From: Romanomermis culicivorax
Lineage: Eukaryota > Nematoda > Enoplea > Mermithida > Mermithidae
Assembly: GCA_963922205.1 (NCBI GenBank)
Contig: CAWUHX010000027.1
Span: 1,674,001 to 1,738,000 of the forward strand
Length of the DNA stretch: 64,000 nucleotides
Direction of reading: 5' to 3'
Position 1 is the stretch's first letter, and the number at the start of each line of letters is the position of its first letter. The notes below the pieces were generated by a model, which saw only the letters and a program-made list of their open reading frames with translations, had not been told where the DNA came from and ran no database searches. Positions 1 to 64,000 of this stretch are shown here, in pieces. The position numbers were made by a program, and so were the translations under genes.

Positions 1-118
1 GGGCCAATGTAAAATCGTGACTGAAGAAGGTGAATTTGAATTAATCATCGTTTTATCTAAACTTAAGTATAAAATATTAACTTTTTACCTAGACTTTTTT
101 CATTCTACGTTTTTATAG

Positions 119-462
119 AAGTAAGTGTTCCAAACGAAATCTCGCATCCAGAATTTGAGAATAAGTTCGCCTCCGCTAACAAAATCGAAACATTCCCTCA
201 CGCCGATTGGCCGACGACAATGCCAATTTGCGAAGTTCTTATATCTTACGATTTGGGCCCCGACGAATTGTACTTACAAAAATTCGACACAATTGACGAA
301 TTTGCCAATTTTTCCGAGCGTTTACAAAAATTTTACAAAAAATGCCCTAAAGTTGAAGAAGGTGACGTAAAAATTGGATCTCCTTATGCAGCTATTTTCG
401 TCGATGATGGTCAATTTTATCGATGCGTCCCTGTAGAAATTTTAGGCAATGGAAATGTAAAA
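119..462 (+). CDS. Tudor-domain protein, internal exon (first half of an extended Tudor domain)
   Basis: Internal exon of a gene that begins left of the window. It opens after a T-rich acceptor ending at 118 and closes at the donor GTGAGT at 463, phase 0. The product resembles the start of an extended Tudor (eTud) module: a segment with DELYLQKFDTIDEF, then a helix, then the strand GSPYAAIFVDDGQFYRC that begins the Tudor barrel. The barrel finishes in the next exon. Such domains bind methylated arginine, typically on Argonaute/PIWI-class or Sm proteins in germ granules; that role is family knowledge and not shown here. The in-frame ATG at 220 is internal, because coding sequence continues upstream to the acceptor. 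Confidence 0.75.
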
Positions 463-1329
463 GTGAGTAAAGTCAAAAGATCGAAATTCAATTGAAAATG
501 AACAAGAAGCCCGTGTCCAGAAATGTTGACTGGTGACCCTCCAAACAAGATTTGCCATCATTAGCTTTAATATGTTAGCGTTAAAGAAGTCCGTTGTTTT
601 TATTGGAAAAAGCTGAAAATGTCAATTTTTGCCTAGAATAATCGTTTTTGAAAATGAAAGACGACCAAAAATGTGAAATTTTCGTCATGAATACATATGT
701 TTATGGGTTTTTATACAAAAATTACTGGTAGTTAATCGTTTTCGGACTTGTGAACAAAAAAATCGAAATTTAAAAGTTTGTGCAGCCTATGATATCACCC
801 CTAAAAAGGTCACCTGAGCCCGCATAGACTTCATACAGTCCCGTTACATTTTTATTTACTTTTCTTGCTAATCTTGCATTGTTTGATTCTCTTTTCTTTT
901 TTTTGTGGCAAACTTACGATAACTGTTTCGGGCAGCTTTAGTTTATTGTTTGTTTTTTCTATTTTACTGTTTGATCAGTTTTTTATTTGACTCATCGTTT
1001 GCCTAAATGTTTTTTTTATTATTTTGTTTGTCTGCAATTATGGATTTTATTTTTTTCTATAGATCAGCGCAAAGTTATAGTTTTTGCCTATCCTGTCAAG
1101 GGTTTTGATCGAAAACCGAAATAATTAGAAAATATACATTTGGGTAAAAGTGTCTCATTGTCCTTTCAGTGAAAAAAATATTCCATTAAATTTCAATTTT
1201 TTGGTAAAATAGAAAAATGTAATGCCCAATTTTTTGAGAGTCACAAATTTTTAAAATACCAATCAAACTAATTTCTCAAAATTATACGCCTACAAACGAG
1301 GCAGTTTTAGTTTTTTTCTCTCTTCTAAG
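463..1329 (+). other. Intron of the Tudor gene
   Basis: Bounded by donor GTGAGT (463) and an acceptor ending TCTAAG at 1329. It interrupts the Tudor barrel between two strands and is phase 0 on both sides. It is AT-rich, with no coding signal that I can see. Confidence 0.7.
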
Positions 1330-1657
1330 GTAGAATTCGTCGATTACGGTAATTGCCAAGTAATGCGGGCTTCCGATTTGTATGTATTCCCTGCCGACGA
1401 CTCGGGTTCCGAATTCTTATCGACCGGCCGTTTCGTAGTCAAAGCCCATTTGGTCGGTGTACGACCAGCGAAATCGGCGGCGGCGTACGGTGATGAAGCC
1501 GTCAATTTTATTGATGGATACGCCATTACGGACGATGATAGCCCAAAAAAATTCATTTGTAAAATCGATAGATCGTCAGCGGCCGAAAATAATCAATCAT
1601 ACGCCGTGGAATTGATTTACGAAGGCAAAAGCTTGGCTGACGTGTTAATAGAAAAGA
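1330..1657 (+). CDS. Tudor-domain protein, exon with core barrel and following domain
   Basis: The exon starts exactly in phase with the previous one and opens with VEFVDYGNCQVM, the hallmark Tudor core (F-V-D-Y-G-N). The rest, to about residue 109, is compatible with the OB/SN-like half that follows the barrel in extended Tudor domains. It ends at a strong donor, AAAAGA|GTAAGC, at 1658 in phase 1. If that donor were unused, the frame would run to a stop at 1725. No second Tudor repeat is seen downstream, so the gene probably ends soon after. The 5' end and any other Tudor repeats lie outside the window. Confidence 0.8.
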
Positions 1658-2376
1658 GTAAGCATCGAATTTATACGCAGGGTGTTTCATATAATTTTGT
1701 GTCATTCTGCACGTTTTGGAATTGATACCCGCCTTAAACGTTGAAACATAAAATTTTGGCTTTATATAATGATGCGACTTTTTCCGCCCCCATTTTCCAG
1801 ATTACAGGGAAAAAGTTCTGTCTGACAAAATAAATCCAGATCTGTTGGTATAAATAGAGATGTATCGGGTCCAGACATGCACGGCAAGAATTTTCCAGGG
1901 GGTTGGGTCCCAGGACTTTTTATCCAGAGGGTAGGGGATGTGGGTGAGCAAAAAACAAAAAAAAGTTCCGAAAGCTTGTTTTTCATACAAAATATGCACA
2001 AAAATCATCAAAAAAGCTGTCTTGAAAAAACTTCAGGAGGGTGTTTGACGATTTTTCTGGGCCAGGGTCTCAGGTATGGGGGTTTACCACTCCTACCCCC
2101 TGTGTGCATATATGGTCGTGTCCAAAATTTTGAGGATATTGGCTCCGGATCCAGCAAAATAGTCGGGTAATTTCGGGCTCGGGTCCGTTATATTTTTCCA
2201 CATGCTATTCTGTGTGACATCATTCAGACACGATTTCTGACAGATTTGACCTACTGCTCAATTGACCTAAGAAGTTGCAAATTAATAATATCTGAAAATG
2301 CGATATTTTGAGTGGTTTCTATGCTGAGTATAGTGACAGTTGAAGACACCCCGTTCCACACCACTTGAGATTAGCC

Positions 2377-3219
2377 CAGGGGTTTTTTTTGCACAGGCCA
2401 GGTTGCAATGTGCAACTTGGGGAAAAATTTTGGTTGCACAGATAAATTTTTAGTTGCTCATTCTAAAATCGATAAATTTGCTTAAATTTATCGGAAAAAC
2501 CATCGCAAACTAGTTTTCTTGACATTTCATTCGATCCGCGTCGGTTTTAGGCATTTAAAACCCAATTTTTTGAGTTTTGGAGACCAAATGAAAAAGTTCA
2601 TATGACTAGACTAGAGTAATTAGTTCGGCGCGTAGCGCCAAAGTTTTTTTCTGGATTTCAATATTCTGGAACGCTGGAAAATGAATTTTTTCACCTTTTA
2701 TTTCCCAGACAGAAGGTTTGATTTCTCGGTGAATTTAATGAATTTTCAGTGGGACAAACTGAAATCCAAAAACTAGGCAAGCGACTTTCAACCGCCAAAA
2801 ATTTCTAGCCACTCAAAATGTTATCACATGAAAGTCAAAATTCAAATTTTTTGTGAATTTTGGGAAAATTATCGAGAAAAATGTTGGTTTTCGTCAATTT
2901 CGTCAAAAAAACAATACTGGATCAAACATTTAACCATAATATGATGATAATTAGAACCTTTAAGCTTTAACTAGAATGACCTTTTTTAACCGCGCACTAG
3001 AATAATATAGAAAATTATAAATGAATTGAAACCCGGCGCAAAGCGCCGGAAAATTTTCACTTTTTTCCATTTTAGAACGCATAAAAATGCATCTCCGGAC
3101 AGAAAACTCAATAACCTTATGAAAAGAGCAGTCAGGCCTCAAGTTGCACTGTGCAACTTGGCAGAAAAAATTTGGTTGCACAGCCCGAAATTTGGTTGCT
3201 GTGTGCAAAAAAAACCCTG
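2377..3219. mobile_element. Old non-autonomous hAT-like inverted-repeat element
   Basis: The left end begins CAGGGG, then a T run, then TTGCACA. The right end finishes TGTGCAAAAAAAACCCTG, its near-perfect inverse. Just inside each end is a GTTGCA.TGTGCAACTTGG segment. Flanks share only TTAGC of a possible 8-bp duplication, so the copy is old. No transposase is seen. Confidence 0.55.
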
Positions 3220-3359
3220 AGTTAGCTAGATGAAGATGAATGAAATGATGGTCGATTGTAGTGCCTCTCAAATACAACAAAATACAATGAAATAACTCTT
3301 GCGTTTTTGTGTAAATAAATGTCAAGGAATAACTCGATTTCTGAAATATAATTAAAATT

Positions 3360-3382
3360 TATATATATATATATATATATAA
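3360..3382. repeat. AT dinucleotide microsatellite
   Basis: About eleven uninterrupted TA units. Confidence 0.95.
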
Positions 3383-4020
3383 TCTTTCGTGAAATATTAG
3401 TGACTAAGCATCTCTATAATGTCATCCTTAGATTAATACTTTTATTGAACCCCTTATAGCCGAAAAATTGTTATTTGTGAAATATAACTCGGTTGCTGTA
3501 GATTTTAAATCTAAATCAGTCTCACATTTATGTAAGCAATAGGGAGTTGATCCGTTACTTTTCATATTTCCATAGTCAATTCCTGTGTCCATCACATTCT
3601 TTAACATGGGTATTTGTTTTCAGTCGAATGACTATGTTATACATCAGACGAGAATCAGAATTGTAATCTGTCCTTAAGAATATCGCGTCTGGGTCGCCGA
3701 TACATCTCGATTGATTAAGCTAATAAGCTAACTAATTTTTCCGTGGTAAGCTAACTTTTTCGGGATCGCTGCGCCTTTCATTTCAGAATAAACACCTTTT
3801 TCGTGAACCTTTCCCTCAAATCATATAATTTAGCTGTATAAAGCCAAAAAAATAATTTCGCATTTATTATCCAGTATGATTTTTACCCGTATTATTTTTT
3901 AACTAATTAGTATTCGGAGTAAAAATAATTACTGCTCCTAGCTTGCAGCTCTTTTGAAATCTTTTTTTCGAAAATAGTCTCAAAATTGTTTCATAGTCTT
4001 TAACTGTTTGACTACTAAAC

Positions 4021-4320
4021 TCCATTGATTTTGAAACGATCGATGCAGCGATTCCATGAAAGCAAGTTCAATTACTGTAATGAAGAAAGAAAATTTCTCG
4101 TCTCGTATATGGGCGGTAGACAGAAAACTTGAAAATTTCCTCCCATAGCCTCAATAAATGATCGAAATTGTATAAAAAGTTTGGTTTTTCCATGAGTTTG
4201 ACCTTAGCGTTGTGATGGAGAAATTTAGCGCTTTTTTAAATAAATAATTTTCCACTCTGCGAAAATAATTGAGCCTACTTTTCTGGTTGTCGCTGCATCG
4301 ATCATTTCGGAGAAAATGGA
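4021..4320. mobile_element. Family-A inverted-repeat MITE, 300-bp copy
   Basis: The ends are a roughly 30-bp imperfect inverted repeat starting TCCATT and reaching GATCGATGCAGCG. Internal TTACTGTAAT motifs and a bracketed AT-rich core are shared with the other family-A copies in the window (near 8.9, 12.6, 13.2, 30.9, 34.3 and 40.3 kb). This is the cleanest short copy. No coding capacity. Confidence 0.7.
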
Positions 4321-4438
4321 TTAAAATATAGAGACGAATTTCACTGTTTTATCCATTTGCGCTCACTTTCAATTTTTGTCCTATAACTGAGTTGAAATAG
4401 ATTTCATTCTCGTTTTTTCACATATACTTTCTTTTTAG

Positions 4439-4458
4439 ACATATGCCAAAAAGCGTAA
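4439..4458 (+). CDS. Candidate short terminal exon of the Tudor gene
   Basis: A good acceptor (pyrimidine run ending TTTTTAG at 4438) is followed by a short frame that continues the phase-1 end of the previous exon for six codons. It reaches TAA at 4456-4458, with a second in-frame TAA at 4459. T-rich sequence follows, plausible as a 3' UTR. Support is splice-signal logic only. The stop may instead lie elsewhere, for example at 1725 by read-through. Confidence 0.25.
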
Positions 4459-4743
4459 TAACCCACGTCAAATTTGCAATACAATGTTAATGATGATCAA
4501 ACGATAACCGTGTGTAATTATTATTTTCACTTTTTAGACTTTTTTGTTGTTCTTTTTTCTGCTCATAATTACACTGTGGTTTGTCTAAACTCGCTTATGA
4601 ATTCTTTCGTGTCTTATGCTAAATTGTGTTCTTTACGTGATTTCACTTCGAATGGTCCTCGTTTTTTCGTGTCATTGCGAAATTTTTTATAATGTTCATC
4701 GTATTTTAGACATAATACATTTTGTGTTATTATACTGCTTCTA

Positions 4744-5975
4744 ATGTGGAGGTTACTGGGATTGAAGTTCATATCTGAGTGTTTGAATACCGTAGTGGGT
4801 TCCCGCCAATGCAGTACAGTAAGCTGGAACCCGTTCCTGCTGATCTTGTCGACTGATCTTACTGTATTGCTTCCCTCAATGCATTTTTCGATTTCTGAAA
4901 CGCTGCCTTAAAAAAATGCGCGTCGCCTGATTGTGAGATGAAAATCAAGTAAGCTGGTTACTGTAATCAATGACGAAAACTTTTTCATCCGTCAACGACA
5001 AATATACCGATCGACAATTCCTCCAATAACCGGATCGAATGCCCTTAAATCTCTATCTAAATCGACAAATGCATAAGAAAGATTTTTTTGTGTCTACGGC
5101 ATCATTTTTCAGATTTTTGCTACAGTAAACGATTTTCCAATCTCTGAAAGTATTTGTCAAATTGAACTCAACATTTCTCCTTTTGTGAGCTTTTGACATT
5201 GAAGTATTTTATATGTGAGAAATTCTACAGTAAAAATATTGTGTGAAAAGATGCTCAAAATGGTGGAGTTCTGCTCCTCATTTCTATTTCCATTTTTATG
5301 CGGTTTTCATCAAAGATATTTATCTGAACGCATTATTATTACTGTAATTAATGAGAATATACAATGGCTTATAGGCGATGGGTAAATGGTAATGTCTGGA
5401 AAGAAATTTCTAACATCTGAAAATTTGCATTATTCGGAAAGTTGGCAGAACTTGATATCTTCCTACAATTCCTTTCAATTAGGATTTTCGGGACCACACG
5501 TAGAGGCGTCTGTTCTCCACACTTTGCCGAAATCTCACGTTACCAAAAGATTAACACATGAGGACCACCCATCAAGGAGGTATATTTCCTCCTCGAAATT
5601 TATTGTTTTCCTTGTAACGACGAGCCATACACTGTCAAACAAAAGGGCGGCAAGAAACAAAAACATTCGGAGCGGCGAAAGATGTGTCAAGTTTCGTTGT
5701 TCTAGAGAAAAAGATGACCAAAAGTAAATAATTGACCAGAAAAATAAAAAAATGGACTGACTGGACAAAATATGCTAAATTTTGAAATTGAAAAAAATAT
5801 AAGTACCTTCTTATTGACTTGAGAATTGGTAGCTTATGGATTTTGATTATAGAATGTCGACTATGATAACGATAGAAACTTTCCAATTTAATAAGTTGTT
5901 CAGGAATTCAAGAATTTCAACCGACCAAGGAATTAAACGTGGGATGATGGATGTTTTGACCGGTCCATTACCAAC
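4744..5975. other. Intergenic sequence without a supported gene
   Basis: AT-rich spacer containing scattered TACTGTAAT/CTACAGTA motifs typical of degraded family-A repeats. Open frames here (for example near 5400-5730) lack splice logic, domain content or codon bias. Confidence 0.5.
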
Positions 5976-7075
5976 TGAGCGAACTCTCATTGAGTCCATT
6001 CCCAATTGGTCAATTCTCAAATGAGCGATCGGGAATGCAATTCATATTTTGCTTTTTTATCTTATATTTTTCTTTGTACGTAATTCTTTTTTCTTTCGTT
6101 TTCTGTGTGTGTTGCTTATGTTTTCGTCTGAGTATGTTTTTACCTTTTCATCTTTTGTGTCTGCTTTCTTTTTTTTCTCTTTTGTGCTCATTAAACAATA
6201 CACTACAAGTTGTCATTTGGAATATCCATAGTCTCCCGTATAATTCTTATAGAATTCCGCACGCTCAAGTGTTTCGTTGTTGTATAGTCTGTTTTTCATG
6301 GAATGCTTCTAAATAATAAAAGTGGAAACCAAGTAGTATTTCAAATTTTCACGATTTTCTAATGAACATTATATCATATAAACCTAGAAATTTCTGAATA
6401 TATTGAGCTCAGCTTTAACAATTTTTCGAGTGAAAAATTTTAGGATAAAATCTCTATGTAAACAATTTTGACGACAGTACTGATTTGTGTCACTTTTCTA
6501 CCCGGAAGCATTTTATAAAAAATAGACTATAGGTGTGAAAATCATAATACACATATGATGCTGAAAGAAACAGAGAGAAAGAAAACGTTAGCAAAAATGA
6601 AGGCACAAGAATAAGTGAAAAGGGGTATAAAAGCATTAGACAAAGAGAGAACAGGCAACATAGAGAAAGCAGCTCGAAAGAAAGAAAGAAAAAATGACAT
6701 GAAAAAGAACGAAAGAAGAAAGGAGCAAGAGAATAAAAAAAAGTGAAAGATGAAGAAATAAAATCAAAAAACTAAAATGAAAAGTAAGCAAGAATGAAAG
6801 AAAAATCACAAATCAGAAAACTAAAAGAGCATGCCGGACTGTATAAGAGGTTGCTCAAAACGACAACTTGTGATGTACCGTTTCTTGAGAAAAAACAAGA
6901 AAAAAGAAAAATGAAATGAAGCAGGGACAAAAAATTTAAGCATAAAAGCGTACAAAAACTTAGGCAACATACACAGAAAACGAAATGCAAAAATATAAGA
7001 TAAAGAAGACATGAACAAACTGTTATTACATTCTCAATCGATCATTTGAGAATCGTCCTATTGGGAATCGTTGAC
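5976..7075. mobile_element. Foldback element FB1, copy 1
   Basis: The left arm begins near a CCCAATTGGTCAATTCTCAA tract and passes into a T-rich strand (TTTTCTTTCGTTTTCTGTGTG type). The right arm, from about 6770, is its A-rich inverse and ends in ATTCTCAATCGATCATTTGAG. A second copy with the same architecture lies at 36.9-38.4 kb. Apparent ORFs in the arms (poly-Phe/Ser/Leu) are low-complexity artefacts. Confidence 0.65.
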
Positions 7076-7119
7076 ATGAGAATACCTCGTCTTGACCTGT
7101 TCCAGAAAGTGTTCAATAC

Positions 7120-8504
7120 TAGGGATGGGCCGGGTATCTGGATCCGGATCCGCGGATATCCGCCTAAATTTTAGGATCTGGATCCGATCTGGATCCGTAT
7201 TTTTCTACAAATCGTGCTTTCTGCAGAAAAAATTTTCGGTAAAGGGAGCAAATGTTGGTGGTCCTCCTGTTTGGAAAAGGCGAATTTTGGTCCATTTCAG
7301 AACGTGAAAATCTATTTTTCCTACTTTCTTGCAACTGTAATTTTAAACATGAAGTTGAGTTTGAATTGAGAAGCATCATGGAACTAATTTTCAGAAATTT
7401 CAGGTTTGACTTGAAGTTTTTCAGATATACGAAAGTTATGAGTATATTTTGCTAATTTGTAAGATGATTATGAAGGACGGGAACTCGAGTTCTATTAGGA
7501 AGAAACTTTGTGCGGAAATACATAAAATATCATGGTTTTTTTCAGTGTACAAAAAAAATTTTCTTCGTACAAAGACTTTTTGGCCAATCTTTGTATAGGT
7601 ACAAAGAGGCTTGTACAAAAAAAACACTGCAATGGTAGCAAAATTATACTTGAGAAACAGTAATTTTTCAACAGTATCACCCTTCAAACGATTTTTGGTA
7701 GGATCATAAATTTGACCCGCACCACTGAATAGCTGTTCCTAGGGACACTTTTTGCTGGTGCTAATTTAAGTTTACTTTCTGCATGAAGCAATTGTCCAGA
7801 GACGTTTGAGATTTAAGTTCATGCTCTAATTTGGCTATTGAGTTGCTAGTTGATTTTTTTGGCTATCTTTACAGAAAACACAAAAATTAATTCTTTAACA
7901 TAACTTTACTTTACTAGTAGCAATTTGTTCCACAATTACTTCTATTTTCATTATCTTCTTTTTATTTAGCCACAAACTGCTTATATATTGCCATATGTTT
8001 CCTCTCCAATTGTTTTCTCTGACATCCACTAGCACAACCTTTTCTGGATAACTGGATTCTGCATTTATTGCACTTTGCCTTTTCTTCGTTATCTGGGGAC
8101 ACTGTGAAGTAGTCTCACACCCTGCTAGTGAAAGAAAAACTCAAATCCATAATTCCTGAAAAAAGTTTCCATTTCTATTCATTTCTTTTCTGATGAAACC
8201 AATATTAATCTAAACATGAATATAATTTAATGAATGAAAATTATCAATTAGTACATGTGAACTATTTCAATAAACGAACAGCTCAATCATTAATAATCTA
8301 TTAATCTATTGACACCAATGAATATAAATTCATTTAACTCAATTTTAGGCAAATTAGACTTAGTACATATACTTATTGAAAGATCGGGATCCGATCTGGA
8401 TCCGCTCGGATCTGTTCCTCAAGATCCGGATCCGGATCCGCTGAACCAAATTTTTTTGGATCCGGATCCGCTGTCGCCGAAAAAGTCGATCCGGCCCATC
8501 CCTA
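7120..8504. mobile_element. Non-autonomous hAT transposon relic with perfect 8-bp TSD
   Basis: The termini are TAGGGATGGGCCGG and its inverse CCGGCCCATCCCTA. The element is flanked on both sides by the identical octamer TTCAATAC (7112-7119 and 8505-8512). An 8-bp duplication plus a (C/T)AGGGATGGGC-type terminus is diagnostic of hAT elements. Subterminal GGATCCGGATCCG clusters at both ends may be transposase-binding repeats. A decayed BED finger lies inside on the minus strand; no full transposase remains. The intact TSD suggests fairly recent mobilisation by a transposase elsewhere. Confidence 0.9.
7962..8120 (-). pseudogene. BED zinc-finger remnant of a hAT transposase
   Basis: Minus-strand reading gives a short frame with DYF, then KCNKC, then LSRK and a later H, ending in TAA. 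This matches the BED-finger layout (V-W-x-Y-F ... C-x2-C ... H). The expected Trp before DYF is replaced by TGA, a likely Trp-to-stop decay. Only the N-terminal DNA-binding finger survives; the rest of the element is non-coding. Confidence 0.6.
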
Positions 8505-8885
8505 TTCAATACCACGCAAATAGTGATTTTTAAAGACGGGCAGCAACCTTTTCTGCAAAAAGCGCCACAACTTGGGTATCAATCGATAGATCTCGCTGAT
8601 ATCTATTCAAAAACGTGATTTAAAACAGTGTATCTTCATTTTTGACTGAATTTTAAGTGTTTAAGAACTTTCGATAAAATTTGGTTGACCTCTTCCTGAT
8701 TTTCGCTGCTGCTCATACCAAATTTTTCTAAAATGACTTGATTTAATTATTAAAGATGAACCTTATATTATTTCAGTCGAATGTTTTTAAAAGATCTATC
8801 GAACGCTGATAATTAATGACTTTTGTGTGAAAGATTTCATGGTCAACGTATAAAAAGTTCAATTCTACTTAAACCATGTGAACTG

Positions 8886-9243
8886 TATTCCATAATCGAT
8901 GCAGCGATATCGTGAATGTAAGTTCAATACAGAAAAACTGGTAAGCAAGCTTACTGTAATCTACGAAAAAAATTTTCGCCTGTGAGCGACAAAAAAAAGC
9001 TGAAAATTTTTTAAAATAACTTCGTCAAGTGGTCGAGATTTTTCGAGTAGCACTCAGGTAGCGATGCAGTTCTGTCCAAATTTACAATTGATAAGCATGA
9101 TGTTTTTTTTCAATGATTTTATTTTCCCGTTCCCATGGAGAAGTTCAGCGTTTTTCTACAGTATAAAGATTTCCACCAAGTGAAAATTGTGTATCAAATT
9201 CAACTTACTTTTTTGGCTTTAGCTGCGTCTATCATGGGTTACA
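8886..9243 (+). mobile_element. Family-A inverted-repeat MITE copy
   Basis: Starts at ATAATCGATGCAGCG, contains AAGCTTACTGTAAT and TTTTTCTACAGTA, and ends TTTAGCTGCGTCTATCATGG. Same order of landmarks as the copies at 34.3 and 30.9 kb. The open frame that begins at 9135 is a by-product of this repeat. Confidence 0.6.
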
Positions 9244-9861
9244 ATTGCAGCCGAATTTTCAAACAGATTTCTAGAATCGATCCAATGCTGAAAATATACT
9301 TTAATTACCTTTGTTTGAAAAGAATTCGTGGTCAACGCATGAAAAACCCAATTCTACCTAAACGACTAAAGGTCAAATTCACTACAAAATGCAAGAAATG
9401 GCATGATTTAACTATCAAAACTGAACGTGACCTTATTGCGGCTGAATTTTTTAGGTAGATCTCGAAAAAATCTAATGCTGATTTTTGACTTTTCTGCGAA
9501 ACCTATGACTAAAAATCAAATCCACTGCATGCAAAACATGACAAAGTTTAGGAAAAATCTTTTTTTTATGCTTACTGTACTCGCGAATTTTATTGAACTT
9601 GATTATAAATTGAACAAACCAAACAAACATATACGAAGTAAAAATTTAGCTTTCGAATATCAGGGCAGTTTGATCAATGGAGAAACTTTGATCAGTTATA
9701 ATTCGGTCAAAAACGAACATCAAGTTATTAAAATTATATTTTTGAAGAGAACTCGATTAGATCTATCGAATGATTAATAATTGGCTTGATTTTCAACAAA
9801 AACTCCCAAAATAATCATGATCAAGTCAAAAAACTACCCAATCAAAACTGTCCATATTTCA
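9244..9861. other. Spacer downstream of the protease gene
   Basis: AT-rich sequence with no supported gene. Two plus-strand open frames (to 9458 and 9777) derive from or follow the neighbouring repeat and show no recognisable domain. Confidence 0.4.
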
Positions 9862-10284
9862 TCAACTAAACTTTTTCTTATAATGTGACGACGATGAATT
9901 ACATCCGAAAGTGTTGAGCCGGCCGCCGATACCCTTATCCAAATTTTCACAACCGTGCGTGCAACAAATGGCCAAATTTTTGGCCACGCCGCACGTATTT
10001 CGACCGGCTTCCAAACGCAAAAACCCTCGGTCGCCCCATTTCGTGCCCCAACTATTTTTGATCACATAGAAAGGAACCGGACCCGTAAAATCGTAGCCGA
10101 CGATCAAAACGGCGTGATTTTGATTTTTGGAACATTGGTGGGCGCTTAGCACGCCCGAACCGCTATAAAATTGCCACGCTTGATTGGCGTCGACGATTGC
10201 TACGATGGGGCCCCAATGAAGTAAAGAAGCTATGGTATCCTTTTCGTGTGGACCGCTGGCGTTGATCAAAGTAGCCCAGTGGAC
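9862..10284 (-). CDS. Papain-like cysteine protease, terminal exon (His and Asn active-site half)
   Basis: Last exon of the seven-exon protease gene. It starts after the acceptor TTTTTTCCTCAG (minus strand), phase 0, and stops at 9862-9864. It carries the second half of the C1A fold: HWGPIVAIVDA, the catalytic His in NHAVLIVGYD, and the catalytic Asn in YVIKNSWGTKWGDRGF. A Cys-rich tail ends KKKFS. With the Cys-containing exon at 28993-29293, all catalytic residues are present, so the enzyme should be active as a lysosomal or secreted endopeptidase. The intron upstream of this exon is 18.7 kb and contains retrotransposon element 1. Confidence 0.9.
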   Translation of the reverse strand, partial: VHWATLINASGPHEKDTIASLLHWGPIVAIVDANQAWQFYSGSGVLSAHQCSKNQNHAVLIVGYDFTGPVPFYVIKNSWGTKWGDRGFLRLEAGRNTCGVAKNLAICCTHGCENLDKGIGGRLNTFGCNSSSSHYKKKFS

Positions 10285-10460
10285 CTGAGGAAAAAAGTTT
10301 TTTTATGTGGGTAGGAATCGGAATCGGAATCGGAATTATTTGAAGCTTGGGACACTTGGAATTTAAAAAATTCTTGCAGTCTTTTAAAAGCTGTTTAAAA
10401 AACGTTTCGTCAAGTTTGAAACATTTTCTATATGCTCACATCTATAATCTGTTTTTCTAA

Positions 10461-11389
10461 AGCCGTAGGCATACTTAGTCGCAAAAAAGTGGGCGGCCCG
10501 CACACTTTTTCGCGGTTTTCAAAAATTGCGGCCCGCAGGTCACCCGCAACCGGAAAAAAATTTTGCGGGTGGCAACCCGCAACCGCATTGCGGTTTAGTG
10601 CGGTTTATGGACCCGCAAAGAGTTCTCGAGTGGAGTACTTTTTGCAGTTCTGGTAGCCGCACTTGATACAGTATATGCCGTTTTGCGCTGAATAACACTG
10701 AATACCTGATCTTTATCAACTAGAAAACTCAATTTTTTCCAGAATTTGCTCTGTCCACCGTTTTTTTCTGCAAAGGAGTCTTCTGAGGAAAGAAAATTAG
10801 GAATGAGGAAAAAAATTTATGCAAGGTTCTCATTGTCGAAAAATTTTTCGGGAATCGAAAACTGAAAAGATGTATTTTGGTGAAGATTATAATCACTGTT
10901 TTTCCCGCCGGCTTTTCCGTCAAATGGCGATAGGGACAAAAATTTTTTCACCAATTCTCTCAGTCTTTTTTCGCTTAAAAATGCTCATAGACGGTTTATT
11001 TTAGTGCTTTTAAGCTTTTAAAACATGATGTTTTTAGAGCGGTTGATTTTTTCCACATGAGAACCGGACCCAAAATTTTTTTCCTCATTTTCCAAAAATT
11101 TTCCCCATTTTTAAAAACGTTTATAATGTGCCTACGGATGCTTTTCCATGCAATTTGGAGCATACCCAAGCATTTTGACGCTTTTGGATTCGGAAACCTA
11201 CAACCTTGCATCTCTTAAGTAATTTCCGGTTCGAAATTGCGGTTAACTATGCTTACAATTGCGGTTTTCCGGTTCCGCATTTTTGCGGAACCGCAGAAAA
11301 GTATGCCATTGTGAGAGCCGCAACCGACCCGCAATTGCGGGCTGCAAAATTTGCGGCCGCAAAAAAACCGGTCAAGTATGCCTACGGCT
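10461..11389. mobile_element. Harbinger-like MITE with TAA target duplication
   Basis: Perfect terminal inverted repeats AGCCGTAGGCATACTT are flanked by TAA on both sides (10458-10460 and 11390-11392). A 3-bp TWA duplication fits the PIF/Harbinger superfamily. Subterminal zones are packed with GCGG/CCGC words (AACCGCA, TTGCGG). No transposase. Lies inside the protease intron. Confidence 0.75.
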
Positions 11390-12597
11390 TAAATATTAAA
11401 AGTGGGAAGTAAAAACTATTTCATATTTCTATATTTTTAGAAATCATGCAAATTTCGAATTGACATTGCCATATCGACATTCAAAAATTCTATTTCATCA
11501 TCGGTCATTTGATTAGCCACGCCGATATCGGCTAGAAAGTACAAAACTTCTATTCTATAGTAAACTCTACATGTGCATGAAAAATGTTCTCGATAGCAAA
11601 AAATGTCATCAAGATTGAAAGATTACTAAATTAAATTTTTTACAGTACCCTCACGAAAGCACGTGTATAGAATGTTTTCGATTCATTCAATAATATGAAG
11701 CTCGATTTTGACCATAAACATGATTGGCGAGATTGTTGGTCATATGGCTGTCCATATGGTGGTAGCCACAGTGATCCCCATACTTTTGGTCGGAAAAAAA
11801 ACATATTAATTCGATAATTAAAAATAATCATTTTTAGACAAAAACGGTCAAAAATATTAATTTCTTAGGCGCTTGGTGGCGCAAATACAATTTTTTACAT
11901 TTTTAGACAAAAATGGCTATTTTCTGAGCCGTGTTTCGGAATTTTTTGACCAAGAAATCGATTTTTCAAAGAAACCGCCTAACATTTTGCGCAATTAATG
12001 ACCCTACGTCCCAAAAAGTCGCTTGACACCCCCCTAAAGTGTCCCGGTAGCAAATATAGTCAATTTGTTCTTACAAAAATTTTAATATCTTTTACTGTGC
12101 ATGAGCTTTTAGTGTTATTTTCTGTAGCTCAATGAGATCTGCCTTCTCACTGACACCTTGAAATTCTAAACTATTTTCAGTTGAATAAAACTTTATCGAA
12201 AAATGTTGTCGTACGTTCATCAACGCAGACTAGGAAAAAAAATCCGAAAAAACTGTAAAAAGTTTGACTATATTAGATTCAATTTTTTATCACACTAGCT
12301 AGCAGGAGCTTCAAGAATGAGATGAACTCAATTTTTATCGCGAAACGGTACATTACTCGAAACTTCAGAAAAATCACAACGTAGTGTCGAACGAATTTCC
12401 CTTCATAAGCTTTGCCTCGTATTTGAATTCAATATGCCTTTTATTGTTTTTTAAAGTCATAACTTACAAAAGTTTACTCGTGCAGCAGCAAAAGTCCAAA
12501 ATGAAAACCTTTTTTGTTACAGTAATCCGCGTGACTCGGAAGTTAAACGTATTGTTGCAGCCAAATTTTCAAGCGGAATTCTACATTTCATTTAATT

Positions 12598-12935
12598 TGA
12601 AATAATTGACGTAGCGGCAACCAAACAGGAAGGTTCAATTTTATACGCAATCAGTCAGTGGTAGACTTCATACTGTAGAAAATCGCTAAATTTCTTCATG
12701 AGAATGATAAACATAGAAATCGTTGAGAAAACATTACGCTTATCCACTGTCGATTTGCGCAGAACTCTGTCGATAATTGAGCGAGAAATTTTGACCTATT
12801 AACCATATCGGAAGAAATTCTCAGCTGTTCTTTTTCCCGCTCATTGACGGAAAAATTTTTTTCTTGACTACAGTAATAAGCTTACTAGTTTTTTCCTCAT
12901 TATTGAACTTACTTCCATGAAATCGCTGCATTCCA
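12598..12935 (-). mobile_element. Family-A inverted-repeat MITE copy, reverse orientation
   Basis: Reads in reverse: a TTGACGTAGCGGCAACC end, ACTGTAGAAAATCGC, TTCATGAGAATG, TACAGTAATAAGCTTACTAG and finally TCCATGAAATCGCTGCA. Landmarks match the plus-oriented copies inverted. Confidence 0.6.
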
Positions 12936-13149
12936 TGCTACATGAAGATAGAATATATTTCCTTTGTTACAGTAACCATTTGTCAAATATGATCCCTTGT
13001 TGCGACAGATAGAGCAAATTTTTTTGCTACAGTAATCTTCCAAGTCTTCCCAAAAAGTGAGACCTGCGAAAATCATACAGATTAACAATCGATAAACTTT
13101 TTTCTACAGTATACTTCTCCTATTTTTTATGAGGTAAACATTCTATACA

Positions 13150-13524
13150 TCCGAAATGTGATGCAACAGACGCAGCGAACCCGTGAAAGTAATTTCCACA
13201 GGAAAAAACTAGTAAGCTTATTACTGTAACGAATAGAAAAAAATTTTCCGGCCAATCAGTGGCAAACGGAAGAACTGAAAATTTTTTCCAGTGTCCGGTT
13301 AAATGGTCAAAATTTATCGAGTACCACTCATGTGTCGACATGTTAATCATGCGGGTCATGCAAAATGTGAATAAGCGTATGGTGCTTTTTCTATGATTTT
13401 GGTATCTCAATTGTCATGTAGAAAATTCACCTTTTTTCTACAGTATAACGTCTCTCACATTGCGTCTCAAATTGAACATGCTTTTCTAACTGTCGCAGCG
13501 TCCATCCTTTCAAAGTAAATGGGC
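13150..13524 (+). mobile_element. Family-A inverted-repeat MITE copy
   Basis: Contains GACGCAGCGAACCCGTGAAAG, AAGCTTATTACTGTAAC, TTTTTTCTACAGTATAACG and a GTCGCAGCGTCCATCC end in the family order. Confidence 0.6.
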
Positions 13525-13612
13525 TATAGAATTCGACATGATTTTTTGCTGCTGAAGCTATTGTCACGTGTCGCACGGCCGTACATCACCCCTTCGTAAC
13601 TATCGCAACACT

Positions 13613-13680
13613 GGCTCAGTAGTTCAATCGGAAGAACGCTGCACTATAGTCACAGAGACCCGGGTTCGAATCCCGGTCGA
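13613..13680 (+). tRNA. tRNA-like sequence (pseudo-tRNA or SINE head), unit 1
   Basis: Has an A-box-like TAGTTCAATCG and a perfect B box GGTTCGAATCC. The D-stem (GTTC/GAAC) and T-stem (CCGGG/CCCGG) pair well. The anticodon stem has two mismatches and the acceptor stem is imperfect. The nominal anticodon would be ATA. Probably transcribed by Pol III but not a functional tRNA. Confidence 0.4.
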
Positions 13681-13883
13681 GCAGTATTTTTCGAACAGTG
13701 TTTGGCGATGGTTATGATGGCAACACGTTTACTCATTACGTGTCATGGCGAGGCTTGCATTGGTCCCACATTGGTGGGCCGCAAAACCTGCATCTTCAAT
13801 GGACGAGGTCGTCCTTCTTTCAAGGGTGGGAATGTCACGTGTCGCACGGCCGTACATCACCCCTTCATAACTATCCCAACACT

Positions 13884-13952
13884 GGCTCGGTAGTTCAATC
13901 GGAAGAACGCTGCACTATAGTCACAGAGACCCGGGTTCGAATCCCGGTCGAG
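13884..13952 (+). tRNA. tRNA-like sequence (pseudo-tRNA or SINE head), unit 2
   Basis: Near-identical to unit 1, with an intact B box GGTTCGAATCC but a more degraded acceptor end (AGTATT in place of AGCAGT). It lies about 70 bp upstream of the left end of retrotransposon element 1, on the same strand. Confidence 0.4.
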
Positions 13953-14019
13953 TATTATTTTTCGAACAGTGTTTGGTGATGGTTACGATGGCAACGCGTT
14001 TACCCATTACGTGTCACTA

Positions 14020-14634
14020 TGTTGGGCACCCTGTTGATGCCAATTTCGTGTGGGGAAATCGACATGCAAATCGACGACAGGGACGACCAGCGGCGCAGAC
14101 ATTTGCATAGAATGGAGCGCCACCAAAAGACCAAAAAAGATAGTGAAAATCATTGTTCACTATATTTCGATTTTTATTATATTTTCGTTACTTTGCTGGC
14201 GTCCCTAAATAAAGTTCCCAGCAATTCGTCTTTATTTTGCATATATTTCTACTGTGGTCAATCCACATTTTTTATTATTGCGTCGGAAATATTGATTTAC
14301 ATATTTGTTGTTTATTATTTAGGATTTGTTATCGAACGTCGAAGGCGGAGGGCCAGAGGCCCAGGCGCCGGCTTACATCAAGTAAGTTCTGGGAAACCCC
14401 TTTCGGGTTATACCCAAGTAAGTTTATCCCTGAGGGGATTCCTTGTCTCATCTAGGAGACTGCGGAGGTCTTTGGTAAGGCCCCCGTATTTAGAACAAAG
14501 TTTATCTTTGTTGTTGTAGGTCTGGGGAACCGGACTGTTGCACTATCACCGAGGCTTAGCCAAGGGATCAGTTCTAACAGGTCAGTTCAGACCCACTCTT
14601 TTCTTACGCCTCTTAAGGAAAGACCTGCACAACA
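14020..14634 (+). repeat. Element 1, 5' LTR
   Basis: Begins TGTTGGG and ends ACAACA. Contains a polyadenylation signal AATAAA at 14208-14213. Splice-donor matches occur at 14382 (GTAAGT), 14418 (GTAAGT) and 14475 (GTAAGG), with a pyrimidine-rich acceptor ending TTGTTGTAG at 14519. The 166-codon frame inside the LTR is probably not a gene. A tRNA primer-binding site is expected just after it at about 14637, but I could not assign the tRNA. Confidence 0.93.
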
Positions 14635-14730
14635 AGTGGTGGCTTTTAACTCCTTACCACGGAACTTCGTAGTCAGACTAGGAGAAAAGAATATCCTCCA
14701 GGTTTCTACAGAAAGTTAGCAGGATTTAAA

Positions 14731-17700
14731 ATGCCTAACGAAAGGATACCGAGAGGTAATACTTTACGTAGATCACCACCCAGAGTGGCGAGTGCTGGGA
14801 ATCTAGTCAATTTGGGAGACGGAGATCAGCAACGGCAGGCTGCTCCGGACCCAGTGATCCCAGATCAAACTCCCGCGAGGGTTCAACCATTGCAACAAAA
14901 TGCAATGCATTTTACGCCTCAAGATGCAGGCGTACCAATTGACCGACCGCCAGCGATTGCCATCGATCCGCAGGAGGCAGGCCCGGCGAATCCGAACCCA
15001 GACGCCGATGGACCGCCGCAGCCAAATTTCAAAAGGTCACCGCCGCCAAAGGTCGAATTAGCAGGACCAAAAAGGGACGTCGTTACGCCCGAAATTCGAC
15101 CAAATTTCGAAGAAAGGGACCCCGAAATCGATCAAAGATTAGAGAGGATCCCCCAGGAACAAGAGCGATTCCAACCGCAGGAAAGAGCTCCCGAGATGTC
15201 CAATCAGGAGTTGGCGACGCAGTTACGCGAGTTGAAAGGGACCGTCGAAGCCTTGTTCGATATAATCGCGAATGCCGCCACAGAAGACAACAAAAGGGAA
15301 GCCGACAGGCGCCGACAGGAGCCGGATAGACAGGTTAGACCATGTAATAGGGGTGCAGAAAGAGACAACCGTCTCGCTGCTGAAATAAATGCAGGCGCAG
15401 GGCCTAGTAATAGGCCTGATATTGATGAAGGGCAAAGGCTTAATTTTGAGCCCAAAAGTTGGAGAGGTCCAGCTAGAGATCTTCGATTCGAAGGAGCTGA
15501 GCAATCGGCAGACTTCAGGAATCAAAGTCAGATAGCTCCGCAGCATCCAACTTTAACTAGAGTGGTCTATGATGGTAGAGGAAATATAGTTGATCCAAAT
15601 ACCCTTAGACCAGATCAATTGGCATGTTTCCCATATAGGGATTACAGGTTTGACAAAGACAATATGCCATCATATCAAGGAGGTGTACCACCTCAACGAG
15701 ATCCAAATAGGGTTATGCTGCAATCCCTGAACTCTGATCTTGATCCAGTATTAACAGCAGCTTATGATCAGAGGGAAGTGCCATCTAATAATTTGGCACA
15801 AGAGATTGTAGTTAGGAATATCGTTAAAGGTGTGTTACCCAAACTTTTAGATGAGGGTATGGTAAATCAGCAGGTGCTTAGCTTTTTAACAGCACTTGAA
15901 GGGGAATTCCGTAGGGATACACCCGAATCAGCTAAGTATGAAGCACTGCTGAGGCTTTCTAAAGGTAGACCGAAGGCTGTTGCAGGAGACAACATGACCT
16001 ATAGGGAGGCCAGGAGAGCCATTATTAATGTCTTTGCACCTGAGTGCAACCTGGAAATGTTAACCAGGGAGTTGTTTGAGATCCAACAAAGACCCAATGA
16101 ACAGGCCGTAGAGTTTTTAAAAAGGGTCAGTATATTAGTGGAACTAGTTAAGGGTGATTTAGACTATCAGTCTAAACAGAGACTGATTATTGATACCTTT
16201 ATTTACAAGAGTGATCCTACATTTCAGTCTGAACTGAAAAATTCAAAGCATACCTTTAGAACCTGGTATGATCTTGCAGTAGAGGTTCATGATATTGAAC
16301 GTAGGTACAAAAATGCCTTCCAGAGATATGGACCCAAGGGTACACAACAGGATCCTATAGTAATTAATGAAGTAGGTATGCCTAGTGGGCATGATCCTGA
16401 AATTGCCGTAGTTGCTAGGAACCAGTCAGAAGGATATCAACAAGGCCAGAGGCAAAGGTTTCGGCAACCATATCAAACCGTAGGTAATCAGGTACAGGCC
16501 CAAACCCAAAGGTCAAGGAGTGATTCTCCTGAAATAGAGGAGATTCCAGTTCGGGAAGCCCCTAGGGCTCAGACCGAAAAAGGTAAGAAAGAATCTCTTC
16601 TATTGAAAATCTCAAGAGAGATGGTACAACTGGTCGAAAGGTTCGACCAACTCCAGCAAAAGGTTGATAACAGGCAAATGGAAAATCGGTCTGATGTGGC
16701 CATACCTAGTACAAGTCAGGGAGGTCAAGTTTCCCGAGATCCAACTAAGCCATGGTGTGAGTTCCACAAGAACATAACACATAATACTGCAGACTGCAGG
16801 ACATTGAGAGTATTGTCCGAGCGCAGGAGCAGAGGTAGAGCCAGCTTCCCTACCTTCAACAGGGGAGGCTTCAACACTTTTGCGAGAGGTAACTACAGAG
16901 GTAGAGGAGGTTACCCAAATGCCAACTTTAATAGCAGAGGCAGAGGTGCTTATAATGTAGGCTATTCAGGTTATCAGGATAGCCATGAGAGTTACCAACA
17001 GAATTCAGATTATAATGAATTTCTGGAGTTTAAAAAACAGAAGGAGCTGCAGAAGCAGTTCCAACAGATGCAGCAGTACCAACAGCAAGCTGCATTACAG
17101 CATCCTCAGCCTCCTCAGGCTATTATGGGACCAACTCAGACTCTTCAACAGGGTCAATTCACAAATCAGCCACCTCAGAAGGATTATTCGAGTGTTATGG
17201 TTGCAAGGCAGTCTCAAATGAGTCCTTTAGGTGAAGTAAACCAGAGAGTGAGTTGCCCAAATGTTGTATTAGGTAGTATTGTGCAAATGAATGCAATTGC
17301 ACCACAACCTATAGTACCATCAGTACAAGTAATAAGGAGAGGCACACCAGCTAGTCCCCAGGAACAACATTTGCTGGATACGTACCCCAGAACGGCCCCA
17401 TTCCACATTGAGGTTGTTATAGGAGGTCGTAAGACAATGGCTTTAATTGACACAGGAGCTCAGTGCACTGTCATGTCGGCTAAGTTTCTGAAAGAAACTT
17501 TGGGCCCAGACTACACTGAATATCCAAGGATATTAAACGTCACCGTAGCCAACGGTAAGACAGTCCAAGCCCATGGGTATATCCAATTTAGGATGGATAC
17601 ATTGTGTGGACAGTTCCCCGTTAAAGCAATTGTAATTCCTGAAGCAGGTGAAAATGTCATTGTAGGAACAGACTTTTTGGCTCATCCTCAGGTAGGAGCC

Positions 17701-20700
17701 ATAATAGATTTCAGGAATAGGACGATGACGCTCAACAATTGTCAACAACGGATATACGTGACGCCGGACCAGCCCCAATCAAATTGTGGAGAGGTCATGA
17801 CCACGAGCGCCGCGGAATCCACAATGAGCGCCGCCGACCAATACCAGCCAAAGATTTGCCTGCTAAAGGTTTCGGTGCCAGTGGTGAGTGTGAATCCTAT
17901 CTACTTACCTAGTGGCACTGGTATACTTCTGAGAGCAAAGCTTTGGGATAAGGTAGGCGAAAATCGCCTTAATGGAATCATAATAGAGTCTGAAGACAAT
18001 GAAGAAAGGTTCCACATTGATAGTACCATAGTAGATGGTACAAAAGATGATTTTGTTGTTATGGTATCCAACAACACAGGATCAGGATGCCATTTGAAAA
18101 GAAATCAAATAATTGGCCATACTAATTCAGTGTTGTGTGATACTGATAACCAAGATCAACTTAAGGGGAAGATAGTTGAGGATTTGGAGAAGCTGCAAAC
18201 TTGTGCAGTCCAGGCTAGACCTGATTCGACTCAAGTGGATGAGAAAGAGTTCAAGGAAGCCTTGTACAATATGCTAGCTAAATCCAACATACCATCTGAA
18301 CAATTGGAACAAGCTTTACGATGTCTCGCAAAATATAGAGACGTGTTCAGCTTGCCCAGTGATCCTCCAACTACTACACCCTATTTGACCTGTAAAATAA
18401 ATACAGGGGATGCAGCACCTGTGGCAAAAAGGTACCACAGGACTGCCATAAATTTACGGCCACATGTTCGTGAGCATGTGCAAGATATGCTCAAGAAGGG
18501 TGTAATTGAGCCATCAAAGTCGCCTTGGGCAGCTCCGTTATTTCTAGTAGGTAAAAAGGATGGTACCAAGCGACCAGTAGTGGACTTTAGGGGTATAAAT
18601 GATGTTACCAAGGATGATAAGTATCCCATTCCTAGAATGGATGACTATCTAGACTGTTTAGGTAAAGCCAAATTTTATACTACCCTAGATCTCAAATCAG
18701 GATATTGGCAAGTGCCAATGGATGAAGAAAGCAAGGAGAAAACTGCTTTCATATGCCAAGAAGGGCTTTATCAGTTTAAAGTCATGCCCTTTGGCCTAAA
18801 AAATGCGCCAGCCGAATTCCAGCGTATGATGGAAAGAGTTTTGCATCCATATGTTTGGAAAATCTGTCTAGTCTACATAGACGACATTATTGTGTTCTCA
18901 AATACGTTTGAAGAACACCTAGTTAATCTAGAGCTAGTCCTGCAAGCTCTAAGAAAGGCTCATTTGACCTTGAAGCCGGAGAAGTGTGAATTCCTGCCTG
19001 AGAGAGTTCATTTTTTAGGACATATCTTAAATTCGGATGGAGTTTCCCCAGATCCGAAAAAGGTCAAAGCTATAAACGACTTCCCATTCCCAGAGTCTAA
19101 ACGTAAACTGCAAAGGTTTCTAGGTATGTTGCAGTGGTGTAAAAAGTTCATACCGGGTTTGGCTAAACACGCCGAACCGTTGTACAAACTAACTGGGAAG
19201 AACTGTGTTTGGGAAGTCACGGAGGTTCACCATCAGGCTTTTAGGAGCCTGAAAGAAGCACTATTGTCAGTGCCATTCCTTAGGTATCCGGTTTTGGACG
19301 GGTCTGCGGACTTTGTCCTTCAGACAGATGCCAGCGGAACGGCACTAGGAGCAGTCCTTTACCAGGAGACCAAGTCAGACCGCTGGGTAATTGCTTACAA
19401 TAGCAGAATTTTAAAAGCGGATGAGAAAAAGTGGTCAGCCACGGAAAGGGAATGCTTGGCAATTGTGTATGGCTTGAAGTTATACAAGCACTATTTAGTG
19501 GGTCATAAAGTGATCATAAGAACTGATCACAAACCTTTATTATCTATGAAGGTCAATGCCATGACCAATGGTAAGTTGAAGAGATGGTACTCATTCATCT
19601 CTCAGTTCAACCACAAACTAGAGTATGTGCCTGGAAAACAAAATGCCATGGCAGACTTTTTGTCCAGGATGGATGAACCAGACGATCAAGCGGAAAAGAT
19701 ACCGCCAAAATGGGAACACATGTTCTCAAAGGATAAACGAGAGTCCGAAAATCTGAAAGATCTTGAGGCACAGCTTATCGAGAGAAAACATCTCAATTTG
19801 GTGAAGAGATTCAGAATTCTGACAGATCGGAATCCTGAAGACGGTACTCCGTTATATCTGGAGCCAAAAGGTAAGAAGAATCAGAGGACTGATATGAGTC
19901 CGAGATTCACCCAAATTTATCCCGAAGATTCTGAGGGTGATCCAGAATCAAACTCGCCTGCAGACTTGATAAATGCCGTAACTACAAGGAGCATGGCGAA
20001 GGAAGCGGAGAAGAGCAATCAGGCTCAGATCCAGCCTGATGGCAATCAGGTCAACGAAAAAGTAAGTAGGGGAAACCAGGACAAACGTAAGGAAAAAAGA
20101 GTAACCTGGTTATACCCAGAAAAGGAACAAGAGTTTACTTTGGCAGACCCAAAGGAGAATGAATTACCAAAAGGGCTAATCAGAGATGATCTCATGGCCC
20201 TCTTGCAGAGAAAAGATCAGGTATTACAGCCATACTTTGATAGATTGGGTCCAAATGGGACAACCAAGTATCATAGTGGATTTTATATCCAAAACGAAGT
20301 GTTATACCGCGAAGCCGGACAGGGATCGGATGATCAGGTGGTCGTCCCATCCTGCCTTAGGGACAATACTTTGCACCAGTACCACGGTGCCGTGATGATG
20401 ACTCATCAGGGGTTCAAAAGGACCCTTGCTATGATCAAAAAACGGTTCTGGTGGCCAGGAATTGAAAAGGATGTCAGGCACTGGATCAAGTTTTGTCCAG
20501 TTTGTCAAATGGCTAATCAGGGAAACACAGAAATTCCACCACTGATACCAATTATTCCACAAGGTCCTTTTGACATTGTATCAGTGGATATCGTGGGTAT
20601 TTCTCCACTTAGTGAGAAGAGACCGTATGTCATAGTCTTTCAAGACTATTTTACAAAGTGGGTTGAAGCTGAACTGATCCCGGATCAGTCAGCTAGCACC

Positions 20701-21567
20701 GTTGTAGATACCTTTCTACAAGCTATTGTATTTAGGCACGGGACTCCACGGAGACTACTCAGCGATAGAGGAGGTTGTTTTACCTCAGATCTGATGAAGG
20801 AAATCTGCAAGTTGTTAGAGTGTCAAAAAATATTTACAACAGCCTACCATCCACAAGGAAATGGTATGGTAGAAAGGTTTAATCAGACACTCATCAAACA
20901 GCTCAGAAAGGTGGCCATCGAGGAAAAAGATAACTGGCCAAGATACTTGAGAGCCGTGGTGTTTGCATATAATGCCACACCACATGCAGCCACGGGGCAA
21001 TCCCCATTTTCGTTGCTTAGAGGTCACGAGGCAACCTTCGGGTTAAACTTATCGAAAGCATACGATATCGTAATGCCCGACAGCAATGCTGAGGCATACA
21101 AATTTGTGTTGACCAATCATTTAGTCAACCTTTACGAGGATATTGCCAAAAATATCCAGAGTGCTGCCGAAAAATCGAAGAAATACTTCGATAAAAAGTC
21201 CAAACAAAATGGATTTAAAGAAAAGGATTGGGTTCTGCTCAAAGTAGATAAGCAGAAAAAACTAGGGCTACCATGGTCCGGTCCGTTCATAGTTACGGAC
21301 ATTTCGCGAGAAGCAGAAAACGTTGTCACCATTGTGCATTGGGACAACCCGCTAAATCGCCAAACAGTTTCAATCAGCAGGTTGAAACATTTTCGTTACG
21401 AGACCACTAGGGTCTTGCCGCGAATAGCGCGAGCCAATCAGGACGCGCCACGTGACAAAAACACGTCACTTTCCAATATGGCACAAACAGTTACGACTGG
21501 AGCGCCGATTCAAATGAAATCATTTGAAAATTCGCTCAAGGCGAATCTATGCGCGATCTCGCGCTGA
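14731..21567 (+). CDS. gag-pol: Element 1 Gag-Pol polyprotein
   Basis: Single 2278-codon ORF starting at the first ATG after the leader. The order is: disordered Pro/Gln/Arg-rich N terminus; capsid-like helical region (about 350-530); a nucleocapsid-like zinc motif near 680 (C-x2-H-x4-H-x4-C in [15 protein letters not shown]); an RGG-rich stretch; aspartic protease with DTGA (about 907); reverse transcriptase with YIDD (about 1382); RNase H (about 1530-1650); integrase with an N-terminal HHCC finger (about 1880-1925), DDE residues near 1952, 2011 and 2047 (last spacing 35), and a GPY/F module (about 2181). No chromodomain and no gag/pol frameshift, as in Cer1-type elements. All catalytic motifs are intact, so it should be able to make capsids, cDNA and integrate. 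Confidence 0.95.
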
Positions 21568-21991
21568 TTTTTTTTTTTATTTTGTGTACATATCTCGCGC
21601 GTGTAAGTACTAATTTTAATTAAAATTATATTAATTTGTAATATTTATCGTGTTTATGTAGTATTCGTATTAATTTTGTAAATTTTTCATATTTATTTCA
21701 GACTTTGGGAAAAATTCTTCGGAATTTTAGACCAAAGTGACAACCCAAAAAATTTCCGACATTTTTTCTAAAAAATTAATTTTCAAATTTTTCATTTTTC
21801 CAAAACCAAACTATAGCTGCCCCGCTTATCTGAATTCTAAACTTCCATCGGAAGGAAGAAGTAAAATATTCCCCGAACCGCGATAAAAAGGAAATTAGCA
21901 GAACTGCTAAATTAAACTTTTTCAGCGTTCAAAATTTTTAATAAATTTATCAATTTATTATTCGAAAACAAAAATTTCGAAAAGGAAAGAA
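21568..21991 (+). other. Inter-ORF region with strong splice acceptors
   Basis: Non-coding. Contains two strong acceptor sites, one ending ATTTATTTCAG at 21701 and one ending AACTTTTTCAG at 21925, both before the ORF2 ATG. They could receive a donor in the LTR or leader to make a subgenomic ORF2 mRNA. An AATAAA lies at about 21938. Confidence 0.5.
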
Positions 21992-22112
21992 ATGGGAAAG
22001 GGCGCGCGGAACCGCCAACAAGCTCCGACGCGCGAGTGGTCGCACACAGAGCGCCACGTTGAATACGGCAGGGCCCAGCACCGCCAAGACAACCGTTTTT
22101 TCTTTATTGACG
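21992..22112 (+). CDS. Element 1 ORF2, exon 1
   Basis: Short first exon (40 codons plus one base) from an ATG to the donor GTAAGT at 22113. The encoded end RQDNRFFFID matches the corresponding exon of element 2 (RQDDRFFFAD), upstream of the same donor in the same phase. That conservation between diverged elements is the main evidence that this is a real exon. The N-terminal part is basic and not conserved. Confidence 0.8.
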
Positions 22113-22797
22113 GTAAGTTTCGAACTTATTTTTATCGAATATTCTTGGAAACCGCAGGTAATGCCCAGAAGTCACTGGAAGACCAGCTCGGCGCCCCAAA
22201 GGGCAGACGAGGTTAGGACTTAGAGGGAACGAAAAATGGGAGTACTGAGAAACGGAAGCTCGAAGCCAAGCAGGGAATTTCCAATTTGGAAATATACCTG
22301 ATACCACCGAGAGCTATACGATTCAAGGGAAACCTAGAACCTTGGGTTCAGCCCGTTTTTAAAGTTTTATCATTCAAAAATTAATCAAAAATTATTTATT
22401 TTCAAATCAAATCAAATCATATCACTTTTTCGATATAAAATTCATTAAAAATTATCAATCTCGAGCGCTATAAAAATTGTAAATACAGCGCCATAAATGG
22501 AGCGTAGTTGGTCGCTCAAGCAGCTGGTCAGAGATTGGTGTCCGATCAAGTGGTGGACAATCGGATCAGGTCTACCCTCCCCAACATATAGAGGTAGCAA
22601 GGGTAAGATTTGGTAAGGTGTTAGTTGCCTACCAGCTCAATGTTTGTATATCAGTGGCTCACCTAACAATCTGCACTAAACTTAATTTTCTGCGAAACTT
22701 AACCCGCTTGGTGTTGTGGTGCTGGTGTAGTATAGACCCTAGAAATGCGCTGAAAAAAGGGGAATAAACACTAAAATTAATAGTACTTTATGTTTAG
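22113..22797 (+). other. Intron inside element 1 ORF2
   Basis: 685 bp with donor GTAAGT and an acceptor ending TATGTTTAG. Phase 1, identical in phase and location to the 213-bp intron of element 2 (54067-54279). It contains several stops in every frame. Because an LTR element replicates through RNA, intron retention in the genomic copy implies that unspliced RNA is the template. Confidence 0.8.
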
Positions 22798-25700
22798 ATT
22801 ATAACGTCAAACGGGCCGTACGAATCCACGAACTGGATCAGTGGTTTAAAGCCACATTTGGGTACTGGCCGGCCAATCCCAAGGAACCTCGAATGGTAGA
22901 CATCGGGAAGGTCAGCCAGGTACTCCATTTTATCCGAGAAGTGTCAATCTTCAGAGGACAACCAGTTTGTGGTTTCGACGTTGAAAAAGTCAACCAGGAT
23001 AAGGTCGCCGCCTTGTTCAAAACAAGGGAGGTCGACAATCCAATGGGAAAACAGTTTGCCCGATATATCAGCTTCGCGCTAACGAACGGTCAAACTTACG
23101 TTATTGATACAACGTCGATGATGATCAAAGAGTGGACCAGCCTCCACGACTTCTTGAACTCCGACATGCTGTTCGCCGGATATGCCGTACTGGAAGATCT
23201 GGTGAGTATCTATAACGTTTGTGGCGCAGGGCGAGAGAATAAGGATAGGGACAAAACTGTCCCCTTACGGGAATTTCTAAGGAAGACCAAAGGTCGATAC
23301 TTTGACTTAGACCGTTTCGCCCTCACCATGGTAGGAGTAAACCTGGAGAAAAAATGCTTTCAGACAGGTATATGTCCCGAAACCTTTCGGTTAAAGGGAC
23401 TGTTCACGGAATTTTATTTGATAGACATGGGCCCCTACCAATATGACTTTTCGTTAAAAGCGAACCGTGATCGGTTTGCAAAAAGGGGTATATTGCCGGA
23501 AGAGCTCAGATACGCCGCTCTAGACGCATACTACTCCTTATTGGTCATGTTTGCCGCCATTCACTATGGCATGGCCGATCAACTGCTTATGCAAATGCAG
23601 ATTTTCGACCATGACAAGGTGGATCCCAAACAGATTAACACCATTGCCCTCCATTTTTATCAGCAATATCTAATGATTCCGGGCAATGTGAATCGAGAAA
23701 TGGGGCTAGGTACCCCAGTTATGGAAACCGATCAGGTTCAACCAAACATGGTCTACCACATGATGAAGTGTGAGATGTATAACCGTTGGGCGGTGCAAAT
23801 GCAGGGAAATAACACAGGTTATTATACCGCGCCCACGGAGTGTAATCCAGTCCGTCCGCAGGGAGTTCAGTTGCCAAGTGGTTTCTACCCACTACTTCCA
23901 AGAGATAACAAACCACTGAAGGACGACGGATACACCACAGATAGTGATCCCGACGAAATCCAGGACGTCCAGATACCAGACTGGGTAAATATTTCAAAAG
24001 ATATCCTGGAAAATCTCAAGTCAGGCGGAGCCTACTGGGATTTAGACGGGAAAATTTCTTTAACTTTATACGAAAACGCCAAGCTATACTGGCAACAAGC
24101 CGGGAAGCCCGATACCATTCCGCAAGAGGTGTTTTCCTCTAATAACCACTACCCAGTGGGTATCGAGGGCCATAGACAGGCCTATAAGACCAATTTTTAT
24201 ACGCCAAACTTGGCAAAGATTTCAGGTATGCTGGATGAGCGAAACTTCCCAGAGTTAGAGGTCATCTGCAAATTCATGCCATTGGCTTATCATTTGGCAT
24301 GGCCTCATTCTAGAGCGGAATGCGACTATGAAACTAACGCTCTGCTAAACTATAACTTTCTAAATAGTTATACTAAAGAAGGCCAGGAAATGATAAAGAA
24401 AATGTCCTGGAAGTCAGGCGACCGCCTGGCTTACTATTTAGAATTAGCAGCGACGCTACCGCCATCGGAACCCCGCTTTCCATCTAAAAAAGGGGTATAC
24501 GCATGGCAGAATCGGTTCGGTTTTGTCCCGCTACGATTTCGAGAAGCCGAGGAGATCCTACAAATTGGCGACGACAAATCGTTATTGAAGGACGGAGCTT
24601 ACAAGGTAAATCCTTATTTTTATGTAACTTTTTACTACGTAGGCTTCGAGACTTTAACGCCGGGACTGCGGTATCCCATGACGGAAGACGCATCGCCAAC
24701 CGACTACCCGATTACCTACGCACCGAGAAATCCGCTCGAGCTCAGACCGGAGTTTGTCAGCAAAAGCTTCCGGGAGAGAACAATCGCTTCGGAAATGCCC
24801 GGGTATACACTTACATATACCCCAGCCGGTGAGTTAATATCTAAGGTACCGGTAAATCGTCCCTCAACTTCCCAAACGGCGCAAGCCGGAGGGACGGGAC
24901 AGGTCAAAGCGCAGCCGCAGGCGCTAGCGCCGGTGGCCAAAGCTACACCAGCTTTGGACACTGCTGCTACGCAGGCAGCTGCAGTAGTTGTCGTGGTGCC
25001 GCCGCCAATCCAACCAGCGGTGGCACAGCCGACTCAAGTACCTCAAGTACAACAACCGGCCGAGCCTGAGCCAGAGGTTGTCACCATAATGCAATCAGTA
25101 CCTCCAGCACCAGCTGTTTTGCCAGCTAAAGTAAAACAGCTCTTGCCGAAGATACGAAATTCAGACTCTGAGTCCAGTTCAGAGGAGGATGTAGAAGAAG
25201 AAGAAGAGGGTGAAATCCTCGAATCTGAGGGCCAGACATCAGAGAATAAGGATGCGATGGAGGCCAAAACTCAGAAACAGGCTCTTGAGGAGGAGAAAAT
25301 CCAGACTCAAATTGACGAAGCAGTCACCAAAATGTCAGGGATCGATGTCAGACTGGAGAAGATGCAGGAAGCATCCCAGGAGATACCTGTGAAGGCCAAA
25401 GATCCTAAGGATCATGACCGTCAAGCGAAGCAAGAGGCCCTACAGGCCAAAATTCAGGAACAAAGAAGGCTGACGCAGCAGGAATTCCTGCGTCAGAGGG
25501 CAATCCAGAGAAAGCTGAAGGAGCAGGCACTAGCCGACGATAGCTCAGATTCAGCCATTGCAGCGACAGAGCTGATGCGGAGGGGAAGAATTGCCGAGGA
25601 AGGTATTCCTGGAATTTATTCCCCAGACAAAGTTCAGCAGATGTTAGCTGAAGGGATGTCGGAAAAATTTATCCGACACCTAGCCAAGGAAAAAGTAAGG

Positions 25701-27299
25701 CGTAGAAAGAGGATAGGTAAGGCCAAGCGACGCAGACTTGCAGCTCAGGGACAGCAGCAACAAGGAGCGGCCGCCACCGGATCCGAAAACGACGCCTACG
25801 ATACGGCCGAAGAAACGACGACCCCACAATACTCGATGAGCCAAAAGTCGAGATCGGAGACTTCAAAAAGTCAGACGCGAACGGAGACCTCCATAGGCCA
25901 GACAAAATCGGACAGGACAACAGGGTCCACTGCGACAACATCGTACACTCAGACGCGAACGGTATCGAAAACCGGCGGAGAGGTTAGTACTTATTCTGGC
26001 AAAAGTAAATCCGTGCCCTCCAGCTATACCGCAAGAAGTAGCAAACCTGCGGGAAGCGTATTGGTGAAGCCCGATCTTGAATCGGAGGAAAAATTGATCA
26101 AGAAGGTCAAACTGAATGTGGTAGCTAGTAGACCCGAAAGGGAACCACAGCAGTTTGTCACTCCTGGTCAATTAGCCGAAACTCTGATTGATTATTGGGA
26201 GTGGCAACGGGAACAAAGGCGCTTAATTGGGCCGATCTCATTTGAAAATCCAGAGGTCGCCAATTATTTCGCCTTTGATCGGCAAGAACGGCCGATAATT
26301 TACAGAATGGTCAATGATGCCATGGCCGAGATTCACGAAAATTACCGCCAGCAATTCGAAATGCAAGGCGGATTTATGTTCGACGGAGAGCGCATCCCTG
26401 AGGAGATCTGGGAATGGATAATTTTAATTCTCATCCCCAGATGGCTTCAGGACTACGATGCCTCAGACGTCTTCACGGCCATTAGGTATGTGACCCTAAT
26501 GATTTTTCTTCAGTTGGACTTCGCTCCGATCACGCCAACGGCAATTGGTAGGTGGTATGCCCAGGCGTGTTCGTTTGCGAACAGACAACTAGTCGTTGAG
26601 GCCCAGGGAAACCGCGTAGACGATGTCTACATTGCAGCCTTTAATCAGTATATTTTTATGGGCTCGCAAAGGTTAAACCAGATGGGTGTTAAGAGGAAGG
26701 CACCAGGCGATGACAGGTCGCAAGCTGATAAATTTCAGCGAACGGCTGCCAAGAGCCCGAGTAAGTTCAAGGTGCCTAGACTCCCTCCGGCTAAGAAGCA
26801 ACCACCGATGATACAACAATCATCGGCTACGACCAGCCAGAGGTCATATAGTGAAGCTGCTAGCACTTCTTACAAAAGTCCGCTTTCTCGATCAAAATCA
26901 ATATCATCAAAATCTCTTAATTCAACTTATCGGACACAAAAACCTCAGCGCAGCAGCTCCACTAGCAGTGGTCAAAGGCAGCAGGGGAGAGACGATATGT
27001 TCTCAAACCCGGCCCCGTACAGGGCTAGACCGGGGTATGACCAAGGTCAACCCAGGGGAGGCTTCAGAGGGCGCCCTCAGCGACCTTACAGAGGCCGAGG
27101 AACCTGGCAACACCAAGGTCAAGACCCGGATGCTGAATTTCATAATCCGAATTTTATTCCGCTAGGTAGACGCGGCGGAAGCCAACAAGGCCAAAATAGA
27201 GGCCAGGATGGAGGTCAAACCCGAGGCCAACCAGGTCAGAGGGGGTACTATCAAGGTAGACCTCGAGCAGGCTACCGAGGCGGCGGGCAGCAGCAGTAA
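22798..27299 (+). CDS. Element 1 ORF2, exon 2: DEDDy 3'-5' exonuclease protein with RGG tail
   Basis: With exon 1 this gives about 1540 residues. Residues ~97-290 form a 3'-5' exonuclease domain of the RNase D/WRN/MUT-7 class. Exo I is GFDVEK (Asp101, Glu103), Exo II is GYAVLEDL (Asp174) and Exo III is YAALDAY (Tyr279, Asp283), so all five DEDDy residues are present. A conserved middle region (about 300-650) has no family I recognise. Then come a Pro/Ala-rich linker, an acidic stretch, a Gln/Glu/Lys-rich probable coiled coil, a basic [19 protein letters not shown] nuclear localisation signal, a helical module also found in element 2 ORF3, and a long Arg-Gly-Gly tail. No signal peptide or membrane segment, so it is not an envelope. 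The first ATG of exon 2 is internal: homology to element 2 extends upstream to the acceptor. Confidence 0.9.
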
Positions 27300-28044
27300 A
27301 TAGCCGCAAAATTTTGGCCCAAAAATTTCTTTTTCGTACATATATTTTCTACTTATTTCATAAAACATAAAACCCAAAAACACTAATAAAATCACAAAAA
27401 ATCCAAAAAAATCAAAAAACAAAAAATCCAAAAACATTTCTTTTCGGTGCTGCTGGCCATCAAAAATCTCTTTTTTGACAAAACCGGTGCAAAAACCCAA
27501 CCGTAAAAAATATTTTAACTTTTGGCCACATTCTTGCTCAAATTTTTTAGCGCATTTTAAATTTTGTGATATCCGTACAACCCCGCGTCGTCTTTTTGTA
27601 TCGTAATATAATCTCGTATTTTAGTTTAATTTAGAAAAAATAGAGACGCGGGAAGTCGATTTGCATGCGGTTAGACCCACGGCCAACGAATTGACACAGC
27701 ATGCAGACCGAGCGGCCGAGCCCGAAGCCGACCACACATCCGGCACCGACGTTTACGTCATACTCCTTAGGGCAGGAGGTTATTCCATCAATGCCGAGGT
27801 CAAAATGGACGTCACTTGCCAGCCATTGCGGCGAAGCCCTTGGTATTCGTTGTGTCCAACGACCAGCACAGGAGTTCTATTAGGACAGACTGTGAAACGG
27901 GAGTCCGGTGAGACAAACTGTTTATCAGGAGTCAGCCGGAATTGTAGATTTTTTCTTTTTTGATTAATTCTTTTTAATGCCGGGGTAACCCGGCCAAAAG
28001 TTTTTTTTTCTACCTCCCGTAGGTCGGTTTCGACGCGCGAGGGA
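27300..28044 (+). other. Element 1 3' non-coding region
   Basis: AT-rich then mixed sequence between the ORF2 stop and the 3' LTR. Small open frames on both strands here are unsupported. A short purine run GCGAGGGA abutting the LTR at 28044 may be the polypurine tract. Confidence 0.5.
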
Positions 28045-28659
28045 TGTTGGGCACCCTGTTGATGCCAATTTCGTGTGGGGAAATCGACATGCAAATCGAC
28101 GACAGGGACGACCAGCGGCGCAGACATTTGCATAGAATGGAGCGCCACCAAAAGACCAAAAAAGATAGTGAAAATCATTGTTCACTATATTTCGATTTTT
28201 ATTATATTTTCGTTACTTTGCTGGCGTCCCTAAATAAAGTTCCCAGCAATTCGTCTTTATTTTGCATATATTTCTACTGTGGTCAATCCACATTTTTTAT
28301 TATTGCGTCGGAAATATTGATTTACATATTTGTTGTTTATTATTTAGGATTTGTTATCGAACGTCGAAGGCGGAGGGCCAGAGGCCCAGGCGCCGGCTTA
28401 CATCAAGTAAGTTCTGGGAAACCCCTTTCGGGTTATACCCAAGTAAGTTTATCCCTGAGGGGATTCCTTGTCTCATCTAGGAGACTGCGGAGGTCTTTGG
28501 TAAGGCCCCCGTATTTAGAACAAAGTTTATCTTTGTTGTTGTAGGTCTGGGGAACCGGACTGTTGCACTATCACCGAGGCTTAGCCAAGGGATCAGTTCT
28601 AACAGGTCAGTTCAGACCCACTCTTTTCTTACGCCTCTTAAGGAAAGACCTGCACAACA
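28045..28659 (+). repeat. Element 1, 3' LTR
   Basis: Matches the 5' LTR over its whole 615-bp length with no difference noticed by eye. Followed by the ACTA target duplication at 28660-28663. Its AATAAA (28233-28238) would serve for 3' end formation. Confidence 0.93.
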
Positions 28660-28992
28660 ACTATGCTGTATATTTTTCTACAGTAATCCACACTACTAAC
28701 TGTGCAACGGTAGTCCTTGTAATGCATACTTTGATTGACGTACTGATGACTGCTTTCTACTTGCCAAATGTGACACTATACTATAAGAAGAATCTTTACG
28801 TTACAAGTCATTTGACAGCGATCTAGGACACGTGGCACCTAAGAAAACTCCGGATTTAAGTGGAAGGTAGAATTTTTGTGTTACAGTAATCCTCCCGACT
28901 CTGTATGACTCCTGCATTCTTCTTCGGAAAAATGCCACTAACTGGAATTTATCCTACTTATGAATTTTCTTAAGGTAGAAAATTTTACGAAC

Positions 28993-29293
28993 TTTGACTA
29001 TAGGCGAAGATTGGCACGGTTGATTCATACAAACGCCCTTTTGCTCTTTATAACCGTAGCACGTTTCGAGTGGAAAATTGCAGCCGCTCGACGCCGTACA
29101 TTGGGTCAAATTGCGCAACACTTCGATTGGTCGGCCGCCGTCGCAGCCCAAACCGGCCGGCGACTTGGCGCAATCGATCAAGAATTGAGGTGCGAGTTCG
29201 AATGGGCCTTTCAAACGGCGGTCGATTTGGTATTGGGCGGCGACGAGGTCGGCCGTCGAAAAAGCATAGCAAGAGCCGCACTTTCCTTGACGT
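28993..29293 (-). CDS. Papain-like cysteine protease, exon with catalytic Cys
   Basis: Sixth exon seen (minus strand), starting after the acceptor AAATCTTGCAG. Its first base completes the Arg codon begun in the previous exon. It then reads QGKCGSCYAFS, containing the oxyanion Gln and the catalytic Cys; the usual Trp after that Cys is Tyr here. It continues with the disulphide-rich C1A left domain (LIDCAK, GCDGGRP, CYGY). The end is set at 28993 because only that donor (AAA|GTTCGT) keeps phase 0 with the terminal exon. A better-looking GTAAAA donor 5 bp on would break the frame. The 3' LTR of element 1 lies about 330 bp further on. Confidence 0.88.
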
Positions 29294-29709
29294 CTGCAAG
29301 ATTTGAGCGGATGAAGCGAAATTAAGAACTTGCGGATCGAAATAAAAAATTGATAATATATTACTGTAGAAATTATGATGTGATTATCTAGTAGCGAGTG
29401 ACCGTGCATTAGTTCATCTTCATTTTTATAACGAAATAGTGGTGCCAGATGTTGAATATCGTAGTTTAGAATCGGTTACAGTAATCTTTAATTGTAGTAT
29501 TAGCTGCCTTTTAGTGTTTGCAGATCTCTTATAAAGATGCAGTCAAAAACTTTTCATTTTCATTGATTTGTGAAGAGGTCAGGTTAGAGTAAAAATGATT
29601 ATCTCTGATACAAATCTGCTTTCCAACAAGTCTATATTGTGCCAAATTTTTGCAGTCTCGATTGGGAGGTGAGGTTTACTGTAATGAGAGCTCATACTTC
29701 ATCTACGGA

Positions 29710-30885
29710 GTACGAGAAGGGCCACTAAGAAAAAAAGGTTACCTCTTGAAAAAATTTGTTGCCACTCAAAAAAATGGTTACCTTTCAACACGATGCACAG
29801 AATTTTTTCAAGATGCATTGCAAAAATTTCAAGATGTTTCACAAAAAATTCAAGATGCATTGCAAAAAAATTAAGATGTAAGAGTTTTCCGATGTTCGAC
29901 TTTTTTTATCGCAATTTTTTTAAATGCATCGCAATTTTTCAAGATAATCTTCAAAAGAAAATCAAGATCGGCAGCACATCAAAGCGTAAAAACTTCTGAA
30001 ACTAGCCAATCAAAGGGGCCACCTCCTGCACCCTTCAAAGTGGATTTCTGAGGTCGCTGGCAGAACCCACGGATTTTACCGGAGGGTGACAGACGTGGAG
30101 AGGTTATTTTGCACGAGGTATCCGATGGACATATCAGTTTTTCATAAAAAAATTTTATTTTTTGAAATTTTGTAGAAAAATGTTTAAAATGCTTGTTTTT
30201 CATTCGAAATGCAGTAATTCAAGCATTTAGGATCCAAATTTTCGTTTCTTTGTCGGGTTCCTGAGCAGGTAGGGAATTATCTTAAAACAGCCGAAAAAGT
30301 TCAAAATTTTGATTATTTTCCAGAATTACTGCATTTTGGGTGAAAAAAGAGCCTTTCTGACTTTTTTCTGAAAAGTTTCGAAAAATAAAAACTTCTATGG
30401 AAAACCAAATGTCCATCGGACTTCCCGTGCAAAACCGCCTCCCCCTGCCTTCTCCATATAACCAAGGGCGCTCTCCGTCAGCATGCCATGACCTCAGAAA
30501 TCCACTTTGAAGGATTCCCGTATATGTAAACATGGGAGGAGGAACAACGCCTTTGATTTGTCAGTTTAAAAAATTTTTATACTTTGATGTGCTGCCCATC
30601 TTGATTTTTGTTCAAGACGAGATCTCGATTTTTTTCAACATTCCATCTTGATTTTTTTTTCAAGATTACGTAAACAAAATGTCATTCACTTGAAAAAAAA
30701 GTCGAACATCGAAAAACTATTACAGCTTGATTTTTTGCCATGCATCTTGAAATTTCTGCGAAGCATCTTGAAATTTTAACGATAGCCATCTTGAAAAAAT
30801 GTTGTGCATCATGTTCGAAGGTAATGATTTTTTCAAGTGGTAACAAATTTTTTCAGGTAGTAACAGGGCACTTCGTGCATTCCGT
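29710..30885. mobile_element. Foldback element FB2 with internal CAAGATGCAT tandem repeats
   Basis: The two halves are inverted copies. The left arm has GGTTACC...CTTGAAAAAATTTGTTGCCAC, then repeated TTTCAAGATGCATTGCAAAA. The right arm has CATCTTGAAATTT repeats and then AGTGGTAACAAATTTTTTCAGG. A shorter related fragment lies near 59360-59530. No coding capacity. It is located in the intron between protease exons. Confidence 0.65.
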
Positions 30886-30891
30886 ACCATT

Positions 30892-31232
30892 TATTTTAAA
30901 ATGGTCGACGCTGTGATTTAATGAATGTAGGTTCAACAAGAAAAACTGGTAAAGCTTATTACTGTAATGAATGAAAAAAATTTATCGTTCGTGAGCGGTA
31001 AACACAACGTATGAAAATTTCCTCCTATAAATTCGTTAAATGACCAAAATCTGTCGGGTAAGACTCAAGTATCAAACATAGTTCTATGCAAATCAAAATT
31101 ATACGAAACAGCGTGGTCTTTCTACTATTTTTTGCGTTCACATTATAATGAGAAAATTTTGCCTTTTTCTACAGTAAAAATTGCGTATCAGAGTGAACCT
31201 GCTTCGACTATAGCAATTGACGATTTTACTTT
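30892..31232 (+). mobile_element. Family-A inverted-repeat MITE copy
   Basis: Contains GTCGACGCTGTGATTTAATG, AAGCTTATTACTGTAATG, TTTTTCTACAGTAAAAATTG and the CGACTATAGCAATTGACG end in family order. Confidence 0.55.
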
Positions 31233-31867
31233 TTATTTCTTCTTTTTTCTGCTGTATTACTTATTTATTTTCGATTATCATTTTTAGCTTACTTTCTTTG
31301 TTTCATGTATTGTTATTTACCGTAATGTTCTGAAACTTTTCTATTTTCAGTTTTACTTTTTTTCTGCCCTATTACTTATTTATTTAAAATTAGTATTTTT
31401 TGTTTACTTTCTTCTTGTCATCTATTGTAATTTACTGTAATGTTTTGAAACTTTTGAACTTTTGTGGTTTCGAAAATTTGTGTCAATTTCGACGCGGTCG
31501 ATATTTTGGGTCAACAGGTCAAACACTAATTTGCGAAAATGATTGGCAGGGTAAAGTTTGATTTTTTTTTGTTTTTTTCAAAAGTTCTATTATATATATA
31601 TTGATTGATGTGATTAATGTACCACACATTGTCGAGTTTTTGCACACTGTAGCTGATATACAAAATTATCAGAAGTTTTATACACACTCACTCTTATATT
31701 TTAACGACTTCTGGAAAAATACTTGACATGACAATAATCTAGTTAACAGAACTCGTCTAAGAAAAATGGTTCTGTAACAATACGAGACAATAAAGCTATA
31801 GTTTGTTTTTCTTGAAATGCTTCTAGATTATGTACAATTTCATATTCCTACAACTTCTCACTCAACC

Positions 31868-32715
31868 ATGAGTCGCAGACATGTTCCCAATACAGCGAAA
31901 CTCAAAATAGCGAGACTCAAAACAGCGATTCTCAATACAGCGAAATCTCAATATAGCAATTCCCAAAACAGCGTGGTCTCAGAATACCGATTCTCAAAAC
32001 AGCGAATCTCGAAACTGTGAATCTCAATTCAGCGAACAGTAAAAACTTCTATGCATTAGGGACGTACACATCATTTTATAATAAATATGCAAGTTAGATA
32101 TATTAAAATCGTTTTTGCTACTCGAGGTAGTCTATTTTTAGTTCCGTTTGGCCATCTAAGTTTCACATGCTTTTGTGCTGCAGTTGCGGTAGGAAATCAA
32201 ATAAAATCAAACGAATAAAAAATGAAGCAGTAAAGGTAGAGCAATAAACAAATAAAAAAAACGAAAAGTAAAATAATGTAATAAAAAGTAGGTTAAAAAT
32301 AGAACAAAAACACCCAACCTGAAAAAATTAAGCAAAAAGAACAAAAAGTGGCTTAAAAGAAGAATAGGGAATAAGTCAATATAGGAAAAAAGAAACAAAA
32401 AACATGCATGTTGAAATGTTATTAATAAACAAACCAGAATAAAAAGCTGTAATGTCATGAAAACTCATGGTATAGAGTCATAATATCAGAAATCTGGCGA
32501 TTCGTGCCAAAATCTGACAACCAGCATCCACCAGATCGAAATGGAGGACCGAATAGGTCTATTACGCCAAAATGTCTACCCCGTCCAATTTCGAATTTTC
32601 CATTCTAAAGATAACTTTTTTGAAAATTCACTATTTTGAGAATCTGCTCTGAGACTTCGCTGTATTGAGTCTTGTTACTTTGAGTTTTGCTTTTGTGTGT
32701 TTCGCTGAATACGGG
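31868..32715. mobile_element. Foldback element with terminal ACAGCGATTCTCAA arrays
   Basis: The left end is a degenerate tandem array of about 14-15-bp units (ACAGCGATTCTCAA type, 31868-32040). The right end (32620-32715) carries the same words inverted (TTGAGAATC, TTCGCTGTATTGAG). The A-rich centre at 32200-32460 resembles the arms of FB1. No gene. Confidence 0.5.
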
Positions 32716-33713
32716 TGAAACCGAGTCACATAGGACTTGAAATTTGGATACTTACCCAAGTAACCTTCAAAATCTTACAGCGAAAACTTCATATAAACAA
32801 TTTTGACAACAGTAGTAATTTTTGTCGTTTTCCGGATTCAGAAGTACTTCATAAAAAAACAAATTATTGTAAGAACTTGTTCTACATTTTTCTTAAGTAT
32901 GTGAAAATAGCAAAGTAAACTACAATAAACTGGTATTCGTATTCATCAGAATGCCATTTCGAATGCCGTTTTTTCTTACATTCAGGATCCTCCAGGGGTT
33001 AAGCTGCTGCTGCCCCAAAATTTTAAAATCCGAAATAATACGAGTGGAAAGCAAATACACTATTCCATATTTTTACAATATCCTGCTAAAAGCACATGTC
33101 ACGTTAGGACTGCAAATTTTTGAGCTTATTGAAGCATCATTTACCGATTTTTAAAGTAAAAAATCCTACAGTAAAAGCTCTCTATGAGGTATTCTGATGG
33201 CGGTACTTGATTTTGTCCTTTTTCTATTTGAAGCATCCTGTAAAAATGAGACTATGTTCCTCTCGAAATGCTTCTACAAGATAAAAAATTGGAAAAGAAG
33301 TCTATTTTTTCACGATTTTCCTAACCATATGTCATATTAGCACAGAAAATTGGTGACTTTATTCAACTATACTTGAATGTTGTAACACAGTTTTTTTGAC
33401 AAAAATTCTGTAATAAAACTTTTTTTGAGCGATTAAGGAATTTCATCGGGAAAAAAAGTTGCACCATTAGAAAATTTGTACTACTAAACTGAATTTTTCT
33501 GCAACATCCAAAAATCAGTAGATTGGCATAATTACAAGATGTTAGTGTCCTCAAATTCTGTTTTGTGAAAGTTTTTGGAAAAGTGATGCAGTTACAGTAT
33601 TTTGACCAGACGCCTCAACAATGTACAGAACCTTATTACATTGGAGTAGCTGTTTGATAATCGTCAATTTTATGCAACCAAAAAACTACAGTAAACTATA
33701 GCAAGCTGCTGAC

Positions 33714-34086
33714 CTCGGCTGAGGCACAACTCCCTCGTCCATCCAATTCCATTTTGGACACTTTTTGATCAATTGTTGACCCTGACCGTACAGTTCCGGT
33801 CCGGCCGGCTTTTGTTCGCTCAACGGGTACAACGCACCGCCGCTGATGGCCCAAAATTGTTCGAAAGTTAAATTGGAAAATTCGTTCAATTCGAAATAGG
33901 CGTCGGTCGACCGTCGCCGTTCGCAATTCAATTTTTGTACGATTTGCGAATTGTCGCTAAAAATTTCGGAAACGCCTTCCCGTTGGGCCGGTTGGTAGGA
34001 CGCTTTTTGGTATGCCGTGGTGAATTTTTCAAATTCTTGCATGTATTCATCGTGAGATTTTAATCGCAGACATGTGGCCGATAATG
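33714..34086 (-). CDS. Papain-like cysteine protease, propeptide (I29) exon
   Basis: Minus-strand exon starting after the acceptor TTTTTTCACATAG and ending at the donor GAG|GTCAGC. It carries an inhibitor_I29-type propeptide: EYMQEFEKFTTAYQK, an IFSDNSQIV segment matching the ERFNIN helix, and FELNEFSNLTFEQFW matching the GNFD region. It ends with the start of the mature enzyme (WNWMDEGVVPQPR). Phase 1 in and phase 2 out both agree with the adjacent exons. The propeptide normally folds and inhibits the zymogen until acidification. Confidence 0.88.
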
Positions 34087-34256
34087 CTATGTGAAAAAAA
34101 TCAAGATTGACCCAAGAAAACAAACAAAATACAGTATCCAAAAGAAAGCAAGAAGTAAACAAAAATATGTAGAACACAAAAATGTAATTGAGTGAACCAG
34201 TAAGGCGAGGGCCGTTGTTTCACAAGTATCCATCCCACCGAATTTTAACTATGCTC

Positions 34257-34596
34257 CATTCATTTTGAAACAATCGATGCAGCAATCCCATAAATTCAAG
34301 TTCAATATGGGAAAAACTTGTAAACTTATTACTGTAATCAATGAAAAATTTTTTCTTCCGTGAGCGGTAAGCAGAATAGCTAAAATTTGCATAAGTGATC
34401 CAAATTTAACGAGTTGCACCCAAGTATCGATGCACATCTGTCCGATATAAGCAGTGGATAAGCATCATTGAGGCTTTTCCCATTCTCATGAAGAAATTGA
34501 GCGTTTTTCTACAGTAGAAAGTTTTCCACTGAGTAAAAATTGAGTATCAAATTGAACCCACTTTTTTGGTTTTCACTGCGTCAATAATTTAAAATT
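34257..34596 (+). mobile_element. Family-A inverted-repeat MITE, well-preserved copy
   Basis: Begins TTCATTTTGAAACAATCGATG, contains AACTTATTACTGTAATC and TTTTTCTACAGTAGAAAG, and ends with the imperfect inverse TTTTCACTGCGTCAATAATT. A useful reference copy for the family. Confidence 0.65.
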
Positions 34597-34970
34597 AGAT
34601 GATCTATAATTGTATCAATTGTCTGCACCGCACATTAAAATGCCGTGGCTGAGAAATAATACCTCATTATCCCCAATTTACATATTAATTAATCAAATGA
34701 ATTAATTAATGACACTAAAGTCATTATTTTACAAAACGCCAGTATAACTTAAAAAATGATTAGGGTTGACCGTAAAAGGAATCTTTTACAGTAGAATTTT
34801 TTTATCAAGAAATTTCTTAAGTGGTAACAAATTTTCAAATTTTCCGTTCAGAAAGAAAATCTTCAAAATACGAAATAGTACTTGCTTTCCAATTTTATTA
34901 TTTATAAGCATTTCAAGAAAAACAGACTATAGTTCAACCATTTTAACTAGTTTTTAGTCTTATTGTACTC

Positions 34971-35336
34971 ACACGTGTAACAGGGCCCTGAGGTTGGGGG
35001 GGGGGGGGGAGTCGAGCGACTTTTTTGATGCCGGGGGTCACGGATTCCCAAAATTTTAGGAGGAGGGGTCTCTGAAGAGGAAAAATTTGATTTTTTTGCC
35101 AAAAAGAGTTTAAAAAATGGTAATTTTTGTTTTAAAAAACGCGGGGCACCGAGAGAATTGACATTTTTTACCATTTTTTGTTCAAAAATTAGCATTTTTG
35201 ATCAAAAAATGGATATTTTTTCGTATTTTTTCAACCTAAAGTATTTGGGTCCCTATGAATACCATGTGGCTAGCCATATGGCCGACGATTTCTAGGGGGG
35301 GGAGGTTCCTATAGCACTTCCCTCCAATTACATGTA
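34971..35336. mobile_element. MITE B, uninterrupted copy
   Basis: Starts CACGTGTAACAGGGCCCTGAGG and ends TTACATGTA, with inverted ends of the TACATGTAA type. It has a G run and the phrase GGGGTCTCTGAAG. The same element at 46507-59200 is split by retrotransposon element 2, so this copy shows the empty target site (near 35210). Confidence 0.65.
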
Positions 35337-35399
35337 TGAGTACCTATGATTTTCAAAGTTTGATAGTTTTCAGAGTAGTTTGAGATCCTTGAAATTTCA

Positions 35400-35790
35400 A
35401 AGAAAAAGGTAAAATATACTACAAAAAAATTGAAAAATCAAAATTTCGAATAAAAAATAAAAGCAAAATCAGCATATAATAAGTGGAAAACAAATTTGCA
35501 AAAAAGGAAAAACAAAAAGGGGCACATGCATGATGGAATCACATGAAAGAGCAAATATGAACCAAAAATCAAGAAAGGAATACCAAATCTATATAAAAAG
35601 TTTGACAAAGAAAGATTGAAAGAATGTCGAAAGGGTATAACAGAGAAAATAAAGAAGAATAGATGAAAGAGCAAAAGAAGAAAAAAAAGTCACAAAACAG
35701 AAAAATTTACATAATTTAATAGAGTTATGTAAAACTGAAAAGCTGTTTAAAAAAGATCTGCTAAAACATCTTTCACGCAAGACTGAAAAT
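35400..35790 (-). repeat. Fragment related to FB1 arms
   Basis: A-rich strand of the AAGAAAAACAAAAAG type ending AAGACTGAAAATC, like the inner arms of FB1. Minus-strand frames rich in Phe/Leu/Ser are low-complexity. Confidence 0.4.
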
Positions 35791-36030
35791 CTGTGAGCCT
35801 ATTCAACTACCCATATCGATTTTTTAATAAAAAAATTCTTACAGTATTAGCTTTGTGTAAACGACTCAGGAAAGGTACTTGCTTTTATCATTTTTCAAGT
35901 TTAAAGCACGTTATAAACAACAGACTAGAAAGAAGCAGAAAAAAGAAAATAAAGATAAAAATTAATCAAAAATTAAAAAGCAAACATATGACTACCCACT
36001 TATGGTTTAAATCATTATCTTTATACTCAC

Positions 36031-36166
36031 TAGGCTGCTCGGCACAAATTATTGCGTAGGATTCATGGTCCGGGTAATCTTGGAATTTCCCGTTATTCAA
36101 TTGGGTCGGAAAAACTTTGTACAAATATACAACGTTGCTTTGACTAGACCGTAACATATAGTTGCA
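36031..36166 (-). CDS. Protease gene, exon completing the PAN/apple-like segment
   Basis: Exon after the acceptor TTTGTTTTCTAG. Begins CNYMLRSS in phase 0 and ends at the donor CCTA|GTGAGT in phase 1, matching the propeptide exon. With the previous exon it forms a Cys-spaced segment (ECFRFC, then CNY, then a late IICAEQP) that resembles a PAN/apple module, a carbohydrate- or protein-binding fold. The domain call is tentative; the exon call rests on phase and codon content. Confidence 0.75.
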
Positions 36167-36319
36167 CTAGAAAACAAAAAATTAACGATTTATTGACACA
36201 CTAAATCCACATAAATCAAAATTTTCAATGTCACGTTCTTTGCCAATCAAAAAACGTTCCCAAATTTTATTGGTCGTTGGCTTATCACGTGACCATGAAC
36301 TATTTTTATACAGTAATAC

Positions 36320-36713
36320 CTGAAAATCTTTGCAGAATCGGAAACACTCTTGCAAATCAACGCAATATCTCGACGCCAATAGAACGTATTTGCCGACGTC
36401 CAATTTTTCAAATGGCACCAAGGTTGGGGTTGGGCCGGCCGTCGTCGTCGTCGTTGTCGTTGGCCTCGACGGCGACGATGCTTCCGCCGCTGTTGCAGAC
36501 GCCGGGCAAGGAGTCGCCGCCGTCGGCTCCGGCGACGGCCAAGGGCTGTAGGCGGCCGACGCCGGCACCGGGTAGGCGGCGCCGGGTAAGGGGCTGACAC
36601 TGGGCGCTGCTATTACGACGGGAGCCGCAACGTAGCTTTCTCGGCCGCGGCCGCCGGCCGACGCCACGTAGGCGTTCAACGTTGCGTCGTGTTTGGGCGA
36701 ACGCCGCCTGCGT
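36320..36713 (-). CDS. Protease gene, Ala/Pro/Thr-rich exon
   Basis: Runs from an acceptor ending CTTTTATAG (minus strand) to the donor TTTTCAG|GTATTA. It starts with one base completing a codon and a run of four Arg (RRRRSPKHD). Then come an extended low-complexity Ala/Pro/Ser region and a short poly-Thr run. It ends FEKLDVGKYVLLASRYC and ECFRFCKDFQ, the first half of the PAN-like segment. GC content is much higher than in the surroundings because of the Pro/Ala codons. The RRRR could be a furin-type cleavage site; that is inference. Confidence 0.75.
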
Positions 36714-36899
36714 CTATAAAAGACGTTAAAGTGTCAGTTTTGAAAAATTTGATTAACAAGTACTTCACTCTCTTTGGCGTACTGTATCGCGTTGATTTGA
36801 AAACAAGGAACATAAGCTTATTACAGTAAGTATCATATAAAGGAAAATCATTTTGAGAATAGAGCTATTGTAAATTGAAAAATGGAAAAAATTAGTACT

Positions 36900-38405
36900 G
36901 TAGTTACTGGGGGTATTTTCATGTGGGCGATTTCCAAGTGAGCGATTCTCATGCGAACAATTCCCAATTGAGCGAATTTTCAAATGAGCGAATTCCCAAT
37001 TGGGCGATTCCAGAGGAGCGATCGAGAATGTAATAACACCCTTCATATTTTCCTTCTTTACCTCATATTTTCTTTGTATGTTTTTTTTCGTTTTCTTTTC
37101 TTTCTTCTTTCGTTTTCTGTATTGTTTATGTTTTCGTTTATGTATGTTTTTACGTTTTCATCTTTTGTCTGTGCTTTCCTTCATTTTCTTCCTTCTAGTC
37201 ATCTAATTTTTTCTTTTTGCTGATGATACCATGCCCTACAACTTGTCATAGTCTTCCGTATAATTCTTGTACAATTCGGCATGCTTGGGTCTTTCATGCT
37301 TGCAAGTATGAAAATCTTCATAAAAAATATAAACAAAAGAATGCTCGAAAAGCAAAACAAAAATAAACACATTAAGAATAAGTAAAAATAGGTGGAAAAG
37401 CATCAGAAAAAGAAAAAAACATGAAAATAGTGACAAGAAAGAAGAAGCAACATAGAGAATGCAGCGAGGAAGAAAGAAAAAATAATGTGAAGAAGGACAA
37501 AAAAAGAGAAAGAATCAGGAAAATAGAAAAAGAAAAAGATAAACAAGTAAAAGCAAAAAACTAGGAAAAAACACGGGAAATAGAGAGTGTCGAACCGCAT
37601 AAAAATTAAGACGATACTTATTGAAAATGACAACTTTTAATGTACTGGTTCATGAGCAAAAAAAATAGATGACAAGAAAAAAGAAAATGAAAGAAAGCAG
37701 AGACAAAAGATAAAAATCCAAAAACATACATAAACGAAAACATGAGTAACACACAGGACGAAAGAAAAAAATATATACAAACAAAAATATATGGTATGCT
37801 TTCCCACCTATTTTCATTTATTTTTCATGTCTTCATTTTTGTTGACGTTTCCTTTCTCTAGATGTTTTGTTTCTTCCAGAATTCTTTTTTTATGTTATTT
37901 ATGAAGATTTTCACACTTACAATGATGAAAGACTCAAGCATGTCGAACTGTACAAGAATTATGCAGGAGACTATGGCTATTTAAAATGACAGTCTCCTTA
38001 GGCTTAGGCTTAGGGAATGCGCGTGGTCTGCAGGGCGGAGGTCGAAAGTCTCAGGACGTAGGATAACCCGGTTGGGTCAGCAAAAAAAAGTTAATGACAA
38101 GAAAAACGAAAACAAAAGAAAACAGAGACAAATGATGAAAACGTTAAAACATACATAAACGAAAATATTAACAATACACCCAGAAAACGAAAGAAAAAAG
38201 AAATACATACAAATAAAATTATAAGGTAAAGATGGAAAATATGAAGAAAGTGTTATTACACTCGCAATCACTAGTTTGGAATCGCTCAGTTGAGAATTCG
38301 CTCAGTTGGGAATTCGCTCAATTGGGAATCGCTGGTATGGGAATCGTGAAATTGGGAATTCGCTCACTTGAGAATTCGCTCCCTTGGGAATCGCGAATAG
38401 ACCTA
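36900..38405. mobile_element. Foldback element FB1, copy 2, with terminal GCGAATTCCCAAT arrays
   Basis: Ends are arrays of degenerate ~18-bp units: GAGCGAATTCCCAATTG at 36905-37025, and inverted as AATTCGCTCAATTGGGAATCG at 38270-38400. Arms are T-rich on the left (from 37045) and A-rich on the right (to 38230). A short TTAGGCTTAGGCTTAGGG tract lies near the centre (about 37999-38016). No gene. It lies in an intron of the protease gene. Confidence 0.65.
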
Positions 38406-39472
38406 GTTGCTGTAGATTTTTTGTTCAAAAATTGAAGATTTCGCAGAAAAAACGAAAGCATGAAATAGTACGTGCTTTCTACTTTATGGTTTAGAACTAG
38501 TTCTAGAAAAACAGATTACAGTCGAAGTTATCATTCATGCGTTCAAGTTTGCTTGAAAAATGTTATCGATATCTCGAAGCTCATTTGTTAGTTTGTTCAG
38601 AATGTTCATTCTTATGCTCTTCTATAGTATCCATTTTCGACGTTTCTTGTTTTTCGTTGCATCTCTGAATTTTTTTGTTGCATCTCTCAATTTTTTTGTT
38701 TTGTTTCTTATTTGTCGATTTTTGCTAAATTAAATCTGTAGTTTTTTTTCATTTTGACATTTTATATCCCAATGTTACACTTCATCCGGTTTTGATTCTA
38801 TTTCCCATTTCCATACGTTTTTATACTTCTTTTTGTTCTCTTTATTTATTAACTGTCATTTATATTATGCGTTTGTTTGTTTTTTATGTTTTTACCAACT
38901 TTGTTGTTTATTGTTTCTGTTATAGTCATTTACTACAATTTTGTTATTGCGTCACGATTTGTATAGTTGATTGTTTTTTTTTTAATTTTGTCAATTTTCA
39001 ATAATTTATGAGTTGTTTTTGGCCACAGATTTTAATCTCGATTTTGTCTATTTTTTGTAATTTATATTTTTTGCTTGTTTTTTGTTTTCGCTTTGTCAGT
39101 CTTTTTATTTCTACATTTCTACTGGGATACTAGCATTTGCTTTTTTTATTACTTTTTGTTTGTTTGTTATTTTCACATTCATCGTTGTTATAACTTTTAT
39201 TCTGCAATTTTACGCTATAGTTAATTTTTCAAAAAAATCTGGGACCTGTTTCATCAACGAGACTTAAGCTCCAGATAAGCCGCAGCTTAGGCTGTAGCTA
39301 AACTCTGTATGTTATACCATTGCCGTTAAGCTGCCGCTCAGCTGGTTTGGAAACAAATTGTAAAAATTTGAAATAGTACTTGCCTTTCAACTCTAAATAT
39401 TGACAAGCGTTCAAGAAAAACAGTTTTCTACATTATGCTCAACAATGTAATAGCCCATGTAAATGAACTTAC
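38406..39472 (-). other. Intronic T-rich stretch without features
   Basis: Very T-rich on the plus strand. Open frames around 38790-39270 encode only Phe/Leu/Cys/Ile-rich low-complexity peptides. Part of the 3.0-kb intron between exons at 36713 and 39473. Confidence 0.5.
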
Positions 39473-39725
39473 ATGTGCGGCGGCGGATTCCTCTCTTGCA
39501 ACAACATGGCCAAAATTTTTTGCGGCAAATTTTCGACGTGGCACCCGGGGGGCACGTATTGTGGAGGTACCGAAAATGCTGCCAGCGTGGAAACTGGCGG
39601 TCTAGTGGCACCATACCCTGGCAACCCTACGTGCGTCGGACTGATCATCAATGATGGAGAATGCGGTGGGGACGGTGGCTGCGTAGCAGCTGAAGTAGTT
39701 TCAACTGACGGGGCTGTGTAGATAG
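39473..39725 (-). CDS. Protease gene, Pro/Thr/Ser-rich exon
   Basis: Exon between the acceptor GTATTTTTACAG and the donor CACAT|GTAAGT. It is phase 1 in and phase 2 out, agreeing with both neighbours. Encodes SVETTSAATQPPSPPHSPS-type linker sequence, then a more ordered stretch with PPGCHVENLPQKILAML, and ends NPPPH. A secreted, extended or O-glycosylated stalk is plausible. No known domain. Confidence 0.7.
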
Positions 39726-39839
39726 CTGTAAAAATACACTTGGGTGACATCAAATTTTTAAAATAGCTCATTTAATTTAAAATGGAAAAAATAGGTTTAA
39801 TTTGATAGCCTTGGTAGAAAATTTTTTATACATATCTGA

Positions 39840-39969
39840 CAGTATGATCAAATTATATGATGTGCAAGTACGAGTGGTGCATACTATACAGTATGATCAC
39901 GGAATATGATGTGCAAGTACGAGTGATGCATACCTTACAGTATGATCACATAATATGATGTGCAGGTAC
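39840..39969. repeat. 49-bp tandem repeat, about 2.6 copies
   Basis: AGTATGATC starts recur at 39841, 39890 and 39939. Units share ATATGATGTGCAAGTACGAG and TGCATAC. Confidence 0.85.
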
Positions 39970-39996
39970 ATTTCTATACTGCATTGTACCAAAAAG

Positions 39997-40059
39997 TTCT
40001 AGAACCTTCCACAATATTCTATAATATTCTTTTACATTCTACAAGGTTCTAGAACATTC
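39997..40059. promoter_or_regulatory. Two heat-shock-element-like motifs
   Basis: TTCTAGAACCTTC (39997-40009) and TTCTAGAACATTC (40047-40059) are both perfect TTCnnGAAnnTTC trimers, about 50 bp apart. They are intronic and not near a known promoter. Binding by HSF-1 is inference. Confidence 0.4.
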
Positions 40060-40270
40060 CCTGATTTTCTGTGATAGTAAACCGTGTTGTTTTGTATAAT
40101 CTTTCATTTATTTATTGTACTGTTTAGTAGATTGATATTGTGTGTTGTGTTAGTTAGCCTTATTAAACTTGAATATTTACCAGCTAGTATTCCAGTTGGG
40201 TATTTACCAATTATCCTAAGGCTAATCTATTTTCAACTCAGCCCAGTCATTATTCAAGACACAACAATTT

Positions 40271-40551
40271 TATACTGTAGAAAAATGCTAAATTTTTTCA
40301 TGAGAATGCGAAAATCTAAAATCATTGAACAAACAGGTTTTCTATTGTCGATTAGGACAGAACTGCGTCGATAACTGGGTGCTTCTAGAGAAATTTGACC
40401 ACTTAAGAAGGTTATTCGACGAATATATTCTGCTTGTCGCCCACTGACAATTTTTTTTCTTCATCAATTACAGCGATAAGTGAAGTCTTTTTTCGTATTG
40501 AACTTAATTTTTATTAGGTCTCTGCATCGATCATTTGAAAATGAATGGAGT
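40271..40551 (-). mobile_element. Family-A inverted-repeat MITE copy, reverse orientation
   Basis: Reads ACTGTAGAAAAATGCTAAATT, TTCATGAGAATGCG, a degraded middle, and TCTGCATCGATCATTTGAAAA, the reverse of the 4.0-kb copy. Confidence 0.55.
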
Positions 40552-40634
40552 AACTATGACTGAACTGTCGTAAAAACGACAAGTTATATAACTGCAATCC
40601 ACACCGTAAAATCACAAAAAATTGGCCATTCAAT

Positions 40635-41215
40635 TATGTATTGGTATACCGAATGCATCAGTATCCCGAGCAGTGTTATACAATACAAACAAAACTTATC
40701 CGTATACTCAATGTATCAGTATATCCCGAATGTATCGGTATTTCACGTATTGGTATTCCGAATGTATCAGTATCCTGAAAAGTGTTCACAATAAAAAAAA
40801 TTTCTCTGTAGACCGAATGTATCAGTACCCTGGATGATGTCAGGGCGTAAGCCTAAGCCTAAGCCTAAGCCTAAGCCTAAGTCTAAGCCTAAGCCATTAG
40901 GAAAAGCCTAAGCCATTAGGAAAAGCCTAAGCCGAGAAGCAAAGCCTAAGCCATGAGGCAAAGCCTAAGACGTGAGGCAAAGCCTAAGCCTAAGCTTGAG
41001 CTTAAGCCTAAGCCTTAGCCTAAGAACCACACAAATTTTTAGCCAAAATGAGAGTGGACAACGCAGACAAAAATTGTGTACTCGGGATAACGAGAGTTAG
41101 TCAATGTGACGAAATAAAAAATAAAATTGCATGTGTTCGGAATACCGAGAATTAATTATTCGGGTTAACGATACATTCGGTATACTGATACATTCGGGAT
41201 ACCGATACACAACGG
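40635..41215. mobile_element. Inverted CCGAATGTATCAGTAT arrays enclosing a telomere-like tract
   Basis: The left array (40635-40835) repeats TACCGAATGTATCAGTATCC. The right array (41140-41215) carries the inverse (ATACATTCGGTATACTGATAC). Between them lies the TTAGGC-type tract. Same layout as the other array-tipped foldback elements. Confidence 0.5.
40849..41025 (-). repeat. Interstitial telomere-like (TTAGGC)n tract
   Basis: The plus strand shows about eight units of AAGCCT (one variant), i.e. TTAGGC on the minus strand, then AAGCCTAAGCC blocks interrupted by ATTAGGAAA and GAGGCAA spacers. TTAGGC is the telomere unit of many nematodes. Smaller tracts occur near 38000, 43185, 44845, 45295 and 45935. 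Confidence 0.85.
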
Positions 41216-43029
41216 GCCTTTCACTCAATATTGGCAACTTTTCAGTATTTTGTCATTTTTTGAAACTTTTCACATTCGTCTAACAGCATTTGTTTTGCCC
41301 GCTCTTGAAATGTACGTACAGGATGTACAGGATGAGCTAAAAAAGGCGATCGGTGCTAACTTTCATAGCTTTCGAATAGATGAGGCTTTTTCAATGCGGA
41401 TAGAAAAAACGTCGGGCGTAAAAATTGCAGTTTCAGCCAGATTTCTCAGATAGAATTCGATTTTTTTGCGAGTAAAGAAATTGACAAAAATCAACTTGTT
41501 TTATAACAGAAAAAAGTAAAGTAGATCCAATGATTAGAACCATATAACAGCTGAAAACTACGAGAAAGCCGTTTCAATGGGTCCTATCTGTTTCACCACA
41601 ATTTTTCATTGTTTTTCGAACTGGTCAACGGCAGAATTGAATTAGTCAATGCCAGAATTTTCGAACTGGTCAATGGCATTTTACTTTGATCAAGTTGATG
41701 CCAAGCCCGCAACCTTTATTTCTGGTGATCAATGTCGCGGATTGGCTTCTTCAAATTCGGAGAATTCGAAGGTGTTTCATCAGGTCTCCAAAAATCAGAC
41801 AAATTTTGACTGATCCCGTTGACAATCTGGTTCTATGTTCACAACTTTTAGTTTTTGAAAAATGACCATTTTTACGAAATTTCTGTTAATAGTGGAAAGC
41901 AAAAGGGCTAGGAGCATAAAACTTGGGCCTAAAAACAGAGACAAGCAGGGGATTCTAATGCAGCAATCCGCATTTTCATCCATTGGAAGGTTATGAAAGT
42001 CAGCACTATACATAAACGTGGGGGTGGTTCGACCCTCAGCAGACTTCGATTGACCCCCAGCATATTCTTGCTGACCCATGGCAGATTTGACTACCTCAGC
42101 AATGGTTGTGAAGATGATGAAGGAAAATGAACAAGAGAGAAGAAAAAGCGGTCACAAAAATGGGAATAATGCTGCAGTTCAACAATTTTTCTAAACGAAG
42201 CATACTTGATTTCAAAAAAGTAAAATAAAACTTAAAAAAGTGCAGTCTAAACAAATAACCTTATATCTGACTTATATAGGTTGAAGAATATGCTGCTTGG
42301 ATGTTAGAAAGCCTTAAGACCTTTCTTTTCGTTATCAAGAATGCAAAAAATTTTGTATTCTATCGCCTGTCCTGGCTGACCCCCAGTAGAATTTCTATGC
42401 TGTGCATGTATGGTCAGCACCGGTCGCCTTTTTTTGGCTCAACCTGTATAAGCCACGTAATTACATAGCTTATTCTAATGAAGCTATCAATTCTGCTCTT
42501 TTTAGCAGTTATATATGTAAAGGGAAATACTAGACTTATATGCTCAAAGAAGTTTCTAAGGAAAAAAGATTTCTAAATTCATGCACCTAAATGGTTCATC
42601 AAGTTCGTTTCAATGGTCTTGAAAAGAAAATGTTTGTTGGATAAGCATTATAGCGATATTGTTTACCAAATTCCTACTGCACCAATGCCAAAATCCTCCC
42701 ATGTCTTTGCTTTAGATACTGAAATTAAAAATTCCGTTGAGAAATTATTTTCTTACTAGGAAAATTTTTGATTATGCCAATTGATTCATCATAATTATTA
42801 TAATTCTCTTTATATTATCTAGGCTTCAGTGTGTTAATTTTGCTGTATCACATTTGTTTAATTTTGCCTTTAATTAACAACCAATGGTTGCAAATATTTT
42901 GGATAAAACATTTGGAGACCAATGTTAGAATTACATTGCTCAATCTTAGCCTTACAATTACTTTTCAATGTTTTTTATCGTATTTTTTGCCAGCTAAAGT
43001 TAGGCGATCGTCCCCTAACTTTCGACACT
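41216..43029. other. Long intronic stretch without supported features
   Basis: Mixed AT-rich sequence in the 4.1-kb intron between exons at 39725 and 43837. Small frames (41250-41453, 41795-42079, 42831-43118) show no domain and no splice logic. Confidence 0.4.
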
Positions 43030-43610
43030 CATGTTTTTTTCATTGTGTGTCAATTCCTCGAACGTCCCGATTCACCGAAAGTGCGGATTTTCCGGTTAGT
43101 GCTAAAGGTTTTATCTAAAGAGTACCGTTTTAGCGAAAGGCCCGATTCCTCGAAAATAATAAATGACATAAAGTTCCCACGGTCGCCTAAGCCTAAGCCT
43201 AGGCCTATGCATAAAAGTAGAGCATTCCAAAAATGATCAGAGATGTGCATGAATGGCCATCAACAAAAAATGTCTTAATGCTGTTGAGTCTTCATATCAT
43301 CAGATATGGTAATTTTGAAATTATAGTATTTACGATCAAATTTACAGACATTTTAAGGAAATCGATTTGTTTGTATGCACTTTCGATGAACCGGGATTTG
43401 TGATGCACCAATGTTCGACGAATCATAAATTTTATGTTCTTTTCGAGGAATCGGGAATTTCGAGGAATCGGGGAAGCAAATTCATGATGCACTAAAGCAT
43501 GTTTCGAGAAATCGAGAATTTTATCAACTTTTCGAGGAATCGGGATTTTCGAAGAATCGGGACTTTGGAGGAAAGAGGACGTTCGAGGAATAGGGATACA
43601 ACCGTTTTTT
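43030..43610. mobile_element. Inverted CGATTCCTCGAA arrays with internal TTAGGC-like tract
   Basis: The left array has TTCCTCGAACGTCCCGATTC (43050-43165). The right array (43440-43610) has TTTCGAGGAATCGGGA in inverse. A GCCTAAGCCTAAGCCTAGGCC tract lies between (43184-43204). Confidence 0.5.
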
Positions 43611-43836
43611 CAATCTTGCATCTTAGCAACACGTTCTGCAGGCATAGTTCGTTATTTTAGGCTATTTCATGAAAATACATGTCTAAAAAGTTACATGATG
43701 TTCAAGTTCAAAAGACACCAAATTTTGGAAAAAAAATCTTGAGAAGTATATTTAAATTTGATTTTTATGTGCAGCTCGATCAAACTTGATTAATTTTATT
43801 CAAAAATCTTCCTTGTTAAGAAAAAAAATGAATTAC

Positions 43837-43950
43837 CTGAACCAGTGACAGCCTCTGAAATTTCTGGCGGCTGAACATTCTTGGCGACCGGGCCTCCGAA
43901 GTTGCTGGCGAAAGACGCGTCATCCCTTTTGACCCTTACAGTATCGTAGC
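43837..43950 (-). CDS. Protease gene, most upstream exon detected
   Basis: Minus-strand exon between the acceptor ATTATCCCAG and the donor GGTTCAG|GTAATT. Phase 1 in and phase 1 out, compatible with the next exon. Encodes YDTVRVKRDDASFASNFGG and NVQPPEISEAVTG, a linker-like sequence. It is too short for the open-frame list. With the six downstream exons it gives a continuous frame of 664 codons including stop. The start codon and signal-peptide exon are further upstream and were not found. Confidence 0.65.
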
Positions 43951-44865
43951 CTGGGATAATGAGTGATAATGCATCTTAAAGATAAACACAATCGTTTGCA
44001 GGGTTGGTAAAAAAATCGACGTCGTACTGTAGCCTTACATAATAAAACATTATGATAGATGGTCATAGTTCGAACGATGATGACAAACTCTTCTTAACAA
44101 TACAGAAAATTTTTCGCAAAATGAAACACGTTAAAAGTTTTCTGATCGAGAATAAGAGCATAAACGCAATCAAAAGTGAGAGATAGATAAAAAAAAAGTT
44201 ATAGAAATTCTAGCGAGACGAAAAAACAATTTTTTTACCCAAAAAGTTGGTGTCCTAAAATAGTAATTTAGCGTAGAATATGGAACCGCGGGAAAAATGG
44301 GTATTTAGAAGGAAAGATCGGTTTTTTAGATTTTGGATATTGTACGGGTTTTCGTACGTATTATATTTTCTAGAGACTTACAATATGTATATATTCAGTC
44401 ATTCGACATTGTCATTTTAATTAGTGCAGAAAAAATTGATTCTTTTGGTCATCGTGGAGGAGAACGAAATTTTTCCGCGTAGGTTTTTTTTTTAATTCGG
44501 TAAAAAAATTGTATCCTTGTAGATTTAGGACAACCTATATCAGTGTCATTAAAATCTTTTTTTCGAGCATGATGCGTTACTTTGATACTTTATAACTTGA
44601 CTTACGACAGTCGACAAATACTTTAAGAATAATTTTTTGGGAAAATTTCTGAAAAGCTGTAGCCTTTTCAATGATGGCATTAAGTTCGTCGATATTTGAC
44701 CTCATGAACCCGTTCAATACCTCCAACGTCTCACCGCCTCCAGCGTCCCATTACCTGTACTTTTTAACGGAAAAGATGGGGTTCCATAAAACTTCCAATA
44801 ACACAAAAGTCATGTCCAGTATTAATTTATTGGAATACATTGGTTAGGCTTAGGCTTAAGGATCA

Positions 44866-45093
44866 TTTATACTTGTCTTTTTTTGACGGAACGGAACGGA
44901 TCGCCAATAGCTCAATAGCAAATGTTCAGCCTGAAAATCCGATTTCGGTCGGAAAGAATAACTGCAATTTTGTGGAAAACGACCGACGGTAACCTTCAAT
45001 CGAATCGAACGACGAAAATTTCTCTTTCGTTCGGTAAAGTTGTGTCCATTGCATTCCGTTCCGTTCCGTCGGAAAAGGCAATTATAAATGACC
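44866..45093. mobile_element. MITE with GACGGAACGGAACGG inverted ends
   Basis: The left end is TCATTTATACTTGTC, then GACGGAACGGAACGG. The right end is CCGTTCCGTTCCGTC, then GGCAATTATAAATGA. Imperfect inverted repeat of about 35 bp around a 150-bp core. A TTAGGCTTAGGC tract abuts it on the left (44846-44857). Confidence 0.6.
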
Positions 45094-45099
45094 CTGTCC

Positions 45100-45260
45100 C
45101 ACTACGTGCTTCGCAGCGTAGAAACGCATATTGACGCACATCAACGCGCATTGACGCAAGTCGATGCGATTTACGCATATCGACGCACAGAGCGCATATC
45201 GACGCACAGGAGCGCGTCCTGCATCCAGGTCCTGGTCCACGCGTCGATGTGCGTCAACAT
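45100..45260. repeat. Degenerate tandem array of CGCATATCGACGCACA-type units
   Basis: Units of about 12-18 bp (ACGCATATTGACGCACATC, GCGCATTGACGCAAG, ACGCATATCGACGCACAG) repeat in direct orientation next to the GACGGAACGG element. Confidence 0.6.
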
Positions 45261-45649
45261 CCGTCGGAGAATAGATAAGGCTTTGGGCTGAAGCTTAGGC
45301 TTAGGTTGGGGCCTGAGCTTAGGCTTAAGCTCATTTCAGAATTTAAAAAATCGTAGGAATTTTGTCGTTGATTGTCGCCGATTTTGTGGGAATTTCATCG
45401 ACGACTGTTCGCGATTCTATCAAATCAGAAGCGAAAAAATCCTAGTATTTTTGTCGCCGACAACCGGCGACTGTCGCCGATATCCTAGGAATCGTGGAAT
45501 GAAATTCGGGAAATAGAATACAGTTCTATTTTTCGGGACTGTCGCGGACTGGGAAAAAATTTGTTCGGTTATTTTCAGGTGCAACCATATTTTGTTTTTT
45601 GCGAGGGAAATATCTATAGTTGTTTTCCTAAAAATGTTCTTAGTTTTTC

Positions 45650-45850
45650 GATTGTGTCCTCATTCCTCCAACATCCTTTCCCCCGAATGTCCCGTTTGCC
45701 CGAGAGCCCCTATTCTCCGAAAGTCCCGATTCCCCGAACGAATAATAAAATTCCTGCTTCTCCGAACAATGCATTAGTCCCTATTACCCGAACGTCCCAA
45801 TTCCCCGAATACGGGATAAAATAGCATTCTCGATTTCCCAAACGATTAAT
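45650..45850. repeat. Degenerate tandem array of TCCCGATTCCCCGAACG-type units
   Basis: Direct repeats of about 16-18 bp (GAATGTCCCGTTTGCCCG, GAAAGTCCCGATTCCCCG, GAACGTCCCAATTCCCCG). TTAGGC-like tracts flank the region at 45295-45320 and 45930-45945. Confidence 0.6.
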
Positions 45851-46232
45851 AAAATTGTATAAATCGGCGAATGTCACTGATTCCAAGGATTTAACCGGCG
45901 ACAATCGGCGATTTCACTTCTGAATAGGACTTTAGGCTTAGGCCTAAGCTCAGGGTCAAAAATTTGCGTAGCGCAACTTGTCATTCTAACGTGTAATGGG
46001 TCATTGGAGGTAACGAGGCACAGGAGGTACCTGACAAAAAAATTTTCATCATTGATTACAGTGGTAAGTTTTCCATAGTTTTTTCCGTGTTGGATCTACT
46101 CATTGGACCGCTGCGTCTATCAATTCAGAATTAACGTGCTACTGATTTGTAGGAAATTACTATTTCTAACGCGAGATCAGGTAAAATCAGAAAGAAAAAA
46201 AATACCACCTATTAAAAACATGCAAAAAAGTC

Positions 46233-46248
46233 GCTCACGGGTGGGCTC

Positions 46249-46285
<37 letters not shown>

Positions 46286-46305
46286 TCCGATTGCGCCACA
46301 CGAGC
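46233..46305 (-). tRNA. tRNA-Asn (GTT)
   Basis: Complete 73-nt cloverleaf on the minus strand. Acceptor GCTCGTG/CGTGAGC (two G-U pairs), D-stem GCGC/GCGC, anticodon stem TTCGG/CCGAA with loop CTGTTAA (anticodon GTT), T-stem GGTGG/CCACC with loop TTCGAGC. No intron and no encoded CCA. Internal A and B boxes are intact, so it is probably functional. Its 5' end faces element 2, whose left LTR starts 469 bp upstream. Confidence 0.95.
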
Positions 46306-46506
46306 TTGGCAGAGAAGGTTGCTTTTTGAACATGAACCCTAAAAATACACTGTTATAGTCCATTCAATTTGAAGTTAAAAGACCAAAAACTGTATGCAAT
46401 CTGATACGTAATTTTCATTTAGTAGAAAATTTTTTCCTTTAGAAAAATGCCAAATTCTTCACCAGACAGTGAAAGATCAAAATCATTGGAAGACTAGCTT
46501 GGATCA

Positions 46507-46773
46507 TACATGTAACGGAGCCCTGAGGTCTGGGAGGGGGGAGTTGGGCCACTTTTTTGGGCCGGGGGTCAGTAATTCCCAGAATTTTGGGGGTAGGGGT
46601 CTCTGAAGGAACAAAATTCGATTTTTTCGCGAAAAAAGTCCGAAAAATGGTTCAAAAAATATTAATTTTTGTCTAAAAAATGATAAAAAAATGTATTTAT
46701 GGCGCGGAGCGCCGAGAAAATTGATGTTTTTGACCATTTTTTGTTCAAAAATTGACATTTTTCATCAAAAAAT
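46507..46773. mobile_element. MITE B, left half, split by element 2
   Basis: Begins TACATGTAACGGAGCCCTGAGG and shares the GGGGTCTCTGAAG phrase and the later ATTTTTTGTTCAAAAATT with the intact copy at 34971. It continues after the retrotransposon at 59021. Confidence 0.7.
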
Positions 46774-47360
46774 TGTTGTGGAGCAATTTGACGTATTTGT
46801 AAAGCTCGTGTCGTTTGCGAGAAAGATCGGCAAGTTTGATTTGGAAAGATCGTGACGAGACCACCGAAGAGGCGTGGCTACAATGTGAAGAAATTATGAA
46901 AGTGTTCTTTCATTAGTTTGCGTTGTACTGTAGCCGAAAGGTTGTGTTTTTTGGTATTTGTCTGAAAAGTGTGTAGCGGCTTTGTACATTAGTAAATTGT
47001 GTGAAAAGTCTGTTCTAAGTTGAGTCAAACTATTTGGAAAATAGTTTGAGTGAGCGAGTGAAACTCCTAAGCGGTTAAGAATTTACGGCGCGAGTTTCGG
47101 CATCCGAAAACCTTTGACGACCTGAGCGAAGATCCCTGGATAAAATTGACACAGCGCTCTCTACGAGCCCGTCAATCTCCTGCGTTCGACTATCGTTGCG
47201 TTGATTCCGTAAAACACTCCGAGTGTTTCGTCTACAGCGTTCCGCACGCTCTTCTACGTTCCGTACGTCTCTTCTAACGCGCGATAAATCGTCGAGCTAC
47301 ACAGCTAATTTCTCATCTGCGTTCCGTCGTCTACGCTTCTTCAATTTCTCACGCACGACA
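46774..47360 (+). repeat. Element 2, 5' LTR
   Basis: Starts TGTTGTGG and ends CACGACA. After a five-base spacer, TGGTGACCGTACC (47366-47378) is the probable tRNA primer-binding site; I could not assign the tRNA. Confidence 0.9.
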
Positions 47361-47436
47361 TAATTTGGTGACCGTACCAGCTCGTCTAAAGGTTGAGGAA
47401 ACGCCGAAATTTGCGAAAAATCGAAAATCCGAAAAA

Positions 47437-50400
47437 ATGGAAGAAAACCGCACGCGTCGCTCTACTGCGCTTGGTTACGAAAAAGGTTTCTATAAGAAAC
47501 TAGCGAATCCCGATGATCGAGAAATCGAAAATTTCGACTGCGAAAACGCGAATCTACCGCTTCTCTACGAAGCAGATAAGCGTAATTTCGATCTACCGGA
47601 AACGTCCGCTCCGCTGAAAACGCGAAAAACCTCGCGATCTCTATCTCCAAAAATCGTCGAAAACCGAAAATTCAACTTTCTAAAATCGAAACCGAAGGAT
47701 ACCGATCCTCGAAAAATCTTCGATAATGACGCGTATATCGACGTAATGCAAAAATGCGATGCAGAAATGATAAATTTTCGTGGCGACGCTACTAACGCGT
47801 TAAGCGAAATCGTAACTATCGCGACTCAACAGCGAAAACTTCTAGATGAGTTTAAAACCGAAATCGAAGCGATGCGAGCTCAAAAAGAAGAGCTATTGAA
47901 ACCGAATGTTCCTGAAATCGAAAATATCGCGAGACCTACGAGCTCTTACGCTCAGTCTCAGAAATCGACTAAACCGAAAAACGCCACTAGCGATCGAAAA
48001 AGTCAACTTAGTTTTCGTGGAATAATCGACGATGACGATGATCTGATCATCCCGACACAAACGTTTGACCGCTCTAACGCGCTAAACGCGCTAAACTCTC
48101 AAATAAATTTTCCGTCTATCCCACCTTCTCAGGTGCATAGATCTTTCGCCGATGACGAAACGAGAATTAAGACTATCTGTAAAAAGATAGCGCCGCAAAA
48201 ACTAGATAATTCGACCCGAAATCAACAAGTTTTGAAATTCTTCATTGCGCTCGAAAACGAGTTCGGTCTTGATGCGTCTGAGTATGTGAAACTTCACACG
48301 TTGCGTCGCTTGACTTGCGATGGTGCTCTAAACACCATAAGAGATGTCCGATCCTACGATGAAGCGAAACAGATTCTGATGTGTATGAATGCACCGAATT
48401 GCGACCAAGATACGCTCCAATGCGAGCTCCAGTCTATCGCTCCGTTTGAAACCGAAGATCCGTCAGCTTTCTTAAATCGAATCAGCACCTACGTACATCT
48501 ACTGTACTATGACAGAAGCGCACAGTATCGCCATAGAAAAGTTATCACAACTTTTCTTTGGAAAATGCCGGAAATTTACAGAGTCTCGATTGACGCGAGT
48601 ACTCTAGAAACTATCACTGACTTAGCTATAGCCGTCGCGAAAGTTCAGAAAATTCAGCGAGCGAATAAACAGTCAACTGTCAGAGTAGAACAACCTATAC
48701 TGGTTAATACACTCGAAAATCCGTCGGAAGAGCAACCAGCTCAGTCGCGCTTCACAGATAATTCGAAACCTCGATTCAGAGATAACTCTCAATCCCGAAA
48801 CAGAGATGACTCTAGACAGCGAAATAGCGTGAGATTTCAAGAAAATTCGACTCTAGCGAAAACTAAAGAATTGGAAGAAAGCATAAAACGAGTCCTAGAA
48901 AAGTTCGGAATCCGAGAAAATTCGCAAAATGCTAACAATTTCGAAAATCGAAGATCGCGATTCGATCGCGGGACGAGTCCGAACTTTCGGAATAGAGAAA
49001 ACATTCCTATACGGGATTTCTCTCAGAATCGAAATTTCCAACGAAATCAGTCACGTGAACGACCGGTAAAGTATTGCACCTATCATGGTCAATGTAAACA
49101 CGACAGCTCCGAATGCTATCAATTGAAACCACAGGCTTCTCAGCCTCGTCAACAGCAACCGAATCATCAATGGCAAAACCATAATTGGCGTCCTCGTTTT
49201 CAACAAACTACGCGTAACTACACGCTCAATCAGAATCAAAATTTTGATCGAAATAACCGATTTTTCAATCGCGATAATCGAAACTATCAGAGAGATGTTG
49301 CAAACATTTCTCTCTGCGATTCCGAATCCCGACAAGAAAAGATAATCGAGAAGCACTACTACTATCCGATGAATAACTCACAGTCTATACAGACTCAGCT
49401 AACTTCTCCGAAATCTTCGCAACAAGTTTTGTCATCAGAAACCAAAACGGTGATTAACTCACCTAAAACTTTTGTTCCCATGAAACCGACAACCAGTACA
49501 GCTAACATGCTTGAACCGACAGAAGCTTCTAAAGCTACAAACTTCTTCGTCGCTCCGGGAATCACTGATTTCACAATCGAAAAACCTACTGAACCGTGGA
49601 TCGCGAGATCTAGCGTGTGTCGAATCGAAGAATGTTCGCAAAAAGACATCAAACTGCTGAGCTTGTACGCTCCTACTCGTGCTTTTCATATCCATGCCGA
49701 AATCGGAAAAACCAAAACGAAAGCGTTGATCGATACCGGTGCTCAGTGTTCAGTCATTTCCTCATGTCTAGCTCAACGCTCTTTGGGGATTGACTATGAT
49801 ACTTTGGAAACATCCGCGCAGATAAAAGTAGCCGACGGTGCTATCGTCGATGCCAGAGGTCCGATAATCTTCAAAATCAGTTCATCTTTCGGAACGCATC
49901 TAGTACGATGCTGGATACTACCTACTACAGGAGAGCAATGCCTCCTAGGAACCGATTTCCTAGTGCATCCGAGCGTTCGAGCCGTAATAAACTTTCGCGA
50001 AAATTTCATCAGAATCGGAGACGTTCAACAAGAACTAAACCTAGTTTTGAAACCGATCGAAAAAGCGCCCTATGACGAAGTATTTTCAAATACTTCTACG
50101 GGACAAAGTCAAACGCAAATCGTGAAAATCGACAGATCGCTACCGATCTTGAATATCTCGTCATGCTACGTAGAACCGAATTGTCAAACGTGGGTAAACG
50201 GGAAAGTCTTCCCTTTCACAAACGAAAGCTTCAAAAGCGTCATAGTTCAACCCGTGAACTTCGGAAAAGAAAATTGCGAATATCCGATCGAACTTGCGAT
50301 AATCAACATAACTGAGGGCAAATGTCCACTATTATTTGTCAATAATAGTGCGAACGGCATCCATCTAGAACCTAACCAGCTCATCGCTGAGGTTAAATTC

Positions 50401-53400
50401 AGACTCGAAGAATCGAACATGACCATCGCGTCGCTAAGCGATCATGAAGAAGACTATGAACCAGCAACGTTGGTTAAAGACCAGTCAACCATGTCTGAAG
50501 AAGAAAAACTTCAACACGCTCTCGAAAAAATGACCGAAAAGTCGAATATCGACGATGAAGATAGAAAAATCGCTATCGAAGTCTTCAAGCAATACCGCGA
50601 TGTTTTCAGTCTCCCTGGAGATCAGCCTACTCTCACTCACGAGTTAACGGTCTCTATAGACACCGGTGATGCAAAACCAGTCGCGAAACACTACTATCGT
50701 GCACCGATTGAGCAAAGACCAATGGTTCGTCAGAAAATCCAAGAAATGCTAGAAAAAGGCCTCATCGAACCTTCGCGATCACCGTGGGCAGCACCTATGT
50801 TTCTGGTAACGAAAAAAGATGGAAGTTGGAGACCCGTAGTCGATTATAGAGGTATAAATGAAGTTACTCCTAGCGATAAGTTTCCGATCCCGAGAATCGA
50901 TGACTATCTAGATGCTCTAGGCAACGCAAGATTTTTCTCAACTCTAGACTTAAAAGCAGGGTATTGGCAAATCCCTTTAGACATCGCTTCACGCGATAAA
51001 ACTACTTTCGTCAGTCAAGAAGGCTTGTTTCGTTTCAAAGTTCTACCTTTCGGTTTGAAAAATGCTCCCGCTGAATTTCAAAGACTAATGGAACGGATCC
51101 TGCATCCATATATCTGGAAAATCTGTTTGGTCTATATCGACGATATCATAGTCTTTTCGCAAACGTATAACGATCATCTAGCACATATTCAACTGATCTT
51201 TGATGCTCTTCGTGACGCGAATCTAACACTAAGACCAGATAAATGCGATTTTGTGCCGAAACAAGTAAAATTTCTTGGTCATCTGCTAAGTGAAAATGGA
51301 ATCTCGCCTGATCCCGAAAAGGTCTCCGCGATCGTAAACTATGAAATGCCAAAAACGGTCAAAGATCTTCAAAGTTTTTTGGGCCTAGTCCAATGGTGTA
51401 GACGATTCATACCGAATCTTGCCACTCTTTCGCGACCGCTCTATCAACTTCTACGAAAAAACGCGAAATATGAAATAAGTGAAGAACATCGTACAGCGTT
51501 TAACGAGATTAAAACATCTCTAACCTCGACTCCTTTCTTGCGATATCCTGTCTATAACGACAAAAAATCGAAATTCATCATCCAAACTGATGCTAGCACA
51601 ACTGCTATCGGTGCGATTTTGTATCAAGAAAATGAAACTGATCAATGGGTCATCGCGTATAATAGTAGAGTTCTGTCTGACGTAGAAACCCGCTACAGTA
51701 CGACTGAGCGCGAATGTCTCGCAATCGTAGAAGCTTTTCGGTGGTACAGACACTATGTCTATGGTCAAAAAGTAACGGTCAGAACTGATCATAAACCCTT
51801 GCAATGGATCAAAGAAGAAAAACATCGAAACTCGCGACTTCAGAACTTCGCAATAAAGCTGCAAGATTACGACTATCGTGTTGAATATGTGAAAGGCAAA
51901 GAAAATGCTTGTGCTGATTTTCTATCACGAAATGAACCTCGCGCTAAAGTGAAGTCAAAGACTAGCGAAGAAGTAACAAATGAAATATTCAGACCGACGT
52001 TTCGCAAAGAGAAAAAGACTGTCGCAGCAGCCATAACAAGGTCAATGACGCAAAAAGAAGAAAGAAGTAAAGTGCCGAAGTTTGAAGAAGATTTCCAACA
52101 GCCAGAAAAACGGCTAGTAACCATAGAATCACCGGAAGAAATCAAAGAAGCTCAAAGAAAAGACCCGTACATCGCGAAGTTGATAAAAGTCCTAGAACAA
52201 ATGCAAATCTCTACGATTTCATCTGCATTTCATACCGAAAACGAAATAGTGTACCGAACATCAAAACAAGCTAATACAGCTTCCGCGATAGTAGTTCCAA
52301 CTACTTTGATAGAAAGTGTTTTGTATCAATTTCACGGCGCAAAGATTTTAAGCCATCAAGGTCATAGACGCACTACAGCGATGATTCGTCAGCATTTCTG
52401 GTGGCCGAAAATGGAAGAATCGATAATAAAGTGGATCAAAACATGTAAAACATGTCAACAAACAACTTCTCAGTTGCCGAAACCTCCTCCTTTGATGCCG
52501 ATTCAACCGAAATATCCATTTGAAATCGTCGCGACCGACATAGTAAACATATCCCCTCTGGGTGAGAAAAGATCATACGTCATCGTATTTCAAGACTACT
52601 TCACTAAATGGGTAAGCGCTCATTTGATTCCGGATCAAAAAGCAGCCACTATAGTCGAAAGTTTCGTAAACAACGTAGTTTTGGTTCATGGCAGCCCGAA
52701 ACATCTACTATCAGATCAGGGTTCAGGATTCACTTCAAACTTGATGAAAGACATCGCGAAACTACTAAAAGTCCAGAAAATCAATACCACTGCGTATCAT
52801 CCGCAATGTAACGGAATGGTCGAAAGATTCAATCAAACGTTGATTTCGCAACTCAAAAAATTCACCGCTGAAGATCCCGATAATTGGGAACGGTATCTAC
52901 CTTTCGCGACATTCGCCTATAACGCTGTTCCTCACACAGCTACTCACTTTTCTCCGTTTCGACTTTTGCGAGGGTATGAACCCAGAATCGCTATAGATTT
53001 CGACTGCGCTAAAAGTCTAACGTTACCACTAAACTACGATGCGTATCAGTACATCTTCATGCAAGCGCAACTAAGGCTATACAACGAAGTTTCCGAAAAC
53101 TTAAAAAACGCGTCCGAATCGCATAAACGATACTTCGATAAAAAAGCGAAAGAGCAGACATACGATCTAAACGATCTCATACTGTTGCTTAATAACAAAA
53201 AAGCAACTAAAATCGACAAAGACTATATCGGACCCTTCGTAGTGGTCGAAAACTCCGAAATTACGAAAAACGTCATAACTATCGATAGTTTAGATTGTCC
53301 TGGACAATCTCAGAAAGTCTCACTTTCTCGCGTAAAGCCATACATGCCTCGCACGGCATCGGCAATCTTAGAAACGGAAGACAACGGTCCTCCAAAAATT

Positions 53401-53412
53401 TGTAAACATTAA
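47437..53412 (+). CDS. gag-pol: Element 2 Gag-Pol polyprotein
   Basis: A frame open from the LTR edge. The first ATG is at 47437, giving 1991 codons; the reading from a TTG at 47365 overlaps the primer-binding site and is unlikely. Order: basic N terminus; capsid-like helices (about 240-420); Arg/Asn/Gln-rich stretch; a zinc motif [14 protein letters not shown] (about 545); protease DTGA (about 766); RT with YIDD (about 1232); RNase H with QTDAST (about 1383); integrase HHCC finger (about 1632); DDE near 1700, 1759 and 1795 (last spacing 35); a GPF motif. All active sites are intact. Codon use favours NNC/CGA and differs from element 1, evidence of independent history within the same family. 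Confidence 0.95.
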
Positions 53413-53900
53413 AATTAATATTTTTGATATATTTTAACTACCATTAATTTTTAAATTTGATAAATAAAGTCTAACTATTTAATATTTTTGAGCAAAGCGA
53501 TGAGTACAAATTTTCGAATATTTAAAAACGCGCAAAACGCGCTCATACAGATTCTATGTGGAATGAATGAAAGGAATGCGTGTGATATTATTATGTGATT
53601 TTGTACTTATTCACGTCCATTTCGAATAAATTGACCTTCCATAAGTAGTTGCGCAGAAGAGACATTGAACAGAAATCGCGCGCTGTAGGAAAATCTTCCT
53701 CTGGTCCCACCCAATCTGAACTTTACACTTTTCGCCATGTGCATGAAAATTTAAATTCGTGGTTTAACAACTTTCCACTTTACACCTTCATTTTTATAGC
53801 AAGATAGTTTGGCTTAAATTTTTCATTTCGCAAAATTGAAACGATAGAGAACGGTCGCATCGAATTTGAAATTCTTCAAGATCAAAGTTGAAAGATAAAA
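53413..53900 (+). other. Element 2 inter-ORF region with AATAAA
   Basis: A polyadenylation signal AATAAA lies at 53463-53468, only about 50 bp after the Gag-Pol stop. An acceptor-like TTCATTTTTATAG lies near 53800. Gag-Pol and ORF2 mRNAs may therefore be processed differently. Confidence 0.45.
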
Positions 53901-54066
53901 GTGATGACGAGTGAATCGGAGGCGACGACGTCGCAAGAATCGGTGATATCAACGTCGCTTATAAATCCGCCGCCGATATTTCGAAAAGCTTTCAACAATC
54001 AAGACCGATACGTGGCGTATCAGAAAAAGCAATACCGTCAAGACGACAGATTTTTCTTTGCTGATG
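53901..54066 (+). CDS. Element 2 ORF2, exon 1
   Basis: From an ATG to the donor GTAAGT at 54067 (55 codons plus one base). Ends RQDDRFFFAD, homologous to exon 1 of element 1. The N terminus is Ser/Thr/Glu-rich and unrelated to element 1. Confidence 0.8.
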
Positions 54067-54279
54067 GTAAGTTCTGCACTGCCATATAGACTAAAGTCTT
54101 TAAAAAGAAACTCCGGGTTTCACTTCCCCTGGGAAGAGTAAAGTATCGATCCGTCGATAAGAAAATGGGAGTCGCGGTAACTTCGCTAGAAGATTTGCAC
54201 GCCGCGATTTGAAAGAGTGACGTTTCCATGCGAAACTACATCTCACAGAAATTAATCGAAATTTTATGATATTTTTTAG
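54067..54279 (+). other. Intron inside element 2 ORF2
   Basis: 213 bp, donor GTAAGT, acceptor ending ATTTTTTAG, phase 1. Same place and phase as the 685-bp intron of element 1, while the intron sequences themselves look unrelated. Confidence 0.8.
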
Positions 54280-57200
54280 AATACAATATCAAAAGAATGA
54301 TCCGAATCACGGAATTCGAACGTTGGTTCGAGACGGTATATGCGAGACCGCTCAACGTGCTACGCGACCCTCAATACGTTGAGAGCGGACAATTGAAAGG
54401 CGCCCTATCGGCATACGCGAAACCGAACTTCCGCGGCCATGTGCTAGTTGGATTCGACGTCGAAAAGATCTCGACTACCCAACTATACATACACAAGAAA
54501 ACGAAGATGAATATAGTGAACCAGAACGCGACCCACGTCGCTCGGTTCGTCCAGCTGGGTTTTCCCACTGGATACACTATAATGTTTGACGCCTTAGCGG
54601 CGACACCCGAGGACTGGACGGCTTTCTACGAGTTCGTGTCGGCCCCTAAAACGATCGTAATCGGATTCGATCAAGCCGACGATTGGAAATGTCTCAAAGA
54701 CATGCACGGACGAGAGTTTTACTCATCCGATGCTCGAAAAACGCACTCTAACGTGCTCGCGCCTAGTATACTGGTCGACGTCCAGATTATACTAGAAAAT
54801 ATCGAACGCTCACCCGAAAAGTGGGAGAGAGCTCGTCCGATCGGTTTGTGCCCCGAAAATAAAAAATTGAAAGGAATCGTCGCCGACGCGTTCGCGCTAG
54901 ACGTAGAACGCTACACGTTGTATTTTCCGCAAGCAAACGATCGCATCGCCCAAGCAGGCAAACCCGACGATCAAGTTTTGACGTATTCGATTCTAGATGC
55001 GTACTATCCGATACTAATGTTTTTGGCGTACGGGCGCTACGGCTTCGTAGACAGCGTCTACGACAGCATGCAAATCTTCCCGCATGATTTCTTGCCACCC
55101 GAATACATCCACATCGCTGCGCAAAATTTGTACGACAACACCAATATCGATCGCGAAGGCGACGAGAAGGGCGCTTTCGGTGTCGTAGATCCGACGCTCT
55201 CGAAGAGTATGCTGCATGCGATAATGCGCGATGAAATCTTGGCGTTAAATCGAATCATACACTTCGACTATAACATTCCGAACATGCGATACTGTACGTA
55301 TAATCACGTAAACGTGGAGCACTCCACTAAACCGCTCGGATTGAAAATGCATCCGACAAAACTACCGACGATAAAAGGTAGCAAAAACAACACGTCTTCG
55401 TTGACCGACGACGGAAAGATTGAACCGTATGACGACGCCGCCGAATGCGCGAAAGTAATTGAGCGAGCTCTACGCTCCAATGACGTAGTTAGCATCCATC
55501 ACGAAGTCGGCGCACCTATGTCTTTGCTATTTCTTTCCGAAATAGACCAAAACATGGTGACAAGTGATGACGCGAAACAAATAAACTTCGAATTAATCGT
55601 AAACGATCCGTTCACCACCTACGGCCCTCCGGAAACGTGGCCTATCTACAAAATAAAATGCGACCATCAGATCGCCGAAAAGCCGGCACTAACGCCGCTC
55701 TACTCGGTTCCGAACCATCATCAATGGATGAATGCTGTTCGCGGAACTATGCCGCTAGTCGCTCACGTCTGCTCCCCACACTCCGAAATGGAACTGCGAG
55801 CAATCCTCAAAAATGAGATCTCGAAACTGTTATCGAAAAGTGACAGTATCGACATAGATCTTATTTGCGAGCAAAATTGGGTGAAACGAGACGGCACGTT
55901 CGAATTCGAACTAATGGAATGGACCAGTCGCTTGCCCTACAACGAAAAGAATCGCAGCGACAGCAAACGACCGATATATGCGAATCGATATTTTATGCGA
56001 CAGATCATATTCAAAAACGACTGTTTTCCAGTCTCCAATGAAACAGATCTTGTAACGAAAAAGAAGTATAGGGAAAACCCCTATTACTACTTTTCTTACA
56101 ATTCGCCGATTTTAATGTCGAGAAAATGTGAGCAACTCATTTGCTTTCCGCCGAGTCATACTCTAACAATGAGTTCGAACTTGCCCGTAATACCGACCGC
56201 CATATTGTCGGGAGAAAGTCCCACAAAAACGCCTACACAGGCTCCTACACAATCCACCGCGGAAACCGAATTCGATGCGGAAACGGCGATGGCCGTCGAT
56301 TCGTTGCTCAAACAAACCGCCGAAGAATCGTTCGCGGTAAAAACAGAACTACCGTCCGAATCCGACGTCATACAACTCGAAAGCGAAGAAGAAGACGTAT
56401 CCACAGCTGATACTACTGCACCTGTAACGACGACTAAAACAACGTCCTCGTTCACTCCGTTATCCAAAAACTTGTCGAGCAGTACATTCGAATTGGAATC
56501 GGAGGAGATAAAGAAACGAAACATACAAGAGGTAGCCGCGTTGGTGAAAACCTCATCGATGTACGATGTTTCGCGTATGGAAGAGGAAGAGGAAGACGAA
56601 TCGAAAATGGTACCTCCAAAAATCATACCTACACGATATCGGATACCGAAGAAAAACGAGGAAGACACCTCTACCCCGATAAGTACCGAAACCGCCACTC
56701 CAGTTTTGGAGGTGAAAGACGACCGATTGTGCGATGAACACGGCGTACCTATTCGCAACGTTAGAGTGTATCAGTTCTCACTGTTTCGCAGACGAAATGC
56801 CATCGATAAACAGTTGCGCACAATACAGGATTATCTGGACACGCATCCAGAAGATCCTAATTACGTGCCCCCATCCAAAAAACGCCGCGAATCACGAGAA
56901 GACACTCGTAGTAGAGAACGAAAACAAACCGAATCACGGTCACGGGAACGACCCTCGCGGTCTACTGCTCGCAAAGAAAGCGACGATTATGACAGTCGAA
57001 AATACCGGCATGGTGAATATGCTTCGAACGAGCGTCCTAGAAAATTTCACCGAGACCGCGATTATAGACAAGAACATCCTAGCGAATCGAAAGATCGACA
57101 AAAAAGAATCGAATGGGCTAGCGCCTTGAAACGCGACCAATTGAAAAAAGAACAGTTAGAGAGCCAACAGCCTCCGACGACTGGCTCCGAACCAATGATC

Positions 57201-57335
57201 CAGGAACCAACAACGTCGCAACAAGCGGAAGCGACTAGCGAACAACAAAAGCCGCAAAGAACCATTCGAGAATACAAAGTTGCGCATCGACGACACGGTA
57301 GACAGCGTACACCGACCGGAAGAACGGTACCCTAG
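54280..57335 (+). CDS. Element 2 ORF2, exon 2: DEDDy 3'-5' exonuclease protein with SR/RD-rich tail
   Basis: Together with exon 1 about 1073 residues. Exonuclease domain at ~110-305: Exo I GFDVEK (Asp115, Glu117), Exo [10 protein letters not shown] (Asp190), Exo [11 protein letters not shown] (Tyr291, Asp295). All DEDDy positions match element 1 although overall identity is low, which argues for selection on catalysis. The middle region shares MPL..H...PHS and a later NPYYYF with element 1. A Thr/Ser/Glu-rich disordered stretch follows, then an Arg/Ser/Glu/Asp-rich tail ([13 protein letters not shown] type) resembling SR-rich nuclear proteins instead of the RGG tail of element 1. It stops at 57333-57335, before a module that is continuous in element 1. 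No membrane segment. Confidence 0.9.
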
Positions 57336-58092
57336 CGTACCTACAGCACCTATTACGGCTCAAATCCAACCGAGAACGACCGATGACGTAATTATCATTA
57401 ATTACTTCAATCGCGCTCATTTGGATTTTGATCCCGTAATTCTACGTCAAGCCACCGCGGCTTCGCAACAAATAGCGCAGGACTTTCCTGACTATTTTCA
57501 AGCGCGATATTTGCGACGAGATCCGCATTGCACAGAAGAACTCACTGCAGTTCTTCTGAGTTGGATGTGTGATTACTATAAGTACTACGGCGCTGAAAAC
57601 GCAATCGTGATAACACAGCTCACGCTGTTCCTCTTCCACGCCAGACAAGCCTACGATTACAAAACTACCGACAATTCGTATTCGATGGCTCTACGCTACA
57701 TCTTGCAATGTCTCACCGACACGCGAGCCCCGAACTATCCGGCAACTGAAGAAAGAAAGAGTATCATTCGAGACATACATCGCGAGTATCAAATCGAAAT
57801 GGACAAGCGAGCCGAAGAAAAGAAAAAGAGAGACGCCCAAGCCATGGCAAAAGCGGCCGTACCGCCAAAATACCAAATGACACCGGCTCCGATCATCACT
57901 ATGGCAACAACAGCGACAACTCAACCGTCGATGGTTGGAGTGCGAACCTCGCTTGGAGCCGCGCAGCGAGCTTTGGCCCCGCGAGCACCGACCACGAGCC
58001 AATCGATACAGATGCCCCAGCCGGGTATTCTGAAAGCGGGCAAAACTCCGGTCAAAGTTTTGCCTAAAGGTCACGGATTTCCGCCGAAATGA
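57199..58092 (+). CDS. Element 2 ORF3: C-terminal helical module in the +1 frame
   Basis: Open frame shifted +1 relative to ORF2 and overlapping its end by 137 nt. It has no ATG near its start (a TTG at 57280 is the first near-cognate codon; the first ATG is well inside the domain). Its helical region ([14 protein letters not shown] through [10 protein letters not shown]) aligns loosely with residues of element 1 ORF2 that are in frame with the exonuclease. A basic Ala/Thr/Pro tail ends GHGFPPK. Expression may need a +1 frameshift or splicing, or this copy may have suffered an indel. Confidence 0.6.
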
Positions 58093-58419
58093 GTCGAAAG
58101 GGATAAGTATCACGATGCTAACGCATCTCATTTCCTTTTACTAGTTTATTCTTTTCCACTAGAATCTTTTTCTTTGAAATCTCTAAAAATTTTAAATTCT
58201 CGGTGCTAAATACTAGTTTTCATTTGCTCATCACTTTGTGCCGTAACATTTTTTGTGATAACATCGTTTAAATTTTCTTTGTTTGTGTAGTATGTGCCGC
58301 AGAGTAGAGAAACGGACAAATCGTCGAAAGAAAACTTGCCCAAAAACGAGCTAAACGCTCTCACTCGATCAATACGCAAATTCCACGACACGTCGAAATC
58401 GCTTGAGGCGATTTAGATC
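58093..58419 (+). other. Element 2 3' non-coding region
   Basis: T-rich spacer between ORF3 and the polypurine tract. No features seen. Confidence 0.5.
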
Positions 58420-58433
58420 GAAAGGGGGAGGAG
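58420..58433 (+). other. Element 2 polypurine tract
   Basis: GAAAGGGGGAGGAG directly abuts the 3' LTR, the expected primer site for plus-strand DNA synthesis. Confidence 0.85.
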
Positions 58434-59020
58434 TGTTGTGGAGCAATTTGACGTATTTGTAAAGCTCGTGTCGTTTGCGAGAAAGATCGGCAAGTTTGAT
58501 TTGGAAAGATCGTGACGAGACCACCGAAGAGGCGTGGCTACAATGTGAAGAAATTATGAAAGTGTTCTTTCATTAGTTTGCGTTGTACTGTAGCCGAAAG
58601 GTTGTGTTTTTTGGTATTTGTCTGAAAAGTGTGTAGCGGCTTTGTACATTAGTAAATTGTGTGAAAAGTCTGTTCTAAGTTGAGTCAAACTATTTGGAAA
58701 ATAGTTTGAGTGAGCGAGTGAAACTCCTAAGCGGTTAAGAATTTACGGCGCGAGTTTCGGCATCCGAAAACCTTTGACGACCTGAGCGAAGATCCCTGGA
58801 TAAAATTGACACAGCGCTCTCTACGAGCCCGTCAATCTCCTGCGTTCGACTATCGTTGCGTTGATTCCGTAAAACACTCCGAGTGTTTCGTCTACAGCGT
58901 TCCGCACGCTCTTCTACGTTCCGTACGTCTCTTCTAACGCGCGATAAATCGTCGAGCTACACAGCTAATTTCTCATCTGCGTTCCGTCGTCTACGCTTCT
59001 TCAATTTCTCACGCACGACA
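58434..59020 (+). repeat. Element 2, 3' LTR
   Basis: Same length and, by eye, same sequence as the 5' LTR (constant offset of 11660). Followed by TAATTAACATTTTT, which resumes the MITE B sequence. Confidence 0.9.
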
Positions 59021-59200
59021 TAATTAACATTTTTCAGTATTTTTCCGACCAAAAGTATGGGGGTCCCTAGGGCTACCATATGGTTAGCCATAGGATTGGA
59101 AAATCGTGTGGGGGCGGTCGCCCAATGGCTAGCCATATGATCGACGATTTCTGGGGGGGGGGGGGTCCCATAGCACTTACCCCTCCCCCAATTACATGTA
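59021..59200. mobile_element. MITE B, right half
   Basis: Continues the interrupted element: AACATTTTTCAGTATTTTTCC, then GGTCCCTA, the GTTAGCCATA phrase, a G run, and the terminal ATTACATGTA, as in the intact copy. Confidence 0.7.
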
Positions 59201-59960
59201 TGGCTTGGATTTGGACAGAACTGCGTCTATACCCGAGTGCTACCCCAGAAATTTGGTCTTTAGCCGGATTACAGTAATAGGCTTACCATTTTTGTCCGGA
59301 TTTGAATTTACCATCATAAAATAGCTGCATCGATCAGTTTGCGAGAGTGGTTGAACAATGGGGCAAAATCAAGATATCTTGAAAAAATCAAGATTACATC
59401 TTTAAATAAAATCAAGGAGGACGGCACATAACGATAAAAAATTTCTGAATCTGGCCAATCAAAAGCGTTGCTCCGCCTTCAATGCGTGTGTCTACGGGAA
59501 CCCTTTCAGAGTAGATGTCTGAATTCAGGGCTTGCAGGCGGAGGCGCATTTGGTTTCAACGAGGTGTTGCAAAGGGAAGGAAAAAACTCTTTGCGTTCTG
59601 ATATTTCGACTGTCCCACTACCTCGACTAATGTGTTAAATTGCCGTTACATCGACCAATGAATTTTTAGGAAAAATAAAATCTTTTTCGCTGTATCCCGT
59701 TACTTCGACTATGAAGTCGACTTTGACGTTGGATAAATTTGAAATTTTTTGAGGTAATATATCATTCTGCACTTATGATAATTGATGCGAACGAGATTTT
59801 GTATTTTGGCTTTCTATTCTTAACTGCATCATATTTATGTAGTGTCACATTAACTGAATTGAGAGCCATGTCACATTAAACGAATTGATCATCAGTCACA
59901 TTGATGGGAAAACCCATACCATAACTCGTAGAAATGTTGAGAGTGGCCAAAGCAGCCACC
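59201..59960. other. Repeat fragments downstream of element 2
   Basis: A truncated family-A copy (about 59210-59345, ending TAGCTGCATCGATCAG), an FB2-like fragment (59360-59530) and CGACTGTCCCACTACCTCGAC-type repeats (59600-59720), whose inverse occurs near 62835. Confidence 0.45.
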
Positions 59961-60000
59961 TCAACTACGAATTGTTGCAAAAAGAGAGTGCCTTTCCCAC

Positions 60001-60073
60001 TGGTCGGTTGGCTCAGTTGGTTGGAGCCTGCGGACGGTAGCCGCAAGATCCTGGGTTCGAGTCCCGGACCAAG
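60001..60073 (+). tRNA. tRNA-like sequence, probably a SINE head
   Basis: GGCTCAGTTGG (A box) and GGTTCGAGTCC (B box) are present. The anticodon stem TGCGG/CCGCA is perfect, but its loop ACGGTAG lacks the invariant U33, and the acceptor halves do not close without overlap. Nominal anticodon GGT. Likely a tRNA-derived Pol III repeat with a GC-richer body to about 60360. Confidence 0.4.
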
Positions 60074-60777
60074 CCTAACTTTTACTGAAGCCCCGAGTGG
60101 CGGGAAAAGGTTGCCTCAACAGAAAATACGGTCATGCCACTGTGAGTGACATGCTGCGACCCCGTTGAGTATTCAGTTCGGAAACCAAACCCAGCTGGTA
60201 CCGACTGCAGGAAAACCTATAGTGTACCTCGGAACTGTCCTCAGGTTCTGCTGTAGAATAATGGACAATGCTGCCAGGTCAGGGGTGGCAATCCCTAGTC
60301 CCCATTCACTGAGAATGAAAGACAATGCCATTCGTGGAATGGCTTACTGTACCCGATTGTAAACCTAAATCCCCTTTTTGGCCCTGATCCAAGGGGTTCA
60401 AGGGCTACTCTAACTGAGGGGATTCTCAAGGGAAAACCGACTTAGGGAGGATTCCCACAAATATACCCTCAACAACAATAACCCCTAAGAAGACTCACCT
60501 AGTCCTCTTCTCAATTACTCGGTGCGGGGGGCGATGGGTTCAAGGGTGTTCGTGGATCCAGGGGACAACCGGAGCAGGTACGACAATCTGATTCAGTTTG
60601 GCGCGGTGGTATGTACTGACGGGGGTCGGCGAGTGATGCAAAATGTTCCTCGAGGGAGGCAACGGGGATTCCTAAGTGAAGTATGACGGGGTAACTCCTG
60701 GGTACGGGATACAGTAACATAAACGCAGTGGAGGCACTGAAGGAATATGCAAATTTATTAATATAAATCGGCAGCAG
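60074..60777. other. GC-richer segment of unknown nature
   Basis: Composition is clearly richer in G and C than the flanks. No domain-bearing frame found. May be the body of a tRNA-derived repeat followed by the 5' region of the 91-codon frame. Confidence 0.4.
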
Positions 60778-61053
60778 ATGCAGGAATATATGCAAATTTA
60801 TAAAATAAAGTTGACGGATGCGGAGATGCAGCTAAAAGGCAAAGGGAGACGATTAGGCCCAAAAATGAGTGCAAAACTGAAGAAACAAGCCCTTTTAAAG
60901 GGCCCTGTAAACCTACAGTATGCCTTGGGCGGAGCTGGCCAACCCAGGCTAACTTCTACAGCAGAAATTGCTGCAGAAGATGCCTATGGTCACATAGACA
61001 TTTTTCAGTTCGAATACGTTAAGCATTGGGACGAATTTCACTCTCCATGCTAA
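60778..61053 (+). CDS. Small unknown ORF, 91 codons
   Basis: Starts ATGCAGGAATATATG, preceded at -20 by TTAATATAAATCGG. Encodes a basic N half (KGKGRRLGPKMSAKLKKQ) and an acidic C half (EIAAEDAYGHIDIFQFEY) ending HSPC. I do not recognise a family. It could be a degenerate transposon protein or a small host gene. Coding status is uncertain: no splice sites are needed, but no homologue is visible in the window. Confidence 0.3.
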   Translation: MQEYMQIYKIKLTDAEMQLKGKGRRLGPKMSAKLKKQALLKGPVNLQYALGGAGQPRLTSTAEIAAEDAYGHIDIFQFEYVKHWDEFHSPC

Positions 61054-61083
61054 ACATATGAATGTCATTTAGAGAGAATCTCC

Positions 61084-61120
61084 AAACTAGTCGTTTCACG
61101 TTGCGAAACGTCACTAGTTT
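61084..61120. other. Strong hairpin after the 91-codon ORF
   Basis: AAACTAGT-CGTTTC pairs with GAAACG-TC-ACTAGTTT around a 7-nt loop, with one 2-nt bulge. It lies about 30 bp after the ORF stop and may affect 3' end structure of any transcript. Confidence 0.5.
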
Positions 61121-61239
61121 TTACTGATAAGAGGTGCACGTTGTGCTCCAATTATAGCGATGAGCTCGGAGAGCTTATCTTTAACGGAAATTCTAACTAA
61201 CGGGTTACATACCATAGTCTACGTGGGCAATGGAAAAAT

Positions 61240-62189
61240 AACAAATCATAAAGGAAATGAAAGTACAAAAATGAAACAGAAATGAAACGCAAAAAGTAAA
61301 CACAGAAATTGCATGTAGAATATAAAAACAAAATGCAAAATTAAAGTAAGTGACTGTAAAACAGAAAGTGACGAAAAACATAACGTAAAAGCATGATGTG
61401 AATCACGTGACGTTGGGTAGAATTTGTCGGCACGTGACAGTAGCATGTGAAATCTAAATAGGCCTCCAACATCCTAAAGTTCGGGAAAATCGGTCAAAAG
61501 AGCCTTTTTTGCTCGATTTTCGGCCTTTTTAAAGGAAATTTTCGAGTTTTTTTCATTCCATTATTTCTGACTGGCGTTTTTACTGAGCCATTTGGGTGGC
61601 GCCTCAAAAAATCAATAGTGCTACATACGCCTGTAGGCAGGGGGTTGGAGGGGGCGATGGACCCCCCCGAAATGTTTGAAGTGTTAGAAAAAGGCAAAGT
61701 TAGGGAGGGACTTTTGGTTTTTTTTCCATGTCAAGTCAGGAAAAAGAGTCAGATCAGAAATGCTAATTTTACGGTAAATTCAGTGAAAAAATATGTGCCA
61801 CCCCGAACCCCCGAAAAAAATTCCTGGCTACAGGCTTGCTGCTACAGTAGAACAGTAAAATCGTCAAAAATGGTCGTATTTCAATATAAAAAATATCATT
61901 GCGTAGAGAATATTCAGAATCAACTAAAAATTTTACCTAACAGTTTTTCATCATATGATATCTTATTTAGAAGATTTGCGTTTTTACCTATATTTCCCTA
62001 TGTTAAAAATCTCCGTCAAATTTCCCTATGACAAGTTTCATCAAAAAGTGTTGCGCAAAGTTTGTAGTATTTTTTTAAGAGCTTTCCAATGATCTGTGGT
62101 ATTGACAAAATTCTCAAAAACGAATTTGTATCGTTTACAAGTGAAGAGCGCCCAAGGCTCGAATGACAAAAGGAAGGGCAGGCTAGAGA
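61240..62189. other. Spacer with an FB1-like A-rich fragment
   Basis: 61240-61390 is A-rich (ACAAAAATGAAACAGAAATG type), like FB1 arms. The frame at 61618-62031 encodes no recognisable domain. Confidence 0.4.
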
Positions 62190-62585
62190 CAGTCTAGAGC
62201 TAAATGATGGGCTAACTATCTCGTTATTTATCCCGCAATTTAAACCTTGATTTGTCTCATCAGGACATCGCCCACCATTTCACCCACCAATTGCCCCTAG
62301 ATTTGCCCTGTGATATGTCCCAAACTTTAGCCGGCCATTTGCCCCACCATTTAGCCTGGCATTTGCTCCTCGATTTATCTCACCGTTTACGTCAACGATG
62401 GCCCACTGTCTAGCCCGAGATTTGCCCCAAGATTTAGCCTGCCTTTTGTCCCAAATTTAGCCCCCTAAATAGTCCACGATTTGCCCTTCAATTTACGCTG
62501 TGATTTGCCCTACTTTTCAGCCCACGATTTGCCCCATCATTTTCTTTATACACTTTAGCCCGCTATTTGCCCCTAGCCCACCTTT
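62190..62585. repeat. Degenerate tandem array of GATTTGCCCCACCATTTAGCC-type units
   Basis: About twenty imperfect 14-18-bp units built on (G/C)ATTTGCCC, ATTTAGCC and GCCCAC words in direct orientation. No coding potential. Confidence 0.75.
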
Positions 62586-62829
62586 TCGTCATTCGGCCCT
62601 TATTTTTCTGGAAAAAGTAGATATAATTTGGCTGAGCTGTTGCTTGACAATAATCTTCCATTTAGGCAAAAATTCAAGCACAACTTTCTGGCCAGTTCAC
62701 AGGAAGTGCGAACAATCAGACGCAGTTTCTTACCAAATATTGATGGTGTAATTATTTGAGGGAAGCCCCTTTGAAAGTGATGATACATTTTTGTAAATTT
62801 CACTTTGTAATTTTTTGTGACGTCTCAAC

Positions 62830-62950
62830 ATAGTCGATGTAATGGGACAGTCAAGATTATTTATTTCATAACATTAGTTGAGATAACGGGATGATTGAGG
62901 AAATGGGATGGTCGAGGTAATTAGACAATCGAGGTAACTTTACACAATCG
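62830..62950. repeat. Array of TCGAGGTAATGGGACA-type units
   Basis: AGTCGATGTAATGGGACAGTC, GTTGAGATAACGGGATGATTG and GGTCGAGGTAATTAGACAATC are related direct units. Their inverse (GACTGTCCCACTACCTCGAC) is at about 59600, so 59.6-62.95 kb may be one element with inverted array ends. Confidence 0.5.
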
Positions 62951-63319
62951 GTTCGTTTTGTGGGAGTCCCATTCACTGCTGAAGTTGGCCCAAGAGGAGT
63001 TTTGTAGCCACTCTTGTGGCTTGAGTTAAGTTCGAGATCAGCTATAGCTCACCTGCTGCTTAACTTTCCTGATATATTTTGCGCGTATCAGCTTAGCTGC
63101 AGCTCAGGAGCAAGTATTTACTTTGATGGAAATATCTTTTTTCTTTTCTGTTGTGACATTTAACAGACTGGAAAATGATTAAAACCCGTAATTTTTTGCA
63201 GTGAAGTCGTTAGATTGAGTGAGGACAATTGTGCTCTTACAGAAAACGGGTTTATTGGGCACTTGAGTAGAAGGGATCACATTAATGAACAAAAGTTTAC
63301 ATCCATGCATAACAATAGA
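62951..63319. other. Spacer, no feature
   Basis: Between the array and the terminal exon of the next minus-strand gene. Nothing recognised. Confidence 0.4.
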
Positions 63320-63756
63320 CTATAAAGTGTAGTCTCTTCCAATCGAAACCATCAACTCTTGATCTTTACAGTACGAATTCCATGCGCTTTTGCATGAACC
63401 ATATCTCGAAGGTTCATGAATGAGTAAACTTTTCGGCTTGAAGCAACAGCTGCATTGACGAGGTAGATCGATCGTTTTCTTATCTGACAAATCGTACAAA
63501 GTGGCCAAAAGAGTGTCCCATGCTGTTACGTTCAAGTTTGATGGGGATTTTTCTTCATAACTTGAAAAAATCCCATTCTGAGAAAATGCGAAACAAAAAT
63601 CGTTGAATATTCGCTTGAAATGTTGAGTTGTGATTGGACAATTCTGTCCAGTAGTGAAGCAAGTGATTATGCCCATGTAAATTTCTGGTTCATAGAGGAC
63701 ACGGGTAAGTGTGACACCGGCAGGGTCGAGGATGATCCATTTTGGAATGTTTGAGC
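63320..63756 (-). CDS. Terminal exon of an unknown Cys-rich, possibly cystine-knot, protein
   Basis: Minus-strand exon starting after the acceptor CATTTCATTATAG (phase 1) and ending at TAG 63320-63322, 144 complete codons. Features: LTRVLYEPEIYMGIITC, then TTGQNCP, a central helix with FNDFCFAF, then IDLPRQCSCC and YGSCKSAWNSYC. The spacing of Cys with a late C-x-C-C is reminiscent of cystine-knot growth factors (Spaetzle/Trunk/NGF type), which would be secreted and dimeric, but I cannot confirm this. The remaining exons lie to the right, outside the window. It is upstream of, and on the same strand as, the protease gene. Confidence 0.6.
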
Positions 63757-64000
63757 CTATAATGAAATGAAATTCATGTATGAATAGATATACACAGACA
63801 AAAAAAGAAAGAAGCGACCAGGGTTCGATTTCATCAATGAGCAGCTATTGCAGATTTTACAAGCACACGTATAGTTCTATGTGAAAATCTGGAGTAACTA
63901 AGGTTCGCTTTTTTATAAAATACTTCCAAAATTGAAAAAAATGACTACTGTCGTCAAAATCCTTTACACAAAGCTTTTACTCTGGAATTTGTTACCCAAA

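What the first reader, a model, noticed from the sequence alone, without database searches (positions are those of the whole stretch)
22798..23590. LTR retrotransposon ORF2 encodes a complete DEDDy 3'-5' exonuclease (element 1)
In the sequence: in the env position of an intact Ty3/Gypsy element, a long ORF contains Exo I (GFDVEK), Exo II (GYAVLEDL) and Exo III (YAALDAY) at the right spacing. Known: this motif set defines RNase D/WRN/MUT-7-type exonucleases. I know of no described Metaviridae lineage carrying this domain. Inference: it could trim cDNA or tRNA-primer ends, or degrade host small RNAs or silencing intermediates; a nematode MUT-7-like host origin is possible.
Basis: partly seen in the sequence, partly recalled or inferred. 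Interest (0 to 1): 0.95.

Follow-up and report, generated by a model that had tools for sequence, protein, structure and literature searches.

The report
Nematode retrotransposon carrying an exonuclease gene
A jumping element in the genome of a mosquito-parasitic nematode carries, after its usual genes, a spliced extra gene whose first part looks like an RNA- or DNA-trimming exonuclease kept intact by selection; similar extra genes are known from rotifers, so this is a new variant of a known oddity.

Summary
The window's ORF2s themselves match no DEDD profile directly; relatives in the same genome settle it. A third family (ORF2 about 38% identical) matches only PF01612, below its cut-off. A second LTR clade carries a 608-aa protein with PF01612 at E 1.4e-10 in the same position. 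The window's two sequences align to it by profile (E 2.4e-7), catalytic positions in register. Low-confidence models rank DEDD exonucleases first. Copies show purifying selection (exonuclease pN/pS 0.06-0.16), and splice sites are conserved between families. New here: nematode host, two LTR clades, high copy number, a long spliced ORF2, intact DEDD, evidence of selection. Substrate and role are unknown; trimming RNA 3' ends is my leading guess.

The parts
14019..14635 (+). Element 1 5' LTR (617-bp repeat unit; LTR proper about 14020-14634)
   Evidence: 100% identical direct repeat; TG...CA and 4-bp duplication read by eye
14650..21567 (+). Element 1 gag-pol open frame, 2305 aa: protease, RT, RNase H, H2C2, integrase
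   Evidence: domains from 15100-21567
21992..22112 (+). Predicted exon 1 of ORF2, ends RQDNRFFFID
   Evidence: same phase in element 2 and the third family
22113..22797 (+). Predicted intron GTAAG...TTTAG of ORF2
22798..27299 (+). ORF2 exon 2 (open frame 22743-27299, 1518 aa)
22798..23650 (+). DEDDy 3'-5' exonuclease domain
   Evidence: profile alignment to PF01612-positive relatives; low-confidence models
22971..22988 (+). Exo I GFDVEK (D79, E81 of the open frame)
23178..23201 (+). Exo [10 protein letters not shown] (D152)
23511..23531 (+). Exo III YAALDAY (Y257, D261)
24000..24662 (+). Second conserved region of ORF2, no known family
   Evidence: shared with element 2 and the third family; no Pfam match
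26190..26777 (+). C-terminal region (about codons 1150-1345), shared with the third family
   Evidence: compared by eye with the L056 tail printed; weak match to 57199-58092 (E 0.015)
27054..27296 (+). RG- and GQ-rich basic tail, RNA-binding-like composition
28044..28660 (+). Element 1 3' LTR
46774..47365 (+). Element 2 5' LTR (592 bp)
47278..53412 (+). Element 2 gag-pol open frame, 2044 aa: protease, RT, RNase H, H2C2, integrase
53904..54066 (+). Element 2 predicted ORF2 exon 1, ends RQDDRFFFAD
54280..57335 (+). Element 2 ORF2 exon 2 with exonuclease domain (Exo I 54450-54467, Exo II D at 54681-54683, Exo III 54984-55004)
57199..58092 (+). Element 2 overlapping downstream frame, 297 aa
58434..59025 (+). 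Element 2 3' LTR

Best explanation
Element 1 is a recently inserted Ty3/gypsy LTR retrotransposon of the mermithid nematode Romanomermis culicivorax. After gag-pol, in the place of env, it carries a two-exon accessory gene. Its product starts with a DEDDy-type 3'-5' exonuclease domain, followed by a second conserved region of unknown fold, a long low-complexity linker and, in element 1, an RG-rich basic tail. Shown here: the domain by homology, the conserved catalytic residues, purifying selection, the conserved splice signals and the presence in several related families. Inferred: the product is an active, metal-dependent 3'-5' exonuclease made from a spliced mRNA, and the element needs it to propagate. 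My best guess for the step (about 35%) is that, held on the element's RNA by its basic tail, it trims 3' ends of RNA in the element's RNP (genomic RNA, primer tRNA or processed host RNA). A counter-silencing role (about 20%) and cDNA 3'-end processing (about 15%) remain open.
Confidence: 0.72

Rival explanations
1. The domain is a DEDD-fold RNA-binding module without need of catalysis, like Maelstrom, EXD1 or Egalitarian, used to package or transport element RNA.
For: Structural rows include Egalitarian and EXD1. The tail is RG-rich and part of the linker basic. A spliced accessory protein of the C. elegans element Cer1, CERV, serves gRNA export (PMC10309623, abstract, passages and section 6 read). 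Rodriguez et al. name Maelstrom and EXD1 as inactive DEDD derivatives.
Against: All four acidic residues and the tyrosine are kept in three diverged families and in nearly all copies examined; pseudo-nucleases usually lose them (recalled).
Confidence: 0.15
2. Counter-silencing nuclease: the protein trims or degrades host siRNAs or silencing intermediates.
For: The fold is shared with mut-7/Nibbler and EXD proteins of small-RNA pathways. R. culicivorax is reported to lack Piwi and detectable 5'-triphosphate small RNAs, so other siRNAs would be the target (PMC4323106, passages read).
Against: No data on substrate; fold similarity does not tell substrate. Rodriguez et al. note that a mut-7-like role in silencing would be self-limiting.
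Confidence: 0.2
3. Env-like protein of a retrovirus-like element, the exonuclease resemblance being incidental.
For: It sits in the env position after pol.
Against: No hydrophobic segment of transmembrane strength (maximum 19-residue Kyte-Doolittle mean 1.5); profile and residue evidence for DEDDy.
Confidence: 0.02
4. Passenger gene captured from the host and not needed by the element.
For: Rodriguez et al. found no unambiguous correlation of rotifer ORF3s with copy number and no significant departure from neutrality.
Against: Purifying selection in two families. Integrase and exonuclease similarities group the families alike, which suggests that the ORF has been inherited with pol.
Confidence: 0.05

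Closest known systems
DEDDy ORF3 of bdelloid rotifer LTR retrotransposons Juno and Vesta (and Athena/Terminon elements), Rodriguez et al. 2017, PMC5408684
   Same: LTR retrotransposon with a DEDDy-type exonuclease ORF after gag and pol, where env would be; present in more than one element lineage; no transmembrane domain.
   Different: Rotifer, not nematode; [quoted passage not shown] here ORF2 is spliced, up to 1518 aa, with a second conserved region; three of four rotifer lineages encode dUTPase, and none was found in the element-1 and element-2 stretches scanned. Sequence kinship could not be tested: rotifer sequences were not at hand.
Cellular DEDDy exonucleases: WRN, mut-7/Nibbler, EXD2, Rrp6, RNase D (PF01612)
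   Same: Catalytic residues, fold of the modelled half, and profile match through relatives.
   Different: Part of a retrotransposon gene; window members are too diverged for a direct PF01612 match.
CERV of the C. elegans LTR element Cer1, PMC10309623
   Same: Accessory protein made from a spliced mRNA of a nematode LTR retrotransposon.
   Different: 517 aa, five exons, the first three in the gag frame; structured domains H, M and G, the last GTPase-like; the main text does not contain the word exonuclease. Sequences were not compared.

Membership tests
DEDDy exonuclease (PF01612 clan) | D-x-E in Exo I, D in Exo II, Y-x3-D in Exo III, in order | tested here: met
   exception among relatives: L060 has S, not Y, four residues before the Exo III aspartate
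DEDDy exonuclease (PF01612 clan) | Direct match to PF01612 above its cut-off | tested here: not met
   Elements 1 and 2: none at E 10. Third family 15.5-18.0 bits against cut-off 23.6; 608-aa family 41.7 bits
DEDDy exonuclease (PF01612 clan) | Homology by profile to accepted members | tested here: met
   Through the 608-aa family only; direct searches failed
DEDDy exonuclease (PF01612 clan) | RNase H-like DEDD fold | tested here: inconclusive
DEDDy exonuclease (PF01612 clan) | Metal-dependent 3'-5' exonuclease activity | not testable with these tools
   needs a bench assay
Ty3/gypsy LTR retrotransposon | LTRs plus protease, RT, RNase H, integrase in that order | tested here: met
   element 1; element 2:
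Bdelloid Juno/Vesta-type DEDDy ORF3 elements | DEDDy ORF downstream of pol in an LTR element | tested here: met
Bdelloid Juno/Vesta-type DEDDy ORF3 elements | Sequence clade with the rotifer ORF3s | not tested
   rotifer sequences not at hand
Envelope protein | Transmembrane anchor | tested here: not met
   hydropathy only

The most novel reading that the evidence does not exclude
LTR-retrotransposon clades of a nematode that lacks piRNAs have kept an ancient, element-encoded DEDDy exonuclease as a counter-silencing enzyme that removes host siRNAs or their precursors, an animal retrotransposon equivalent of a viral suppressor of RNA interference.
Probability: 0.15. Interest if true: 0.88.

Novelty: new variant of a known kind. 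Interest (0 to 1): 0.62.

Why it matters
In the papers found here, DEDDy ORFs in LTR elements were described from bdelloid rotifers, where no clear selective benefit was seen. A nematode with at least 165 scored copies in two families, further families, and purifying selection on a gene with an intact catalytic site turns a curiosity into a testable enzyme: either a new step in the retrotransposon cycle or a counter-defence against small RNAs. It also shows that such ORFs occur in distant animal phyla.

Tried and rejected
Chance motif: rejected by conservation in a second element at 23% identity and by the profile tests.

Direct searches that found nothing useful: Pfam on the window ORF2s (one search lists one chance row, Abhydrolase_9, E 0.9), NCBIfam, PHROGs (two short matches to families of unknown function, E 0.15 and 0.043), PDB by sequence (no DEDD chain), 5.8 billion proteins with element-1 ORF2 and with both ORF2s (none at E 0.01 and 10), IMG/VR (103 stretches matched a pattern, none confirmed). 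The two protein searches had a length filter that would exclude short fragments.

C-terminal region shared between the window lineage and the 608-aa family: not shown (score 17.3; 50 shuffles reach 18.0), so a single acquisition of the whole ORF2 by both clades is not proven.

RT of the 608-aa family: not found. In the two frames scanned, zinc knuckle, RNase H and integrase zinc domains match, but the stretch where RT should lie gives no Pfam match at E 10. These copies may lack RT or have a very diverged one; the family's gypsy kinship rests on RNase H and integrase similarity.

The exon-1 peptide of the third family was missed by a first, stricter pattern and found through its donor site.

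Host MUT-7 origin: not tested; no host phylogeny was made. The spliced-leader search of the genome (RF00198) did not complete.

Literature: nine answered searches of the PMC library showed no report of such an element in nematodes, judged from the listings (up to 20 rows each; searches had more papers than were listed). Only open-licence papers are held. The Mermis nigrescens genome paper (PMC10989877) was seen in a listing only. PMC6338049, PMC6431247, PMC10879605 and PMC4323106 were read as passages; PMC5408684 as abstract and passages; PMC10309623 as abstract, passages and section 6.

Full report
What is there. The window is G000:C27:1674001-1738000 of an assembly of 359,112,060 bases in 595 contigs. 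These figures equal those of Romanomermis culicivorax v2 (359.1 Mb, 595 scaffolds) in Table 1 of PMC10879605. Proteins labelled R. culicivorax agree exactly with this genome over 179 of 181 and 169 of 169 residues (the longest exact stretches of the 12 proteins range from 19 to 215 residues), and 50 cuticle-collagen (PF01484) matches were found. Two LTR elements lie in the window, each with identical LTR pairs (617 and 592 bp, no differences), so both inserted recently. Each has one long gag-pol frame with protease, RT, RNase H, H2C2 and integrase domains. Each has a further long frame after pol.

ORF2 and its motifs. Element 1's ORF2 (22743-27299) and element 2's (54270-57335) are homologous: 23% identity, E 7e-35. 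They share GFDVEK, the Exo II aspartate and Y-x3-D-A-Y. The exon structure is conserved in silico. Exon 1 ends RQDNRFFFID in element 1, RQDDRFFFAD in element 2, and RQNNRYFLVD in two of the three third-family copies examined (PQNNRYFLVD in the third). Each is followed by GTAAG in the same phase. An acceptor ending TTTAG lies directly before the codons for (D)YNVKR, (E)YNIKR or (D)HNIRR; it was found in 10 of 10 sequences examined.

Is it a DEDDy exonuclease? The window sequences alone do not reach Pfam or a DEDD chain of the PDB. A PF01612 search of the genome gave 119 places at E <= 10, of which I count 95 marked over the curated cut-off, six of them only with neighbours in the frame. I examined the 20 loci returned by that search, all 20 of one family, and fetched 14 further stretches. 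Together they show two kinds and one divergent relative, L060. First, a third family (8 of the 14 stretches) with pol identity to element 1 of 61-76% (and 46% over one variable piece) and ORF2 identity of 37-40% (31% over one short piece). The five of its ORF2s that I scanned have PF01612 as only Pfam match, E 0.0026-0.016, below the curated cut-off. Second, a family with a 608-aa protein, PF01612 E 1.4e-10. It lies after a frame with RNase H and integrase-type domains; RT was not detected in the two frames scanned. One copy is bounded by 620-bp repeats 99.8% identical, which I take as LTRs. Profile comparison of the window lineage (7 rows) with that family (9 rows) gives probability 93.6 and E 2.2e-7 over 212 columns, with Exo I, II and III in register. 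Elements 1 and 2 alone give E 2.4e-7, also in register. Controls on the 7-row exonuclease part, which scores 53.2: reversed 13.6; middle region 12.7; 100 column shuffles at most 24.6. The 608-aa family's profile finds WRN at 1.1e-6 and a mut-7 homologue at 1.7e-5 in the PDB. Against: the same search with the window lineage finds Psb28 at 0.006 and no DEDD chain, and RNase D is not reached above shuffle level.

Selection and copy number. The element-1 exonuclease region has at least 40 copies at 98-100% (40 scored of 613 loose candidates). The 28 most similar of the 40, the window's own included, give 23 synonymous and 7 nonsynonymous variants, pN/pS 0.08, with no stop and no change at a catalytic residue. 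Element 2's has at least 125 copies (125 scored of 3427 loose candidates). I took 40 of the 125, all without stops in the match: the best 20 and 20 chosen across the range. They give 210 synonymous and 114 nonsynonymous variants, pN/pS 0.16, or 0.08 for variants shared by two or more copies. In the 20 loci with flanks, pN/pS is 0.06 for the exonuclease, 0.10 for the middle region and 0.15 for the linker. In 8 element-1 loci the values are 0.067, 0.014 and 0.036, so the constraint is on the whole gene, not on the exonuclease alone.

History. Integrase and exonuclease comparisons both group elements 1, 2 and the third family on one side and the 608-aa family with L060 and L061 on the other. This suggests that the ORF travelled with pol within each clade; no tree was built. 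Whether both clades took it from one ancestor is open: the C-terminal regions could not be matched.

Comparison with the known. DEDDy ORFs in LTR retrotransposons were described in bdelloid rotifers in 2017 (PMC5408684; abstract and passages), with at least two acquisitions and the suggestion of RNA 3'-end processing. So the kind is known. The differences here are the host phylum, the kept DEDD set (DEED in rotifers), the spliced and long gene with a second conserved region, and the evidence of selection. CERV of Cer1 shows that a nematode LTR element can carry a spliced accessory gene for RNA export (PMC10309623), but its text does not mention an exonuclease.

How it may work. Shown: domain identity by homology, kept catalytic residues, purifying selection, conserved splice signals. 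Inferred: active nuclease; bound to RNA by the RG-rich tail; most likely 3'-end trimming of RNA in the element's RNP. Competing roles are counter-silencing, in a host reported to lack Piwi and detectable 5'-triphosphate small RNAs (PMC4323106), cDNA end processing, or RNA binding without catalysis.

Noticed in passing
window 24000-24662 and 55230-56120: A second conserved region of ORF2 (PHS, NRF/NRY and NPY motifs) shared by elements 1, 2 and the third family, with no Pfam match.
   Followed up: partly
window 57199-58092: Element 2's ORF2 stops at 1021 aa and an overlapping frame of 297 aa follows, while I count 30 of 125 scored copies with a 1273-aa open frame.
   Followed up: partly
window 13562-14016: Two tandem copies (95% identical, 271 bp apart) each hold a tRNA-like gene (13612-13685, 13884-13955; anticodon ATA, unusual); element 1 begins 2-3 bp after the second copy. 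Element 2 begins 468 bp from a tRNA-Asn gene. Possible tRNA-linked insertion.
   Followed up: no
C69:273025-280551 (L050, L037, L105): A distinct 7.5-kb LTR family with 620-bp repeats carries the 608-aa PF01612 protein after pol; no RT was detected in its frame.
   Followed up: partly
L060:1477-3000: A divergent relative whose exonuclease has S at the DEDDy tyrosine position but keeps the acidic residues.
   Followed up: no
protein P0010 (R. culicivorax, UniRef): A predicted protein with PF00929 and PF01612 annotations joins another exonuclease domain to a stretch of the 608-aa family: a fused gene model or an exonised transposon piece.
   Followed up: no
window 28954-29475 (-): An exon-like frame that looks to me like a papain-type cysteine protease (by eye, not searched) lies just beyond element 1.
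   Followed up: no
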